A DNA stretch of 64,000 nucleotides from Methyloversatilis sp. XJ19-49 (GTDB lineage: Bacteria; Pseudomonadota; Gammaproteobacteria; Burkholderiales; Rhodocyclaceae). The stretch is from positions 112,183-176,182 of the forward strand of contig NZ_JANINI010000006.1 in NCBI RefSeq assembly GCF_024580145.1. The letters run 5' to 3'. Below, piece after piece: positions 1-64,000 of this stretch (position 1 is its first letter; each line of letters starts with the position of its first letter). Under the pieces are notes generated by a model. It was given only the letters and a program-made list of their open reading frames with translations, was not told where the DNA came from and ran no database searches. The position numbers and the translations under genes were made by a program.

Positions 1-65
1 TCACCGCCGAGCGCCTGGACGCCTGGCTCAAGCTGATCGCCCCGGACTTCGGCCTTCCGCTCTGA
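1..65 (+). CDS. C-terminal tail of a gene cut by the window start
   Basis: An open frame enters the window and ends with TGA at 63-65. The visible residues are TAERLDAWLKLIAPDFGLPL. The first REP element begins 13 bases after the stop, which fits a true gene end. About 20 residues are too few to name a family; the tail looks like a soluble amphipathic helix. Confidence 0.4.
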   Translation, partial: TAERLDAWLKLIAPDFGLPL

Positions 66-77
66 TCGTGGCCGAGC

Positions 78-219
78 GTTGGGCATCGCTGCGCTCACCC
101 CAACCTACAGGAACACATGTAGGTCGGGGCGAGCCAAAGGCGATGCCCAACGCCACATCGGCGCCCAGTATTCCCACCCCGTCTCCGTAGGTTGGGGTGA
201 GCCGGAGGCGATGCCCAAC
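78..219. repeat. Three REP elements upstream of the RAYT transposase gene
   Basis: Copies lie at 78-108 (minus orientation), 119-151 (plus, diverged) and 187-219 (plus). The core begins GTAGGTTGGGGTGAGC and ends CGATGCCCAAC, so each copy can fold through GTTGGG/CCCAAC ends. The first copy is the 31-base form (GCGCAGCG centre). The next two are the 33-base form, whose centre resembles GCCGAAGGC. The stretch 66-261 holds no other gene; an open frame running through it is only repeat sequence translated. Confidence 0.9.
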
Positions 220-261
220 ATCCCGAGCCTCATGCACGCGCAATGCATTCATCATTGCCGG

Positions 262-789
262 ATGCGCTACCGCCGCTCGTCCGCCCCCGGCGCGACCTTC
301 TTCTTTACGCTCGTGTTGGCCGACCGGTCATCCGGTCTGCTGCAAAGTCATATCGGGTCGCTGCGCGAGGCTGTTCGCGTCACGGCGCTGCATCACCCCT
401 TCCACATCGATGCGGCGGTCGTCCTGCCGGACCATCTGCACATGGTGTGGACGCTCCCGGCCGGCGATGCCGACTATGCGACGCGCTGGATGCTGGTCAA
501 GGCGGCCTTCTCGCGCGCGCTGCCGCGTGATGAAACGATGAACGCCAGCCGCCTCAGTAAGGGTGAGCGTGGCGTGTGGCAGCGGCGATACTGGGAGCAC
601 CTCGTTCGTGATGACGGCGATTTCGCGCGCCACGTCGACTACATCCACTTCAACCCGGTGCAACACGGACTGGTCGAACGCGTCGCCGACTGGCCACACT
701 CGTCCTTCCACCGTTATGTCGAGCGGGGCGTCCTGCCCGCCGACTGGGGCGGCCGTGGTGCGGCGATCGAAGGTCGGTTCGGGGAATGA
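262..789 (+). CDS. REP-associated tyrosine transposase (RAYT, TnpA_REP)
   Basis: A 175-aa single-strand DNA transposase of the IS200/IS605-related Y1 HUH superfamily. RAYTs recognise and process REP hairpins and are regarded as domesticated single-copy transposases. The HUH motif is visible as DHLHMVW near residue 58. The Tyr helix appears as HVDYIHFNPVQHGL near residue 129, followed by the usual WPHSSFHRYV. The start was set at 262 because the frame upstream runs through REP repeats; ATG at 232 is an alternative. REP copies flank it on both sides, the classic RAYT setting. It appears intact. Confidence 0.9.
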   Translation: MRYRRSSAPGATFFFTLVLADRSSGLLQSHIGSLREAVRVTALHHPFHIDAAVVLPDHLHMVWTLPAGDADYATRWMLVKAAFSRALPRDETMNASRLSKGERGVWQRRYWEHLVRDDGDFARHVDYIHFNPVQHGLVERVADWPHSSFHRYVERGVLPADWGGRGAAIEGRFGE

Positions 790-820
790 GGCGGGGAGTC
801 CCGCGGGATCACATGTCGAT

Positions 821-990
821 GTTGGGCATCGCTGCGCTCACCCCAACCTACGGAACTACGGAACATCACGTGGGTTGGGTCGAACCGAAGGGGATGTCCG
901 GCGTTGGGCATCGCTGCGCTCAGCCCAACCTACGATGGATCAAGCGCGCGGGAGCCCGTAGGTTGGGGTGAGCCGAAGGCGATGCCCAAC
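821..990. repeat. REP elements downstream of the RAYT gene
   Basis: Copies lie at 821-851 (minus), 870-897 (plus, degenerate), 903-933 (minus) and 958-990 (plus, 33-base form with GCCGAAGGC centre). They alternate in orientation and so make inverted pairs able to form larger hairpins. The stretch 790-1095 contains only these repeats and the nifK terminator. Confidence 0.88.
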
Positions 991-1015
991 GCAGGTCTTG
1001 GCCTCGTCGTGATGC

Positions 1016-1050
1016 AAAAAAACGGGCTGCCCGGAAAACCGGGCAGCCCG
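1016..1050 (-). terminator. Rho-independent terminator of nifHDK
   Basis: Read on the minus strand, a perfect 12-bp GC stem (CGGGCTGCCCGG with its complement, 1023-1034 and 1039-1050) closes a four-base loop. It is followed by seven T residues (1016-1022). It begins 46 bases beyond the nifK stop codon, so it ends the nifHDK transcript. Confidence 0.93.
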
Positions 1051-1095
1051 TCGGGACTGCTCTGTTCGGACCGGGGTTGCCCCCGGTGCCCGTGC

Positions 1096-2655
1096 TCAGC
1101 GGATGATGTCGTACGAGTAGTCGGTCTTGCCCGGGACGATTGTGTTCACATCGATGGACTCGAAGAACTCGTCGAGCAGCATGACCAGTACGCGCAGGCC
1201 GCCCTCGTAACCCCAGATCGGGTAGCGATGGTAGTGGTGGCGATCGAAGATCGGGAACACCATGCGGATCAGCGGCGTGCCGGTGTCGCGTTCCAGGTAC
1301 TTGCCGTAGGTGTTGCCGATCAGGAAATCGACCGGCTCCGTGTAGAGCAGCGAGCGCATGTGCCACAGGTCGCGCTTCGGATACACCTTGCAGCCGGCAC
1401 CGTAGGGCGAGGCGTCGAGTACGTCCTGAACCTTGGCGGCCCACTCCTTCTCGCCGTTGGTGGCCAGGATGTGTGCCGGCTCGGCACCGAGTTCGAGCAG
1501 GAACTCGGTCATGCCGAGCATCATGTCCGGATCGCCGTACATGGCGTAGCGCTTGCCGTGCAGGTGAGCCTGGCTGTCGGCCATCGCGTCGACCAGCTGG
1601 CCGCGCTCCAGCTCGAGCTCGGCCGGGATCGGCTTGCCGGTGATGCGCGACAGTTCCATCAGGAACTTGTCGGTGCCGGCGACGCCGATCGGGCTGTGCA
1701 GCACGACGACCTCCTGGCCGTGCTCGGCGATGAACTTGCTGGTCTTCTCGCAGCAGTAGCCCTGGAAGATGATGGTGGCCTTGGCGTTCAGCGCGCGCTC
1801 GACGGTGGCCTTCGTCGTGCCGCCCTCGTACATCCTGAATTCACCGTCGGTCGGCGTGTTCCACACTTCCGAAGGATCGCAGATGATGTTGTAGTCGATG
1901 CCGAACAGACCGAGGATGCGCTTCATTTCCTTCATGTTGCCGACAACGAAGCCATCGAAGCCGAAGATGAAGTTGACCGACTCGTCCGGTACGCGCTCGA
2001 GTTTCGGTGCGGTATCCGCCTTGCCGTCCCAGAAGTGACGCAGGATGCCCAGCAGCGCGTTGTCGTAGCCGGTGATGTGGCTGCCGACGAAGGCCGGGGT
2101 GTGGGCGAACGGCACGTCGAAGTCGGCCGGCACGCTGCCCTTTTCCTTCGAGGTCTTGATGAAGGCGTTCAGGTCGTCACCGATGACTTCCGCCATGCAT
2201 GTGGTCGATACCGCGATCATTTCCGGCTTGTACAGGTTCAGCGTGTTGGCGAGGCCGTCGATCATGTTGTTCAGGCCGCCGAACACGGCTGCGTCTTCCG
2301 TCATCGACGACGACACGCACGAGGTCGGCTCCTTGAAGTGGCGCGAGAAGTGCGAACGGTAGTAGGCCACGCAACCCTGTGAGCCATGCACGAAAGACAG
2401 CGTCTTGGCGAAGCCGTTGGCGACATACACGGCGCCCAGCGGCTGGCAGGCCTTGGCCGGATTGACGGTCAGCGCCTCGCGGGCAAAGTTCTTCTGCTTG
2501 TAATCCTCGGTCTTCGTCCATTCGACGATTTCCTGGATCTTGCTGTCGGCGTGGTTGAATTCGAACTCGGACTTCTTGTCGGCGAGCATCTTCTGGTACT
2601 CGGGCTCACGGAACAGCAACTCGTGATCGAGAATCTTTTCGGCGGATTGAGGCAT
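1096..2655 (-). CDS. nifK: Nitrogenase molybdenum-iron protein beta chain NifK
   Basis: Beta subunit (519 aa) of the MoFe protein; with NifD it holds the P-cluster that passes electrons from NifH to FeMo-co. The P-cluster cysteines fall at 70 ([11 protein letters not shown]), 95 (GSQGCVAYY) and 153 (STTCMAEV), the same numbers as in Azotobacter vinelandii. Residue 188 is Ala (HTPAFVGSH), where A. vinelandii has the P-cluster ligand Ser. Residue 99 is Tyr, where A. vinelandii has Phe; this combination is known from Gluconacetobacter diazotrophicus. AAGGAGC precedes the ATG. It is the last gene of nifHDK, 121 bases after nifD. Confidence 0.98.
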
Positions 2656-2673
2656 GGTTGATAGCTCCTTGAT

Positions 2674-2760
2674 GTAGGGTGGGCCGGCAGCATCAAGCCA
2701 CCCGGCCCGTCGACACGCGGGTCGTTCGTGGTGGGTTTCGGTGCCCTCAACCCACCCTAC
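2674..2760. repeat. REP-like inverted element in the nifD-nifK spacer
   Basis: The element opens with GTAGGGTGGG and closes with CCCACCCTAC. It includes the betaproteobacterial repeat wording GGTGGGTTTCGGTGCCCTCAACCCACCC. It belongs to a different family from the GTAGGTTGGGGTGAGC repeats elsewhere in the window. It fills most of the 121-base gap between nifD and nifK inside one operon. Confidence 0.75.
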
Positions 2761-2776
2761 GTTTCACTGCAGATGC

Positions 2777-4234
2777 TTACTTCGTCTTCCAGGGCGTCTT
2801 CGACAGGCCCCAGATCGGCGAGCTGATCGCCATGTCCATGTCGCGGGCGAAGATGGCAAAGCCGTCATAGCCGTGATACGGACCCGAGTAGTCCCAGCTG
2901 TGCATCTGGCGGAACGGCACGCCCATCTTCTGGAACACGTACTTTTCCTTGATGCCGGAGCCAACCAGATCGGGCTTCACCTTCTCGACGAACTTCTCGA
3001 ACTCGTGACCCGTGACGTCGTCATAGATCAGCGTGCCGTCCTTGACGTAGTGCGTGGTGCGCTGGTAGTCGTCGTTGTGGCCGAACTCGTAGCCGGTGCC
3101 GACAACTTCCATGCCCAGATCCTCGTAGGCGCCGATGACGTGACGCGGGCGCAGGCCGCCGACGAACAGCATCACCTTCTTGCCTTCGAGACGCGGACGG
3201 TACTTGTCGATGACGGCCTGCATCAGCGGCTTGTACTTGGCGATCACCTTTTCGGCGTTGGCCTTGATCGTGTCGTCGAAGTGCGCAGCGATTTCGCGCA
3301 GTGACTCCTCGATCTTGGTCGGGCCGAAGAAGTTGTACTCGACCCAGGGCACCCCGTACTTCTCTTCCATGTGCCGGCTGATGTAGTTCATCGAGCGGTA
3401 GCAGTGCAGCACATTGAGCTTGGCTTTCGGGGTGTTCTCCAGCTCTGCGATGGTGCCGTCGCCGGACCACTGGGCGATCACGCGCAGACCCATCTCTTCG
3501 AGAAGGATGCGGCTCGACCAGGCATCGCCGCCGATGTTGTAGTCGCCGATGATGGCCACGTCGTACGGCGTCGACACGAAGTCGGGGCGCTTGTCTTCGG
3601 TCTTGTCGAACACCCAGTCACGGATCGCGTCATTGGCGATGTGGTGGCCGAGCGACTGCGACACGCCGCGGAAACCTTCGCAACGCACCGGCACGATCGT
3701 GTGGCCGTCGTACTGCTTCGACTTCTTCTTGGACACCGCTTCGATGTCGTCGCCGATCAGGCCGATCGGGCACTCCGACTGCACAGTGATGCCCTTGTTC
3801 AGCGGGAACAGGTTCTGGATTTCATCCATGATGACTTCCAGCTTCTTGTCGCCGCCGAAAACGATGTCCTTCTCCTGGAAGTCGGAGGTGAATTGCATCG
3901 TCACGAAGGTGTCCACACCGGTCACGCCGATGTAGTAATTGCGTCGCGCCGCCCACGAATACTGGCCACAGCCGACCGGGCCGTGCGAAATGTGGATCAT
4001 GTCCTTGATCGGACCCCACACCACGCCCTTTGAACCTGCGTAGGCGCAGCCGCGGATGGTCATCACGCCGGGCAGCGACTTGATGTTCGACTTGACGCCG
4101 CAGTCAGGCTTGCCTTCCTCGTGAACATTGAGGTGCTTGGCCCGCTTCTTGGCGGTCTTTTCCGGGTAGGCCTTCAGCACCTCTTCGATGAGAGCTGCGT
4201 TCTGGGCCTTCTTTTCGTCAATCGTCATGCTCAT
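2777..4234 (-). CDS. nifD: Nitrogenase molybdenum-iron protein alpha chain NifD
   Basis: Alpha subunit (485 aa) of the MoFe protein, carrying FeMo-co, the site of N2 reduction. P-cluster cysteines are at 63 (IRGCAYAG), 89 ([10 protein letters not shown]) and 155 ([12 protein letters not shown]). FeMo-co ligands are Cys278 (VLHCYRS) and His445 ([10 protein letters not shown]). The SQSLGHH segment near 192-198 supplies the Gln and His around the cofactor. The start at 4234 (MSMTIDEKK) was chosen over a longer open frame because AGGAG lies seven bases upstream and the homologous N-terminus begins here. It is second in nifHDK. Confidence 0.98.
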
Positions 4235-4297
4235 TTGAGTACTCCTGTACGTATCGAGAGCGGAGGGAGGAGAACCGTGGGGTCGCCGGCGGAGGCC

Positions 4298-4330
4298 GGG
4301 AGCCTGCGGGCTTTGCGACCCGCGGCTCCC
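4298..4330 (-). other. Stem-loop between nifH and nifD
   Basis: Minus-strand GGGAGCCGCGGG pairs with CCCGC and GGCTCCC around an eight-base loop, with one bulged base. No T-run follows, so it is not a full terminator. Hairpins here often stabilise the 3' end of nifH mRNA or attenuate read-through, giving more NifH than NifDK. That role is inferred from other diazotrophs. Confidence 0.65.
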
Positions 4331-4350
4331 GACCCTCGACTCTCGGTTTC

Positions 4351-5355
<1,005 letters not shown>

Positions 5356-5379
5356 TCATGGTCGGTGCGAGGTCACTTC

Positions 5380-5395
5380 AGCAACTGCCGTGCCA
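5380..5395 (-). promoter_or_regulatory. Sigma54 -24/-12 promoter of nifHDK
   Basis: The minus strand reads TGGCACGGCAGTTGCT, an exact match to TGGCAC-N5-TTGCT. Transcription should start near 5369, leaving a leader of about 140 bases before the nifH ATG. Confidence 0.9.
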
Positions 5396-5475
5396 CTCGC
5401 GTTCAACATCGCCAGAAGCCATTCCGGACGCCAGTTCTCAACGCAAGCGCGGCATCTGACGGGCCGACGGACGGA

Positions 5476-5491
5476 TGTGACAAACGCGACA
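5476..5491. promoter_or_regulatory. NifA upstream activator site (TGT-N10-ACA)
   Basis: TGTGACAAACGCGACA is a perfect TGT-N10-ACA palindrome, about 80 bases upstream of the nifH -24 element, a normal NifA distance. It lies in the 410-base divergent gap 5230-5639, about 100 bases before the globin operon's candidate promoter, so it could serve both directions. Confidence 0.85.
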
Positions 5492-5591
5492 TTCATCGCA
5501 GCGCTGTGCGGAATGGCCGGCTCGGCGCAAGGTCTGTCGCGAATGGCGCAAACGGCCTGCAGGTGGGCGTTGCTCATCCCGGACAGCGAGC

Positions 5592-5607
5592 GGGTACGGC
5601 GCTTGCT
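5592..5607 (+). promoter_or_regulatory. Candidate sigma54 promoter of the truncated globin operon
   Basis: GGGTACGGCGCTTGCT keeps the invariant GG and GC at the right spacing and the full TTGCT -12 box, with two mismatches in the -24 box. The predicted start near 5618 lies just before the ATG at 5640 and argues against an ATG at 5610. Strength is uncertain because of the mismatches. Confidence 0.45.
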
Positions 5608-5639
5608 GTATGCCTGCATCAACACGCGTACCCGATACC

Positions 5640-6107
5640 ATGGAAACCCGCCCGCCTGCATACAAGCCTGTCGCTCCCTCCGTCAGCTCAGCTTCTTCCG
5701 GCGGCAATCCCCACTTCGAGCGCATCGGTGGCGAAGCTGCGATCGAACGTCTGGTCCAGCGCTTCTATCACCACATGAGTACGCAGCCGGCGGCGGCCGG
5801 CATTCGCGCGATGCACTCGGCCGACCTGCGGTCTGTGCGCCAGATACTGGTGAACTATCTGGTCGAGTGGACCGGCGGTCCGCAGCGCTATTCGACCGAG
5901 CGCGGCCATCCTCGGCTGCGCCGCAAACACCTGGCATTTCCGATCGGCACCGCCGAACGGGATGCGTGGATGGACTGCATGCGACAGGCGCTGCAGGAAG
6001 TCGTAGACGATGCCGCGTTGCGGCAGCAGCTTGAGCAGGCTTTTTTCAAGACCGCGGATTTCATCCGCAATGATCAGGGGAACCACCATGAGCATCACCA
6101 TAGCTAG
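5640..6107 (+). CDS. Group II truncated haemoglobin
   Basis: A 155-aa 2/2 globin (GlbO type) that binds O2 or NO. The core starts at HFERIGGEAAIERLVQRFY, with the Tyr of helix B. The proximal His lies in RRKHLAFPIG and the group II helix-G Trp in RDAWMDCM. The ATG at 5640 is preferred over 5610, which would fall inside the likely promoter. It overlaps the next gene by 20 bases, so translation is probably coupled. Divergent placement from nifH with a shared NifA site suggests expression during nitrogen fixation; O2 or NO handling for nitrogenase is an inference. Confidence 0.88.
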   Translation: METRPPAYKPVAPSVSSASSGGNPHFERIGGEAAIERLVQRFYHHMSTQPAAAGIRAMHSADLRSVRQILVNYLVEWTGGPQRYSTERGHPRLRRKHLAFPIGTAERDAWMDCMRQALQEVVDDAALRQQLEQAFFKTADFIRNDQGNHHEHHHS

Positions 6108-6681
6108 CTCTGCATTTGCCACGCTGGAAAACGAGAAGCGGATGCTCAACGCCGTCTTCAAGGGGCCGACCCACAAGGCCGATCGTGTCGGCTTCCGCGG
6201 CGACATCGCGCTGAAGTTCGCGCAGCAGTTCGCCGACGAGGCGCGTCCGCCGGAAATCAGCATGGACCAGGTGATTGCCGCCGCGCACGAGGGCGAGCAG
6301 CAGATTCCCTTCCTGACCGGTTTCCTGCTGTCGTTCGAATACCTGAAGCTGCTGGCCGACGTGCTCGGCGACGCGCTGTCGCCGACCGGCAAGTACTTCC
6401 TGTTCTGCGACAACATCGACCTGTCGAAGAAGTACCAGGTGCAGTATGGCGGCGCGACCTTCTACATCCTGCCGATCGACGAGGCGACGGTGTACAACGA
6501 ACTGCTCGAACTGCTGTATCTGGAAAAGACCGAACTGAAGCGGCTCGATACAGCTGGCAAGGTGGATGCCGTGGCCGACGCCGCACTCAAGTTCACCGGC
6601 AAGTTCCCGGAAGTCACGTTCGAAGAGGGCCTGAAGCTGATGGGCCCGATCCGCAACCTGTACGAGAACCGTCCAGTCTGA
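6088..6681 (+). CDS. Unrecognised 197-aa protein coupled to the truncated globin
   Basis: I do not recognise a family. The protein is soluble and acidic, with no signal peptide and no membrane segment. It has one Cys (LFCDNIDLS). A helical half with hydrophobic segments (FLTGFLLSFEYLKLLADVLG) is followed by YGGATFYILPIDE and an acidic helical C-terminus. AGGGG precedes the ATG at 6088. It lies between the globin and nifO on the plus strand, so a role in nitrogenase protection or regulation is possible but unproven. Confidence 0.75.
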   Translation: MSITIASSAFATLENEKRMLNAVFKGPTHKADRVGFRGDIALKFAQQFADEARPPEISMDQVIAAAHEGEQQIPFLTGFLLSFEYLKLLADVLGDALSPTGKYFLFCDNIDLSKKYQVQYGGATFYILPIDEATVYNELLELLYLEKTELKRLDTAGKVDAVADAALKFTGKFPEVTFEEGLKLMGPIRNLYENRPV

Positions 6682-6690
6682 CGCGGCTGC

Positions 6691-6710
6691 GCCCGGCGGA
6701 AACGCCGGGC
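6691..6710 (+). other. GC hairpin after the 197-aa gene
   Basis: GCCCGGCG and CGCCGGGC form a perfect 8-bp stem around GAAA, ten bases after the stop codon. No T-run follows, so it is probably an mRNA stability or partial attenuation hairpin before nifO rather than a terminator. Confidence 0.5.
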
Positions 6711-6736
6711 GCCGGCCCGCCCCGTGCGGCACTGCG

Positions 6737-7168
6737 ATGAGTCACATCGTCTTCTTCGAAAAACCCGGGTGCGGCGGCAATGCGAAGCAGAAGCAGTGGC
6801 TGCTCGACGCCGGCCATACGCTCGACGTGCGCAGCCTGCTCGCCACACAGTGGACGGAGGCCGCACTGCTGGCGTTCGTCGACGCGCTGCCGGTGGCCGA
6901 CTGGTTCAATCGCGCATCGCCGCGCGTGAAGTCGGGCAGAGTCGTGCCGGAAGACGTCGATCGCGACACCGCGCTCGCTCTGCTGCTGGCCGATCCGCTG
7001 CTGATCCGCCGGCCGCTGCTGCAGGTCGGCGACGAACGCCGGGTCGGCTTTGACCCGGCAGCTATCGACACCTGGATCGGCCTCGACAGTCACGCGGCAC
7101 AGCGCTCCCGCGCACAGTCCGAAGGGTGCGCGGCCGGCATGAACGAAGGCGGTTGTGCAGCACCGTGA
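6737..7168 (+). CDS. nifO: Nitrogenase-associated ArsC-fold protein NifO
   Basis: A 143-aa thioredoxin-fold protein of the ArsC/Spx family. It starts IVFFEKPGCGGNAKQKQWL, where the ArsC-type Cys sits in PGCGGNAKQK, and continues with the DADPLLIRRPLL-like segment (ADPLLIRRPLLQVGDE). In Azotobacter, NifO affects the balance between nitrate assimilation and nitrogen fixation; its biochemical action is not settled. The C-terminus adds two further cysteines (EGCAAG, GGCAAP). It is the last gene of the globin operon. Confidence 0.82.
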   Translation: MSHIVFFEKPGCGGNAKQKQWLLDAGHTLDVRSLLATQWTEAALLAFVDALPVADWFNRASPRVKSGRVVPEDVDRDTALALLLADPLLIRRPLLQVGDERRVGFDPAAIDTWIGLDSHAAQRSRAQSEGCAAGMNEGGCAAP

Positions 7169-7209
7169 TCGGGGCGGTGCGAGCGGAGCAAGCCGGTTCG
7201 ACCACCGAT

Positions 7210-7293
7210 GTTGGGCATCGCTGCGCTCACCCCAACCTACAAACTGCAGATCGGCGCATTCCGTAGGTTGGGGTGAGCGCAGCGATGCCCAAC
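7210..7293. repeat. Inverted pair of REP elements after nifO
   Basis: Copies of the 31-base form lie at 7210-7240 (minus) and 7263-7293 (plus), facing each other across 22 bases, so the pair can form one long hairpin. It sits between nifO and the convergent small gene at 7323. Confidence 0.9.
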
Positions 7294-7322
7294 AATCCCC
7301 TCTCGAAAGAAGTACTGCCCGC

Positions 7323-7490
7323 TCAATCCGGCGTCATGTCAGGCTGCAGGATCACCTCATCCGGCAGCCCGTTGTCGTTGTGCTGCACGTCGATGCCGCC
7401 CAGCGGCGAATACCCTTCATCGCCCTCGATCAGTACCGTCGCATCCGGCGGCAGGGCGCGCAGTTTCTCCATCAGCTGTCCGACATTCAT
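7323..7490 (-). CDS. Small hypothetical protein
   Basis: A 55-aa acidic protein beginning MNVGQLMEKLRALPPDATV and continuing with GDEGYSPLGGID. The ATG at 7490 is chosen because GGAGG lies just upstream; a longer frame to 7535 would run through that site. It diverges from the next gene across about 43 bases. I do not recognise a family. The wording resembles small regulatory or adaptor proteins, but no function can be assigned. Confidence 0.6.
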   Translation of the reverse strand: MNVGQLMEKLRALPPDATVLIEGDEGYSPLGGIDVQHNDNGLPDEVILQPDMTPD

Positions 7491-7533
7491 TGCGGGCACC
7501 TCCTTCTCCTCACGACCATCCTGAGCTCGCGAC

Positions 7534-7809
7534 ATGAATGCAACGATCAGCCGGCAGCGCTACTTCCTGACCTATCGCGGTGTGAAGCTGCCGCTGCAGT
7601 TCGCCGAAGAACTGGCAGCCGACGCGCTGAGCAACCGCAACACCTATTTCATCGCGTCCTACGATGACGCCGGGCGCATGTTGCGTTGCGAGAAGCGGGT
7701 TTACGGCGAAGTCGAAATGAGCCATGTATATGCCTACGGCGACGACGGCCGGCTGGTGAGCGCCTGCATCACCGTAGGTGACGATGAAGCGCAGTGGATG
7801 CATTTCTGA
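7534..7809 (+). CDS. Conserved small protein of nif regions (function unknown)
   Basis: A 91-aa protein with a compact, regular pattern: RQRYFLTYRGVKLPLQF, then NRNTYFIASYDDAGR, then YGEVEMSHVYAYGDDG. It looks like a small beta-rich domain. Similar short proteins occur near nif genes in other betaproteobacteria, and it may be the DUF6156 family, which I recall only loosely. Its neighbours are REP elements and a divergent small gene. Confidence 0.65.
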   Translation: MNATISRQRYFLTYRGVKLPLQFAEELAADALSNRNTYFIASYDDAGRMLRCEKRVYGEVEMSHVYAYGDDGRLVSACITVGDDEAQWMHF

Positions 7810-7819
7810 CGTTCGGATT

Positions 7820-7978
7820 GTTGGGCATCGCTGCGCTCACCCCAACCTACTGTTCGGGGCGGGTGTATGGAGTCCGTGCCGGTCACCGCACCCCAGTAGG
7901 TTGGGGTGAGCGCAGCGATGCCCAACATGCAAGGCATGCACCGGTTCGTAGGTTGGGGTGAGCGCAGCGATGCCCAAC
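7820..7978. repeat. Three REP elements between small nif-region genes
   Basis: 31-base copies lie at 7820-7850 (minus), 7896-7926 (plus) and 7948-7978 (plus). They fill the gap between the convergent genes ending at 7809 and 8002, where they may serve as the 3' boundary of both transcripts. No other feature was seen in 7810-8001. Confidence 0.9.
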
Positions 7979-8001
7979 AACGGCCTGCTCCCGCCGTGCC
8001 G

Positions 8002-8373
8002 TCAATCGGCGCAGGCGGTGAACGCGAACAGCGCGGGCTGCTCTTCGCGGTACACGCGCAGCCACATCAGCGTGGCGGGCGCGAGCGAGCTGACCGCGAA
8101 CCACAGCGTGCCGTCTTGATCGGCCGCTCCTTCCAGCACCCGGCGCGTGACGTCCCAGCCATCCCAGCCCAGTTCCGGCATCCGGCTGCGCGCCTCGGCG
8201 GGCAGCCCGTGCAGGCAGTCGGCGATGATTTTCAAGCGCCCGCACAGCGCACTGCGGGTCAGGCGCGAACGTTCGAAGTCCTCGCGTGCGAGCCCTTCGC
8301 CAAGGATGAGCACGTCGCTGCAGGCCTCTTCGAGGATGGCCAGCGATGCGGCACCGAACAGCGTATCGGCCAA
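8002..8373 (-). CDS. HepT-like (DUF86-type) four-helix protein lacking the RNase motif
   Basis: A 123-aa helical protein. The spacing of LAILEEACSDVLILGEGL, a central LKIIADCLHGLPAEAR and WDGWDVTRRVL recalls HepT/DUF86 toxins, which end in an RX4-6HXY ribonuclease/AMPylation motif. Here the equivalent stretch is RRVLEGAADQ, with neither His nor Tyr, so catalysis is unlikely. No MntA nucleotidyltransferase antitoxin adjoins it. It is the last gene of the nifB operon, three bases after the Cys-rich gene. The fold assignment is by eye. Confidence 0.5.
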   Translation of the reverse strand: MADTLFGAASLAILEEACSDVLILGEGLAREDFERSRLTRSALCGRLKIIADCLHGLPAEARSRMPELGWDGWDVTRRVLEGAADQDGTLWFAVSSLAPATLMWLRVYREEQPALFAFTACAD

Positions 8374-8376
8374 GGC

Positions 8377-8610
8377 TCAGGCGCCGATGCGGTTCTCGAA
8401 GTTCAGCGCTTCGACCTTGCCGACTGCGCCGCACTTCACGCAGCGCCAGGCAGCCGAAAAGGCCTGGCCGGTACAGGCATCGTCGTAGGTCTGGCGGCAG
8501 CCGACCTGTCCGCATTCGCAGCGAAAGGTCTGGCCGTTGCACTTGCCGTTCAGGCCGGTGCGGTTGCCGAGGCACAGGCCGCGTTCGGCCTTGATGAGGT
8601 CATAGCTCAT
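8377..8610 (-). CDS. Small Cys-rich (probable zinc-ribbon-like) protein
   Basis: A 77-aa protein with eight cysteines, mostly paired: FRCECGQVGC, TYDDACTGQ and WRCVKCGAVG. The layout suggests a metal-binding ribbon, but no named family is recognised. It lies between a 2Fe-2S ferredoxin and the HepT-like gene with very short spacers, so it is co-transcribed with the nifB operon. Confidence 0.65.
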   Translation of the reverse strand: MSYDLIKAERGLCLGNRTGLNGKCNGQTFRCECGQVGCRQTYDDACTGQAFSAAWRCVKCGAVGKVEALNFENRIGA

Positions 8611-8642
8611 GGTGTTCTTCCTGTAATCGGTTCTTGAGAGGT

Positions 8643-8939
8643 TCAGACGAAGCTGAGGATTTCCACCGTCACGTTCTCTTCGCCCATCTGGGCCTGACAG
8701 GCCAGGCGCGACTTGGAACTGACGCCGACGATCTCGTCGAGCTTCGCGTTTTCGGCGCGCTGGATCTTCGACAGGCTCTTGCGTCCTTCATTGATGGCGA
8801 CGTGGCATTCGCCGCATTTCGCTTCACCGTCGCACTTGCTGACCAGCTTTTCGCCGGCGGCCAGGATGGCAGCCAGCAGCGTGGTGCCGGCGGCGACTTC
8901 ACGGGTGCGTCCGGACGGCATGATGGTGAGGGTGGCCAT
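8643..8939 (-). CDS. 2Fe-2S ferredoxin of the nif operon
   Basis: A 98-aa plant/adrenodoxin-type ferredoxin. The cluster ligands are visible as SKCDGEAKCGECHVAINEG (C-X5-C-X2-C) and a distal Cys in SRLACQAQ. It probably carries electrons to or from nitrogenase maturation proteins or a reductase. AAGGAG precedes the ATG. It follows the SIR2-like gene and is distinct from the isc fdx at 21.6 kb. Confidence 0.88.
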   Translation of the reverse strand: MATLTIMPSGRTREVAAGTTLLAAILAAGEKLVSKCDGEAKCGECHVAINEGRKSLSKIQRAENAKLDEIVGVSSKSRLACQAQMGEENVTVEILSFV

Positions 8940-8974
8940 GGTGTGCTTCTCCTTTTCTGTGAGGGGGTGGGAAA

Positions 8975-9817
8975 TCAGGCCGCTTCGCTGAGCGGTGCCA
9001 TGCGGGCCGCAAATTCAGCCAGCGACATGTCGATGCGGGTGATGTTCTGTTCGGCCAGAAATTTCGCTTCCATGCGCGTCGGCTCCTCGGACAGCAGCGC
9101 CCAGTGCGTGTCGCTCGAACGCTTCATGATCTGGCGTGCGAAGGTGCGCGTGAGCTGGTCGTTGAAGCGGCAGCCGATGAACAGGAAGTGGCGGCCGGTG
9201 CGCAGCGCCTGGATCTCGGCCGGGATCGGTGTCTGGATGTCGATCTCCGTCAGCACTTCGACATAGTCGGAGTCCGACACCAGGTAGTTGCCGGCCGGGT
9301 TGCTGCTGCCGATCGGCTTGTACAGGATGGTCTGCCAGTCCGGTGTGCGGTCGGGCAGCGGATTGCCGTCGCTGTCGTACCAGCCGGTCCAGGTGCCGAA
9401 GTGTTCGGACTGCGACAGACCCTGCACCTCGCCCCACTTTACGCCGGCCGCCTGCAGCGCCGCCGCCATCGCTTCGTCGTACCAGGTGTCGACGATCAGC
9501 GGTACGCCGAGCGATGCCAGCCAGCTGTGCATGGCCGAGTAGTGCGGCGCCGCGGCGAATGCGGTATTCATCTGGTCGACCAGCGTCTTGCGGTGCTTGA
9601 AGTTTTCGATGAACTGCGCCGCCTGGGTCAGCCGGCCGCGGATCTTGTGCGGCACCGACACCTTCGCCGTGAGCAGCGCAACCAGCGCTTCGGGTGAGCC
9701 CGGCACGGCGTAGTCGGGCACCAGCGACAGCACGTGCTGGCCCAGGTAGGGCACGATGCGGCCTGCGCGCAGGCCATGTTCGAGTTCGGCGGGCAGATCG
9801 GTGAGAGTGCGGGTCAT
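8975..9817 (-). CDS. SIR2-like domain protein with altered active site
   Basis: A 280-aa protein resembling the bacterial SIR2_2 group, NAD-binding proteins often found as NADase effectors. The N-terminal nucleotide loop is GRIVPYLGQHV, where the usual GAG is replaced. The catalytic T-N-Y-D motif reads TWYD (111-114), so the Asn is Trp. The late FLFIGCRFNDQLTRTF segment matches the family's second nucleotide-contact strand. Without the Asn it may bind NAD or ADP-ribose but not hydrolyse it; that is an inference. It lies between the DegT-like and ferredoxin genes. Confidence 0.7.
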   Translation of the reverse strand: MTRTLTDLPAELEHGLRAGRIVPYLGQHVLSLVPDYAVPGSPEALVALLTAKVSVPHKIRGRLTQAAQFIENFKHRKTLVDQMNTAFAAAPHYSAMHSWLASLGVPLIVDTWYDEAMAAALQAAGVKWGEVQGLSQSEHFGTWTGWYDSDGNPLPDRTPDWQTILYKPIGSSNPAGNYLVSDSDYVEVLTEIDIQTPIPAEIQALRTGRHFLFIGCRFNDQLTRTFARQIMKRSSDTHWALLSEEPTRMEAKFLAEQNITRIDMSLAEFAARMAPLSEAA

Positions 9818-9844
9818 GATGGGTCCTCGAGCGATGCGTCGGGT

Positions 9845-10993
9845 TCAGTAGATGGCGGCGCCGGCGCCGACATTGGTCGCCGCGTCCTTCAGCGTCTTCA
9901 CCACGAAGCGAACTTCGTCCTCTTCGATGAAGCCGTGGAAGGGCAGCGCCAGCGAGCGGTCGCCGATGCGGTCGGTGTTCTTCAGCTGGCCGCGTTTGTA
10001 GCCGTACTGCTGGTAGTGGAACTGGTGGTGCAGCGGCCGGCAGTAGGCGGCCACCTCGATCGCTTCGGTGTCGAGGTCCTCGACCAGCTGCGCGCGCGCG
10101 CTCAGCGTGAAGCGCTTGCCCAGATGCACGACGTAGAGCATCCAGTGCACCTCGTCGACATCCTGCGCCAGGTAGGGCGGCTTGATGCCTTCGAAGGTCT
10201 GCATCTGCTGGTGGTACCAGACTTCGACCTGCTTGCGCCGGGCATGGATTTCGTCGATGCGTTCGGCCTGCGCGATGCCGATGGCGGCCGCGATGTCGCT
10301 CATGTTGGCGGCCAGCGGCACGCGGCTGCCGACCGACACCGAGTTACGGTCGGCCAACGCATGCGAGCGCAGGTAGCGCAGTTCGCTGGCGAGCTTCGCA
10401 TCGTCGGTGAGCACCATGCCGCCTTCGCCGCAGTTCAGCGCCAGCGGCTGCGAAAAGTCGAAGATGGACATGTCGCCGAACGTACCGACCAGCTGGCCCA
10501 TGTAGCGCGAGCCGATGGCTTCGGTCGAATCCTCGATCAGCGCGATGGCGTGCCGGTCGGCCAGTGCGCGCAGTTCGGCCCAAGCAGCCGGATGACCGTT
10601 GCAGTTGTTGGCCAGGATGGCGCGCGTGCGCGGCGTGATCGCATCGGCCACGGCCTGCGGCGCGACAGCGCCCGACCAGTAGTCGATGTCGGCCAGCACC
10701 GGCGTCGCGCCGGCATGCACGATGGCGTTGGCCACGTGGTGCCAGCTGTAGGCGCTGGCGATCACCTCGTCGCCCGGGCCGATGCCGAGCGCGCGCAGCG
10801 CCAGCCACGCGCCCATCATGCCGCTCGACACGGCCACCGCGTACTTGCGCGCGTGCAGGTCGGCGAACACCGATTCGAAGGCCTCCACCATCGGACCGCC
10901 GGACAGCCGGCCCGAATCCATGACCTGCGCCACCAGCTGCGCTTCGCGCGCGCCGAGGTCGGCAATCGAAAGAGGAATCCAGTCGCTGTCCAT
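9845..10993 (-). CDS. DegT/DnrJ/EryC1/StrS-family protein without the PLP lysine
   Basis: A 382-aa fold-type I aminotransferase homologue. It keeps SSGMMGAWLALRALGIGPGDEV (start of the large domain) and the PLP-ring Asp in LIEDSTEAIGS near 155. The Schiff-base segment reads FDFSQPLALNCGEGG (178-192); family members have Lys five residues before GEGG, where this protein has Leu184. It probably cannot act as an aminotransferase. It sits in the nif operon between the nifT-adjacent gene and the SIR2-like gene. No sugar-biosynthesis genes are near. Confidence 0.85.
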   Translation of the reverse strand: MDSDWIPLSIADLGAREAQLVAQVMDSGRLSGGPMVEAFESVFADLHARKYAVAVSSGMMGAWLALRALGIGPGDEVIASAYSWHHVANAIVHAGATPVLADIDYWSGAVAPQAVADAITPRTRAILANNCNGHPAAWAELRALADRHAIALIEDSTEAIGSRYMGQLVGTFGDMSIFDFSQPLALNCGEGGMVLTDDAKLASELRYLRSHALADRNSVSVGSRVPLAANMSDIAAAIGIAQAERIDEIHARRKQVEVWYHQQMQTFEGIKPPYLAQDVDEVHWMLYVVHLGKRFTLSARAQLVEDLDTEAIEVAAYCRPLHHQFHYQQYGYKRGQLKNTDRIGDRSLALPFHGFIEEDEVRFVVKTLKDAATNVGAGAAIY

Positions 10994-11007
10994 GGGCGTC
11001 TCCGGCG

Positions 11008-11271
11008 TCAGGGGTTCTGCGTCAGCACGATGCCGTCGGCGACCAGCGGATCGCTGGTCACCGACCAGCAGTGGCCGTCCGTGTGCATCAGGAAGAGGTC
11101 GCGATCGCCGATGCGCAGCGCCGGTGTTTCGCCACGCATGTCGAAGGCGTCGACGGTCGACGCGCGCAGGCCGGGAATCACCCGGCGCACGCCGTCGACT
11201 GCCTCGCGCAGGCTGGCGGCGGCAAGCGTGATGCGCGCCACCTGCGTCAGTTGTTCGGCGTCGAGTCCCAT
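11008..11271 (-). CDS. Small nif-operon protein downstream of nifT
   Basis: An 87-aa protein (MGLDAEQLTQVARITLAA start), with a helical first half and a beta-rich second half (ALRIGDRDLFLMHTDGHCWSV). Its start lies one base after the nifT stop, so the two are coupled. It may be the DUF6129 family, which I recall as nif-associated, but I cannot confirm this. Function is unknown. Confidence 0.7.
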   Translation of the reverse strand: MGLDAEQLTQVARITLAAASLREAVDGVRRVIPGLRASTVDAFDMRGETPALRIGDRDLFLMHTDGHCWSVTSDPLVADGIVLTQNP

Positions 11272-11272
11272 G

Positions 11273-11488
11273 TCAGTCGCGCCCCCCGGTGAGCCGGGCC
11301 TCGACGGTGATCGGCAGCCGCGTGTCGGCCGCCATCTCCGGCAGATCCAGCGTCCAGCCGTTGGCCAGCGTGATCTGGCCGCCCCACATGTCGGGCCGTT
11401 CCATCTGCACGATCGGCTCTTCGAGGTCCTTCTTCGGCACGTAGAGCGACAGTTCTCCCTTGCTGCTCTTGCGGATCATCACTTTCAT
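11273..11488 (-). CDS. nifT: NifT/FixU protein
   Basis: A 71-aa protein with the typical start MKVMIRKSSKGELSLYVPKK followed by DLEEPI and WGGQITLANGW. NifT/FixU is conserved in nif clusters, usually after nifK, but its role is unclear and deletions have mild effects. Here it has moved away from nifK and follows nifS by 32 bases in the nifB operon. Confidence 0.92.
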   Translation of the reverse strand: MKVMIRKSSKGELSLYVPKKDLEEPIVQMERPDMWGGQITLANGWTLDLPEMAADTRLPITVEARLTGGRD

Positions 11489-11520
11489 TGCCGGCTCCGT
11501 TCAGGATGGTTCATCGATGG

Positions 11521-12672
11521 TCAGTGGGTGGTCGCGGCAGCGGCGGCCGACGGCTGTTGCGGTGCGAGCGAGGACAGCGCCTGGATGACGCGGGCGATCT
11601 GTTCCGCGTCGTTGCCACGGCCGAGCGACAGCCGCACGGCGCCGAGCGCATCGGCGGCCGATACGCCCATCGCGCGCAGCACGTGAGATGCTTCGGTGCC
11701 GCCGGACGAACAGGCCGCGCCGGAAGAGGCGAAGATGCCCTGTCGCTCCAAACAGTCGAGTACGCGGTCGGCCGACAGACCGGCGATGGCCAGCATCAGC
11801 GTGTTCGGCAGCCGAGGAGATGCGGCGCCGAACACGGTCAGACCGGGCAGCATTTCGCGCAGGGCGGCTTCGAGCGTGTCGCGCAGCGCGCCCAGGCGCA
11901 GCCCGTCCGGCTGCATCGTTGCGCGGGCTGCCCTTGCTGCCACCGCAAAGCCGGCGATACCCGGCATGTTTTCGGTGCCGCCGCGCCGGCCGCGTTCCTG
12001 CTGGCCGGACAGCAGCGGCGGCCAGCTCAGTCCCTTGCGCACGATGAGCGCGCCGCAGCCCTTCGGACCGCCGAACTTGTGCGCCGACATCGACATCAGG
12101 TCGGCACCCCAGGCGGCGAAGTCGAGCGGCAACTTGCCGGCCATCTGTGTGGCGTCGACATGGAAGGGCACGCCGGCGGCGCGCGCCTGTGCGGCGATGT
12201 CGGTCACCGGCTGCAGCACGCCGGTTTCATTGTTGGCAGTCATCACCGACAACAGCGCCGCGGGCTGGGTCAGCGCCGTCGCCAGTGCATCCAGCTGCAG
12301 CCGACCCTGGCCATCCACCGGCAGCAGTTCGACTGCAATGCCGACTTCACGCAGCCGCAGCGCGGCCTTCATGAAGCCGCTGTGTTCAGTCGCCGACAGC
12401 AGCACGCGCGGTGCTGCGCCGGCACGGGACAGTGCACCGCTGAGCGCGTGGTGATTGGCTTCGGTGGCGCCGCTGGTGAACACCACCTCGACCGGCTGCG
12501 CACCTGCCAGCGCGGCCACTTCGGCGCGTGCCTGCGCCAGTGCGCCGCGCGCCTGCTGACCGAATCCATGCTTCGACGAAGGGTTGCCCCAGCCGCTGCG
12601 CAGGCAGTCGGTCACCGCTTCGATCACTTCCGGCAGTGGCGGCGTGGTGGCGTTGTGGTCGAGATAGATCAT
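11521..12672 (-). CDS. nifS: Cysteine desulfurase NifS
   Basis: A 383-aa PLP enzyme that removes sulfur from cysteine for nitrogenase metal clusters. It starts MIYLDHNATTPPLPEV. The PLP lysine is in MSMSAHKFGGPKG and the catalytic Cys loop is SSGAACSSGG. The last codons are Ala-rich. The start at 12672 overlaps the upstream gene's stop by four bases (ATGA), giving coupled translation. The class I NifS/IscS fold is clear. The window holds a second desulfurase (iscS at 25.1 kb). Confidence 0.93.
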   Translation of the reverse strand: MIYLDHNATTPPLPEVIEAVTDCLRSGWGNPSSKHGFGQQARGALAQARAEVAALAGAQPVEVVFTSGATEANHHALSGALSRAGAAPRVLLSATEHSGFMKAALRLREVGIAVELLPVDGQGRLQLDALATALTQPAALLSVMTANNETGVLQPVTDIAAQARAAGVPFHVDATQMAGKLPLDFAAWGADLMSMSAHKFGGPKGCGALIVRKGLSWPPLLSGQQERGRRGGTENMPGIAGFAVAARAARATMQPDGLRLGALRDTLEAALREMLPGLTVFGAASPRLPNTLMLAIAGLSADRVLDCLERQGIFASSGAACSSGGTEASHVLRAMGVSAADALGAVRLSLGRGNDAEQIARVIQALSSLAPQQPSAAAAATTH

Positions 12673-13037
12673 GGCCAGAACACCCGTTGCGGGTCCTCGC
12701 ACAGCACGTCGAGCAGGGCGTCCAGCCGGACGCCCTTCGAGTGCCTGACCCAGCTCGCGCTGGCATGGTCGCGCCGGCTCAGCGTCCAGCCGCCGCCCGT
12801 GCGTTGCAGCAGCGCAATGTCGATGACGCCGCCGTCCGGATCGACATTGCGCGAACAGCACGGACTGGTGACCACCCAGCCGTCGTCCGAAGCCTGCACG
12901 TCGGGCCGCACGTAGCGGTAGCGCTCGCGCCGCTCCAGTGCACGCAGCACGCGTCGGCGCAGCAGTTCGCTCTCGGCGACCACGGCGTGCGGTGCGTGCT
13001 GCGGCTGCCGGGCGGGCGGGCGGGTGCGCGGGTTCAT
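12669..13037 (-). CDS. Conserved nif-operon protein of unknown function
   Basis: A 122-aa basic protein. After an Arg/Pro-rich start, the core reads VLRALERRERYRYVRP, then SPCCSRNVDPDGGVIDIAL with a double Cys, then WTLSRRDHASASWV. This pattern suggests a small beta-domain that might bind metal through CC, but I cannot name the family. It is translationally coupled to nifS by an ATGA overlap and follows nifZ2, so a helper role in cluster assembly is plausible. Confidence 0.7.
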   Translation of the reverse strand: MNPRTRPPARQPQHAPHAVVAESELLRRRVLRALERRERYRYVRPDVQASDDGWVVTSPCCSRNVDPDGGVIDIALLQRTGGGWTLSRRDHASASWVRHSKGVRLDALLDVLCEDPQRVFWP

Positions 13038-13055
13038 TGGGCGGACGCGCGGCGG

Positions 13056-13325
13056 TCAGGCCGGCGCGATTTCCTCTTCGAGCACACCGACCACACAGGG
13101 TCGCGGCTTGTCGTCGGTGCCCACCGGACCGTCGGCGAATTCGACCATGTAGACCGGCAGGTTGGCTTCTTCGTGATGCCCGATCTGTACGATTTCGCCG
13201 GTCGAACCTTCGGCCACCAGCAGGGCGTCGAGCGGCACCTCCGGGTGCGAGCCATCGTTGAACAGATCGGTCAGCGCCGTGACGCGCTGACCCCATTCGA
13301 ATTTCGGTTCGCGCAGTTCAAACAC
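13056..13325 (-). CDS. Second NifZ-domain protein
   Basis: An 89-aa protein with the NifZ pattern: PKFEWGQRVTALTDLFNDGS and later GSTGEIVQIGHHEE and YMVEFADG. The start is set to GTG at 13325 because GGGAGA sits just before it and the sequence further upstream has no NifZ character. It overlaps nifZ1 by eight bases. NifZ helps form the second P-cluster. In A. vinelandii NifZ is longer, so two short NifZ proteins here may replace one two-domain protein. Confidence 0.8.
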   Translation of the reverse strand: MFELREPKFEWGQRVTALTDLFNDGSHPEVPLDALLVAEGSTGEIVQIGHHEEANLPVYMVEFADGPVGTDDKPRPCVVGVLEEEIAPA

Positions 13326-13671
13326 GTTCGTCTCCCGCCTTGATGGCCGCCAATTGCGTGACACGATCGCCGAGTATCTCGATCACGTGCGGCGGCAGGT
13401 TGTCGAGCGATACCAGTTCGCGACCGCGCATGCCGACGCGATGGCCGGTACCGAGGAACTCGACCGCATAGATGTAGTACTGCTGCAGGAAGGTGCCGAT
13501 CGAGGTGACGAATCCGACGTCCCCCTTCTTGGCCAGCACCTCGCCGATGTCCTTGCCGCAATACGTTCCGTCGTTGCGGATCGTGAACCGGCTGACCACT
13601 TTTTCGCCGTACTGGAAGATCGGGTCGGCGGTCAGTTCGACCGTGTCGCTGTCGCGGCTGATGTCACTCAT
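13318..13671 (-). CDS. nifZ: NifZ
   Basis: A 117-aa NifZ-family protein. The motif is IFQYGEKVVSRFTIRNDGTY followed by KKGDVGFVTSIGTFLQQYYI and AVEFLG. NifZ assists P-cluster maturation on NifDK. It overlaps the LRV gene upstream by eight bases and nifZ2 downstream by eight, so the three are translated together. Confidence 0.92.
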   Translation of the reverse strand: MSDISRDSDTVELTADPIFQYGEKVVSRFTIRNDGTYCGKDIGEVLAKKGDVGFVTSIGTFLQQYYIYAVEFLGTGHRVGMRGRELVSLDNLPPHVIEILGDRVTQLAAIKAGDERV

Positions 13672-14464
13672 GCTGTGCTCCCGTCTGCTGGTCCAGTGTC
13701 TTCAGGCGCGCGAGCGCTTCTTCGCGCACCTCCGCCTCCTCGTCGCCTTGCGCCATCAGGCGAGCAAGCTCGCGGCCGGCGCGCTGCGCCACTTCCCAGC
13801 GCACTTCCCACGCCGGGTCGTGCGCCATGCGGTACAGCTGCGCCACCGGCAGCCGCGCCACCACCTCGCGCCGCACCGCGATCTCGCGGTCGTCGCACAT
13901 GCGCAGCAGCGCCGGCATGCCGACCCGCTTGACCGCTTCGAGCCGCACCTCCCACTCACGGTCATCGAGCATCCGCGGGACCAGCGCTTCGGGCAGCCGG
14001 CGCGCCACCAGCTTGCGCACGTAGTAGTCGTCGTCGTTGGCCATCGCCAGCAGTTCGCGTCCTTCCAGGCGCATCGCCACGCGGATGCGCACTTCGCGAT
14101 GCGGGTCGTTGCGCAGGCGCACCGCCTGCGTCAGCGGCAGGCGCACGGCCACCGACAGGCGCACCGTTTCGTCCTCGTCGTCGATCAGCGGCTGCAGGTG
14201 GAATACGTCGGCCTGCCGGCAGGCGATGGCGCGCACTTCGAAATACGGGTGCGCCAGGTAGTCGTTGCTGACCTCCGGATTCCAGCGGAAGAAGCGATCG
14301 ATGCGCTTGGCATAGCGGTCCTGCACGCAGGCGTGGCCGCGCTCGCAGCGGATCAGTTCGCTGCGCGTGCCACAGGTCGTGCAGTCGAGCGGTACGCCGT
14401 GCCAGTCGACCGGCGGAATGTCGTCCTCGACGCCGACCGGATCCGTGGGTCCGGTGATCATCAC
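13664..14464 (-). CDS. LRV protein: 4Fe-4S leucine-rich repeat variant
   Basis: A 266-aa protein. The N-terminal cluster domain has cysteines in LDCTTCGTRSELIRCERGHAC. About eight helical repeats of some 24 residues follow, with wording such as LAHPYFEVRAIACRQ, LINDPHREVRIRVAMRL-like units and DREWEVRLEAVKRV. This matches the LRV iron-sulfur protein of A. vinelandii, whose structure is a right-handed superhelix of alternating alpha and 3-10 helices. Its partner is unknown. Its start overlaps the TPR gene stop by four bases. Confidence 0.9.
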   Translation of the reverse strand: MMITGPTDPVGVEDDIPPVDWHGVPLDCTTCGTRSELIRCERGHACVQDRYAKRIDRFFRWNPEVSNDYLAHPYFEVRAIACRQADVFHLQPLIDDEDETVRLSVAVRLPLTQAVRLRNDPHREVRIRVAMRLEGRELLAMANDDDYYVRKLVARRLPEALVPRMLDDREWEVRLEAVKRVGMPALLRMCDDREIAVRREVVARLPVAQLYRMAHDPAWEVRWEVAQRAGRELARLMAQGDEEAEVREEALARLKTLDQQTGAQHE

Positions 14465-15021
14465 GCCTCCACCCGGCTTGCCTTGGCCACGTCCGGGCAG
14501 TCCTCGTAGCCGATGTCGTCGCGTCCCATGCGGGCGAGCACGTCGTCAAGCACGCGGTGACCGACCCGGTTGGCCGGGTCCAGTTCGGCCAGTCGGGCGA
14601 GTGCGGCGCGACCGGTGTCGTGGTCGCCCAGACGCAGGTTCAGATAGGCAAAGCCCTTCAGCGAAAACAGATAGAAGCGCGGCAGCGGCTCGAGTGCGCC
14701 GAAGCGCGCGTCCGCGCCCACCTGCCGCCAGTCGGACGGCAGCCCGAGAGCGGCCGACGCCATGGCGAGTGCGCGCAGCGAAACGGCAAGTGCCTCGTCC
14801 AGCCGGTTGCCGTAGAAGTGGAAGCGGTACAGCGCGATCAGCGTGGCCGGATGGTGCGGCGCCAGTGCGTGGGCCTGATCGAGCAGCGCGAGCGCTTCTT
14901 CGACCTGGCCCCGGATGAGGCCGGCACGACCGATCAGGCGCTCGGCTTCGGCGGGCAGGCCGCCGCCGAGCACCGCCAGATCGAAGTCGGCGATGTCATC
15001 CGTTTGCCTCTCCGACCACAT
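14461..15021 (-). CDS. TPR-like nif-operon protein
   Basis: A 186-aa protein of paired helices that read as tetratricopeptide-like repeats: AEAERLIGRAGLIRGQVEEA, LDQAHALAPHHPATLIALYR, NRLDEALAVSLRALAMASAA and later RLGDHDTGRAALARLAELDP. It ends with GYEDCPDVAKA. It probably acts as a protein-interaction scaffold. The ATG at 15021 is chosen over a longer frame because it follows the upstream IscA-like stop by ten bases. It is coupled to the LRV gene. Confidence 0.8.
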   Translation of the reverse strand: MWSERQTDDIADFDLAVLGGGLPAEAERLIGRAGLIRGQVEEALALLDQAHALAPHHPATLIALYRFHFYGNRLDEALAVSLRALAMASAALGLPSDWRQVGADARFGALEPLPRFYLFSLKGFAYLNLRLGDHDTGRAALARLAELDPANRVGHRVLDDVLARMGRDDIGYEDCPDVAKASRVEA

Positions 15022-15031
15022 CGCAGTGCCC

Positions 15032-15454
15032 TCAGCCGCGCCGGATCGCGTCGATGCCGACCGACACGACGCCGGGCATCGCGTGGCTGTCGCCATGACC
15101 GCTGGCGTGGCTGTGCGTCGCCTGCGCACCGGTCGAACTGCTGCTGCACGCGCACGGGGCCTGATTCGGGTTGATGAAGGTCAAGCCGCTCTTGGTCGGG
15201 GTGTCCGAGAAATCGATCGTCACGCCTTCGAGCAGCAGGCGCGATTCGGCCGGCAGGAAGAGGCGTACGCCGGAGGTCTCGACCAGCGCATCGCCCGCCT
15301 GCAGCTGGGCCTCGACGGTGAACTCCGAATTGAAGCCGGAGCAGCCGCCCGCGCTGACCTGCAGGCGGAAGCCGGCGCCTTCGGGCTCGCCGGAGAAGCG
15401 CACCATGCGCGACATGAACTTTGCTGCTGCGGGTGTCAGGGTTACGTTTGTCAT
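15032..15454 (-). CDS. HesB/IscA-type Fe-S carrier of the nif operon
   Basis: A 140-aa A-type carrier. The first ligand Cys is in VSAGGCSGFNS and the C-terminal pair in APCACSSSS, matching the C-X(n)-C-X-C layout. It has an extra His-rich tail (THSHASGHGDSHAMPG) absent from ordinary IscA, which might bind metal. It lies between the nifB-adjacent ferredoxin and the TPR gene, as NifIscA does in Azotobacter-like clusters. It should pass Fe-S clusters to nitrogenase maturation proteins. Confidence 0.88.
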   Translation of the reverse strand: MTNVTLTPAAAKFMSRMVRFSGEPEGAGFRLQVSAGGCSGFNSEFTVEAQLQAGDALVETSGVRLFLPAESRLLLEGVTIDFSDTPTKSGLTFINPNQAPCACSSSSTGAQATHSHASGHGDSHAMPGVVSVGIDAIRRG

Positions 15455-15464
15455 GGGTCTTTCC

Positions 15465-15665
15465 TTACGCTGCAAGGGGAAGAATGCAATGGTCGACCGG
15501 ACACACCGCCACACATTGCGATGTGTCGTAGTCGCCTTCGCATTCCGTGCATTTATCGGGGTCGATGATGAAGATGTTCTTTTTTTCGCTGATGGCTTCG
15601 TTCGGACATTCCGGCTCGCAGGCCGAACAGCCGGTACAGAGGTCGGCGATGATCTTGAGCGACAT
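15465..15665 (-). CDS. fdxN: 2x[4Fe-4S] ferredoxin next to nifB
   Basis: A 66-aa bacterial-type ferredoxin. The motifs are LCTGCSACEPECP and CTECEGDYDTSQCVAVCP, with the eight-residue insert between the second and third Cys that marks FdxN-like proteins. The gene directly follows nifB (spacer about 58 bases). FdxN-type ferredoxins support NifB activity and nitrogenase electron flow. Confidence 0.9.
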   Translation of the reverse strand: MSLKIIADLCTGCSACEPECPNEAISEKKNIFIIDPDKCTECEGDYDTSQCVAVCPVDHCILPLAA

Positions 15666-15723
15666 GGTGATCTCCCTTCGGAAGTGACCGCGGCACGCTG
15701 CCGCGGTCGCGTGGGTCATCGGG

Positions 15724-17298
15724 TCATGCGGCGGCCGTGAATGCGCCCTGGCGGATCGATGCGTCGCCGCGCGCCACATGCACCGTCTCGCCGCGTGCGA
15801 CGCGCCCGGTGTAGTCAGCGAACCACGACAGCGCGGCCTTCTCGATGAATTCATCGACGTAGTTGTCGACCGGTTCGATGCCGGCGGTCTTCAGCTCGTC
15901 GCGCGGGCAGGCGCCGATCTTCGACACCAGCACGGCGTGGCAGTCGTTGATCGCGGTGACGATGGACGGCAGCTTTTCGTCTTCGCCGTAGCCGCCCTGG
16001 CAGAACAGGTCCACCCGGCGGTGACCGACGAACAGCGCCTCACCGGCCGACACTTCGAAGATCTGGAATTCGTCGGCGTGGCCGAAGTGCTGGTTCACCC
16101 GGCCACCACCGGTGGTGGCCACAGCGACCAGCACCTTGATGCCGTCGGCGGCACCGGCGTCCTGCGTCGCGGCGAGCGCCTCGACCTTGGCGGCATGCTG
16201 AGCCTGGCGTTCAGCCTCGACGCGATCCTGGTAGCTGCGGCGGCGATCGAGGTCGTACACCACTTCCATCTCTTCGATCTTGTCGAGCGTGAATTCCTCG
16301 CTGCGGTCTTCGCCGAGCAGGCCGACCGCGTCGGCGCGGCACTGCCGGCAATGCCGCATCAGGTTGGCGCCGCCCATGCAGGCGTCCTGCACTGCCTTCA
16401 GTTCCTGCGCCGTCGGGCCGCGCTGGCCGGTCAGGCCGAACACCGTGCCGTGCTCGGCTTCCGAAATCAGCGGCATGATGTTGTGCAGGAAGGCGCCGCG
16501 CTTCTTCACCTCGCGGTTCACCTCGATCAGGTGTTCGTCGTTGATGCCGGGGATCAGCACCGAATTGATCTTGGTCAGCACGCCGCGCGCGGTCAGCATT
16601 TCCAGTCCGAGCATCTGCTGCTGGTGCAGGATGGTCGCCGCCTCTACGCCGGTGACGCGGCGGTGGTCCCAGAAGATCCACGGATAGATCTTGGCGCCCA
16701 CTTCGGGATCGACCATGTTGATCGTGATGGTCACGTGGTCGATGTTGTACTTGCAGATTTCATCGACCAGACCGGGCAGCGCGAGGCCGTTGGTGGACAG
16801 GCACAGCTTGATGTCCGGCGCCTGTTCCTGAAGCATGCGGAAGGTTTCGAAGGTCTTCTTCGGGCTGGCCAGTGAATCGCCCGGGCCGGCGATGCCGAGC
16901 ACCGTCATCTGCGGGATTTCGCTGGCGACCGCGACCACCTTCTTCACCGCCTGCTCCGGCGTAAGCTTCTGCGACACGACGCCCGGGCGCGATTCGTTCG
17001 AACAGTCGTACTTGCGGTTGCAGTAGTTGCACTGGATGTTGCAGGCCGGCGCCACCGCTACATGCATGCGGGCGTAGTGGTGATGCGCTTCTTCCGAATA
17101 ACAGGGGTGATTCTTGACCTTGTTCCAGACGTCGGCCGGCATGTCGTCCGGACCGTCGGAGGTACCGCAACTGGCCTTTCCCTCGCCGCCGGAGGTACCG
17201 CAGCCGGCGTGGGCGGGCGCCTCGACCGGCTCGGCCAGCGCATTGCGGTTGGATTTCAGGGCATCCAGACTGACGTAACTCGCTGCTGCACTTTGCAT
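15724..17298 (-). CDS. nifB: NifB, FeMo-co core synthase
   Basis: A radical SAM enzyme (524 aa) that makes NifB-co, the 8Fe core of FeMo-co. The SAM-cluster cysteines are 86, 90 and 93 (ACNIQCNYC), within a SAM barrel up to about residue 330. [10 protein letters not shown] near residue 310 supplies further cluster ligands. A linker leads to a C-terminal NifX/NafY-like domain ([19 protein letters not shown]). AAGGAG precedes the ATG. It is first in the long nif operon, with a sigma54 promoter 78 bases upstream. Confidence 0.98.
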
Positions 17299-17375
17299 GA
17301 CGAACTCCTTGTTCTGCTGACGCGCCAATGGGCAATCAGGGCGATCCGGGCGAATGGGGCTGGCAGGTTTCTTTT

Positions 17376-17391
17376 AGCCATTTCCGTGCCA
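17376..17391 (-). promoter_or_regulatory. Sigma54 -24/-12 promoter of nifB
   Basis: The minus strand reads TGGCACGGAAATGGCT: a perfect -24 box, correct N5, and a -12 box with one mismatch that keeps the GC. Transcription would start near 17365, about 67 bases before the nifB ATG. I found no perfect TGT-N10-ACA site in 17392-17520, so the NifA site may be degenerate. Confidence 0.78.
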
Positions 17392-17501
17392 CCGACGGTT
17401 TTCCTTTTTATTCAACTGCTTGGCCTGCTTAGCGCGGCGTGGCTGGAACCTTACGCTTGCGACAAACCCCACACTTGCGCGGTGCGGGTGCGACACGCCC
17501 A

Positions 17502-19079
17502 TCAATGCAGCGCCCTGGGGTTGTCCGCCTTGTCGAGCAGCAGTGCATTGACCGATTGCGCGAAGGCGCGCCAGGCAAGTGCGAGATCGCGCCGGATTTC
17601 ATGCCGGTAACGCGCCGACGGCTGGGCCTCGTCCGGGAAGTTCGAGAGCGCACAGGAGGTGCCGTTGTGCTTCAGCGCTTCGCCCAGCAATGCGTCGCTG
17701 AGGCCGGAGAAGGGCGCCAGCACGGCAGGTGTCAAGACGGAGCGGCCCTGTTCGACGGCGACGCCACGCGTGTCGAAGGACAGGGTGACGAGTTCGGCCA
17801 GTGCGTCGGCATACAGCTGATCGATCACGTCGAGCAGCACGTTGCGCGTCAGGTCCTCGCTCTGCTGCGCCGCCAGTGCGCGCGCTATGCGCTGCCGGTA
17901 CAGATTGGCGCACAGCCTGCGCTGCCCGGCCACCCAGTCGGTGAAGTGGCGCACGCTGCCTTCGTTGGCCGGTGACAGGAGCGCGTGCGAGGTCGCCGCG
18001 CGCGCCAGCAGGCGGTTGGCGATGCGCGTCGCGGCGTCGAGTGCGCCTTCCAGATAACCTGCGCCGCGCGCCGCGGTTTCGCTGCCACCCAGCAGCAATC
18101 GACCCTCCCAGCGGTCGGCGGCCAGCGCCTCGCAACCGTCCTCCGGGTGCTGACTCGGGGCGGCCGCGTCGCGCGCGCTGCAGGTCAGCGGTTCGTTCGC
18201 CCAGTCGCGCAGGTGCAGCTCACCTTCGTCGGCAGGCGGACCGAACAGCTGCGCCAGCTGACTGCGCACCAGCAGTTCCAGCGAAGCGGCGTAGGTCCTG
18301 CGCTGCGCGGGCGACAGCGCGACGAAGCCGCCGAGCGCCGCGGCGTCGCTGCGTTCGTCGCAGGCGTCGAAGATTTCAGCCAGCACCGCCTGCGGATGCG
18401 ACACGAAGGCGTTGCCCGACAGACCGGTATCACGCCAGAAGGCATGGCGGTAGCGCATCGCGGCCTTGGCCTGGGCGGACATCCAGGTCGGCGTGTCCTG
18501 CAGCGCCTGCATCAGCGGCGCGTCGAGCACGGGTTCGAAGGCGATGTGCTCGGCCACCAGCCGCGGCGGCATCGCCAGCACCACGTGTCGCGCAGCAATG
18601 ACGAAGTCCTCCTGCGGGCTGCGGCAGTGCGCCTCGACGAAGTCGCCGCGGTCGACCAGTCGCAGCAGCCTGCAGCCGGTGCGCAGGCGGTCCGGCGCAA
18701 GCCCATGCACCAGCGCGGAGACAATGGCGCCCATGCCGCCGGAGACGCGGTGCGCGCCGTTGTGCACGCCATCCTGGGCCAGCGGTTCAGGGCTCGAATC
18801 CGTGCTGGCCAGATGCAGGATGACGCCGCTGTCGTGCTGCGCATGGCCGTCGAGCCCGAGTTCGGCGAGAAGCTTCACCATGCGCGGCTGCGTCTGCGGC
18901 CAGTACCAGCCGGGTCCAAGATCGAGTGCTGCCGTGCCGGCCGCGCCCGGCACGGTTTCGATGCGCCCGCCCGCGCGGGGCCGCGCATCGATCAGCAGAA
19001 AGTCGCGTCCGGCCGATTGCAGCCGGCCGGCGATGCTCAGGCCGCACAGTCCGGCGCCGACGATCAGGGTATCCAGCAT
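17502..19079 (-). CDS. FAD-dependent amine-oxidase-like protein
   Basis: A 525-aa flavoprotein. The FAD Rossmann motif is at the N-terminus (LIVGAGLCGLSIAGRL) and the flavin-binding GGRIET follows. A C-terminal GRLLLGGSETA segment matches the second FAD contact. The last 120 residues are extra helices not typical of small amine oxidases. The substrate is unknown. Similar genes occur beside nifB in related diazotrophs as I recall. The start at 19079 is taken because the dinucleotide fold begins there and AGGA precedes it. It has its own sigma54-type promoter. Confidence 0.82.
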   Translation of the reverse strand: MLDTLIVGAGLCGLSIAGRLQSAGRDFLLIDARPRAGGRIETVPGAAGTAALDLGPGWYWPQTQPRMVKLLAELGLDGHAQHDSGVILHLASTDSSPEPLAQDGVHNGAHRVSGGMGAIVSALVHGLAPDRLRTGCRLLRLVDRGDFVEAHCRSPQEDFVIAARHVVLAMPPRLVAEHIAFEPVLDAPLMQALQDTPTWMSAQAKAAMRYRHAFWRDTGLSGNAFVSHPQAVLAEIFDACDERSDAAALGGFVALSPAQRRTYAASLELLVRSQLAQLFGPPADEGELHLRDWANEPLTCSARDAAAPSQHPEDGCEALAADRWEGRLLLGGSETAARGAGYLEGALDAATRIANRLLARAATSHALLSPANEGSVRHFTDWVAGQRRLCANLYRQRIARALAAQQSEDLTRNVLLDVIDQLYADALAELVTLSFDTRGVAVEQGRSVLTPAVLAPFSGLSDALLGEALKHNGTSCALSNFPDEAQPSARYRHEIRRDLALAWRAFAQSVNALLLDKADNPRALH

Positions 19080-19118
19080 GGTGCGGTCCTCCGGGTAGCA
19101 ATCAGATGCATCGGGTTC

Positions 19119-19134
19119 AGCAAGCATCGTTCCA
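19119..19134 (-). promoter_or_regulatory. Sigma54-type promoter of the flavoprotein gene
   Basis: The minus strand reads TGGAACGATGCTTGCT, one mismatch from TGGCAC-N5-TTGCT. The start would be near 19108, about 29 bases before the ATG. A near-match NifA site, TGT-N10-GCA, lies at 19197-19212, about 63 bases upstream, so NifA control is plausible. Confidence 0.7.
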
Positions 19135-19298
19135 CGGCGCCTTGTCGCGCCGCATGGCGGCGCTGCGGGGGCGACCGAAGGACGCGACGTCGACTTTGTC
19201 GCGTTTGGCGCATCGCCACCGCGCATTCGCAATGCAATCGTCCGCTTCCCCAGCGTGCGCGATTCTTGCTAGGTCACTGCGATGACAGCAGGCACGAC

Positions 19299-20810
19299 AT
19301 GAACGCACCCCTCACCCATCCGCCCGGCCTTGCACTGGAAGCGCTCGCCTTCGACAACCGCTACGCAAGGTTGCCAGCCGCCTTTCATTCGCGGCTGGCG
19401 CCGTCGCCGCTGCCGTCGCCGCATCTGGTGGCGGCGAGCGACGATGCGGCGGCGCTGATCGGCCTCGACGTCGCGCAGAGGATGCGGCCGGAATTCGTCG
19501 ACGCCTTCGCCGGCAACGCGCTGCTGCGCGGTAGCGAACCGCTGGCGGCGGTCTATGGCGGGCACCAGTTCGGCAGCTGGTCGGGGCGCCTGGGCGATGG
19601 TCGCGCCCACCTGCTCGGTGGCGTGCGCACGCCGTCGGGTCCCCTTGAGCTGCAACTCAAGGGGGCGGGACCGACACCGTATTCGCGCTTCGCCGACGGG
19701 CGTGCGGTGCTGCGTTCGTCGATCCGCGAATTCCTCTGTTCCGAGGCGATGGCCGCGCTCGGCATACCGACCACGCGCGCGCTGTGCGTCATCGGCTCGT
19801 CGCTGCCGGTGCAGCGTGAAACGATGGAAACGGCTGCGGTGGTGACGCGCATCGCGCCGACCTTCGTGCGCTTCGGCAGTTTCGAGTACTTCGCCGACAA
19901 GGACGATGTCGCCAGCCTGCGCACGCTGGCCGATCACGTGATCGACGATTTCCTGCCGCATCTGCGCGATGCGCCGAAGCCGTTCGAAGCGCTGCTGGCC
20001 GACGTCGCGCGCCGCACCGGCGAGCTGATCGCGCACTGGCAGGCGATCGGCTTCATGCATGGCGTGATGAACACCGACAACATGTCCATCCTCGGGCTGA
20101 CGCTGGACTACGGTCCGTTCGGCTTCATGGAAGCCTTCGACGCCGGGCATATCTGCAATCACTCCGACACGTACGGGCGCTACGCCTTCCGTGCGCAGCC
20201 GCGCATCGGCCTGTGGAACCTGTATGTGCTGGCCGACGCGCTGGGGCCGCTGATCGGCCATCCCGACGTCACGCGTACGCTGGTCGACGATCACTACACG
20301 CCGGCCTTCGACGCGTACTTCGCGCAACGGATGCGGGCCCGCCTCGGCCTGGCGACGGCGCAGCCCGGCGATGCCGACTTCATCGGCGCCACCCTCGGCC
20401 TGCTGCAACTGCAGCGCATCGACTACACGCTGTTCTTCCGCGCGCTCTCAGGCCTGCCCGGAGCGGTTCTGCGCGACGCGCGCGCCGTCATTGACGCGCC
20501 GCTGCGTGACCTGTTCGCCGACCGCGAGGCGTGCGATGCCTGGCTGCTCGGCTGGCGCGCGCGACTCGCTCGCGAAGGCAGTCGCGATGCGGTGCGCAAG
20601 CCGGCGATGCGCGCGGTCAATCCGCGCTACGTGCTGCGCAACTGGATGGCCGAGGCGGCGCTCCGCCGCGCGCGCGAGGGCGATTTCGGCGAAGTGCGCG
20701 CCGTGTTCGACTGCCTGCGCCGGCCTTTCGACGACCAGCCGGACTGTGCCCGCTACGCCGCACCACCGCCGGACTGGGCGGCCGGCATGTCGGTCAGCTG
20801 TTCGAGCTGA
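19299..20810 (+). CDS. selO: Protein adenylyltransferase SelO
   Basis: A 503-aa pseudokinase-fold enzyme that transfers AMP to protein Ser/Thr/Tyr in redox control. Recognisable blocks are GGHQFGSWSGRLGDGRAHLL, LQLKGAGPTPYSRFADGRAV and MNTDNMSILGLTLDYGPFGF. The C-terminus ends SCSS, the Cys that is selenocysteine in eukaryotic SelO. The start ATG at 19299 gives the family N-terminus. It diverges from the flavoprotein gene and probably belongs to general metabolism. Confidence 0.95.
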   Translation: MNAPLTHPPGLALEALAFDNRYARLPAAFHSRLAPSPLPSPHLVAASDDAAALIGLDVAQRMRPEFVDAFAGNALLRGSEPLAAVYGGHQFGSWSGRLGDGRAHLLGGVRTPSGPLELQLKGAGPTPYSRFADGRAVLRSSIREFLCSEAMAALGIPTTRALCVIGSSLPVQRETMETAAVVTRIAPTFVRFGSFEYFADKDDVASLRTLADHVIDDFLPHLRDAPKPFEALLADVARRTGELIAHWQAIGFMHGVMNTDNMSILGLTLDYGPFGFMEAFDAGHICNHSDTYGRYAFRAQPRIGLWNLYVLADALGPLIGHPDVTRTLVDDHYTPAFDAYFAQRMRARLGLATAQPGDADFIGATLGLLQLQRIDYTLFFRALSGLPGAVLRDARAVIDAPLRDLFADREACDAWLLGWRARLAREGSRDAVRKPAMRAVNPRYVLRNWMAEAALRRAREGDFGEVRAVFDCLRRPFDDQPDCARYAAPPPDWAAGMSVSCSS

Positions 20811-20841
20811 CACCTTTCTTCATCACTCACCGGGAACGGCC

Positions 20842-21276
20842 ATGGACCTCATCTACAAAACCCGCGTCTTCAGCCAGGGCGGCCGCAACGGCCGCGTGCA
20901 GAGCGAAGACGGCACATTGAAGCTCGACCTCGCCGCGCCCGCCGAAATGGGCGGCAAGAAACCCGGCAGCAATCCGGAGCAGCTGTTCGCGGCCGCCTGG
21001 GCCGCCTGTTTCGAGAACTCGGTGCGGCACATCGTGCGCGCCGACCGGCTGCCGGTGAAGGGCTGCATGGTCGAAGCGGAAATATCGCTGTTCAAGAACT
21101 TCGAAGAGGCCTACCGGATGGCGATCCGCTTCACCACGGTGCTGCACGGCATCGACCAGCCGACCGCCGACTCGCTGGTCGAGCGCGCGCTGAAGGTGTG
21201 TCCGTATACCGATGCGACGAAGAACAACGTCACGGTCAGTGCGGTCGCGGTGCTCGAAGCACCGGCGACGGCTTGA
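20842..21276 (+). CDS. Ohr/OsmC-family peroxiredoxin
   Basis: A 144-aa organic hydroperoxide reductase-like protein. The two redox cysteines are in AAAWAACFENSV and ALKVCPYTDATKNN, with GSNPEQLFAAAW before the first. It reduces organic peroxides with dihydrolipoyl or thiol donors. It follows selO by 31 bases, so the two may be co-transcribed as a redox pair. Confidence 0.9.
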   Translation: MDLIYKTRVFSQGGRNGRVQSEDGTLKLDLAAPAEMGGKKPGSNPEQLFAAAWAACFENSVRHIVRADRLPVKGCMVEAEISLFKNFEEAYRMAIRFTTVLHGIDQPTADSLVERALKVCPYTDATKNNVTVSAVAVLEAPATA

Positions 21277-21292
21277 AACCGGGAGACCTGCG

Positions 21293-21535
21293 ATGACCAG
21301 TGAAAACGGCTATTTCATCGACTGGAACGGCAAGGCGCGCAGCGTGCAGGACCCGGGCGGCGATTTCGTCATCGAGGTCGACCTGCCGTCGAAGTACGTC
21401 GCGCTGTACACGACCAAGGGCACGCTGATGCACGAGGCAACCTTCTACCGGACGCTGGAAGACATCGCGACCAAGGGGCTCAAGGTCGAGCTGGTGCCCG
21501 GTTCGCATCCGTGGGGCCTGCAGAAGGAGTGGTAG
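21293..21535 (+). CDS. Small hypothetical protein
   Basis: An 80-aa protein (MTSENGYFIDWNGKARSV start) with LPSKYVALYTTKGTLMHEAT and a final WGLQKEW. It appears soluble, with no cysteines. GGGAG precedes the ATG. It follows the Ohr gene by 16 bases, suggesting one operon. The family is not recognised. Confidence 0.65.
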   Translation: MTSENGYFIDWNGKARSVQDPGGDFVIEVDLPSKYVALYTTKGTLMHEATFYRTLEDIATKGLKVELVPGSHPWGLQKEW

Positions 21536-21539
21536 TCCG

Positions 21540-21587
21540 AAAAAAGGGTGCGCGGCGAGAGCGCCCGGAAGGCGCTTCCGCCGCGCA
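21540..21587 (-). terminator. Rho-independent terminator of the isc operon
   Basis: On the minus strand a GCGCGGCG/CGCCGCGC stem (21551-21587) encloses an inner GCGCC/GGCGC stem with a TTCC loop. ACCC and seven T residues (21540-21546) follow. It lies 42 bases beyond the fdx stop. It also separates the convergent plus-strand gene. Confidence 0.85.
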
Positions 21588-21629
21588 ACGAACATGCCCC
21601 GTTTCACCGTGCCCGAATGTTCGGGCGCA

Positions 21630-21962
21630 TCACTCGCGCGCAAGATTGCGCGTGTGCATCGGCAGTTCTATCGTCAGGTCCGCCTGGCCGAGGCGCACGC
21701 AGCAGGCGAGTCGCGATGCGGCTTCCAGGCCCCAGGCATCATCGAGCTGATCCTCTTCGTCGTCGTCCGGGACATTGACCGACGACGCGCCCTGACGTAC
21801 GTAGATGTGGCAGGTGGCGCAGGCAGCGACCTTTTCGCACGCGTGCTCGATCGCAATGTCGTGCGCCAGAAGCGCGTCGCACACGGTCGTGCCGGCCGTT
21901 GCTTCGAAGCTGGTGCCGGTCGGGCACAGCTGCGGATGAGGCAGTACGGTGATCCGGCTCAT
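21630..21962 (-). CDS. fdx: Isc-type 2Fe-2S ferredoxin Fdx
   Basis: A 110-aa adrenodoxin-type ferredoxin that gives electrons for Fe-S cluster assembly on IscU. The cluster Cys pattern is [16 protein letters not shown], with a distal Cys in [10 protein letters not shown]. It overlaps hscA by four bases (ATGA) and is last in the operon. Confidence 0.92.
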
Positions 21963-23833
21963 GACTGCAGCGCGGATATCCGCGTGCCGGACAGCGCGCG
22001 ACGGATGCCGGCATCCATGCGCAGCCCGGCAAAGTGGGTGGTGGCGGCATTGAGCGCCTCGCTGGCGCGTTTGAGGCGCGGCAGGTCGGTGCCGCTTTCC
22101 AGTTCGTCGGCCAGCGCGAACATCGCCGATTGCACAGCCACGAATTCATCGTGTGTCAGCAGCGCATGGCCGTCTTCCGCCAGCGCGGCTTCGGTCGCAT
22201 CGACCAGACGTCGGGCATCGACCTGCGCCTCGCGCAGCATGCGCGCCGCCATGTCGACGTCGGCCTTGCCCCAGGCGTCGGTCAGCATGTCGGCGATCTG
22301 CGTGTCGCTCAGGCCGTAGGACGGCTTGATTTCGATGTGCGCCTCGGTGCCGCTGGTCTGCTCCCGGGCCGACACCGACAGCATGCCGTCGGCGTCGATC
22401 TGGAAGGTGACGCGGATGCGTGGCGCGCCGGCCACCATCGCCGGAATGCCGCGCAGTTCGAAGCGCGCCAGCGAACGGCAGTCGCTCACCAGTTCGCGTT
22501 CGCCCTGCACGACGTGGATCGCCATCGCGGTCTGGCCGTCCTTGTAGGTGGTGAATTCCTGTGCGCGTGCGGCCGGCAGCGTGGTGTTGCGCGGGATGAC
22601 CTTCTCGACCAGACCGCCCATCGTTTCCAGACCGAGCGACAGCGGGCAGACATCGAGCAGCAGCCAGTCGCCATCGCCGCCGGGGTTGTTGCCGGCGAGC
22701 ACGTTGGCCTGCATGGCAGCGCCCAGCGCCACCACTTCGTCCGGATCGAGGTCGCTCAACGGCTCGCGGCCGAACAGCTTCCCGACCGCGTCGCGGACCT
22801 GTGGCATGCGGGTCGAGCCGCCGACCAGCACCACACCGTCGACCTCGTCGGCGGCGATGCCCGCGTCGCGCAGCGCGCGCCGTACCGGCGCCATGCTGCG
22901 TGCCACCAGATCGGCGGTCAGGCTTTCGAACTGGTCGCGCGTCAGTTCGAAACTGAAGTTGCGTCCATCGTCCAGCTGGCCGGCGATCGATGTAATCGGT
23001 GCACTCGACAGCGCCTCCTTGGCGCTCCGCGCCCGCGCCAGCATCATGCGCGTTTCGCCGGCGGAGGTCGCTGCGAGTGCCAGGTTCTGCCGCAGCCAGT
23101 CGGCGATGCGATGGTCGAAATCGTCGCCGCCGAGTGCGGCATCGCCGGCGGTGGACAGCACTTCGAACATGCCCTGCGAAAGCTTCAGGATCGAAATGTC
23201 GAAGGTGCCGCCGCCCAGGTCGTAGATGGCGAACACGCCCTGCGCTGCGTTATCCAGCCCGTAGGCGATGGCGGCAGCCGTGGGTTCGTTGAGCAGGCGC
23301 AGCACATTGAGGCCGGCGAGGCGCGCCGCATCCTTGGTGGCCTGACGCTGCGCATCGTCGAAATAGGCCGGCACCGTGATGACGGCGCCGACCAGATCGC
23401 CCCCCAGGCCCTCTTCGGCGCGCTGGCGCAGCGAACGCAGGATGTCGGCCGACACTTCGACCGGCGAGCGCACGCCGCTGCGGGTGGCCAGACTGAGCAT
23501 GCCCGGCGTATCCACCAGCGTGTAGGGCGTGTGCACCGACGCGTCGAGATCGGACAGCGTGCGTCCCATGAAACGTTTCACCGACACGATGGTGTTGCCC
23601 GGGTCGTCGACCTGCGCGGCCTGCGCGGCGTGGCCGACCACGATGTCGCTCTCGGCGTAGCGCACCACCGACGGCAGCAGACGGCGCCCTTCGGCGTCGG
23701 GCAGCACGCGCGACAGTCCGCTGGCCACCGTGGCGACCAGCGAGTTGGTGGTGCCCAGATCGATGCCGACCGCCAGCCGGTGCTGGTGCGGTGCGGCGCT
23801 GAGGCCCGGTTCGGCAATCTGCAGCAAGGCCAT
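21959..23833 (-). CDS. hscA: Fe-S assembly chaperone HscA
   Basis: A 624-aa Hsp70 that releases clusters from IscU. The ATPase domain shows [15 protein letters not shown] at residues 22-36, [13 protein letters not shown] near residue 205 and [13 protein letters not shown] near residue 340. The substrate domain follows, ending in a helical lid. IscU in the same operon has the LPPVK motif that HscA binds. The co-chaperone hscB is absent: only 44 bases separate hscA from iscA. Confidence 0.95.
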
Positions 23834-23877
23834 GATGGGCTACTCCCGTTTCGGTGGTGACGCCGGCGCAGCAGGCT

Positions 23878-24201
23878 TCAGACGCCGAAGCTTTCGCCGC
23901 AGCCGCAGGCTGCCTTGACGTTCGGATTGTTGAACTTGAAGCCTTCGTTCAGGCCTTCACGCACGAAGTCGAGTTCGGTGCCGTCGAGAAAGGGCAGGCT
24001 CTTGGGGTCGACCAGCACGGTGACGCCATGGCTTTCGAAGCTGACGTCCTCCGCTTCGGCGGCGTCCGCGAACTCAAGCGCGTATGCCAGCCCGGAACAG
24101 CCGCTGGTCTTCACTGCCAGCCGCAGGCCGACGCCCTGGCCGCGTCTGGCCAGACTTTTCTGCACATGCCGCGCCGCGGCTTCACTGATGGTGATGGTCA
24201 T
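23878..24201 (-). CDS. iscA: A-type Fe-S carrier IscA
   Basis: A 107-aa protein starting [20 protein letters not shown]. The ligand Cys are in [14 protein letters not shown] and [10 protein letters not shown], the classic IscA pattern. It carries clusters or iron from IscU to apo-proteins. The gene follows the ErpA-like gene by 13 bases. Confidence 0.92.
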
Positions 24202-24214
24202 GGCCGGCCTCCGA

Positions 24215-24592
24215 TCACATCGAGAACGAACTGCCGCAGCCGCACGACGAAGTCGCGTTCGGGTTGCGGATGATGAAGCGCGATCCTTCGAGGCCGTCCT
24301 CGAAATCGATCTCGGCGCCCATCAGGTACTGCAGGCTCATCGAGTCGGCGAGCAGCGTGACGCCGGACTGCACGATGTGCGTGTCGTCCTCGTTCACCGT
24401 CTCTTCGAAGGCGAAGCCGTACTGGAAGCCGGAACAGCCGCCGCCGGTCACATAGACGCGCAGCTTCAGCGCCGGATTGCCCTCTTCGGCAATCATTTCG
24501 GCCACCTTGCTGGCAGCCGCTTCGCAGAAGGTGATCGGCGACAGGGCAGGCGAGCTCGCCAGGGCAACGGGGGTATCGGAAAGCGTGTTCAT
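24215..24592 (-). CDS. Second A-type carrier (ErpA-like)
   Basis: A 125-aa carrier with a 20-residue Ser/Ala-rich leader before the domain ([19 protein letters not shown]). The ligand Cys are in [15 protein letters not shown] and SSCGCGSSF. The sequence [13 protein letters not shown] is close to ErpA. It lies next to iscA, so the operon has two A-type carriers. A third lies in the nifB operon. Confidence 0.88.
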
Positions 24593-24603
24593 GACGGGTC
24601 CTT

Positions 24604-25011
24604 TCAGGCGGCTTCGACGGCCGTGTTGGCGGCGGTCTGCTTGGTGCGGTAATCGGCGACGGCGGCCTTGATCGCGTCTTCGGCCAGGATGGAGCAGTGG
24701 ATCTTCACCGGCGGCAGCGCGAGCTCTTCGGCGATTTCGGTGTTCTTGATCGCCAGGGCCTCGTCCAGCGTCTTGCCCTTGACCCATTCGGTGACCAGCG
24801 ACGACGAGGCGATGGCCGAGCCGCAGCCGTAGGTCTTGAACTTCGCGTCTTCGATGATGCCGTCGGCACCGACCTTGATCTGCAGCTTCATGACGTCGCC
24901 GCAGGCCGGTGCGCCGACCATTCCGGTACCGACGTCTTCGTCCTGGTTCGAGTAGCCGCCCACGTTGCGCGGGTTGTCGTAGTGGTCAAGCACCTTGTCG
25001 CTGTATGCCAT
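24604..25011 (-). CDS. iscU: Fe-S scaffold IscU
   Basis: A 135-aa scaffold on which 2Fe-2S and 4Fe-4S clusters are built. The three cysteines are in GAPACGDV (Cys37), [13 protein letters not shown] and [16 protein letters not shown], the HscA recognition motif, precedes the third Cys. It lacks the C-terminal NifU domain, so it is IscU rather than NifU. It is second in the operon after iscS. Confidence 0.95.
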
Positions 25012-25071
25012 GGTGTTTCTCCGCTTAAAGGGGTGAGTGGGGGTAAGTGAGGGGGGTGTTGCCTGCGCCGC

Positions 25072-26280
25072 TCAGTGACTGGCCCACTGAACCGTCGCCA
25101 GATCGATGCCTTCGTTGTGCATGTCCCAAAGTGGCGACAGTTCGCGCAGCTTGTTCACCGCGGTGCTGACCTTCTCGATCACCGCATCGACTTCCTGCTG
25201 CGTCGTGAAGCGGCCGATCGAGAAGCGGATCGAGCTGTGCGCAAGTTCGTCGCTGCGGCCCATGGCGCGCAGTACGTAGGACGGTTCCAGACTGGCCGAG
25301 GTACAGGCCGAGCCGGACGATACGGCGACGTCCTTCATGCCCATCAGCAGCGATTCGCCTTCGACGAAATTGAAGCTGAGGTTGAGGTTGTGCGGCACGC
25401 GCTGTTCGAGGTCGCCGTTGACGAACACCTGATCGAGCGCCATCAGCCCGTTCATCAGGCGATCGCGCAGCGAGCGGATGCGTTCGTTCTCGCTGCCCAT
25501 GTTTTCGCGCGCCAGCCAGTAGGCTTCGCCCATGCCGACGATCTGGTGCGTCGCCAGCGTGCCGGAACGCATGCCGCGCTCGTGGCCGCCGCCGTGGATG
25601 ATGGCGTCGATGCGCACGCGTGGCTTGCGGCTGACATAGAGCGCGCCGATGCCTTTCGGGCCGTAGGTCTTGTGGGCCGACAGCGACATCAGGTCGACCG
25701 GCAGCTCGTCCAGACTGAACGGCACCTTGCCGGTGGCCTGCGCGCCATCGACGTGGAACAGCACGCCCTTCTCGCGGCAGATGGCGCCCAGTGCGGCGAT
25801 GTCCTGGATGACGCCGGTCTCGTTGTTCACGAACATGACCGAAGCGATCACCGTGTCCGGCCGCAGCGCGGCGCGGAACACGTCGAGGTCGAGCAGGCCG
25901 TTGTCCTGCACGTCGAGCACCGTCACGTCACAGCCGGCGCGTTCCAGTTCGCGCACCGTGTCGAGCACCGACTTGTGTTCGGTCTTCACGGTCACGACAT
26001 GCTTGCCGCGACCGGCGTGGAACTGCATCGCGCCCTTGATGGCCAGGTTGTTCGATTCCGTGGCGCCGGAGGTCCATACGATGGAGCGCGGATCGGCGCC
26101 GACCAGCGCGGCCACCTGTTCGCGGGCCAGTTCCACCGCTTCTTCCGCGGCCCAGCCGTAGGCATGCGAGCGGCTGGCTGGATTGCCGAAGTTGTCGAAC
26201 AGCCAGGGCATCATCTTTCCGACCACTCGCGGATCGACGGGTGTGGTGGCGGCGTAGTCCAGATAGATCGGGCGGTTCAT
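25072..26280 (-). CDS. iscS: Cysteine desulfurase IscS
   Basis: A 402-aa PLP enzyme supplying sulfur to IscU. It starts [20 protein letters not shown]. The PLP Lys is in [12 protein letters not shown] and the active Cys loop in [16 protein letters not shown]. The C-terminus ends with the IscU-binding region ([12 protein letters not shown]). The start at 26280 is the family N-terminus. It opens the isc operon; iscR is not present upstream. Confidence 0.95.
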
Positions 26281-26318
26281 GTCGGACTCTCCTGCATGGA
26301 AGGGTTTGGCAGGGAATA

Positions 26319-26334
26319 CGCAACTTGCGGGCCA
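26319..26334 (-). promoter_or_regulatory. Candidate sigma54 promoter of iscS
   Basis: The minus strand reads TGGCCCGCAAGTTGCG, with one mismatch in the -24 box and a good TTGC -12 box. The start would be near 26308, 28 bases before the ATG. The 332-base divergent gap 26281-26612 has no perfect NifA site; TGT-N10-ACG at 26417-26432 is the nearest match. Confidence 0.5.
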
Positions 26335-26570
26335 GTTTGAAAACTTGCTATGGATCAAAGACTTGCTTTTTTGTTCGTCGTGCGTACCGCGACCGTCAGA
26401 CAAGTCATGTCGAATTTGTAGGGTTGCCGACGCGCTGCAGCACGACAGGCGGCGAGTCGCTCGTTCGACTTCTGGATTGCGCTGCCGGCAGCCGGAATTC
26501 GCGCCGGTACGGCCGTTGCGGCGGATTCGCGCTGCTGTGCCGACAGCGCGGACGCGGGTTGGCGCGGGCA

Positions 26571-26586
26571 TGGCACGCCGCATGCA
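26571..26586 (+). promoter_or_regulatory. Candidate sigma54 promoter of the rnf operon
   Basis: TGGCACGCCGCATGCA has a perfect -24 box and a -12 box with one mismatch. The start would be near 26597, just before the AAGGAGG ribosome site at 26601. In A. vinelandii the rnf1 operon is nif-controlled, which agrees. Confidence 0.55.
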
Positions 26587-26612
26587 TTGAGGCCTGCAAC
26601 AAGGAGGTCGCA

Positions 26613-27203
26613 ATGCGTGATGTCTTGCTTGCAGTAATCGGCATAGCGCTGGTCAACAACGTGGTGCTGGTCCGCTTCCTCGGCCTGTGCCCCTTCATGG
26701 GCGTGTCGAAGAAGATCGACAGCGCCTTCGGCATGGGGCTGGCGACCACCTTCGTCATGACACTGTCGGCGCTGGCCGCCTGGGTGCTCGAGCACATGCT
26801 GCTGCGGCCCTTCGATCTGGGCTATCTGCGCATCCTGTCGTACATCGTAGTCATCGCCGCGGTCGTGCAGTTCGTCGAAATGGCGATGCGCAAATCCACA
26901 CCCGACCTGCACCGCGTGCTCGGCATCTATCTGCCGCTCATCACCACCAACTGCGCCGTGCTCGGCATCCCGCTGCTCAATGCGCAGTCGGCACTCGGCG
27001 TCGGCATGAGCGTGCTGACCGGTTTCGCATCCGGTGTCGGTTTCACATTGGTGATGGTGCTGTTCGCCGGGCTGCGCGAGCGGCTTCAGCTGGCGCGCGT
27101 GCCCGACATTTTCGAGGGCGCGCCGATCGCGTTCGTCACGGCCAGCCTGCTGGCGCTGGCTTTCATGGGTTTCACCGGGCTCGTACCGGCGGGAGGAGGC
27201 TGA
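26613..27203 (+). CDS. rnfA: Rnf complex subunit RnfA
   Basis: A 196-aa inner-membrane protein with six transmembrane helices, starting [20 protein letters not shown]. Cys in GLCPFMG and TTNCAVLG are the two that bind the intramembrane 2Fe-2S cluster shared with RnfE. Rnf uses ion-motive force to push electrons from NADH to ferredoxin, supplying nitrogenase. AAGGAGG precedes the ATG. Confidence 0.96.
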
Positions 27204-27204
27204 A

Positions 27205-27741
27205 ATGGAACAGATGATCACCGCAGTGATGAGCCTGGCAGCGATCGGCTCCGGTCTGGGCGTCGTGCTCGGCGTGGCGGCGCGCAAGTTCGCCGTGGAA
27301 GGCGACAGCCGCGTCGAAGAGATCGTGGCCATGCTGCCGGCCGCCAATTGCGGTCAGTGCGGCTTCCCCGGATGCGAAGGTGCGGCGCAGGCCATCGTCG
27401 AGGGCGAGGCATCGCCGACCTGCTGCCCGCCCGGCGGCAAGGTGGTCGCGCTGGCGATCGCCGGGCATCTCGGCATCACGCTGGGCGACGACGACATGGA
27501 AGAGGCGCCGAAGATCGCGGTCATCGAGGATGCGATCTGCATCGGCTGCACCAAGTGCTACCGCCTGTGTCCGTCCGATGCCATCGTCGGCGCGATGAAG
27601 CAGCTGCACGGCGTGTTCGCCGAAGCCTGCACCGGCTGCAACCAGTGCGCCGACAAATGTCCGACCGGCGCCATCACGATGCAGCCACTGCCGGCCACGG
27701 CGGGCACCTGGGTGATGCCGAAGCCCGTGATGGCGGCCTGA
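27205..27741 (+). CDS. rnfB: Rnf complex Fe-S subunit RnfB
   Basis: A 178-aa protein with one N-terminal membrane helix, a 4Fe-4S domain (NCGQCGFPGCEGA with CC at 71-72) and two ferredoxin motifs (CIGCTKCYRLCP and CTGCNQCADKCP). It hands electrons to soluble ferredoxin. It starts one base after rnfA ends. Confidence 0.96.
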   Translation: MEQMITAVMSLAAIGSGLGVVLGVAARKFAVEGDSRVEEIVAMLPAANCGQCGFPGCEGAAQAIVEGEASPTCCPPGGKVVALAIAGHLGITLGDDDMEEAPKIAVIEDAICIGCTKCYRLCPSDAIVGAMKQLHGVFAEACTGCNQCADKCPTGAITMQPLPATAGTWVMPKPVMAA

Positions 27742-27745
27742 CGTC

Positions 27746-29260
27746 ATGGCTCACGTCGTCATTCCGCCGATCCGGCGCCTGCTCACGCGCTGGGGCATCC
27801 ATCCGGACAGCCACAAGTTTCCGGCGGCCGGGCTGGACATCGCCGATGCCGGGCTGCCGCCGCTGCTGGTGCTGCCGCTGTCGCAGCAGGCCGGCGCACC
27901 GGCGCGGCCGGTGGTGAAGGTTGGCGACCACGTGCTGCGCGGTCAGCTGGTGGCCGAAGCGGTGGGGCACGTTTCGGCGCACGTGCACGCGTCGACGTCG
28001 GGCACGGTGATGGCGATCGGCGACGCGCCGATGCCGCATCCGTCGGGGTTGCCCGGGCAGGGCATCACGCTGCGCCCGGATGGTCTCGACCGCTGGGTGC
28101 AGCGCGATGTCGAACCGTATCCGATCAATCTGGCGCCGGAAGAGATTGCCCGTCGCGTCGCGGCGGCCGGCATCGTCGGCATGGGCGGCGCCGCGTTTCC
28201 GGCAGCGGTCAAGCTCGCACTGGGCCAGCGCAGCAGCATCCACACCGTCATCCTCAACGGCAGCGAATGCGAGCCCTATCTGTCGTGCGACGACCGGCTG
28301 ATGCAGGAGCGCGCCGGCGACATCATCGAGGGCGCGCGCCTGCTGCTGCGCGCCACCGGGGCGCAGCACCTGCTGGTGGGCATCGAGGACAACAAGCCGG
28401 ATGCCATCGACGCCATGAAGCTGGCGGCACATCCCTACCCTGAAGTGTCGGTGGTGCGCATTCCGAGCCGGTATCCGATGGGTGCCGAGCGTCAGCTCAT
28501 CCACACGCTTCTCGGTGTCGAGCCGCCGGCCGGCGGACGGGCGGCCGACGTCGGCGTGGTGGTGCACAACGTGGGCACGGCGGCGGCGGTGTGGCGTGCA
28601 CTGCGCCACGGCGAAGCGCTGACCGAGCGGGTGATCACGGTGGCCGGCGGTGCCGTTGCGGCGCCGCGCAACATGCGCGTGCGTGTCGGCACGCCGCTGT
28701 CATGGCTGGTCGAGCGCGCCGGCGGACTGACGCGCGAGCCGGCCCGGTTGGTGGTCGGCGGGCCGATGATGGGCGTGGCGGTGCCCGACCTCGATGTACC
28801 GGTCGGCAAAGGCGCCAGCGGCGTGCTCGCGCTGACCGTGGCCGAAGTCGGCGAACGCGAGCCGAGCGCCTGCATCCGCTGCGGCAGCTGTGTCGTCGCC
28901 TGTCCGGTCGGCCTGATGCCGCTGGAGATGGCCAACCGCATCAATGCCGGCGAACTGGGGCAGGCCGAGGACATCGGCCTGCGCGACTGCCTCACCTGCG
29001 GCGCCTGCGGCTATGTGTGTCCGTCGCGCATACCGCTGGTGCAGTACTTCGCGCACGCCCGCGGCGAACTGATGGCGCGCGAACGCGAACGCAAGCGGCT
29101 CGACGAGGTGCGCGAACTGACCGAGGCGCGCACCGCGCGCCACGAACGCGAGGCGCGTGAAAAGGCCGAGATGCACGCCCGCCGCAAGGCCGAGCGTGCC
29201 GCCGCGCAGGCGGCCGAGGCAGCGGCGAAGGTGTCCGCCACGCAGGAGGAATCGGCGTGA
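27746..29260 (+). CDS. rnfC: Rnf complex NADH-binding subunit RnfC
   Basis: A 504-aa peripheral subunit. The NADH/FMN domain shows GMGGAAFPAAVKL and LNGSECEPYLSCDD. The two 4Fe-4S motifs are CIRCGSCVVACPVGL and CLTCGACGYVCPS. The C-terminus is a charged Ala/Glu/Arg helix (coiled coil), shorter than the long repeats of enterobacterial RnfC. It overlaps rnfD by four bases. Confidence 0.96.
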   Translation: MAHVVIPPIRRLLTRWGIHPDSHKFPAAGLDIADAGLPPLLVLPLSQQAGAPARPVVKVGDHVLRGQLVAEAVGHVSAHVHASTSGTVMAIGDAPMPHPSGLPGQGITLRPDGLDRWVQRDVEPYPINLAPEEIARRVAAAGIVGMGGAAFPAAVKLALGQRSSIHTVILNGSECEPYLSCDDRLMQERAGDIIEGARLLLRATGAQHLLVGIEDNKPDAIDAMKLAAHPYPEVSVVRIPSRYPMGAERQLIHTLLGVEPPAGGRAADVGVVVHNVGTAAAVWRALRHGEALTERVITVAGGAVAAPRNMRVRVGTPLSWLVERAGGLTREPARLVVGGPMMGVAVPDLDVPVGKGASGVLALTVAEVGEREPSACIRCGSCVVACPVGLMPLEMANRINAGELGQAEDIGLRDCLTCGACGYVCPSRIPLVQYFAHARGELMARERERKRLDEVRELTEARTARHEREAREKAEMHARRKAERAAAQAAEAAAKVSATQEESA

Positions 29261-30330
29261 ACTCGCCAGTCCAGGCGTCGCCGCACGCGCTGTCGCGGCG
29301 CACCAGCGGCCATATCATGGCGCTCGTCATGGCGGCTCTGGTGCCGGCGACCCTGGCCGGCTTCTGGCAGTTCGGCTGGCCGGCCTTCTGCCTGTGGGCG
29401 ATCACCGTGCTGTCCTGCGTGCTGGCCGAAGCACTGTGCCTGCAGGGGGCCGGCCGGCGCGTCGTGCCGGTGCTGTCCGACGGCTCGGCCGCGCTGACCG
29501 GCTGGCTGCTCGCCATGTCGCTGCCCCCATGGGCTCCCTGGTGGCTGGGTGTGCTCGGCGGCTTCATTTCCATCGTCATCGCCAAGCAGGTGTTCGGCGG
29601 TCTGGGCTGCAATGTGTTCAATCCGGCCATGGTCGGACGCACGGTGCTGCTGGTGTCGTTTCCGGTTCACATGACGCAGTGGGTCAGCCCGCAGGTGCTG
29701 GCCCAGGGAACCGACCTTGCGCAGGCGATTGCCATCGGCCTGAATGGCGGCATCCCCGATGCGCTGACCAGTGCCTCGCTGCTCGGCCACGCAAAGACCG
29801 AACTCGGGCGCGGCCTGACGCTGGTCGATGCGCTGCAAGGCTTTCAGCCGGAACAGTCGATGCTGGGCCTGCGCGCCGGCAGTCTGGGCGAAACGTCGGC
29901 GCTGCTGATCGGCGCCGGCGGGCTGTTCCTGGTGTTCAAGCGCGTCATCGGCCTGCGCATTCCGATCGGCTTTCTCGCCGGACTGTGCATTCCGGCCGCC
30001 ATCGCGCACGCCGCCGCGCCGCAGGCCTTCCTGCCGGCGACCGCCCATCTGCTGTCGGGTGGTGCGTTGCTGTGCGCCTTCTTCATCGCCACCGACTACG
30101 TCACGTCGCCCAGTGCGCCGTTCGGGCAGTGGATATTCGCACTCGGCGCCGGCCTGCTGACCTGGTTGATCCGTACCTGGGGTGGCTATCCGGAAGGTGT
30201 CGGTTTCGCCATCCTGCTGATGAATGCCGCCACACCGCTGCTCGACCTGTGGGCCCGGCCGCGCATCTTCGGCCGGCGCATCGGCGGCAAGCCGCTGGAC
30301 GCGCGCCGGGCACAGGAGGTCACGCGATGA
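29257..30330 (+). CDS. rnfD: Rnf complex subunit RnfD
   Basis: A 357-aa membrane subunit with about nine to ten helices, normally carrying covalent FMN on a Thr in a D-x-x-S-A-A-T-like site. Here the corresponding stretch is IPDALTSASLLGHAK, ending in Ser where Thr is usual. FMN might attach to Ser, or the site may differ. The GGLGCNVFNPAMVGR segment is typical. It overlaps rnfC and rnfG by four bases each. Confidence 0.94.
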   Translation: MNSPVQASPHALSRRTSGHIMALVMAALVPATLAGFWQFGWPAFCLWAITVLSCVLAEALCLQGAGRRVVPVLSDGSAALTGWLLAMSLPPWAPWWLGVLGGFISIVIAKQVFGGLGCNVFNPAMVGRTVLLVSFPVHMTQWVSPQVLAQGTDLAQAIAIGLNGGIPDALTSASLLGHAKTELGRGLTLVDALQGFQPEQSMLGLRAGSLGETSALLIGAGGLFLVFKRVIGLRIPIGFLAGLCIPAAIAHAAAPQAFLPATAHLLSGGALLCAFFIATDYVTSPSAPFGQWIFALGAGLLTWLIRTWGGYPEGVGFAILLMNAATPLLDLWARPRIFGRRIGGKPLDARRAQEVTR

Positions 30331-30977
30331 GCGGTTCGCGCGCACCCGACGCACTGTGGTTTCCGGGCGCCTCGCTGGGCGTGGTGATGCTGGTGACCAC
30401 CGCTTTCCTCGCCTTCGGTCAGTTCGCGACCCGCGACCGGATTGCGCAAGCGCAATCCGATGACACGCGGCAGCAGCTTGAACAGATACTGCCGGCCGGC
30501 TATGCCGACAACAACCTGCTGACCGACACGCTGCAGCTGGCCGGGCCGGATGGTGCGCCGCTGACCGTGCATCGCGCGCGCAAGCAGGGCGCGTTGCGCG
30601 CGCTGCTGTTCGAAATGTCGGGCTACGGCTACGGCGGGCGCATCGTGCTGCTGATGGCGGTCGATGTCGACGGCCGCATCGTCGGCGTTCGGGTGACGAA
30701 GCACAACGAAACACCGGGCCTGGGTGACAAGATCGAGGTCGCTCGGCACGACTGGATACGGTCTTTCGACGGCAAGTCGCAGCAGCAGCCGGCACCGGCG
30801 CGCTGGGCGGTGAAGAAGGACGGCGGCGACTTCGACCAGTTCGCCGGCGCAACCATCACGCCGCGCGCGGTCGTTGCGACAGTGAAGAAAGGCCTCGAAT
30901 TTCTCGCCGCGCACCGCGCTGAACTGACGGCTGAGGCGGGTGGCGAGGCGGTGCCGGTCAACGGAGAGAAACCATGA
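30327..30977 (+). CDS. rnfG: Rnf complex FMN subunit RnfG
   Basis: A 216-aa subunit with one N-terminal membrane helix (LGVVMLVTTAFLAFG) and a periplasmic FMN domain. The flavin-linked Thr lies in FDQFAGATITPRAV, the S-G-A-T-type site with Ala for Ser. HNETPGLGDK is also typical. It overlaps rnfD and rnfE by four bases. Confidence 0.95.
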   Translation: MSGSRAPDALWFPGASLGVVMLVTTAFLAFGQFATRDRIAQAQSDDTRQQLEQILPAGYADNNLLTDTLQLAGPDGAPLTVHRARKQGALRALLFEMSGYGYGGRIVLLMAVDVDGRIVGVRVTKHNETPGLGDKIEVARHDWIRSFDGKSQQQPAPARWAVKKDGGDFDQFAGATITPRAVVATVKKGLEFLAAHRAELTAEAGGEAVPVNGEKP

Positions 30978-31657
30978 GTGACAGCCCGACAGCCAGGGCG
31001 GTCGCACGCGACGGCCTGTGGGACAACAACGCGGTGCTCGGCCAGATGCTCGGGCTGTGCCCGGCCATGGCGGTGACCAGCAGCGCGACCAACGGTCTGG
31101 GCATGGGTCTGGCGACCATGGTCGTGCTGGTCATGTCGAATGCGCTCATCTCGTCGCTGCGTCACTGGGTCAGCGACGAAGTGCGCATCCCGGTCTTCAT
31201 CGTGCTGATCGCCGGCATGGTGACGCTGGTCGATATGTGCCTGAACGCCTGGTTCCACGACCTGTACAAGGTGCTTGGCATCTTCATCGCGCTGATTGTC
31301 GTCAATTGCGCGGTGCTCGGCCGCGCCGAAGCCTTCGCGTCGCGCCAGTCCGCGGCGCTATCGGCGTTCGACGGTCTGGCCACCGGCCTCGGCTTCACGC
31401 TGGCGCTGACCGTGATGGGAGCGCTGCGCGAAATCACCGGTGCCGGCACGCTGTTCGCGAATGCACATCTGCTGCTCGGGCCGCATTTCGCGTTTCTCGA
31501 AACGAAGGTGCTGCCGGCGGATTCCGGCGCACTGTTCATGATCCTGCCGCCGGGCGGATTCCTGGCGCTCGGCCTGCTGATCGCCGGGCGCCGCTGGTTG
31601 CAGCGACGCGCCGATCGGCGTGCCGCGGCGCTGGCCGGCGCGCAGGCGGCTCACTGA
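30974..31657 (+). CDS. rnfE: Rnf complex subunit RnfE
   Basis: A 227-aa membrane protein homologous to RnfA. It starts with a short cytoplasmic leader, then GLWDNNAVLGQMLGLCPAMA. The second cluster Cys is in VNCAVLGRAEAFA. It has six membrane helices and an Arg/Ala-rich tail. It completes the intramembrane cluster with RnfA. Confidence 0.95.
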   Translation: MSDSPTARAVARDGLWDNNAVLGQMLGLCPAMAVTSSATNGLGMGLATMVVLVMSNALISSLRHWVSDEVRIPVFIVLIAGMVTLVDMCLNAWFHDLYKVLGIFIALIVVNCAVLGRAEAFASRQSAALSAFDGLATGLGFTLALTVMGALREITGAGTLFANAHLLLGPHFAFLETKVLPADSGALFMILPPGGFLALGLLIAGRRWLQRRADRRAAALAGAQAAH

Positions 31658-31669
31658 AGGAGGCGCGCC

Positions 31670-31954
31670 ATGCGGATCGCCGTTGCCTACGCTGGAAGTA
31701 TCGCCAACCACTGGCTGAAGATCGACGTGCCGGACACCTGCACGGTGGCCGAAGGCATCGAGCTGTCGGGCATCCTGAAGCTGTGTCCGGACATCGACCT
31801 CAGCCGGCAGAAGGTCGGCGTGTTCGGCAAGGTGGTGAAGAAGGACGCACCGCTGCGCCCGGGCGACCGCATCGAAATCTATCGGCCGATCATCTGCGAC
31901 CCGGAAACGGTGCCGCGCAAGAACGGTGTTTCGGACGACGATGACGACGACTGA
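31670..31954 (+). CDS. rnfH: RnfH
   Basis: A 94-aa ubiquitin-like-fold protein (MRIAVAYAGSIANHWLKIDV start), with GILKLCPDIDLSRQKVGVFG and GDRIEIYRPI. RnfH closes rnf operons; in A. vinelandii it helps stabilise nitrogenase under some conditions. GGAGG precedes the ATG. The C-terminus is very acidic (DDDDDD). Confidence 0.93.
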   Translation: MRIAVAYAGSIANHWLKIDVPDTCTVAEGIELSGILKLCPDIDLSRQKVGVFGKVVKKDAPLRPGDRIEIYRPIICDPETVPRKNGVSDDDDDD

Positions 31955-33635
31955 AATGTGGCCGGCGGCGGACGCCACCGCGTCGGCTGCCGACGTCGTG
32001 CGTGCCTATCATCTGCGGACCCGCCACCGCTACGTCGCGTATGCCGCCGGCCCGGAAACGCTGGACTGGGACGCGCAGCCTTCGCCATTCCGGCACTTCG
32101 AAGGTGCGCCGCGCAGCACGCTGCCGCTGGCGACCGACGACGCCAATCCGGCCCGACCGCGCCTTGATCAGGATTTCGCCGCACTCGATGCGCCGTTGCC
32201 GCCGTTGCCGCTGTCGCTGCACACGCTGGGCGCGCTGCTGCACCTGTCGCTCGGGCTGACGGCGTGGAAATCGAGCGGCCCGGACCGCTGGGCGGTGCGC
32301 GCCAATCCGTCCAGCGGCAACCTGCACCCGGTGGAGGCGTATCTGGTGATACGCGGGCTCGATACGCTCGCTGACGGGCTGTACCACTACCTGCCGGAGA
32401 CGCACGAGCTGGAATGCCGCGCCCGCCATGGTGCCGGTTCCGCCGGGGATGCCGGCGTGCACGTCGTGCTGACGTCAGTCATGTGGCGCGAGGCATGGAA
32501 ATACGGCGAACGCGCCTTCCGCTACTGCCAGCTGGACACCGGTCACGCAGTCGGCGCGTTGCGTTATGCGGCGGCCGTGCTCGGTTGGACGCTGCAGGCG
32601 CAGCCGGACATCGACGGTGCGTCGTTGGCGGCGCTCGCCGGCACCGATCGCCTGCAGGACTTTCCGGCACGCCGCGCCATCGACACCGAGATCGAGGAGG
32701 CCGAACTGCTTCTCGCCATCGGCTGCGATGGCGGCGACGGTCCGCCACTGCCCGAACTCGGACGCGTACAGTGGTTCGGCACGGCGAGCACGGTGGACCG
32801 CCATCCGATGTATCGCTGGGCGGTGGTGGGCGAGGCGGCGGCCGCCACCCGCGGTGCCGTGCAGGGCGCAGTAACTGTTGCCGACGAGTATCGGACGGGC
32901 GCGCGCGCAACACGCGGGGCTGCCGTGCTCGCACAGCGCGGACGATCGGTCGGCGAGGTCTTGCTGGGGCGGCGCAGCGCGCAGCGTTTCGATGCGCGGG
33001 AGGTGATGGCGGGTGACGCGTTTGAACGTCTGCTGGAACGGCTGCAGCCGTCCGGAGCCATGCCGTGGGACGCGCTGCCCGGCGGCTGGCGCATCGACCT
33101 GCTGCTGTTCGTGCATCGCGTCGAAGGCTTGTCACCCGGGGTCTATCTGCTGTCGCGCGGTCGCGTCGAACAGGGCGTGCCGGCGCGGCTGGCCCGCCAG
33201 CACGATCTGGTGCCCGTGGACGGTGTCGCCGTGCCGCTCTACCGGCTGGCGGCGATGGAACCGATGGCGCTCGCGCGTCTTGCCCGCAGCCTACACTGCC
33301 ATCAGGACATCGCCGCCAACGCCTGCCTCGCGCTCGGCATGCTGTGCGAGTTCGAAGCCGCGCTGGCGGCATCCGCCGCCAACTATCGCGATTTGCACCG
33401 GCAGGCCGGACTCATTGGTCAGGTGCTCTATGCCGAAGCGGAGGCGATGGGCCTGCGCGGCACCGGCATCGGCTGCTTTTTCGACGACGCCGTGCACGAA
33501 CTGATCGGCCTCGAAGGCACGGCGCACCAGACGCTGTACCACTTCACCCTCGGGCGCGCGATCGACGATGCGCGCATCGAATCATCGCCGGCCTATGCGC
33601 AGCGCACCCCGGCCGAACCGGAACCCACGCCATGA
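31941..33635 (+). CDS. SagB/ThcOx-type nitroreductase-family oxidoreductase (two domains)
   Basis: A 564-aa protein built of two nitroreductase-like halves. Half one contains WAVRANPSSGNLHPVEAYLV and HYLPETHELE; half two starts near RRSAQRFDAREVM and holds GLSPGVYLLSR and GTGIGCFFDDAVHE. Such FMN proteins oxidise peptides or unknown substrates. The start is uncertain: 31941 overlaps rnfH, and ATG at 31956 is possible. It is part of the rnf operon and is seen beside nif/rnf in other diazotrophs, so a nitrogenase-related redox role is likely but undefined. Confidence 0.82.
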   Translation: MTTTEMWPAADATASAADVVRAYHLRTRHRYVAYAAGPETLDWDAQPSPFRHFEGAPRSTLPLATDDANPARPRLDQDFAALDAPLPPLPLSLHTLGALLHLSLGLTAWKSSGPDRWAVRANPSSGNLHPVEAYLVIRGLDTLADGLYHYLPETHELECRARHGAGSAGDAGVHVVLTSVMWREAWKYGERAFRYCQLDTGHAVGALRYAAAVLGWTLQAQPDIDGASLAALAGTDRLQDFPARRAIDTEIEEAELLLAIGCDGGDGPPLPELGRVQWFGTASTVDRHPMYRWAVVGEAAAATRGAVQGAVTVADEYRTGARATRGAAVLAQRGRSVGEVLLGRRSAQRFDAREVMAGDAFERLLERLQPSGAMPWDALPGGWRIDLLLFVHRVEGLSPGVYLLSRGRVEQGVPARLARQHDLVPVDGVAVPLYRLAAMEPMALARLARSLHCHQDIAANACLALGMLCEFEAALAASAANYRDLHRQAGLIGQVLYAEAEAMGLRGTGIGCFFDDAVHELIGLEGTAHQTLYHFTLGRAIDDARIESSPAYAQRTPAEPEPTP

Positions 33636-34453
33636 ACGACACCGCAACCGCGTCCCGCCATCGCTGCATTCCCGCCGATCAGGCGGCCGACCTGCTGCTG
33701 CGCCATCGCAGCGGCGGCGTCGCGTCGCTGGCACTGTTCGACACGCGCGACCGCGCCAGTTTCGAGCGCGCGCACATCGACGGCGCGCAGCACCTGACCG
33801 AAGCCGGCTTCGGCGACGCCATGCAGGCGGTCGGCCGGGCGACGCCGGTGCTCATCTACTGTTACCACGGCAACGCCAGCAAGACCTGGGCGGGCATGTT
33901 CGCCGACTTCCGCTACGCCGAGGTCTACAGCGTCGACGGCGGCCACGATGCGCTCGCCGCGGCGCTGGCCCGGCGTGCGGCAGCAGGCGCCGGGCAGCCC
34001 TCGTCGGGCAGCGGTTCGGCCGCGCTGCAGGCCTTCGTGGCCGAACACGGCTTCGACGCCGCCGATCTCGATGTTTCCCGCGAACACGGCCTGACGCCGT
34101 TGATGCGCGCGGCACTGTCCGGCCGGGCCGAACTTGTCGATGAGCTGCTGGCGCTCGGGGTGGCTGTCAACCGGCGCAACGGCGACGGCAACAACGCGCT
34201 GTGGCTGGCCTGCGTGTCCGGTCAGGCCGGCATCGTTCGCGCGCTGGTCGCGGCAGGCATCCATGTCGACAACCGCAACGACACCGGCGCCACCGCACTG
34301 ATGTACACGGCGTCCAGCGGCAAGCACGACATGCTGGCACTGCTGCTCGAATGCGGTGCGGATCCGATGATCCGCACCGACGACGATTACCTCGCCGCCG
34401 ATCTGGCCGCCACCGTGGAATGCCTGCGCCTGCTGCGACACACGGTGCAGTGA
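33632..34453 (+). CDS. Rhodanese-ankyrin fusion protein
   Basis: A 273-aa protein. The N-terminal GlpE-like rhodanese has its active Cys in IYCYHGNASKTWAG near residue 77, followed by VDGGHDAL. Three to four ankyrin repeats follow from about residue 148 (GLTPLMRAALSGRAELVDEL, NNALWLACVSGQAGIV, ATALMYTASSGKHDML). Rhodaneses move sulfane sulfur; the repeats would dock a partner. It overlaps the preceding gene by four bases, so it is in the rnf operon. Sulfur delivery for nitrogenase is an inference. Confidence 0.9.
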   Translation: MNDTATASRHRCIPADQAADLLLRHRSGGVASLALFDTRDRASFERAHIDGAQHLTEAGFGDAMQAVGRATPVLIYCYHGNASKTWAGMFADFRYAEVYSVDGGHDALAAALARRAAAGAGQPSSGSGSAALQAFVAEHGFDAADLDVSREHGLTPLMRAALSGRAELVDELLALGVAVNRRNGDGNNALWLACVSGQAGIVRALVAAGIHVDNRNDTGATALMYTASSGKHDMLALLLECGADPMIRTDDDYLAADLAATVECLRLLRHTVQ

Positions 34454-34531
34454 ACCTGGAAACCGCGGTTGACCGTCTGACATGCGGGTCGCAATTCAGG
34501 TTTTTACCCCCATCTGCAGCTGACGGAGCGC

Positions 34532-35530
34532 ATGGCGTTGCGACGATGTGTCATCGTCGACCGATGCGCGAGCCTGCAGGGGAAAAAGGTGACTGGATTG
34601 ACGGCCGAATACGGCCTGTGGCTGTTGTTTGCAGTGGTGCTGGCGGAGCAGCTCGGGGTGCCGATTCCGGCCATGCCGCTGGTCATGCTTGCAGGCGCGC
34701 GCGTGGCCGACGACCCGATCTACGGGGTGATCGCCCTGCTGGTGGCGGTGCTGGCGTCGACGCTGGGTGATCTGGCCTGGTACGTCGCCGGGCGCCGGCA
34801 CGGCCATCGCGTGCTGAAACTCCTGTGCCGCATTTCGCTGTCGCCCGACACCTGCGTGCGCACCAGTGAGTCCACCTTCACGCGCTACGGTCTGGCGACG
34901 CTGGTGATCGCCAAGTTCGTGCCCGGCCTGTCCACGCTGGCGCCGCCGCTGGCCGGTGCGCTGGGCATGCGGCCGAGCGCCTTCATGCTGTTCAATACTG
35001 CCGGTGCCGTGCTGTGGGCCGGTGCAGCGCTGGCCATCGGGCTGGTGTTCCACGAACAGATCGGCGCCGTGCTCGACTATCTGGCCGGCCTGGGTTCGGT
35101 GGCGGCCGCGGTGGTCGGCACGCTGCTCGCGTTGTACATCGGGTATCGCTGGTTCGACCGCCAGCGCGCGATGAAGGCGCTGCGCGCGGTCCGGCTGGCG
35201 CCCGCCGACCTGCTTGACATGCTCGACAGCGGCGTCGACGTGACGGTGATTGACGTGCGCTCGGGGCTGATCACCGACGCCGAACCGGTGCGCATTCCCG
35301 GTGCGCTGCAGATCGCGCTCGAACGGATCGATGCCGAGGCGCACCGGCTGCCGCGCGACCGTCCGGTCATCGTGTATTGCGCGTGCCCGAACGACGTGTC
35401 GGCGGTGCGTGCCACCTTGAAGCTGCGCGCGGCCGGCATCGCCGACGCGCGTCCGCTGCTCGGCGGCATCGACGGCTGGAAGGCGGCCGGCTACCGGCTG
35501 GAAGCGATCGCGCCGGCCGCCGGCGTTTGA
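34532..35530 (+). CDS. DedA-family membrane protein fused to rhodanese
   Basis: Up to 332 aa. The DedA/SNARE-associated domain has several membrane helices (GLWLLFAVVLAEQLGVPIPA, FVPGLSTLAPPLAGALGM). A C-terminal rhodanese domain follows, with DVRSGLITDAEPVRIPGAL and active Cys in VYCACPNDVSA, then LLGGIDGWKAAGY. The start may be ATG at 34532 (GGAG nearby) or GTG at 34589 (AGGGG upstream). DedA proteins are membrane transporters or flippases. It stands 78 bases after the rnf group. Confidence 0.9.
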   Translation: MALRRCVIVDRCASLQGKKVTGLTAEYGLWLLFAVVLAEQLGVPIPAMPLVMLAGARVADDPIYGVIALLVAVLASTLGDLAWYVAGRRHGHRVLKLLCRISLSPDTCVRTSESTFTRYGLATLVIAKFVPGLSTLAPPLAGALGMRPSAFMLFNTAGAVLWAGAALAIGLVFHEQIGAVLDYLAGLGSVAAAVVGTLLALYIGYRWFDRQRAMKALRAVRLAPADLLDMLDSGVDVTVIDVRSGLITDAEPVRIPGALQIALERIDAEAHRLPRDRPVIVYCACPNDVSAVRATLKLRAAGIADARPLLGGIDGWKAAGYRLEAIAPAAGV

Positions 35531-35580
35531 CCCGGCTTGCGCAGCGCCGTAGGCTGCGCGCCCTTGTTGTCCATGTACTG

Positions 35581-35762
35581 AACCTGAAGACCTCATCAGT
35601 TGATCGCTTGAAACATCGATGGAAGACATTGCCCTTGCAACTTTCCTGCTTTCGCCCGGCTGCGTTGCTCGTCCGTGCAGGGAGCCATCCTGCTGCGTCA
35701 TCGCGCCTTGCCGTACACCGCCAACCCTGCCCAAGGCGTCGATCAAATGAGGTTTTCAGGTT
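35581..35762. repeat. MITE-like element with terminal inverted repeats
   Basis: The left end AACCTGAAGACCTCATCAG-TTGATC (35581-35605) and right end GATCAAATGAGGTTTTCAGGTT (35741-35762) are inverted copies differing by one base and a three-base gap. About 135 bases between them carry no open frame. The layout suggests a small non-autonomous element. It ends ten bases before the YegD-type gene, within its leader. Confidence 0.55.
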
Positions 35763-35771
35763 GAACGCATC

Positions 35772-37025
35772 ATGAGCCTGACCGCCTGCGGCATCGATTT
35801 CGGTACCTCCAACTCCACCGCCGCGGTGCACGACGGTGCGGTCGCCCGTCTGTTGCCGCTGGAAGCGGGTCGGCTGACGCTGCCGTCGGCCGTGTTCTTC
35901 AATCTCGACGAAGACACGATGTCGTTCGGTCGCGCCGCGCTCAACGAATACCTCGAAGGTTACGAGGGGCGGCTGATGCGCTCGATGAAAAGCCTGCTCG
36001 GCAGCGGCCTGATGGACACCGGCACCGATGTGGGCGGCCGTCACCTCGCGTTCCGCGACCTCATCGGCGGCTTTCTTGCCGAAATCCGCAAGCGCGCCGA
36101 AACCGCGGCGCGCTGCGGCTTCGACCAGGTGGTCATCGGCCGGCCGGTGTATTTCGTCGACGATGACCCCGAAGCCGATCAGCTGGCCGAAGACACGCTG
36201 GCGCAGATCGTGCGCGGACTGGGCTTCCGCGACGTCAGTTTCCAGTTCGAACCGATCGCCGCGGCGCATGCGTTCGAACAGACGGTCGAGCGGGAATCGC
36301 TGGTGCTGGTGGTCGACATCGGCGGCGGCACGTCCGACTTTTCCCTGGTCCGCCTGTCGCCCGAGCGGCGCAATGCGACCGACCGCAGCGCCGATCTGCT
36401 GGGCACCAGCGGCGTGCATATCGGTGGCACCGATTTCGACAAGCGGCTCTCGCTCGCCTGCGTCATGCCGGAGCTGGGCATGGGCGGTCTGCTGGCCAGC
36501 GGCGCCATCCTGCCCAACACCACCTATTTCCAGCTGGCTACCTGGCACACCATCCATCTCGCCTATCCGCGCGCCGTGCTCGCCAGCCTGCAGGACATGC
36601 GACTCGACGTGGTCGACACGAAGCGCTTCGACCGCCTGCTGCGCGTGGTGCGCGAGCGCAGCGGCCACCGCATCGCCATGCGCTCGGAAGCGGCGAAGAT
36701 CGAACTGTCGCAGGCACTCGCCTGCGAGCTCGATCTCGATGTGGCCGAAGCCGGCCTGGCGGTGACCCTGACGCGCCCACAGTTCGAAGCTGCCATCTCA
36801 GCCGAGATAGAACGTGTGTGCGCCGCCGCGCAGCGCTGCCTGGATCACGCCGGTGTGCGGGCGGATACGCTCGACACGCTGTTCTTCACCGGCGGATCGA
36901 GTGCCGTGCCGGTGCTGCGTGACGCGCTGTCGCGGCGCTTCCCGAAAGCCCGCCCGGTGGAGGGCGACCTGTACGGCAGCGTCGGCTGCGGCCTGGCCGT
37001 CGTGGCGAGGCAGCGCTACGGTTGA
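35772..37025 (+). CDS. YegD-type Hsp70-family protein
   Basis: A 417-aa protein with an Hsp70/actin ATPase fold but no substrate-binding domain. It shows [35 protein letters not shown] and [16 protein letters not shown]. This length and order match YegD, an uncharacterised chaperone-like ATPase. Its 5' leader is formed by the end of the inverted-repeat element. It is monocistronic by spacing. Confidence 0.9.
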
Positions 37026-37130
37026 TCCGCCGTTGCGCGGCCGCAGAGGCTGTGGGAGCCATCCTTGACGCGATGGTGGCACTGTGGGCGAGGTCCCCTG
37101 TGCAAGTGGCCCCCTGTTTGAGCGACGACC

Positions 37131-37230
37131 TGTGGGAGCGGCGGCCTGTGGGAGCGGCGGCCTCGCCGCGATCGGCGCGTTGATCAGCGATCATCGCGGT
37201 ATCGATCGCGGCGAGGCCGCCGCTCCCACA
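37131..37230. repeat. REP hairpin of the GTGGGAGCGGCGGCC class
   Basis: Two arms, GTGGGAGCGGCGGCCTCGCC (around 37148) and GGCGAGGCCGCCGCTCCCAC (around 37210-37229), face each other over about 40 bases. An extra partial copy lies just before (37131-37147). This class is common in Xanthomonas and Pseudomonas and differs from the other REPs in the window. Degenerate GTGGGAGCC pieces lie at 37050-37090. The 309-base gap 37026-37334 has no gene. Confidence 0.8.
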
Positions 37231-37318
37231 GCAAGCTCCCACAGCAAGCTCCCACAGCAAGCTCCCACAGCAAGCTCCCACAGCAAGCTCCCACAGCAAG
37301 CTCCCACAGCAAGCTCCC
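37222..37318. repeat. 13-bp tandem repeat, seven copies
   Basis: Seven exact copies of GCTCCCACAGCAA (37222-37312) and a truncated eighth form a minisatellite. The unit equals the REP arm end (GCTCCCAC) plus AGCAA, so it looks like slippage or expansion of a REP edge. It lies immediately 3' of the sigma54 activator gene (stop at 37335). Confidence 0.92.
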
Positions 37319-37334
37319 GCAGCCAGCCCTCGGC

Positions 37335-39413
<2,079 letters not shown>

Positions 39414-39467
39414 CGGTCATCACGGGGTCGCTGGACCCTCGATCAGACCGGCGCGACAGCGCCAACC

Positions 39468-40973
39468 TTACCCTTCGGTGCCCGGCGTGCCCGCGACCGG
39501 TCGTGGCCGTGTGTCATCGGTCACGGCCGGCTGCCAGCCGCCGCCCAGCGCGCGGAACGATGCCACTGCGGCCCGCGCGGCGTCGGCTTCGGCCTGGATG
39601 CGCGCGTCGCGCGCGCGCAGCAGCCGGCTGTCGGCGTCGAGCACCTCGACCAGACTGACCACGCCGCCCTGCCAGGCCGCGAAGGCGCGCGTGCGTGCCC
39701 GGGTCAGCGCCGCCTCGCCGGTGCTCAGCGTCGCGGCCTGCGCCTCGCGCTTGACCAGCGCGGTGAACGCATTCTCGACCTCTTCGGTGGCACGCAGCAC
39801 GGCCTGCCGGTAGAGCGCCAGCGCCTCGGCTTCGCCGCCGCGGGCGGCGGCCACTTCGGCATCGACACGCCCGAAGTCGAACAGGCGCCAGCGCAGGCCG
39901 GCGGCCAGACGCGCCTGCGCGGCGCCCGACGCGATCAGGCTGCCACCGCCCGCCGTGGCAAAACCCAGCAGGCCGGTCAGCGCCATGCGCGGGTAGTACG
40001 CGGCGATGGCTTCGCCGATGCGCGCATTCGAGGCTGCCAGCCGGTATTCGGCCGCCATCAGGTCGGGCCGGCGCCGGATCAGGCTGGCGGGGCCGCCCGC
40101 AGTGGCGACCGCCGGCGCACGCGGCAGCGCAGCGGGCAGTTCCAGTTCGGCGCGCCAGTGGCCGGGGGCTTCGCCGGTCAGCACGTCGAGCGCGAACATC
40201 GCGGCATCGCGCCCGGCTTCGAGTGCGGGCAGCGCGGCCTCGACTTCCGCCAGCGCACCCTGTGCCTGATCGTGCTGCAGTTCGGCGGCCAGACCGCGCG
40301 ACACCTGCAGCGCAATCAGCCCGACCAGACGGCGCTGCGTATCGATCTGTTCGTGCAGCACCTGCAGCCGCGACTGCAGCGCCCGCACATATATATAGGT
40401 GTCGGCCGCCTGCGCGACGACGGCCAGTCGCGCGCCAGCCTCGCCGGCACCGGCCGCCAGATAGTCGGCGCGGGCGGCGTCCTCGCCGCGCTGCAGGCCG
40501 CCGAACAGGTCCAGTTCCCAGCTGGACCCCGCATTGAGTGCGTATTCGTCGGCCGTGCGGTCAAAGCCGGGGCGCGCGTCGAGCAGGCGACCCAGCGGCG
40601 TCTGCATCGACAGCCGGCCGGTGGCCGCCTCGGCGCCCAACTGGCCGGACGGTCGCTGGATGGCCGTGCGCACCGCCAGTCCGGCGCGCGCCTGTTCGAG
40701 CCGTGCCGCCGCGATCGCCAGATCGAGGTTGCCGGCCAGCACGCGCGCGACGATGCGGTCGAGCAGCGGGTCGTCGAAGCCGGTCCACCAACGCGCAGGA
40801 TCTTCGGCACCGGCCGGTGCGCTGCGCGCGTCGACGGCGTTGGCCGACACGAAATGCGTGCCGGTCGTTGGCTCGGGGCGGCGGAAGTCGGGGCCGACCG
40901 CGCAGCCGCCCAGGGTGAGGCCGGTCAGCATCCAGACAGCGGCAGTCGGCAGGCGGCGGAGGGATGACGGCAT
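39468..40973 (-). CDS. RND efflux outer-membrane lipoprotein (NodT/OprM family)
   Basis: A 501-aa TolC-type channel. The lipoprotein signal peptide ends with lipobox LGGCAVG, then PDFRRPEP as in OprM/NodT. Two long repeated coiled-coil and beta-strand halves follow (ARLEQARAGLAVRTAIQRPS; RRRPDLMAAEYRLAASNARI). It forms the exit duct for the RND pump at 42.9 kb. It diverges from the tetR gene over 81 bases with GTTAC-type operator half-sites. Confidence 0.92.
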   Translation of the reverse strand: MPSSLRRLPTAAVWMLTGLTLGGCAVGPDFRRPEPTTGTHFVSANAVDARSAPAGAEDPARWWTGFDDPLLDRIVARVLAGNLDLAIAAARLEQARAGLAVRTAIQRPSGQLGAEAATGRLSMQTPLGRLLDARPGFDRTADEYALNAGSSWELDLFGGLQRGEDAARADYLAAGAGEAGARLAVVAQAADTYIYVRALQSRLQVLHEQIDTQRRLVGLIALQVSRGLAAELQHDQAQGALAEVEAALPALEAGRDAAMFALDVLTGEAPGHWRAELELPAALPRAPAVATAGGPASLIRRRPDLMAAEYRLAASNARIGEAIAAYYPRMALTGLLGFATAGGGSLIASGAAQARLAAGLRWRLFDFGRVDAEVAAARGGEAEALALYRQAVLRATEEVENAFTALVKREAQAATLSTGEAALTRARTRAFAAWQGGVVSLVEVLDADSRLLRARDARIQAEADAARAAVASFRALGGGWQPAVTDDTRPRPVAGTPGTEG

Positions 40974-40992
40974 GGCGCGCTCCTGATAAAGA

Positions 40993-41046
40993 GTTACAAG
41001 TTTATATACTCGTTACTCGTTGTCAATGCAGGGTCGACCTTGTAAC
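40993..41046. promoter_or_regulatory. Divergent promoter/operator region of the efflux system
   Basis: GTTACAAG (40993-41000) and its complement CTTGTAAC (41039-41046) flank TATATA-type -10 material and further GTTACTCG half-sites. This is a plausible TetR operator controlling both the lipoprotein and tetR genes. The same GTTAC/GTAAC words recur before the adaptor gene. Confidence 0.55.
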
Positions 41047-41054
41047 CTTGCTTC

Positions 41055-41687
41055 ATGGATGACATCGCAGCCCACGACACCCCTTTGGCGACCGGTCAGC
41101 GCGGCCCGGTCGAACACGAACGGCGCGAGCAGATCATCGCCGCCGCCGACGAACACTTCCGTCACTACGGTTACCAGAAGACCACGGTGGCCGACCTGGC
41201 GCGCGCCATCGGCGTGTCGAGCGCCTACGTCTATCGCTTCTTCGAGTCCAAGCAGGCGATCGGCGAAGCGGTCTGCAGGATGACGCTGCAGCCGCTGGAC
41301 GAACGGCTGATGGCCATCGCGAGCGAGGACACGTCGGCATCCGATCGGCTGAGACGCTTCTACCGCGCGCTTTTCGAAGAAGGCTTCGAACTGTTTTTCA
41401 ACGAGCGCCGGCTGCACGACATCGTGGTTGCGGCGGTCGAAGAGGGCTGGGGCTCGGTGGCGCAGCACAAGGACGCCATCCTGCAGGCGCTGTGCCGCAT
41501 CGTCGCCGATGGCCGCGAGCGAGGCGAATTCGAGCGCAAGACGCCGCTCGACGAGGTGTGCCGCGCCATCTTCGTCACCACGTCGCCGTTCTGCCATCCG
41601 GTGATGCTCGAGCAGACGCCGCGCGAGGAGATCGCCGTGAATGCGGCGGCGGTGTCCAGCCTGGTGCTGCGCAGCCTTTCGCCTTGA
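41055..41687 (+). CDS. TetR-family regulator of the efflux genes
   Basis: A 210-aa repressor. The HTH is EQIIAAADEHFRHYGYQKTT followed by VADLARAIGVSSAYVYRFFESK. A ligand domain of helices follows. It lies between the outer-membrane and pump genes and has dyad operators on both sides, so it most likely represses the whole set until a toxic ligand binds. Confidence 0.92.
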   Translation: MDDIAAHDTPLATGQRGPVEHERREQIIAAADEHFRHYGYQKTTVADLARAIGVSSAYVYRFFESKQAIGEAVCRMTLQPLDERLMAIASEDTSASDRLRRFYRALFEEGFELFFNERRLHDIVVAAVEEGWGSVAQHKDAILQALCRIVADGRERGEFERKTPLDEVCRAIFVTTSPFCHPVMLEQTPREEIAVNAAAVSSLVLRSLSP

Positions 41688-41701
41688 GCGACAGTTTTCA
41701 G

Positions 41702-41733
41702 GTTACTAGTTGACTTATTCGTAACTTGTTACG
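41702..41733. promoter_or_regulatory. Probable TetR operator before the adaptor gene
   Basis: A perfect dyad CGTAACTTGTTACG lies at 41720-41733. A wider GTTAC...GTAAC pair spans 41702-41725 and overlaps a TTGACT -35 box at 41710. The words match those in the divergent region at 40993-41046. Confidence 0.6.
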
Positions 41734-41767
41734 AAACTGGGCGCTCTCTTTCCGAAAGTGCCCGGTC

Positions 41768-42901
41768 ATGGATGCCCGCCCGCTTCGCCGCCCCGCCGTC
41801 ATCGGCGTCGTATTCGCAATCCCTCTCGTTCTTGCCCTCGCCGCATGCACCCAGCCGGCACAACCCGATCCGCGCACCGGTGTGCCGCGCGTGGCCGTCG
41901 CCGTCGTGCAGCCGGATCGTGCGGCGTCGCAGTCCTACACCGGCGTGGTGACGTCGCGCGTGGTCGGTGATCTGGGTTTCCGGGTCGCCGGCAAGGTGGT
42001 CGAGCGTCTGGTCGATACCGGTCAGACGGTACGGCGCGGCCAGCCGCTGATGCGCCTCGATGCCGCCGACCTCGATCTGGCGCTCGCGGCGCAGGCCGCG
42101 GCGGTCGAGGCGGCGCGGGCGCGCGCGATACAGGCGCGCGCCGACGAGCAGCGGCTGCGCGGAATGGTGGAGCAGGGCGCCGTGTCGGCCCAGGTGCGCG
42201 ACCAGGCGGTCGCCGGCGCCGACAGCGCGCAGGCCCTCCTCGACGCGGCGCTGGCGCAGCAGCAGGTGGCGCGCAATGCGGCCGGCTACGCGCTGCTGGT
42301 GGCTGACAGCGATGGCGTGGTGGTGGACACCCTCGTCGAGCCGGGCCAGGTGGTGCGCGCCGGCGAGCCGGTCGTGCGGCTGGCGCGCTCGGGGGCGCGC
42401 GAGGCGCTGGTCAACCTGCCCGAATCGGTGCGCCCGGCCGTCGGCTCGGGCGCCACCGCCACCTTGCACAGCCTGCCGGACACCACCTTCACGGCCCGCC
42501 TGCGCCAGTTGTCCGACGCGGCCGACCCGCGCAGCCGCACCTTCGAAGCGCGCTACCTGCTCGACGGCGCCGCGGCGCAGGCACCGATCGGCAGCACGGT
42601 GACCCTTGCGCTCGACCGCATGTCGGGCGAAGCAGCGGGCGAGCGGGTGCGGGTGCCGATCGCCGCGCTGCACGACGCCGGCCAGGGCCCGGGCGTGTGG
42701 GTGATCGAACAGGCCGGCGACACCAGCCGAGTCACCTTCCGCCCGGTCACGCTGGCCGGTCTGGGTCACGACAGCGCGTCGATTTCCGCCGGCCTGAGTG
42801 CCGGCGAACGCATCGTCGCGCTCGGCGCCCACCTGCTGCGCGAAGGCAGCGCCGTGCGCGGCCTCGACACGACGCTCGCCGCTGCGGGGCGTGCGCCATG
42901 A
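41768..42901 (+). CDS. RND efflux periplasmic adaptor (membrane fusion protein)
   Basis: A 377-aa lipoprotein adaptor. The signal peptide ends LALAACTQ. Lipoyl half-motifs are GDLGFRVAGKVVERLVDTGQ and ADSDGVVVDTLVEPGQVVRA, with an alpha-helical hairpin between them and beta-barrel and proximal domains after. The ATG at 41768 is taken because the upstream part lacks signal character. It overlaps the pump gene by four bases. Confidence 0.92.
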   Translation: MDARPLRRPAVIGVVFAIPLVLALAACTQPAQPDPRTGVPRVAVAVVQPDRAASQSYTGVVTSRVVGDLGFRVAGKVVERLVDTGQTVRRGQPLMRLDAADLDLALAAQAAAVEAARARAIQARADEQRLRGMVEQGAVSAQVRDQAVAGADSAQALLDAALAQQQVARNAAGYALLVADSDGVVVDTLVEPGQVVRAGEPVVRLARSGAREALVNLPESVRPAVGSGATATLHSLPDTTFTARLRQLSDAADPRSRTFEARYLLDGAAAQAPIGSTVTLALDRMSGEAAGERVRVPIAALHDAGQGPGVWVIEQAGDTSRVTFRPVTLAGLGHDSASISAGLSAGERIVALGAHLLREGSAVRGLDTTLAAAGRAP

Positions 42902-45900
42902 GCCGCCTCAACCTGTCGGCGCTCGCCGTGCGCGAACGCGCGGTCACGTTGTTCCTGATCATCGCGGTGGCGGTGTCCGGCGTGTTTGCCTTCTTCAAGC
43001 TGGGCCGGGCCGAAGACCCGGTGTTCAGCATCAAGGTGATGACCTTCAGCGCCGCCTGGCCCGGTGCCACCGCACAGCAGATGCAGGATCTGGTGGCCGA
43101 GCCGCTGGAAAAGCGTATGCAGGAACTGGCCGGCTACGACCGGGTGGAAACCTTCACCCGGCCCGGCCTGGTGTTCGCCACGCTGACGCTGAAGGATTCG
43201 ACCCGCCCGGCCGACGTGCCGGAGCAGTTCTACCAGGCGCGCAAGAAGTTGGGTGACGAGGCGCGGCGCCTGCCGCCCGGCGTCTACGGGCCGTTCATCA
43301 ATGACGAATATTCCGACGTGAATTTCGCGCTGTATGCGCTCAAGGCGCGCGACCTGCCGCAACGCGATCTGGTGCGCGAGGCGGAGCGGCTGCGCGAGCG
43401 GCTGCTGCGCGTGCCCGGTGTGAACAAGGTGAACATCATCGGCGAGCGGCCGGAGCGGGTGTTCGTCGAGCTGTCGTACGAGCGGCTGACCACGCTGGGC
43501 ATCGATGCGCGCGACATTTTCGACGCGCTGGCGCGACAGAACGCGGTGACGCCGGCCGGCTCGGTCGGCACCGACGGCCCGCGCGTGTTCCTGCGGCTCG
43601 ACGGCGCCTACGCCGGTGTCGACACGCTGCGCGACACCCCGGTGCGCGCCGGCGACCGCACCTTCCGGCTGGGCGACATCGCCGACATCCGGCGCGGCTT
43701 CGAGGATCCGGCCACCTTCCTGATCCGCCACGACGGTGAGCCGTCGATGATCGTCGGCGTGGTGATGCGGCCCGGCTGGAACGGCCTGGAGCTTGACCGC
43801 GCACTCGCCGCCGAAGAAGCGGCCCTCGCCGCCGAACTGCCGCTCGGCCTCAGCTTCACGAAGATTTCCGACCAGGCGGTGAACATCACCCAGGCGGTGG
43901 ACGAATTCATGCTGAAGTTCTTCGTCGCGCTGGCGGTGGTGACCGGCGTGAGCTTCCTGTCGCTCGGCTGGCGCGAGGGCGTGATCGTCGCCGCGGCGGT
44001 GCCGCTGACGCTGGCGGCCGTCTTCATCGTCATGCTGATGACCGGGCGCGAATTCGACCGCATCACGCTGGGTGCGCTCATCCTGTCACTCGGCCTGCTG
44101 GTGGACGACGCCATCATCGCCATCGAGATGATGGTGGTGAAGATGCAGGAAGGCATGGCGCGCGTCGAAGCGGCCGCACACGCGTGGACGGTGACCGCCG
44201 CGCCCATGCTGTCCGGCACCGCGGTGACGGTGATCGGCCTGATGCCGGTCGGCTTCGCCGCGTCGAGCGCGGGTGAGTACGCGGGCAACATTTTCTGGAT
44301 CGTCGCCTTTTCGCTGCTGATGTCCTGGCTGGTCGCCGTGGTGTTCACGCCCTATCTGGGCGTCAAACTGCTGCCGGCCGTGGCCGCCGTGCCCGGCGGC
44401 GCCCGCGCCATCTACGATACGCCGCGCTACCGGCAGCTGCGCGCGCTGGTCGCGTGGTGCGTGCGGCGCAAGGGCACGGTGGCGCTGGTCGTGCTGCTGA
44501 TGTTCGGTGCATCGGTGGCGGCGATGGTCGTCGTGAAGAAGCAGTTCTTCCCGGTGTCCGAGCGGCCGGAACTGATCGTCGAGGTGACGCTGCCGTCCGG
44601 CAGCGACATCGCCGCCACGCAGCGCACGACCGAAACGGTCGAGGGCTGGCTCAGGCAGCAACCGGAGTCGCGCGTCGTCACCGCGTACATCGGGCAGGGC
44701 GCGCCGCGCTTCTTCTTTTCGCTGTCGCAGGAACTGCCCGATCCGGCATTCGCCAAGATCATCGTGCTGACCGCCGGCGCCGCGGAACGCGACCGTCTCA
44801 GGCAGCGACTGCGCGAACGCGTCGCCGAGGGCCTCGCGCCGGAGGCGCGCGTGCGTGCCACGCAACTGCTGTTCGGCCCGCCGGTGCCGTTCCCGGTGTC
44901 CTACCGCGTCAGCGGCCCGGACCTCGACCGGCTGCGCGCCATCGCCAGCGACGTCGAGGCGGTGATGCGCGCCCACCCGGACATGCGCGAGGTGCACCGC
45001 GACAATACAGGGCCGGCCGCCACGCTGCGCTTCGTGCTCGATCAGTCGCGGCTGCGTCAGATCGGCCTGTCGCCGGCCGAGGCGGCACAGCAGCTGCAGT
45101 TCCTGCTCGACGGTGTGACGGTGACGGAGCTGCGCGAAGACATCCGTTCGGTGGCGGTGGTGGCGCGCGTCGGCGGTCGCGATCGAAGCGATCCGGCCAC
45201 GCTCGACGCCCTGTCGCTGATCGCCGCCGACGGCCGGCGCATTCCGCTGGCCCAGATCGGCCGCACCGAGGTGCAGCAGGAAGAGCCGGTGCTGCACCGG
45301 CGCGACCGCCACCCGACCATCGTGGTGCGCGGCGACATCGCAGAGCATGTGCAGCCGCCGGACGTGTCGGCCGGCATCGACCGTGCGCTGACCGACCTGC
45401 GCGCCGCGCTGCCGGACGGCTACCGCATCGACACCGGCGGCTCGATCGAGGAAAGCAACAAGGCCAATCTCGCGCTGGCGGCGGTGTTCCCGGTCATGCT
45501 GCTGCTGATGCTGACGGTGATCATGATCCAGGTGCGTTCCTTTTCCGCGATGACCATGGTGTTCCTGACGGCGCCGCTCGGGCTGATCGGTGCGGCGCCC
45601 GCGCTGCTGCTGTTCGACCAGCCGTTCGGCTTCAACGCCATCCTCGGCCTGATCGGGCTGGCCGGCATCCTGATGCGCAACACGCTCATCCTGGTCGGCC
45701 AGATCGAAGCCAACAGTGCCGCCGGCCTGGATCGCTACGACGCCGTCGTCGAGGCCACGGTGCAGCGTGCCCGGCCGGTGCTGCTGACTGCAGTGGCGGC
45801 GGTGCTGGCGTTCATCCCGCTGACCACCTCGACCTTCTGGGGCGCGCTGGCCTATACCTTGATCGGGGGGACCGCGGTCGGCACCGTGCTGACGCTGCTG

Positions 45901-45996
45901 TTCCTGCCGGCGCTGTTCGCGCTGTGGTTCCGCATCGGCGCACCGGCCGCCGGACACGCCCCTTCGCGTCCCCCTCGCTTGCAGACGGAGCACTGA
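42898..45996 (+). CDS. RND family efflux pump
   Basis: A 1032-aa inner-membrane proton antiporter of the AcrB/MexF superfamily. Twelve membrane helices surround two large periplasmic loops. The proton-relay region includes LGLLVDDAIIAIEMMVVKMQ. The second half includes SIEESNKANLALAAVFPVML. It starts MSRLNLSALAVRERAVTLFL. The missing outer-membrane gene is present upstream, so the tripartite pump is complete. Confidence 0.95.
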   Translation: MSRLNLSALAVRERAVTLFLIIAVAVSGVFAFFKLGRAEDPVFSIKVMTFSAAWPGATAQQMQDLVAEPLEKRMQELAGYDRVETFTRPGLVFATLTLKDSTRPADVPEQFYQARKKLGDEARRLPPGVYGPFINDEYSDVNFALYALKARDLPQRDLVREAERLRERLLRVPGVNKVNIIGERPERVFVELSYERLTTLGIDARDIFDALARQNAVTPAGSVGTDGPRVFLRLDGAYAGVDTLRDTPVRAGDRTFRLGDIADIRRGFEDPATFLIRHDGEPSMIVGVVMRPGWNGLELDRALAAEEAALAAELPLGLSFTKISDQAVNITQAVDEFMLKFFVALAVVTGVSFLSLGWREGVIVAAAVPLTLAAVFIVMLMTGREFDRITLGALILSLGLLVDDAIIAIEMMVVKMQEGMARVEAAAHAWTVTAAPMLSGTAVTVIGLMPVGFAASSAGEYAGNIFWIVAFSLLMSWLVAVVFTPYLGVKLLPAVAAVPGGARAIYDTPRYRQLRALVAWCVRRKGTVALVVLLMFGASVAAMVVVKKQFFPVSERPELIVEVTLPSGSDIAATQRTTETVEGWLRQQPESRVVTAYIGQGAPRFFFSLSQELPDPAFAKIIVLTAGAAERDRLRQRLRERVAEGLAPEARVRATQLLFGPPVPFPVSYRVSGPDLDRLRAIASDVEAVMRAHPDMREVHRDNTGPAATLRFVLDQSRLRQIGLSPAEAAQQLQFLLDGVTVTELREDIRSVAVVARVGGRDRSDPATLDALSLIAADGRRIPLAQIGRTEVQQEEPVLHRRDRHPTIVVRGDIAEHVQPPDVSAGIDRALTDLRAALPDGYRIDTGGSIEESNKANLALAAVFPVMLLLMLTVIMIQVRSFSAMTMVFLTAPLGLIGAAPALLLFDQPFGFNAILGLIGLAGILMRNTLILVGQIEANSAAGLDRYDAVVEATVQRARPVLLTAVAAVLAFIPLTTSTFWGALAYTLIGGTAVGTVLTLLFLPALFALWFRIGAPAAGHAPSRPPRLQTEH

Positions 45997-45997
45997 A

Positions 45998-46783
45998 ATG
46001 CAGACATCGAACAGCGGCAACTGGGCACTCATCACCGGCGCATCCAGCGGTCTGGGCGTTGAGTTCGCCCACATCCTCGCCGCCCGGCGAATGAACCTCG
46101 TGCTCGCCGCGCGCGGCGTCGCCGACATGGAAGGGCTGGCCGAGGCGCTGCGCAGCGCGCACGGCCTCGAAGTGGTCGTGGAAGGCATCGACCTGTCGGC
46201 GCCCGGCGCCGGCGCCGAGCTCAAGCGGCGCACCGCTGCGCGCGGGCTGCGGATCGACACGCTGATCAACAACGCCGGCTTCGGTCTGCACGGTCCGCTG
46301 CTCGACGCCGATCCGGTGCGGCTGGCGCAGATGCTGCAGCTCAACATGGTCACGCTGACCGAACTGACGCAGCAGTACGGGCAGGACATGGCGCGCCGCG
46401 GTCGCGGCCGCATCCTGCTGGTGGCCAGCCTGCTCGGCTTCATGCCGGCACCGCTCTACGCCGCATACGCGGGCACCAAGCACTATGTGCTGGCGCTGGG
46501 CGAGGCGCTGCACGACGAACTGGCGCCGGCCGGCGTGACGGTCACCGTACTGTCGCCCGGCGTCACGAAGACGGCGTTTTTCAAAGGCTCAGGCCACCAT
46601 GTGTCAGCCACGTTGAACCTGATGATGATGTCGCCGCGCCCGGTCGCCGAAGCGGGCATCCGCGCGCTGATGCAGGGCCGCGCCGGCGTGGTGCCGGGGC
46701 TGGCGAACAAGCTGTCCGCCTGGTCCGCACGCCTCGCGCCGCGCAGCGTGCAGCGCCGCATCATGCAGGCGCTGCTCGCCTGA
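45998..46783 (+). CDS. Short-chain dehydrogenase/reductase
   Basis: A 261-aa SDR. The cofactor motif is TGASSGLG, with NNAG near 92-95. The catalytic set is Ser in LVASLLG and YAAYAGTKHY (YxxxK). The substrate is unknown. It starts one base after the pump stop, so it is in the efflux operon and may modify the exported compound or envelope lipid. Confidence 0.92.
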   Translation: MQTSNSGNWALITGASSGLGVEFAHILAARRMNLVLAARGVADMEGLAEALRSAHGLEVVVEGIDLSAPGAGAELKRRTAARGLRIDTLINNAGFGLHGPLLDADPVRLAQMLQLNMVTLTELTQQYGQDMARRGRGRILLVASLLGFMPAPLYAAYAGTKHYVLALGEALHDELAPAGVTVTVLSPGVTKTAFFKGSGHHVSATLNLMMMSPRPVAEAGIRALMQGRAGVVPGLANKLSAWSARLAPRSVQRRIMQALLA

Positions 46784-46808
46784 AGTGCGCCGCTGGGCGT
46801 CGATCGCT

Positions 46809-46984
46809 GTTGGGCTTCGCTGCGCTCACCCCAACCTACAAAAGCATCCGACGGCGGCGTGACGACCCGTAGGTTGGGGTGAGCGCAGCGATGCCCAACA
46901 CCCCAAGGTCACCCACCAGGAGATCTCGCCGCAACGTCCGCTCTGCACCACTCGTAGGTTGGGGTGAGCGCAGCGATGCCCAAC
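46809..46984. repeat. Three REP elements after the SDR gene
   Basis: 31-base copies lie at 46809-46839 (minus, one mismatch: GGGCTTCGC), 46869-46899 (plus) and 46954-46984 (plus). They fill the convergent gap 46784-47036, with no gene seen there. They belong to the family tied to the RAYT at 0.3-0.8 kb. Confidence 0.9.
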
Positions 46985-47036
46985 ATCACCCCGTCATCCC
47001 GCGCGCCCAGGTCGATTACCGCCCCAACCAAGCGCG

Positions 47037-48410
47037 CTACGGCGGCGCGCCGTGGGCGGCTGCAAGCATGTCGTCGACGCGCACGAACTTTTCCGCCGGC
47101 TTGTCACGCGCCTGGCCGCGCGCCTGTTCGACACGTTCGATGGCCTGCCAGGCGGCGAAATCGATGACCCGGTGCGACCGGCCCTCAAGCAGCGCCATCA
47201 ACGCCTGCCTACCAGGTCGGGGTGAGGCAAAGCCCGACACGTCCTGCAGCAGTCCGGCCACCGTGTCCAGGCTGTCGGCACGGTTGGTGCCGATGACGCC
47301 GGTCGGGCCGCGCTTGATCCAGCCGGTGACGTACCAGCCCGGCAGCGGCTGGCCGGCTGCATCGACGATGCGGCCGCCGGCGTTCGGAATCACGCCCGCG
47401 CGGGCATCGAACGGCAGTCCAGGCAGTGCGGTGCCGCGATAGCCCACGCTGCGGAACACCAGCCCTGCGTCCAGCTCGAATTGCTCGCCCGTGGTCACGG
47501 CGGACTGCGCACCCGGCTCGCCGGACAGTTGCTGCCCGGCCAGCGCGATCCTGCGCACGCGTTCGTCACCGTGCAGGGCCGCCGGCGCGCGCAGGAAGTG
47601 CAGGTGGATGCGCCGCCCGGCCTCCATCGGCCGGGCGGCGAAGCCGCGCAGGATGTCCAGATTCTTCGCTGCATGCACGACGCCGGGCAGCGCCAGTTCG
47701 CGCCGGCAGGCCTCGCCGGGTTCGAGCGCCGCCGGATCGACCACCGGCTGCCAGCCGGGCAGGGTGCCCAGTTCGCGCAGCTCCTTCGGTGTGAATTTCG
47801 CCTGCACCGGACCGCGTCGCCCCACGAGGTGGATATCGCGGATGCGCGAGCCGGCCAGTGCGTCGAGCGCGTGCTGCGCAATGTCGGTGCGGCGCAGTTC
47901 GTCGACCGGCCGGGCGAGGATGCGGCATACGTCGATCGCCACATTGCCCTGGCCGATGACCACCGCCACCTCCTGCGACAGGTCGAACGTGAGGTGGGCG
48001 TGATCCGGGCTGCCGTTGTACCAGCCGACGAAATCGCCCGCCGCATGCACGCCCGGCAGATCTTCGCCGGGAATGCCGAGCGTGCGGTCCGCCCCGGCGC
48101 CGCAGGCCACGATGACCGCGTGATACATCGCGGCCAGTTCGTCGGCGGTCACGTCGCGGCCGAGCGCCACATTGCCGAAGAAGCGCAGTTTGGGGTCGGC
48201 GGCGATCTGTGCGAACACCGCGCTGACCGACTTCAGCTTCGCGTGATCCGGCGCCACGCCGAAGCGCACCAGCCCGTAAGGCACCGGTAGCCGCTCCAGC
48301 AGGTCGATCTCGACGTCGAGCCCGCTCGCCAGCAGCGCCTCCGCGGCGTAGAAGCCGCTCGGACCGCTGCCGACGATGGCCACGCGCATTGGCTGTCCTG
48401 CCACGGACAT
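47037..48410 (-). CDS. FprA-like ferredoxin/adrenodoxin-NADP reductase
   Basis: A 457-aa flavoprotein of the adrenodoxin reductase type. The FAD motif is RVAIVGSGPSGFYAAEALL, and VPYGLVRFGVAPDHAKLKSV follows. NADP motif: VIGQGNVAIDVCRIL. WIKRGPTGVIGTNRADS is the family C-terminal signature. The start may be 48410 (MSVAGQP) or ATG 48389, which has AGGACA upstream. It lies five bases after a ferredoxin gene, its probable partner. Confidence 0.93.
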   Translation of the reverse strand: MSVAGQPMRVAIVGSGPSGFYAAEALLASGLDVEIDLLERLPVPYGLVRFGVAPDHAKLKSVSAVFAQIAADPKLRFFGNVALGRDVTADELAAMYHAVIVACGAGADRTLGIPGEDLPGVHAAGDFVGWYNGSPDHAHLTFDLSQEVAVVIGQGNVAIDVCRILARPVDELRRTDIAQHALDALAGSRIRDIHLVGRRGPVQAKFTPKELRELGTLPGWQPVVDPAALEPGEACRRELALPGVVHAAKNLDILRGFAARPMEAGRRIHLHFLRAPAALHGDERVRRIALAGQQLSGEPGAQSAVTTGEQFELDAGLVFRSVGYRGTALPGLPFDARAGVIPNAGGRIVDAAGQPLPGWYVTGWIKRGPTGVIGTNRADSLDTVAGLLQDVSGFASPRPGRQALMALLEGRSHRVIDFAAWQAIERVEQARGQARDKPAEKFVRVDDMLAAAHGAPP

Positions 48411-48415
48411 CGCGA

Positions 48416-48721
48416 TCAGAAGCCGAGCTGGCGGCGCTTGTCGTCGGCCCCGTCCAGCGGCGGCAGTTTGCTGCGGATCACCGGGTAGCGCTCCGCTGCC
48501 TTCGCATTGATGTCCATCCAGTGCAGCTGGTCTTCCTGCAGGTCGAATTCCTCGACGATGGCGCGCACCGGGCAGGCCGGTATGCACGCGCCGCAGTCGA
48601 TGCACACCTGCGGGTTGATGTAGACGCGCACCTCATTGACATGGAAGCAGGCCACCGGGCAGGACGTCACGCAGTCGGTGAAACGGCAGCCGCGGCAGCT
48701 TTCGGTCACGACATGGGTCAT
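48416..48721 (-). CDS. FdxA-like ferredoxin (3Fe-4S/4Fe-4S)
   Basis: A 101-aa ferredoxin. The first cluster region is SCRGCRFTDCVTSCPVACFH and the second is CIDCGACIPACPVRAI. The TESCRGCRFTDC order and the long C-terminal tail match FdxA-type seven-iron ferredoxins. It is paired with the reductase downstream and lies seven bases after the molybdopterin enzyme gene. Confidence 0.92.
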   Translation of the reverse strand: MTHVVTESCRGCRFTDCVTSCPVACFHVNEVRVYINPQVCIDCGACIPACPVRAIVEEFDLQEDQLHWMDINAKAAERYPVIRSKLPPLDGADDKRRQLGF

Positions 48722-48728
48722 GGCGCCC

Positions 48729-50861
48729 TCATACCTTCCGCACTTCGACCAGATTGTCGCAGTAGGTGCCGGCCTGACCCAGATTGCAGTGGCGCGCCGA
48801 CGTGGTCGAATTGACCGCGGTGCCGCTGCGGTTCAGACCGGGCCAGTGGCCCACATTGGTCATCATCAGCCCGGGCGACACGTCCTCGCTCAGTTCGGCG
48901 CGCGCCTCGAAGGCGCCGCGCTCGTTGAACACGCGCACATAGCTGCCGTGCTCGATCGCCCGCTTTCCCGCATCGACCGGGTGGATCACGATGAGCTGTT
49001 CGCCCTGCCGGCGCTGCTGTGTCGGCTCGTTGGCGTACTGCGTGTTCAGGAAGGCGTGCGGCTTCGGCGACACGAGGTTCAGCGGATAGCGGCTGGCCGC
49101 TTCGGAGGCCGCGTTCTCGTGCGACGGGATGTAATTGGGCACCGCGTCGACCGGCGTGCCTGGCTGCATGCCTTCATAGCCCGAGCGCCACACCGGCACG
49201 ACGAAATTGCCGCCGGCCGCCGCGCTGGCCGCGAATTCGCACTTGCCCGACGGCGTCTTGAAATTGCCCTCGGCATGCGGCGCGCGCTCGCCCGGCAGAC
49301 CGACGTTGAGCCGCATCCAGCCCTTGTCCTTCAGCTTTTCCAGCGTGATGCCCTGCATCGCCGGGGCGTCCCAGTCGTATGAGCGGCGGATCATTTCCTC
49401 GTCGCTCAGCGACCAGTGCTCGTCGGTGAAGCCCATGGCACCCGCCAGCCGGCGGAACAGTTCAACATTGGGCACGCATTCGCCCGGCGGCGCGATCGCC
49501 GGCGTGTTGAGCATCACGTACAGATGACCCCAGGTCACCATCAGGTCGAGCTGTTCCGCCTGCATGGTGGCCGGCAGCAGGATGTCGGCGTACTTCGCGG
49601 TGTCGGTGATGAACAGTTCGCTGGCCACCGTGAACAGGTCTTCGCGCATCAGCCCGGCCACGATCTGGCCGGCGTTCGGTGCCTGCGACACCGGATTCGA
49701 GTTGTAGACGAACAGCGACTTGATCGGCGGATCGAGCGGCATGGCGCCGGTCAGCGCGGCGCCCAGATCGAGTTCGTTGATGACGCGCGTACCCGGCTTG
49801 ATCCAGTCCGGCCGGCACATGAAATCGAAGCGGAACGGAAATTCCCAGATCGGCATTTCCACCGTGCCGCCACCGACATGGCGCCAGGCGCCGGTCAGCG
49901 CCGGCAGACAGGTGATGGCGCGGATCGCATCGCCGCCGCCCGGGCTGCGTTCCACCGCCACGCCCTGGCGGATGGCCGATGGCTGCGTGGTGGCGTATTC
50001 GCGCGCCAGCGTCAGGATGTCCTGCACCGGAATGCCGGTGATCTCGGACACCCGTTCGGGCGGAAATTCCGCCGCGCGTGCCGCCAGCTGGTCGTAGCCC
50101 ACGGTGTACTTTTCGACGTAATCGGCATCGACCAGGCCTTCGGCGATGATCACGTTCATCATGCCCAGCGCCAGCGCGCCATCGGTACCCGGCTTGATGC
50201 GGATGTGCCAGTCGGCCTGCTTGGCGGTGCGCGTGCGCACCGGGTCGATCACCACCACCTTGGCGCCTTTGCTCTTCGCCTCGACGATGAAGGGCCAGGC
50301 GTGCAGATTGGTGTTGAGCATGTTCATGCCCCACACGATGATGTACTTCGAATGCGCCAGGCTTTCCACGTCCAGCCCGCCGGTCGGGCCGACGGTCATG
50401 ATCCACGCGGTCGACGAGCCGGATTCGCAATAGGTCTTTTCGGCCACCGACGAACCGAGCCGGTTGAAGAAGGCGTCGCCGGCGGTCAGGCCGTTCAGCG
50501 TGCCCTGATGGCCGAGGTAGCCGTGCGGCATGATGGCCTGCGAGCCGTGACGGTCGATGATGTCGGTCCAGCGCGTTTTGATTTCGGCCAGTGCCGCGTC
50601 CCACGAAATGCGCTCGAACATGCCGGAACCCTTCGGCCCGACGCGCTTCATCGGGTAAAGCAGGCGATCCGGGTTGTAGTGGTGCTCGGCGAAATTCTTC
50701 AGCTTCACGCACAGCCCGCCACGCGTCATCGGGTGATCCGGGTCGCCGGTGACCTCCACCAGCTTGTCGTCCTCCACGTGGTACAGGAAGGCACAGGTAT
50801 CCGGACAATCCTGCGGACAGGCGCCGCGCACGACGCGCGTTTCACTCAGATGCACTGACAT
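48729..50861 (-). CDS. Molybdopterin oxidoreductase (DMSO reductase family)
   Basis: A 710-aa enzyme with an N-terminal 4Fe-4S domain (ACPQDCPDTCAFLY ... GGLCVKLKNF) and bis-MGD domains. A likely Mo-ligand stretch is TYCESGSSTAW. No Tat signal is visible, so it should be cytoplasmic. The substrate is unknown; it is not close to Nar, Nap or Fdh by eye. The downstream ferredoxin and NADP reductase would connect it to NADPH. Confidence 0.9.
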   Translation of the reverse strand: MSVHLSETRVVRGACPQDCPDTCAFLYHVEDDKLVEVTGDPDHPMTRGGLCVKLKNFAEHHYNPDRLLYPMKRVGPKGSGMFERISWDAALAEIKTRWTDIIDRHGSQAIMPHGYLGHQGTLNGLTAGDAFFNRLGSSVAEKTYCESGSSTAWIMTVGPTGGLDVESLAHSKYIIVWGMNMLNTNLHAWPFIVEAKSKGAKVVVIDPVRTRTAKQADWHIRIKPGTDGALALGMMNVIIAEGLVDADYVEKYTVGYDQLAARAAEFPPERVSEITGIPVQDILTLAREYATTQPSAIRQGVAVERSPGGGDAIRAITCLPALTGAWRHVGGGTVEMPIWEFPFRFDFMCRPDWIKPGTRVINELDLGAALTGAMPLDPPIKSLFVYNSNPVSQAPNAGQIVAGLMREDLFTVASELFITDTAKYADILLPATMQAEQLDLMVTWGHLYVMLNTPAIAPPGECVPNVELFRRLAGAMGFTDEHWSLSDEEMIRRSYDWDAPAMQGITLEKLKDKGWMRLNVGLPGERAPHAEGNFKTPSGKCEFAASAAAGGNFVVPVWRSGYEGMQPGTPVDAVPNYIPSHENAASEAASRYPLNLVSPKPHAFLNTQYANEPTQQRRQGEQLIVIHPVDAGKRAIEHGSYVRVFNERGAFEARAELSEDVSPGLMMTNVGHWPGLNRSGTAVNSTTSARHCNLGQAGTYCDNLVEVRKV

Positions 50862-51019
50862 GGAAGTCTCCCGGGGTGGCGTTGAAGGCAAGGCGGCCGG
50901 GCGCGTCGACGACGCGCCGGCTGCGCGATGGCACCGGGACAAGATAGGAGACGAAGCACCTGAGGCGACAGGGCCAGTCAGCGAAAAAAGGGGGGTGCCA
51001 GGGGGTGGTGCGTGCCGGG

Positions 51020-51220
51020 CTATCGTTCGCCGGGCGGGGCGGGCTGTGCAAACGGATCAAATGCGTCGATGCCCAGCGCCTTGAAGTCGGTCACGTTGCG
51101 CGACACCACGGTCAGGCCGTGCGACCGCGCTGTCGCGGCAATCATCGCATCTTAATACAAGGTGTCGGACTTGCGATGCATGAGCTTTGCCCAATGCCGG
51201 AATGCCAGAATGCCGCACCA
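51020..51220 (-). pseudogene. Relic of a VapC-type PIN toxin
   Basis: The frame ends DAMIAATARSHGLTVVSRNV and continues TDFKALGIDAFDPF, the C-terminal signature of VapC. A TAA stop (51152-51154) interrupts it just before DAMIA, after WAKLMHRKSDTLY. The N-terminal PIN Asp region is not visible, and no VapB antitoxin lies upstream. It is a decayed toxin gene. Confidence 0.75.
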
Positions 51221-51426
51221 TCCATCGGCAGCACCCAACAGCGCTTGCAGGTCACGGATTGCAAAGTCGGTGCCGTTCTCCCGCAGACGATGGCGCATGG
51301 GCATGTTGAAGTTCTCGATGCTGCTGGGCACATCGACATCCGTCGGGTGCGAGCTCGCGAAGTCGTGTAGCGGGAAGATCATGCGAAGCAGGTATAGTTA
51401 GTCGCTCATACTATCCATATATCCAT

Positions 51427-51442
51427 TAGCCCCTCTGGGCTA
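51427..51442. other. Short dyad upstream of the lipoprotein gene
   Basis: TAGCCC-CTCT-GGGCTA forms a six-base stem in an AT-rich stretch (51383-51498). It could be an operator or a weak terminator for the VapC relic. The role is unclear. Confidence 0.3.
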
Positions 51443-51498
51443 TTCGGATGGGACAATAAGTTCAGCCCAATTACAGAGATTTTTTAACTGAGAAAAAT

Positions 51499-52128
51499 AT
51501 GACTAAGTTCTTTACTTTTTGCGTGTGTCTGCTGAGTGCATTCGTCGTTGGATGTTCGCACAAAGGTGTAGTGAGAACCGTAAGTGCAACCAACGTTTAT
51601 TCTGGTCATGATGAAAAGCACCAAAAACCGGTTACGTATTTAGTCGATGACACGTCGCTCACGAAGCTTCAAAAGGATGATGCTGTTAAAGGTTTTCTAT
51701 GCGGCGGACACAGATTTCCGGTGGATGCGGGAGAAGCCTTTGTTGCATCAGTGCCAAGCTTGATGGAGTCTGTATTTGACGATTTTTCTCAATCGGGCGC
51801 AGCGCAGCAAGGTAAGGTGCAATTTGTTTTTAGAATTGAACGTTTTGATCCTCGCGTTAAATTCACAGACAAGTTTTTTAGCGCTGATGCGGATGCAACG
51901 GTTGACCTTGGTATAAGCGTAGTTGCCACTTTGGATGGTAGGCGTGTATTTGGAACAGCAGTTGATACCCAACGTAGCAAGAGTGGTGATGCCGGTCCGA
52001 TGTGTGCTGGTGGCGCAGAAGTTCTGTCTGATGCCATGGCTGATGCTATCAAGGACGTCTTAGAGAAAGCCGGAGAACGTATTGCGAACAGCCAGCAACT
52101 TAGAGAACTGACAAAAAGGCCGAGATAG
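51499..52128 (+). CDS. Putative lipoprotein of low G+C
   Basis: A 209-aa protein with a signal peptide ending in lipobox FVVGCSH. The mature part is soluble, with one Cys in GFLCGGH and one in PMCAGG, and blocks DTSLTKLQKDDAV and FRIERFDPRVKF. It is far richer in A+T codons than its neighbours, a sign of recent transfer. The family is not recognised. It stands alone between a VapC relic and a DUF433/PIN pair. Confidence 0.8.
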   Translation: MTKFFTFCVCLLSAFVVGCSHKGVVRTVSATNVYSGHDEKHQKPVTYLVDDTSLTKLQKDDAVKGFLCGGHRFPVDAGEAFVASVPSLMESVFDDFSQSGAAQQGKVQFVFRIERFDPRVKFTDKFFSADADATVDLGISVVATLDGRRVFGTAVDTQRSKSGDAGPMCAGGAEVLSDAMADAIKDVLEKAGERIANSQQLRELTKRPR

Positions 52129-52217
52129 AAATCTAAAAAAATTGAATTTCCATAAATGACAACCAATCAGATCAGATCACCAAATCCGGCGTTGATATTT
52201 GGTCCACGGAATGTGCA

Positions 52218-52625
52218 TCAGCGCTCAATACGCCGAACATCCCCGCTCCGCGTGATCGAGTAGATCGCCGGCCGATTTGTTGTTCCCGCGATGCGAACCA
52301 TTTTCGGCCAGCTCGCAATCACCAGATCGGCTGTCTCCTGCGCCGAAAGATTGCCTGACGTCAGTGCGAACAGCAGGACACCGGCGTCGCGCAGTGCCTT
52401 CAGTTCGTCAGGCCGACGACGGATGTTCTGATCGCGGGTGAGCACCAGCCAGCCACGACGCCCGGCTTCTGCCAGCCATGTCACGTCCGGTGTGTCGTGG
52501 GCGAACATGTCGCGGTGTGCGACGAAGGGAATTCCGGCCGCCCGCAGCGCGAGATCGAGCTTAGTGCTCCATGCATCGCGATCGATGAAGAGCTTGAGCC
52601 CTTCAGGCGGAGAGGCGTTGCTCAA
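52218..52625 (-). CDS. PIN-like toxin partner of a DUF433 protein
   Basis: About 135 aa. The core reads KLFIDRDAWSTKLDLALRAA, FVAHRDMFAHDTPDVTWLAE and WLVLTRDQNIRRRPDELKAL, the conserved acidic pattern of PIN-like (DUF5615/PIN_10) nucleases. No ATG fits well: a TTG at 52625 is the likeliest start, overlapping the upstream gene by 23 bases. An ATG at 52703 would overlap by 101. Coupled order with a DUF433 gene is the usual toxin-antitoxin layout. Confidence 0.72.
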   Translation of the reverse strand: MSNASPPEGLKLFIDRDAWSTKLDLALRAAGIPFVAHRDMFAHDTPDVTWLAEAGRRGWLVLTRDQNIRRRPDELKALRDAGVLLFALTSGNLSAQETADLVIASWPKMVRIAGTTNRPAIYSITRSGDVRRIER

Positions 52626-53325
52626 AACGCAGGGCTTCTTCGATGTCTTCGATGGTGACCCGGTAATCTTCGGCCATTTCGTGAATCGAGTCGCCGGCGG
52701 CAAAGCGGCTCAGGATGACGTGCGTCTTGACGCCGGCGCCGAGCAGAATCGGCCGGCCAAAGGACAGCGTGGGGTCGACGGCGACCACGCGTGAACCGTC
52801 CAGCTGGTTCGGGCGGATGAAGGGAAACAGCCGGATAGGCTTGCCCGCGTCGTTCCGTTCGATACGTGCAAGCGCGCGTTCGAAGTCGCCGCGCAGCGCC
52901 TGTTGCCCACTGCGGGACACGTTCAGCAGTTTTGAGGCGTGCTCGACGAAAAGGTCGATCCCGTTGGTCTGGAACTGCGTGTCGAGCAGGGGGCGCTCGG
53001 AGCCCAGATGCGCCTGCAGGTACTGCAGGCTCGTCCGGACTTTGGGCAGGGAAACGCGATGCAGCCGACGGATGCCTGACAGTACGTGCAGTTCGCACAG
53101 GTTGGCGAAGGAAAGCAGGCGGTCTGCCGGCGCCGCCGGCGTGATGACCGGTTCAAAGCGCTTTTCGTCTCCCGCCGAACTCCGGTACTTCTGGCCGAAG
53201 CACCAGGCCGTAATGGTTGCTGCAGGCAGGCCGAGGATTCTCGCTGCCTCGCTGGCACTGTAGGAAGGCTGTTCAGACCGCTCAGGCGGAGGGCTTCCGT
53301 TCGAGGCGGCGCGAGAATGAATCAT
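52603..53325 (-). CDS. DUF433 antitoxin-like protein with MerR-like N-terminus
   Basis: A 240-aa protein. The N-terminal YSASEAARILGLPAATITAW is a helix-turn-helix of MerR/excisionase type. A middle helical region follows (LLSFANLCELHVLSGIRR). The C-terminal DUF433 reads VVAVDPTLSFGRPILLGAG and DSIHEMAEDYRVTIEDIEEA. Longer than simple DUF433 antitoxins (about 80 aa), it joins a DNA-binding and a toxin-neutralising part. It is coupled to the PIN-like gene. Confidence 0.8.
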   Translation of the reverse strand: MIHSRAASNGSPPPERSEQPSYSASEAARILGLPAATITAWCFGQKYRSSAGDEKRFEPVITPAAPADRLLSFANLCELHVLSGIRRLHRVSLPKVRTSLQYLQAHLGSERPLLDTQFQTNGIDLFVEHASKLLNVSRSGQQALRGDFERALARIERNDAGKPIRLFPFIRPNQLDGSRVVAVDPTLSFGRPILLGAGVKTHVILSRFAAGDSIHEMAEDYRVTIEDIEEALRFEQRLSA

Positions 53326-53490
53326 GAAGACAGGATGCTCCCGGGATGGGCGAAATAAAAATTCTGCTGTGAGGCGTTAGATCGAAAGTGCCTCTGAACG
53401 CCGGTTGATGCTAGTTGTATTGTGTTGATTATTCAAGACTAAGGGCATGGGGTAGGCCCCGGAGTTCTGGGGTGGTATCCGGCGGAGCTC

Positions 53491-55053
53491 TCATCCTTCG
53501 GCCACCACCCGCCCCAAACCCTCAATCCCCCGTTCGATCTGCGCCTCGGTCAGATGCGTATAGCCGAGCAACAGGCAGCGGTCGGCATGGTCCAGGTGCT
53601 CGAAGAACCACGCCGGGCTGTCGGCCAGTGGCTGCACGCCCACGCCGAGTTCGAGCGCGGCCTGCTGTGCGGCGGCGGCCGTCGGTGCTTCGGGCGGCAG
53701 CGTGAGCAGCACGTGCGAGCCGGCGTCGGCGCCGCTGATGCGCGCGCCCGGCAGGTGGCTGCGCAGCGCGCTGACCAGGGCGTCGCGGCGCGCTTCGTTG
53801 GCGTGCAGCAGGCGGCGCAGATGGGTGTCGAAGCTGCCGTCGCGCACGAACTGGGCAAGGGCGGCCTGTTCCAGCCAGGCGAGGCCGTTGTCCATCAGCG
53901 ACTTGATGGTGACCGCGGTGCGCATGAGGTCGCGCGGCACGACCATGTAGCCGATGCGCAGCCCCGGGCCGATCGAGCGCGAGAAGGAATTCAGGTAGAT
54001 GACGCAGCCGTTGCGGTCGAGTGACTGCAGCGACGGCAGCGGCGCGCCGTCGTAGCGGTAGTCGCCGTCGTAGTCCACTTCGAGGATGTACGCGCCGGCC
54101 GTGGCCGCCCATTCGAGCAGCGCGAGCCGGCGGTGCAGCGGCATCGTGACGCCGGTCGGAAACTGGTGCGACGGCGTGACATACACCAGTTTCACGCGGC
54201 TTTCCGGCAACCGGCTGACGTCGATCCCGTGCTGGTCGACCGGCACCGGAATGATGTGCGCGCCATAGCTTTCGAACAGGAAGGCGGCGCCGCGATAGCT
54301 GGGCGCTTCCATCACCACCGGCGTGTGCGTGCCGACGAAAAGATGCGCCACCAGATCGATGCCCTGCTGGAAGCCGGCCACCAGCAGCACCTGTTCGACC
54401 GACGCCACCATGCCGCGCGTAGGGCCGAGCCGGGCGGTGATGAGCTGCCGCAGTTCGGGCAGGCCGGCCGGATCGATGTATTCGCTCATGCGCTCGGCCG
54501 CGCCGCCCAGGCATTCGACGATGAGCTTGCGCCAGATCTTTTCCGGGAAGTTGCGCGCGTCCGAGCGGCCGAACACGAAATCGGCGATCAGGCGCGGCGA
54601 ACTGGGCCGGTGCAGCCCGGTCAGGCCGCGTCCGCCGTAGGGCAGCGGCAGGTTCATCGCACGGTGCAGGCTGCCGCTGCGATGTTCCGGACGCGCCGGC
54701 GCCTGGCCGATCAGCGTGTCGGGCAGCGTCTTGCAGACGAAGGTGCCGACCGCCCGCTCGGTGTACAGATAGCCCTCGCTGATCAGTTCGTCGTAGGCCG
54801 CGGTGACGGTATTGCGCGACACATGCAGCTGGCGGCCGAGGTCGCGCGTCGCCGGCACCGGCGCACCGGGCGCCAGCCGGCGGTCGAGGATGAGCGCGCG
54901 CAGTTGCGCCGCGATCTGCGACTGCAGTGTGGTGGCCGACGAGGGATCAATGGAAAGGGGCAGTTGCAACGGCGCTCCGTTCGGGCAGTTGTGGATGAAG
55001 GCGTGACCCGCAACCCGGTTTCGGCCGCACTGCCTGAACGTGGTTCCCGCCAT
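53491..55053 (-). CDS. MocR/PdxR-type regulator lacking the PLP lysine
   Basis: A 520-aa fusion. The GntR-type wHTH lies at about 40-105 (LRALILDRRLAPGAPVPATR, RNTVTAAYDELISEGYLYTE). The aminotransferase-fold domain has PLP-region words EVDYDGDYRY and VIYLNSFSRSIGPGLRIGY. The Schiff-base Lys expected after FS is Arg359. MocR proteins use PLP or a related ligand to control vitamin B6 or amino-acid genes; without Lys, binding would be non-covalent. It is divergent from the DUF2789 gene. Confidence 0.9.
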   Translation of the reverse strand: MAGTTFRQCGRNRVAGHAFIHNCPNGAPLQLPLSIDPSSATTLQSQIAAQLRALILDRRLAPGAPVPATRDLGRQLHVSRNTVTAAYDELISEGYLYTERAVGTFVCKTLPDTLIGQAPARPEHRSGSLHRAMNLPLPYGGRGLTGLHRPSSPRLIADFVFGRSDARNFPEKIWRKLIVECLGGAAERMSEYIDPAGLPELRQLITARLGPTRGMVASVEQVLLVAGFQQGIDLVAHLFVGTHTPVVMEAPSYRGAAFLFESYGAHIIPVPVDQHGIDVSRLPESRVKLVYVTPSHQFPTGVTMPLHRRLALLEWAATAGAYILEVDYDGDYRYDGAPLPSLQSLDRNGCVIYLNSFSRSIGPGLRIGYMVVPRDLMRTAVTIKSLMDNGLAWLEQAALAQFVRDGSFDTHLRRLLHANEARRDALVSALRSHLPGARISGADAGSHVLLTLPPEAPTAAAAQQAALELGVGVQPLADSPAWFFEHLDHADRCLLLGYTHLTEAQIERGIEGLGRVVAEG

Positions 55054-55300
55054 GCTACCGACTCGCCCGGCTCACCGGCGAACTTGGTGCTCTGGCTAAC
55101 AGACCCGGCCCGGACGGACGCGCATGCTGGGCTCGAAAATCGATCGCAAAGACCAAGCATGTCAACGTCGGGCTGAACGCCTGACGCCGTGGCGCGTCAA
55201 CCCTGTACGCCACGCACGAGCGTTTCGGCAGCCGAGCGATCGGCCTGCCGATCCGCGCCGCAACGGCATCCTGCTCCGCCATCCGACACAGGAGATCCTC

Positions 55301-55567
55301 ATGGACGCACCGGTACACAGCACTGCGCAACTGTTCGCACAGCTCGGTCTGCCCGCAGACCCGGCATCGATCTACCGTTTCATCGACCAGCACCGGCCGC
55401 TGCCCGACTGCGTGAAGCTGTCCGAAGCGCCGTTCTGGACGCCTTCGCAGGCGGCCTTCCTGCGCGAAGGCCTGCAGGCCGATGCCGACTGGGCGCCGAT
55501 CATCGACGCGCTCAACGCAGCCCTGCACGAAACCACCGACCAGCCCGCGCTCAACGCGCCGTGCTGA
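55301..55567 (+). CDS. DUF2789 family protein
   Basis: An 88-aa protein. MDAPVHSTAQLFAQLGLPAD, then IYRFIDQHRPLPDCVKLSEA and FWTPSQAAFLREGLQADADW match DUF2789, a short helical family of unknown function in proteobacteria. AGGAG precedes the ATG at 55301. It lies 247 bases from the divergent MocR gene. Confidence 0.88.
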   Translation: MDAPVHSTAQLFAQLGLPADPASIYRFIDQHRPLPDCVKLSEAPFWTPSQAAFLREGLQADADWAPIIDALNAALHETTDQPALNAPC

Positions 55568-55743
55568 ATGCGGGAACCCTGCGGGCAAGCGTCCGCCGGC
55601 CGTGAAAGCTGAGCCGCGCCGACCCCGGCAGCCTGCGCCGGATACACGGTCCGCACGCCGGGGCGCTTCAAGTCGGGTCACCCGCCCGCCGTTAATGCGG
55701 GAAGGTGCCGCATGGTGCGGTTCCACCGTCCTGTGCGATCGCC

Positions 55744-57792
55744 ATGCAGACACCCTCTTCGAACACCCGGCCCGGCGCCCCGGCGCATGCCGGCACCCTG
55801 CCGCTGGCTCTGGTGCTGGCCATTCCTGTCCTTCTCATCCTTGCCGATTCGACCGGACTGTGGCCGCTCGACGGCTGGCCCGGCGTCGCGGCAGCGCTGG
55901 TGTCGGCCCTGGTCGGCGGCGGTCTGCTGTGGCGGCTGCGCCGTATCGCGGGGCACACCGCCCGGCGTGACCGCGCACTGACCGATGCGCTTCATGCACT
56001 GGCCGATGGCCAGATCCGACAGATCGAACCGGCCGGCGATCCCCTGCTTGCCGCGCTCGGCCGCGCCACCGACAGCCTGAGCGCGCTGCGCGAAGCACAG
56101 TCCGCGATGGCGGCGGCACACGTCGCAGGCACGGTCGAGCACCGGATCGAAGCGACGGCGCTGTCCGGCGCATTCGCCGACATCGCGCGTGACGGCAACC
56201 ACATGGCCGATGCGCACGCCACAACGCTGGCGAGCTTCGTCGGCATCGTGCGTGCCTACGGCAACGGTGATTTCAGTGCCGACATGCCGGTGCTTGCCGG
56301 CAGCCAGGCCGAACTGTCGCGGGTTGCATCGGAGATGAAGCGCACCCTGCAATCGCTGGCCGGCGACATGAACCGTCTGGTCGCGGCGGCCACGCGGGGC
56401 GATTTCAGCGCGCGCGGAGATGAAGCGCGCTACTCGCACGGCTTCCGCGACATGGTGATGACGCTGAACCAGCTGATGGAAATCTGCCGCACGGCGCTCG
56501 ATGATCTGGGGCGCGTGCTGAATGCCGTGGCGGCCGGCGACCTGACCCAGACCATCGATGCACGCTACGGCGGCACCTTCGGCACGCTGACCGACGATGC
56601 CAACCGCACGGTGGCGCGACTGCGCGAAGTGGTCGGCCAGATCGGCGAAGCGGCGCGCGTGATCGACACGGCGGCCAATGAAATCAGTGCCGGCAACGCC
56701 GACCTGTCCACGCGCACCGAGAACCAGGCGGCGCGCCTGCAGGACACCGCCAGCTCGATGGACCAGATCAACGCGACGGTCGGACAGAACGCCGACAATG
56801 CCGCCCGTGCGCAGGCCCTCGCCAGCTCCAGCAATGCGGTGGCCCAGCGGGGCGGCGAAATCGTGTCGAGCGTGGTGGTCACGATGCAGGACATCCAGAC
56901 GTCCAGCCGAAAGATTGCCGACATCATCGGCGTGATCGACGGCATTGCCTTCCAGACCAACATCCTTGCGCTGAACGCGGCGGTGGAGGCCGCCCGCGCC
57001 GGAGAGCAGGGGCGCGGCTTTGCGGTTGTGGCGTCGGAAGTGCGCAATCTCGCCCAACGCAGCGCCACGGCGGCACGCGAAATCAAGTCGCTGATCGACG
57101 GCAGTGTCTGCCGGATCGACGAGGGCGCGGAACAGGCCGGACTGGCCGGGCAGACGATGCGCGAAATCGTCGGCAGCGTTGGCGAGGTGAGCCATCTGAT
57201 CGGCGAGATTGCATCGGCCAGCCGCGAACAGAGTGCCGGCGTGCGTCAGGTGGCCGATGCGGTCGGCAGCATGGACGAAGTGACCCAGCAGAACGCGGCG
57301 GTGGTCGAACAGGCGGCAGCCGCCGCGGAAAGCCTCGCCGAACAGTCGCGTGCGCTGGTGAAGACGGTGGGGCAATTCCGCATCAGCGGCGGCGCCCAGC
57401 CGAAGGCGCGCTCGGTCGGGCTGGACTTCGACCGCGTCATCAACGCGCATCTGCAGTGGAAAGTGAAGCTGAATGCCTTCCTCGCTGGCGAAGGGGAAAA
57501 GCTGGATCCGGATGCGGTGGGGCGCGACGACAAGTGCGAGCTGGGCTGCTGGATTCACGGCGACGGCCAGCGTTTTGCCGGCAACGCTGTCTACCGAGAG
57601 GTGCGCAGTCAGCACGCCGCCTTCCATCAGTGTGCCGGCGAAGTGATCCGGCGCCGTCTGGCAGGCGACACCGCGGGTGCTGCCAGCCTGCTGGGCACTG
57701 AATTCGATCGCCTGTCGACCGATACCGTGTCGCGCATCCGCGCGCTCAAACAGTCGGTTCAAACCGGCGGCGTCGCCAGCCTCGCTGCCTGA
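55744..57792 (+). CDS. Methyl-accepting chemotaxis protein with C-terminal CZB domain
   Basis: A 682-aa chemoreceptor. Two close membrane helices near 18-35 and 45-62 leave almost no periplasmic domain. HAMP-like linkers follow, then the signalling tip [20 protein letters not shown]. The CZB zinc-binding domain is at the end ([34 protein letters not shown]). The lack of a periplasmic sensor suggests cytoplasmic sensing, probably of zinc or hypochlorous acid through CZB, as known in the family. ATG at 55744 follows a 39-base upstream extension. Confidence 0.93.
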
Positions 57793-57827
57793 CCGGCGGA
57801 TACGCGGCAACACTCAATCCGGTGCGC

Positions 57828-58475
57828 TCAGCGCGCCTTGCGAAACGTGAGATTGATGCGGTACGCCCCGGTCACCGGGTGCGTGCCGTGTGCCAGCGGC
57901 AGCACGCCGTGAAAGCGCAGCCGCGCCGGTCCGCCCCACACCACCACGTCGCCGTGCGCCAGACGCAGTTTGAGCGTCGGGTCGGTGCGCTTGATGCCGC
58001 CGAACAGGAAGGTCGCGGGCAGTCCCAGCGACACGGACACGATGGGCGCACCGAAGTCGCGTTCGTTCCTGTCCTGGTGCAGCGTGAGCCGCGCGCCGGG
58101 GGCGTAGCGGTTGATCAGGCAGGCGTCCGGTTGGAAGCCGGGGAAGCCGGCCTGCGCGGCAGCATCTCGCGCCAGCGTGTCGAACAGCGCCGGCATGGCC
58201 GGCCACGGCAGGCCGGTGTCCGGATCGCACGCGGCGTAGCGGTAACCCTGCGCGTCGGACGTCCAGCCCAGTTCGCCGCAACTGGTGGTGGCGACCGACA
58301 TCGTGTAGCCGCCGGGCGTCACCATGTGGCGCATGGGTGCCGCAGCGGCGATGGCGTCGACCGCGGCCAGCAGGGCGGCGGCGTCCTCCAGCGCGAAGCC
58401 GCGCAGCAGGGTGGCACCGGGTGCGAAGGTGACCGGGCCGGCGGCGCGTTCCAGCGCATCGAACAGACCGTTCAT
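57828..58475 (-). CDS. alkB: AlkB, 2-oxoglutarate-dependent DNA dealkylase
   Basis: A 215-aa Fe(II)/2OG enzyme that repairs 1-methyladenine and 3-methylcytosine. Iron ligands are His and Asp in LTLHQDRNERD and His in RLRFHGVLPL; the 2OG-binding Arg is in YRINLTFRK. ATGA overlap with the upstream ada gene gives coupled translation. Confidence 0.95.
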   Translation of the reverse strand: MNGLFDALERAAGPVTFAPGATLLRGFALEDAAALLAAVDAIAAAAPMRHMVTPGGYTMSVATTSCGELGWTSDAQGYRYAACDPDTGLPWPAMPALFDTLARDAAAQAGFPGFQPDACLINRYAPGARLTLHQDRNERDFGAPIVSVSLGLPATFLFGGIKRTDPTLKLRLAHGDVVVWGGPARLRFHGVLPLAHGTHPVTGAYRINLTFRKAR

Positions 58476-59563
58476 GTTCCTTCGCGCTCGATCAGCGCGC
58501 GCTTGCGCTTGATGCCCCAGCGGTAGCCCGACAGCGCGCCGTCGCTGCGCACCACGCGGTGACACGGGATGGCCACCGCAAGCGTGTTGGCCGCACAGGC
58601 GCCGGCGACCGCGCGCACCGCTTTCGGCACGCCGAGCCGCGCCGCCAGTTCGCGGTAGCTCAGCGTATGCCCGGCCGGAATGTCGCGCAGCGCCTGCCAC
58701 ACGCGTTGCTGGAAGGCGGTGCCGCGCAGGTCCAGCGGCAGCGCCAGCCCGATGCGCGGTGCGTCGACGAAACCGACCACCTGTGCCACGCGCTGTTCGA
58801 ACGCCGCATCGCCGCCGATCAGGCGCGCATGCGGAAAGCGGTCCTGCAGCGCGCGCGCCAGCGCCTCGGGATCGTCGCCAAGCGAAATCGCGACAACGCC
58901 GAGCGGGCTTTCGGCGACCAGGATGGCGCCGAGCGAACACTGGCCGAGCGCGAAGCGGATGTCGATGTCGGCGCCGCCCGCGCGATAGCGGCCCGGCGTC
59001 ATGCCGAGCAGGGCGCCGGATGCCTCGTACAGGCGGCTGCTGGAGCCGTAGCCGGCGTCGTGCAGCGCGTCGGTCACCGGCGCACCCTGCGTCAGATGGT
59101 CGCGCAGGCGCTCGGCCCGGCGCGCGGCAGCCCAGGCGCGTGGCGTCAGACCGGTCACCGACTTGAACAGGCGGTGCAGATGAAAGGCGCTGACGCCGGC
59201 GTGTGTTGCCAGCGCGTCGAGTGCCGGGGGTGAGTCGGAGCGCTCGATCAGCCGGCACAGCTCGGCGACGAGGGCGGCCTGCCGTTCGGTGCGCGGCGGC
59301 TGGTCCGGCCGGCAGCGTTTGCAGGCGCGGAAACCGGCGCGTTCGGCGTCGGCCGCGCTCGCGTGGAAGGCGACGTTTTCGGGTCGCGCGGTGCGCGCGG
59401 CGCACGACGGCCGGCAGTACACGCCGGTCGTTTTCACCGAATAGAAGAAGTCGCCGTCCGCTGCGGCATCGCGCGCGACGACTGCCGCCCAGCGCGGGTC
59501 GGCCCGCGTGGCGGCCGCGCGCGCGGCGACATCCGGTGCTTCATGGCGGGTCGATGCGTTCAT
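58472..59563 (-). CDS. ada: Ada, bifunctional alkylation response regulator/methyltransferase
   Basis: A 363-aa protein. The N-terminal Ada zinc domain has its Cys in VYCRPSCAARTARPENV and CKRC. The AraC-type HTH follows (LDALATHAGVSAFHLHRLFK). The C-terminal O6-methylguanine methyltransferase has IPCHRVVRSDGALSGYRWG. It self-methylates and activates ada and alkB. The start at 59563 is used because the Ada domain begins soon after. It is divergent from alkA. Confidence 0.95.
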   Translation of the reverse strand: MNASTRHEAPDVAARAAATRADPRWAAVVARDAAADGDFFYSVKTTGVYCRPSCAARTARPENVAFHASAADAERAGFRACKRCRPDQPPRTERQAALVAELCRLIERSDSPPALDALATHAGVSAFHLHRLFKSVTGLTPRAWAAARRAERLRDHLTQGAPVTDALHDAGYGSSSRLYEASGALLGMTPGRYRAGGADIDIRFALGQCSLGAILVAESPLGVVAISLGDDPEALARALQDRFPHARLIGGDAAFEQRVAQVVGFVDAPRIGLALPLDLRGTAFQQRVWQALRDIPAGHTLSYRELAARLGVPKAVRAVAGACAANTLAVAIPCHRVVRSDGALSGYRWGIKRKRALIEREGT

Positions 59564-59689
59564 CCGGAATCCTTCGCGCCTGCGTGTCGATGGCCGCACT
59601 GTAGTCGCCGTTCGACGCGTGCGCACTCCGGCCCTTGCTTTCGAATTCGACCTTGCCGGTGCCGCACGGCGCATCGATACTGAGCCGCC

Positions 59690-60310
59690 ATGACGCACAC
59701 CCGAGAAGCGCTGGACGCCGCCGAACGCCATCTCGCCGCCCTCGACGACGACTGGGCGCGACTGATCGCGACCGTCGGCCCGTGCGGACTGGCACCCGGC
59801 CCGGTGCGCGAGCCCTGGCAGGCGCTGGTGCGGGCGGTCGCTTACCAGCAACTGCATGGCCGCGCCGCCGACGCCATCATGGGGCGACTGCTGGCGCGTC
59901 ACGGCGGCGACTTTCCGACGCCGCAGCAACTGTTCGACACGGATGTCGAGGTCTTGCGCGCCTGCGGCTTTTCGGCCCGCAAGGCCGACACGCTGCGCGG
60001 CATCGCCGAGGCGGCGCTGAGCGGCCGGGTGCCCGGCCGCGATGAAGCCCTGGCGCTGGCCGACGACGTGCTGATCGAGCGCCTGACCGCGCTGCGCGGC
60101 ATCGGCCGCTGGACGGTGGACATGCTGCTGATGTTCACGCTCGAACGCGGCGACATCCTGCCGGCCGACGACTTCGGCGTGCGCGACGGCTACCGGCGGC
60201 TCAAGTCGCTCGACGCGCTGCCCGGCGCGCGGCAGATCGCAGCACTCGGCGCGGCGTGGGCGCCGCATCGCTCGGCGGCGAGCTGGTACTTGTGGCGGGT
60301 CCCGAAGTGA
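59690..60310 (+). CDS. AlkA-type DNA-3-methyladenine glycosylase
   Basis: A 206-aa HhH-GPD glycosylase. The helix-hairpin-helix is LTALRGIGRWTVDMLLMFTL, with catalytic Asp in ILPADDFGVRDGYRR. It lacks the extra N-terminal domain of E. coli AlkA. It is divergent from ada over 126 bases, so the group is an alkylation-repair cluster. Confidence 0.93.
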   Translation: MTHTREALDAAERHLAALDDDWARLIATVGPCGLAPGPVREPWQALVRAVAYQQLHGRAADAIMGRLLARHGGDFPTPQQLFDTDVEVLRACGFSARKADTLRGIAEAALSGRVPGRDEALALADDVLIERLTALRGIGRWTVDMLLMFTLERGDILPADDFGVRDGYRRLKSLDALPGARQIAALGAAWAPHRSAASWYLWRVPK

Positions 60311-60320
60311 CGGCACCGGG

Positions 60321-61088
60321 CTACCAGTATTTCTCGAACAGCATGCTGCCGGCGTTGCCGCGCCGGCACGGCACGAATCCGCGCTCGTTCAGCAGGGCGC
60401 GCATGTCGGTCGTGAAATCCGGATTGCCGCACACCATGACGCGGTCGGTCGCCGGATCGAGCGTCGCCCCCGCGTGCTGCGCCAGCGTGCCGTCGGCGAT
60501 CAGCGCCGGAATGCGCCCGCTCAGCGCTGTTGCGCCGGCTTCGCGGGTGACGATGGGCAGGTAGCTCAGTCGCGCGTCGGCCGCCGCCAGCGCTTCCAGT
60601 TCGTCGCGGTAGGCCAGTTCGGCCGCCAGCCGCACGCTGTGCACCACGATCAGGCGCCGGTAGCGGTCGAGCGCGCCCGAACTGCGCAGCAGCGATACAT
60701 ACGGCCCGAGCCCGGTGCCGGTCGCCAGCATCCACAGCGTGTCGCCGGGCGCCAGTTGCGGTTCGAGGAAGAAGCCGAAGATGGCCGACGCGAGCTGGAC
60801 CGGCTGGCCCACGTCGATGCGCGACAGCGGCTCGCTGAACGCGCCACCCGGAATCAGCACGATGAGGAATTCGAGTTCCGGGTCATCGGTGGCCGACACG
60901 ATGGAATAGGGCCGCCACACGGTCTGCCCGTCCGGGTCGGTCAGACCGAGCTTGGCGTAGTGGCCGGGCGCAAAACGAAAGTCTTCCGGGCGGTCGATGC
61001 GCAGCGACCACAGCATCGGCGTCCAGCGCCGCAGCGCAGTCACGCGCTGCAGCGATGCGCGCGGGGCGGTGGGGTCGGCAGTCGTCAT
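60321..61088 (-). CDS. fpr: Ferredoxin-NADP reductase (Fpr type)
   Basis: A 255-aa FAD enzyme. The FAD motif is VWRPYSIVSATDDPE. The NADP part includes LWMLATGTGLGPYVSLL and VMVCGNPDFTTDM. The C-terminus LFEKYW is typical. It exchanges electrons between NADPH and ferredoxin or flavodoxin. The start is set at 61088 (MTTADPT). It converges with alkA across ten bases. Confidence 0.93.
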   Translation of the reverse strand: MTTADPTAPRASLQRVTALRRWTPMLWSLRIDRPEDFRFAPGHYAKLGLTDPDGQTVWRPYSIVSATDDPELEFLIVLIPGGAFSEPLSRIDVGQPVQLASAIFGFFLEPQLAPGDTLWMLATGTGLGPYVSLLRSSGALDRYRRLIVVHSVRLAAELAYRDELEALAAADARLSYLPIVTREAGATALSGRIPALIADGTLAQHAGATLDPATDRVMVCGNPDFTTDMRALLNERGFVPCRRGNAGSMLFEKYW

Positions 61089-61290
61089 CGTTCGAGCCTC
61101 CGGAGTGTTGAGTTGCGGGCCTGCACAGCGATAGGGCTGCCGACACCGGACTTCGTTCATCCACCGCCGACTCGGCTGACGGTTCGCGCGGCAGGCGCAG
61201 TCCGCTATCATCGCTGCGCCCGCTGCCTGCGCCGATGCTGCTACCGGACAGGCACCCGAGACCGGCGCCACAACAACAGGAGGAGACAGC

Positions 61291-62343
61291 ATGACGGAGC
61301 ACGCCTATTACAATCAGGCCGTTCACGGCCCGTACGAAACCCACAGCATCGGTGACCACGTGCTGGAAGAGGGCGGCACGATACGCGGCTGCACGCTGGC
61401 GTACGCGACCTTCGGAACGCTGAACGCGGCGAAGGACAACGCCATCCTGGTGCCGACCTGGTACTCGGGCACGACAAAGATCATGGAGCAGGTGTACATC
61501 GGCGCCGGTCGCGCGCTCGATCCGGCGAAGTATTTCATCATCGCCATCAACCAGATCGGCAACGGCCTGTCGACCTCGCCGCACAACACGCCCTTCCCGG
61601 GTGGTGGCCCCAACTTCCCGCGCGTGCGCATCGGCGACGACGTGCGCGCGCAGCACGCGCTGATCACCGAAAAGTTCGGCATCGAAAAACTGGCGCTGGT
61701 GGTCGGCGGTTCGATGGGCGCGCAGCAGACATACGAATGGGCCGTGCGCTACCCGGACATGGTGCGTCGCGCGGCACCGATCGCCGGCACCGCGAAGAAC
61801 ACGCCGCACGACTACCTGTTCGCCGAAACGCTGATCGAAGCGATCACGTCCGACCCGGCGTTCAAGGGCGGCTGGTACGGCTCCCCGCTCGACGTGCATC
61901 AGGGCCTGCGCCGCCACGCCAAGATGTGGGCGGTCATGGGCTGGAGCACCGAATTCTTCCAGCAGGACCGCATCAAGGCGCTGGGTTTTTCGTCGGTCGA
62001 TGACTTCATCACCAACTTCATGAACGGCTATTTCGGTGTGATGGAGCCGAACGACCTGCTGTGCATGGCGTGGAAATGGCAGCACGGCGACGTGAGCCGC
62101 CACACCGGCGGTGACCTGAAGGCCGCTCTGGGCCGCATCAAGGCGAAAACCTTCGTCATGCCGATCTCGACCGACATGTTCTTCCCGCCGGCCGACTGCG
62201 CCGCCGAGCAGAAGCTGATCCCGAACAGCGAACTGCGCGTGCTCAACACGATAGACGGCCACCTCGGCCTGTTCGGCACCGACGCCGGCTACACCGAACA
62301 GGTGGACAAGCACCTGCGCGAACTGCTGGCTTCGGCCGCCTGA
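61291..62343 (+). CDS. Alpha/beta hydrolase of the homoserine O-acetyltransferase type
   Basis: A 350-aa hydrolase or acyltransferase. The nucleophile Ser is in VVGGSMGAQQTYEWA, the acid in PISTDMFFPP and the His in IDGHLGLFGTD. It resembles MetX-like proteins, but the missing MetX-specific context (no metW) leaves the substrate open. AGGAGGAG precedes the ATG. Confidence 0.88.
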   Translation: MTEHAYYNQAVHGPYETHSIGDHVLEEGGTIRGCTLAYATFGTLNAAKDNAILVPTWYSGTTKIMEQVYIGAGRALDPAKYFIIAINQIGNGLSTSPHNTPFPGGGPNFPRVRIGDDVRAQHALITEKFGIEKLALVVGGSMGAQQTYEWAVRYPDMVRRAAPIAGTAKNTPHDYLFAETLIEAITSDPAFKGGWYGSPLDVHQGLRRHAKMWAVMGWSTEFFQQDRIKALGFSSVDDFITNFMNGYFGVMEPNDLLCMAWKWQHGDVSRHTGGDLKAALGRIKAKTFVMPISTDMFFPPADCAAEQKLIPNSELRVLNTIDGHLGLFGTDAGYTEQVDKHLRELLASAA

Positions 62344-62359
62344 ACGCAGCCCGTCGTGA

Positions 62360-62394
62360 CACCCCGGGCGGCTGCGTCGTGGCCGTCCGGGGTG
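62360..62394 (+). other. Hairpin between the hydrolase and the acyl-CoA ligase gene
   Basis: CACCCCGG (62360-62367) pairs with CCGGGGTG (62387-62394) around 19 bases. No T-run follows, so it is at most a weak attenuator before the next gene. Confidence 0.4.
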
Positions 62395-62425
62395 CATCCG
62401 TCCGTCGTCGTGTGGAGGCAAGCGC

Positions 62426-64000
62426 ATGAATCCGCTACCCGGCCAGATGATGCAGATGCCGCTGCTCATCTCGAACCTCATCCGCCACGCGGCGCGCCAC
62501 CACGGCGACACCGAAATCGTGTCGCGCCGGATCGAGGGCGACATCCACCGCACGACCTATCGCGAAGCCGAACTGCGCAGCCGCAAGTTCGCACAGGCTC
62601 TGGCGCGACTCGGCACGCAGCCGGGCGAACGCATCGGCACGCTGGCCTGGAACGGCTATCGCCACTTCGAAATCTATTACGGCGTGTCCGGCTCGCAGCG
62701 GGTGTGCCACACCATCAATCCGCGCCTGTTCCCGGACCAGATCGCATGGATCGCCAATGATGCGGCCGACCGGGTGCTGTGCTTCGACCTCACCTTCCTG
62801 CCGCTGGTCGAACAGATCGCCCCCGCGTTGAAGCAGGTTCGTCATTTCGTGCTGATGACCGACCGCGCCCACATGCCGGCGGCCACTACGCTGCCCGGGT
62901 TGCTGTGCTATGAGGCATTGATCGACGCCGAAGACGGCGACTACCGCTGGCCGGAATTCGACGAGAACACCGCGTCCAGCCTGTGCTACACCTCGGGCAC
63001 CACGGGGCATCCGAAAGGCGCGCTGTACAGCCACCGCTCGTCGGTGCTGCATGCCTATGGCGCCGCGCTGCCCGACGCGATGGGCTGTTCGGCGGCCGAC
63101 GTGATCCTGCCGGTGGTGCCGATGTTCCACGTGAACGCGTGGGGTCTGCCGTACAGCGGGCCGATGGTCGGCGCCAAGCTGGTGTTCCCCGGCCCCTTCC
63201 TCGACGGCAAGTCGCTGCACGAGCTGTTCGAACAGGAGCAGGTCACCTTCAGCGCTGGCGTGCCGACCGTTTGGCTGGGCGTCATCAATCACCTGAAGTG
63301 CGCCGGGCTGAAGATGTCCAGCCTCAAGCGCACCGTCATCGGCGGCGCGGCGTGTCCGCCGGCCATGCGGCAGACGCTCGAAGAGGACTACGGCGTCCAG
63401 GTCATCCACGCCTGGGGCATGACCGAACTGTCGCCGCTGGGCACGCTGTCGCGGCTCAAGGCGCGGCACGCAACGCTGCCGCCGGATGCGCAGCGGGCGC
63501 TGCTGAACAAGCAGGGGCGCGCCATCTGCGGCATCGATCTGGCCATCGTCGGCGACGACGGCCGTGCGCTGCCGTGGGATGGCCGCAGCAGCGGCGACCT
63601 GCTGGTGCGCGGCGGCTGGGTCATCGAGCGCTATTTCGGCGAAGCCGGCTCGGCGCTGCGCGAACTCGACGGCCAGTGGTGGTTCGCCACCGGCGACGTC
63701 GCCACCATTGATGCCGACGGCTACATGCAGATCACCGACCGCAGCAAGGACGTGATCAAGTCCGGCGGCGAATGGATCAGTTCGATCGAGCTCGAGAACA
63801 TCGCCATGGCGCACCCGGCCGTGCTCGAAGCGGCGGTCATCGCCTGCCGCCACCCGAAGTGGGACGAGCGTCCGCTGCTGGTGGTCGTGAAGAAGCCCGG
63901 CGCCGACCTCGACCGCGCCACCATGCTCGCGTTCTACGAAGGCAGGATCGCCCGCTGGCAGATCCCGGATGACGTCGTGTTCGTTGATGAAATCCCCCAC
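62426..64000 (+). CDS. Acyl-CoA ligase, AMP-binding (cut by the window end)
   Basis: The first 525 codons of an adenylate-forming acyl-CoA synthetase. The AMP-binding P-loop is [19 protein letters not shown] and later [18 protein letters not shown]. Near the end the motif [20 protein letters not shown] and [12 protein letters not shown] appears. This matches medium/long-chain fatty-acyl-CoA ligases. The ATG at 62426 follows GGAGG by six bases. The stop lies outside the window. The opposite strand's long open frame is a shadow. Confidence 0.93.

Follow-up and report, generated by a model that had tools for sequence, protein, structure and literature searches.

The 3' end of the nifB operon of Methyloversatilis sp. 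XJ19-49 raises the question of what proteins named after enzymes, SIR2 family and DegT aminotransferase in the databases, do for nitrogenase if residues needed for catalysis have been lost. An earlier note, made from the window (the whole 64-kb stretch of DNA analysed), had counted three such losses, in DegT, SIR2 and a HepT-like protein, and had proposed a PLP-like or NAD/ADP-ribose ligand. Two of the three proteins appear from their sequences to be pseudoenzymes and are kept in nif operons, but neither the HepT claim nor the PLP- or NAD-type ligand could be upheld.

Operon layout and conservation

At its 3' end the operon carries, in this order, nifT, an 87-aa gene, DegT, SIR2, a [2Fe-2S] ferredoxin, a Cys-rich gene and a small gene. 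The features are as follows:

17376..17391, minus strand: sigma54-like promoter site, 1 mismatch, 78-93 bp upstream of the nifB ATG at 17298
15724..17298, minus strand: nifB, the operon's first gene, from translation (ORF from 17328)
11273..11488, minus strand: nifT (PF06988, E 1.6e-32; TIGR02934)
11008..11271, minus strand: 87-aa protein, weakly DUF6129-like, below cut-off
9845..10993, minus strand: DegT-fold, probable pseudo-aminotransferase without the PLP lysine (Pfam DegT, E 4.7e-90)
8975..9817, minus strand: SIR2_2-fold, probable pseudoenzyme (Asn to Trp112, His to Ile169; Pfam SIR2_2, E 8.1e-23)
9218..9280, minus strand: acidic loop of SIR2, residues 180-200, SDSDYVEVLTEIDIQTPIP, mostly invariant, putative binding surface
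8643..8939, minus strand: adrenodoxin/Isc-type [2Fe-2S] ferredoxin, four Cys kept (Pfam Fer2, E 1.4e-9)
8377..8610, minus strand: Cys-rich 77-aa protein, from translation, narrow distribution
8002..8373, minus strand: 123-aa protein, earlier labelled HepT-like (Pfam HepT match below cut-off)

The sigma54-like site is weak taken alone, because the pattern has 8 matches in the window vs. 2.7 expected. The five genes from DegT to the last one had been described as intact, and both their positions (minus strand) and their open reading frames proved right. Across 80 loci, the order NifT-87aa-DegT-SIR2-Fdx was found in 55 and NifT-87aa-SIR2 without DegT in 8. A relative of the 87-aa protein was present in 75 of these loci, relatives of nifB in 62 and relatives of the Cys-rich protein in just 8. 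Compared with four relatives, dN/dS was 0.12-0.24 for DegT, 0.18-0.28 for SIR2 and 0.30-0.48 for the last gene; all three are under purifying selection.

The cluster cysteines of the ferredoxin (C36, C42, C45, and C81) are kept in 98-100% of 88 rows, and judged by these residues it is an intact Isc/adrenodoxin-type [2Fe-2S] protein. It matches an Isc ferredoxin at E 2e-12 and FeSII (Shethna, 5ffi) weakly at E 0.15, so that protection of the FeSII kind is at most a possible role. For the last gene, the RX4-6HXY motif was indeed found in 0 of 31 rows (including L067, out of frame, and L097, cut), as had been proposed. The HepT label itself was not upheld: the Pfam HepT match (E 0.0043, 17.2 bits) lies below the cut-off of 23.5, 6 of 10 family members give weak HepT matches only, and a search of the PDB sequences brought up no HepT even with E values of up to 10 allowed. 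With HepT membership itself below cut-off, this gene is not a fair third case of a pseudoenzyme.

Residue losses in the SIR2 and DegT proteins

In a Pfam search, PF13289 (SIR2_2) was the sole match to the window SIR2 at E up to 1, and the protein has the SIR2 Rossmann fold. Its W112 aligns with the catalytic N112 of ThsA, which bears out the change from Asn to Trp. In the branch to which it belongs (branch 1), 121 of 122 distinct relatives have Trp at the site of this Asn (T-T-N-[YFW]-D) and the remaining one has Gly, the tally leaving out L164, a distant SIR2-TIR-like ORF. A second loss had been missed before: the catalytic His (K-x-H-G) is absent from 116 of the 122 and kept in 6, the window protein having Ile169, at a position that mostly holds any bulky residue. 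Reading the K-P-I-G of the window as His to Pro was ruled out by two controls with K-P-H-G (L170 and L184), which place the His at Ile169 and leave Pro168 adjacent. A second nif-associated branch (branch 2) kept the Asn and lost the His in 11/11 proteins. Among the control SIR2_2 proteins, Asn is present in 25/25 and His in 24/25. These controls, known by sequence and not by gene neighbourhood, are the 25 kept of 30 loci from a longer match list, after removal of four nif members (L176, L196, L197, and L199) and of L193 (frame).

Both nif branches have Leu30 in place of the GAGxS Ser and share 14 residues that are rare in the 25 controls (P23, Y24, L30, P168, P174, S181, D182, V186, T190, E191, I198, P199, R206, and E250). 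The SIR2 structure was predicted from 57 sequences, including that of the window, out of 80 loci with a match; in the acidic loop, pLDDT was under 50 for residues 180-193.

DegT matches the DegT/DnrJ/EryC1/StrS family model (Pfam E 4.7e-90), and its structure, predicted from 55 sequences including the window's and picked from 71 loci with a match, resembles ArnB with a TM-score of 0.86-0.88. The loss of Lys to Leu is borne out by the ArnB alignment, in which K188 matches L184 of the window and the ArnB K188A chain has Ala in the same column. None of the 96 nif-linked rows that extend over the site of the PLP Schiff base has the lysine; the residues there are S 61, G 23, L 9, C 2, Q 1. The Ser which we take, from the ArnB structure, to bind the PLP phosphate is Asp179 in 96/96 rows, and the residue presumably lying under the PLP ring is Glu158 in 95/96. 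A second full DegT in the window genome (L001) retains the lysine. The DegT of Bradyrhizobium BWA-3-5 carries a frameshift.

The residue losses exceed chance, because they are conserved across genera in genes under purifying selection. These observations support the view that DegT and the SIR2 of the window branch are probably pseudoenzymes kept in nif operons. The losses recur in nif-cluster homologues, for DegT in every covered row and for the SIR2 Asn in nearly all of the window branch, but some proteins keep one residue. Nif homologues with catalytic residues, which the earlier note had regarded as evidence against its reading, thus do occur in part: the His is kept by the six distinct branch-1 proteins (one from Bradyrhizobium, the rest probably alphaproteobacterial) and by two probable Zymomonas rows, and branch 2 keeps the Asn. 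For this reason residual or new SIR2 catalysis may remain. DegT and SIR2 could be enzymes with new chemistry at the changed sites, e.g., a PLP-free reaction in DegT. The sites are non-random, with Asp179, Glu158 and the almost invariant Trp112, and some SIR2 proteins retain His; nevertheless, we consider this unlikely, as the site of the DegT lysine differs from protein to protein, which a substituted catalytic residue should not do, and SIR2 position 169 tolerates mostly any bulky side chain.

The proposed ligand was not supported. In DegT the Lys, the Ser (to Asp) and the below-ring residue (to Glu) are all changed, and SIR2 has Leu30 and bulky residues at the Asn and His sites. Since both pockets are degenerate, sensing of NAD or PLP is not favoured. 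In ThsA, the mutations N112A and H152A abolished activity, and neither mutant bound NAD+ (PMC7272460).

Linkage to nif clusters and alternative roles

In a tree that took in 35 of the 124 branch-1 rows, both nif SIR2 branches fall on one side of a 100/100 branch. Within one order, 45 of the 46 genomes with nifH had a SIR2 of one or the other branch, and so did 3 of the remaining 254. As nif clusters are inherited as units, this co-occurrence is inflated. In a phylum-wide set, 24 of 38 nifH genomes had no match to the SIR2 query A1, and two profiles found no SIR2 around nifH in 14 of these 24 and in G132, some contigs being 5-10 kb; SIR2 is therefore not a general need of nitrogenase. Searched by family, SIR2 was positive in 5/7 genomes (family of G330) and 61/298 (family of G480). 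In branch 2, nifH or nifB lies in the same stretch in 10 of 11 loci, the contig-cut L161 showing neither; the count leaves out G067, G111, G154, G221, and G281. Among the order's 12 branch-2 genomes, four (G067, G111, G154, and G187) have nifH on a separate contig, and in G281 and G221 it lies 65 and 208 kb from SIR2. Two probable Zymomonas genomes of one genus have the order nifB-4Fe4S-nifZ-nifT-SIR2-nifH in a stretch of ~46% G+C, with Trp at the Asn site.

SIR2 might bind NAD(H) or ADP-ribose and so tie the energy state of the cell to the switch-off of nitrogenase by the ADP-ribosyltransferase DraT. The predicted fold is that of NAD users, draT and nifH occur in the branch-2 SIR2 stretch in 6 of 11 loci (directly adjoining in L152), and in a DraT survey that left out G444, DraT is present in 12/12 branch-2 genomes of the order. 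However, DraT is found in only 20 of 33 branch-1 genomes of the order, two branch-2 genomes outside it (G362 and G374) have none, and the NAD-contacting residues are replaced, as in the ThsA mutants that fail to bind NAD+. As a general role of SIR2, coupling to DraT is ruled out by the 13/33 branch-1 genomes of the order, including the window's, without DraT; NAD(H) or ADP-ribose binding of this kind is improbable.

Much less probable still, the genes might only be carried along passively with nif clusters, as defence-type or sugar genes in decay. A Mesorhizobium loti mutant disrupted in its SIR2 gene msi351 was fully effective in symbiosis, the gene being dispensable in nodules and missing from the nifB cluster of NGR234, S. 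meliloti, and Bradyrhizobium ORS278 and BTAi1 (PMC3538637), and the BWA-3-5 DegT is frameshifted. On the other hand, dN/dS is low, dozens of residues are invariant, nearly all nifH genomes of the order have SIR2, and expression of the Rhodobacter capsulatus homologue Rcc03262 depends on NifA, the protein not being found in a nifA1-nifA2 mutant (PMC6925177).

In Zymomonas, where nif proteins are acetylated and ZMO1821 is upregulated during N2 fixation, the authors supposed from annotation that this SIR2 protein is a likely deacetylase that may reverse the acetylation (PMC8600466). An active deacetylase is highly improbable, as SIR2_2 is the only Pfam model to match, the sirtuin (CobB type) family model gave no match to the window SIR2 at E up to 1, Trp replaces the catalytic Asn even in the two probable Zymomonas genomes (which keep the His), and the window protein, with C216 as its single Cys, has no zinc module of paired Cys. 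If the family is catalytically dead, acetylation reversal therefore falls for most members.

Proposed role and comparison with known systems

That catalysis-deficient proteins have been kept intact suggests service to nitrogenase by another route. We favour, with about even confidence, SIR2 and DegT as nif-dedicated pseudoenzymes, SIR2 most likely being a non-catalytic adaptor or chaperone for nitrogenase. Conservation, linkage, residue losses and predicted fold come from this analysis, NifA dependence and nodule dispensability from the papers cited; from these we infer absent activity, the adaptor role, complex formation and the free-living link.

A SIR2_2-type NADase fold of the ThsA/KomC/DSR2 kind would have entered nif clusters, in the simplest case a single time, and would then have lost catalysis. 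The window-branch SIR2, usually adjoining nifT and probably under NifA control, may help nitrogenase to mature or to stay stable, as an adaptor or chaperone, and may bind a partner via the acidic loop conserved at residues 180-200. In the window lineage and in many other, mainly free-living, diazotrophs, DegT and the intact [2Fe-2S] ferredoxin would have been added, and the DegT fold, unable to hold PLP by a Schiff base, could serve with it as scaffold plus electron carrier or redox switch. Tentatively, it is possible that a single domestication turned a NADase fold of the anti-phage type into a dead nitrogenase adaptor in a large proteobacterial nif lineage, its two catalytic residues being lost along separate routes in the two branches. 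In many, mainly free-living, diazotrophs this adaptor could form an undescribed complex that matures or protects nitrogenase, together with a transaminase fold free of PLP and a 2Fe-2S ferredoxin.

If the proteins are dead, the SIR2 and DegT genes become candidates for steps still missing from the account of how nitrogenase is assembled or protected. They would stand there beside nifT, described in PMC3538637 as a gene of still unknown role. The transfer of nif clusters to other hosts would be concerned as well, as genes with no assigned function may be left behind.

Among the literature matches listed, which mostly exclude subscription journals, there was no description of catalytic loss in nif-cluster SIR2 or DegT, and the available parts of PMC9769520, PMC8305402, and PMC11227200 held nothing on these genes. 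ZMO1821, Rcc03262, msi351, PST_1325 of P. stutzeri and a SIR2-like gene of Rhodovulum are in print as SIR2- or sirtuin-like nif-cluster genes, by nifT/nifH neighbours or nif regulation; compared by description, none appears in the available texts as catalytically dead or as part of one two-branch family. The nif cluster of Bradyrhizobium ORS278 has a DegT and a 2Fe-2S ferredoxin (BRADO5411/BRADO5410, PMC3899966), a pair likened by annotation and not by residues; as its nifB cluster lacks an msi351-type SIR2, DegT may manage without SIR2 there. With the DegT aminotransferases ArnB and perosamine synthase, the nif DegT shares its predicted fold and 31-34% identity, but PLP lysine, PLP-phosphate Ser and below-ring residue are all replaced. 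Similarly, nif SIR2 has the fold of ThsA (Thoeris), KomC, DSR2 and other SIR2_2-type NADases, but differs in having lost the catalytic Asn and/or His and the GAGxS Ser, in having no SLOG or other sensor domain, and in its location in nif operons.

Catalytic residues of the DegT and SIR2 proteins

An earlier note took three genes at the end of the nifB operon for probable pseudoenzymes:

8002-8373, minus strand: 123-aa gene, which that note called HepT-like
8975-9817, minus strand: SIR2
9845-10993, minus strand: DegT

For DegT, alignment placed L184 of the window protein at the position of the PLP lysine (K188) of the aminotransferase ArnB. Among 103 distinct nif-linked rows, 96 cover this site and none of these has lysine (S 61, G 23, L 9, C 2, Q 1); lysine is retained in the genome's other full DegT (L001). 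The serine position that we take to contact the PLP phosphate in ArnB is Asp in 96/96 rows, and the residue presumably lying under the PLP ring is Glu in 95/96. The predicted structure (55 sequences, pLDDT 90.7, pTM 0.90) was nearest to ArnB and perosamine synthase, including laboratory Lys-to-Ala mutants of both.

For SIR2, the family profile placed W112 on N112 of ThsA, the SIR2_2-type NADase of Thoeris, one chain of which has Asn changed to Ala there. The alignment comprised 124 rows (122 distinct) of the nif-linked group including the window protein (branch 1), 11 rows of a second nif-associated group (branch 2) and 25 other SIR2_2 proteins as controls. Position 112 is Trp in 121 of the 122 distinct branch-1 rows and Gly in one, but Asn in 11/11 branch-2 and 25/25 control rows. 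His at position 169 is found in 6/122 distinct branch-1, 0/11 branch-2 and 24/25 control rows. The His-keeping branch-1 rows, seven before duplicates were removed, come from Bradyrhizobium (L141) and the phylum-level loci L143-L148, which are probably alphaproteobacterial; two further rows, probably of Zymomonas, have Trp112 and kept His. In ThsA, both N112A and H152A are reported to abolish NAD+ cleavage and NAD+ binding, the authors noting disturbed oligomers for H152A (PMC7272460).

The SIR2 model (57 sequences, pLDDT 83.8, pTM 0.87) best matched ThsA, SPARSA, DSR2 and KomC. Residues 180-193 are mostly invariant, yet their pLDDT is below 50; because of this strong conservation without a confident fold we read them as a putative binding surface. 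Fourteen residues are common to both nif branches and rare in the controls. Separately, a protein in L164 (8954-10357, genome G206), whose similarity to the nif SIR2 is weak (E 7e-8), combines a SIR2-like domain with a C-terminal part that we read from its sequence as TIR-like.

The residue losses of DegT and SIR2 hold and are conserved, and the case for these two as pseudoenzymes is stronger than the earlier note could know; the 123-aa gene drops out of the set. By our estimate the window proteins are very unlikely to catalyze by classical routes. The ligand-sensing interpretation of that note is weakened: we do not favour sensing of NAD or PLP, since the pockets themselves are altered. The cysteines of the ferredoxin mark it as a genuine 2Fe-2S carrier, and no other part has evident chemistry.

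Two SIR2 branches and their linkage to nif genes

A maximum-likelihood, unrooted tree of 71 SIR2 rows (35 branch 1, 11 branch 2, 25 controls) fully separated the 46 nif rows from the controls (support 100/100), with support of 100/99 for branch 2 and 87/96 for branch 1. Several control rows are long-branched, and according to the program's own warning they may be joined falsely, which makes any nearest relative tentative. Branch 1 lost Asn, often also His, and branch 2 lost His; as different catalytic residues were lost, a relaxed need for catalysis after recruitment fits.

At order level, nifH (above cut-off) and SIR2 (E ≤1e-5) were scored in the same 300 genomes: nifH in 46, SIR2 in 48 and both in 45, leaving one genome with nifH only (G132) and three with SIR2 only (G030, G135, G161). 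Twelve weak SIR2 matches (27-29% identity), assigned to branch 2, were all in nifH genomes; in 6/12, nifH was on a different contig or at least 65 kb away. The 11 fetched branch-2 loci (seven of the order, four of a wider set) contained nifH or nifB in 10 and draT in 6 cases; DraT coupling was checked as a general SIR2 role and is not general. Among 398 genomes of the phylum, nifH was above cut-off in 38, SIR2 (A1 profile) in 17 and both in 14.

The 80 named loci are the best SIR2 matches, hence mostly betaproteobacterial, and many end at contig ends; their neighbours include NifT (74), the 87-aa gene (75), DegT (71), ferredoxin (64), NifB (62), the 123-aa gene (29) and the Cys-rich gene (8). 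The order NifT-87aa-DegT-SIR2-ferredoxin was found in 55/80 loci, of which 24 also carry the 123-aa gene and 31 do not; a further 8/80 show NifT-87aa-SIR2 and lack DegT. Rhizobium etli p42d has nifB-4Fe4S-nifZ-nifT-SIR2, and in this stretch DegT was neither annotated nor matched. Plasmid records contained SIR2 in 75 (E ≤1e-5) and DegT in 4 cases, the latter at a stricter limit (1e-60). In Bradyrhizobium sp. BWA-3-5 (L141, 15089-16217) an unannotated DegT is split over two frames alongside an intact SIR2 in that cluster. DegT and ferredoxin of Bradyrhizobium ORS278 are listed among genes that occur only in Nod-independent Bradyrhizobium strains (PMC3899966). At most, this hints at a role of the DegT part in free-living fixation.

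In Methylococcus sp. EFPC2 (L140), ferredoxin and SIR2 are separated by a 93-aa gene (8726-9007), and the gene after SIR2 belongs to the BolA family (9860-10129). A nif-linked protein at 6010-6681 (plus strand), with no Pfam match at E ≤0.01, occurs in 26/80 loci; a relative (30% identical, E 5e-19) adjoins branch-2 SIR2 in L152 (7715-8272) and L153 and lies farther away in L156. Given this presence in 3/11 branch-2 loci, the protein accompanies both branches.

Operon layout

The minus-strand nifB operon reads nifB, 4Fe-4S ferredoxin, IscA-type, TPR and LRV_FeS genes, two NifZ-type genes, NifS-like gene, nifT, 87-aa gene, DegT, SIR2, ferredoxin, Cys-rich gene and 123-aa gene, where the names IscA, second NifZ and NifS-like were assigned by reading the sequences. 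From nifT onward the gaps are 1 to 35 bases, no promoter-like or minus-strand terminator-like site was found in 7200-18200, and 78-93 bases ahead of nifB there is a sigma54-like site that carries one mismatch; a single transcript is therefore plausible. A perfect sigma54-like site precedes nifH (5380-5395). The window comes from a Methyloversatilis-like genome; its SIR2 protein is 99-100% identical to those of L039 and L040. A 28-base element, GTTGGGGTGAGCGCAGCGATGCCCAACA, has eleven copies (≤2 mismatches; 0 expected) in three clusters, some as inverted pairs, five being just past the operon end:

7209-7979: 28-base element cluster
77-929: 28-base element cluster
46808-46985: 28-base element cluster

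Two other genes were noted in this region:

5610-6107, plus strand: bacterial-type globin gene (PF01152, E 5.7e-34), in the nif region on the strand opposite to nifH, upstream of that gene
6737-7168, plus strand: ArsC-related nitrogenase-associated protein (TIGR01616, 143.6 bits, above cut-off)

Proposed role and published phenotypes

We propose that the proteins would act as a non-catalytic adaptor or chaperone in nitrogenase maturation or protection, in a role conditional enough to escape notice in nodules.

In wild-type Rhodobacter capsulatus, Rcc03262, the SIR2 beside NifT, was present at 7.3 fmol without and 6.6 fmol with Mo, and it was not detected in the nifA1-nifA2 mutant (PMC6925177). 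ZMO1821 was up in N2-fixing Zymomonas and presumed a likely deacetylase (PMC8600466; PMC8594446); the SIR2 gene PST_1325 adjoins nifH in a Pseudomonas stutzeri listing (PMC11332353). In Mesorhizobium loti, a mutant of msi351, the SIR2 gene of the nif cluster, was fully effective on its host, and mutating fixU (nifT) gave a partially effective strain whose acetylene reduction was unchanged; this cluster is reported to lack msi351 in NGR234, S. meliloti and the Bradyrhizobium strains ORS278 and BTAi1 (PMC3538637). The msi351 data are the strongest evidence against an essential role, and likewise against DegT and SIR2 forming a fixed pair.
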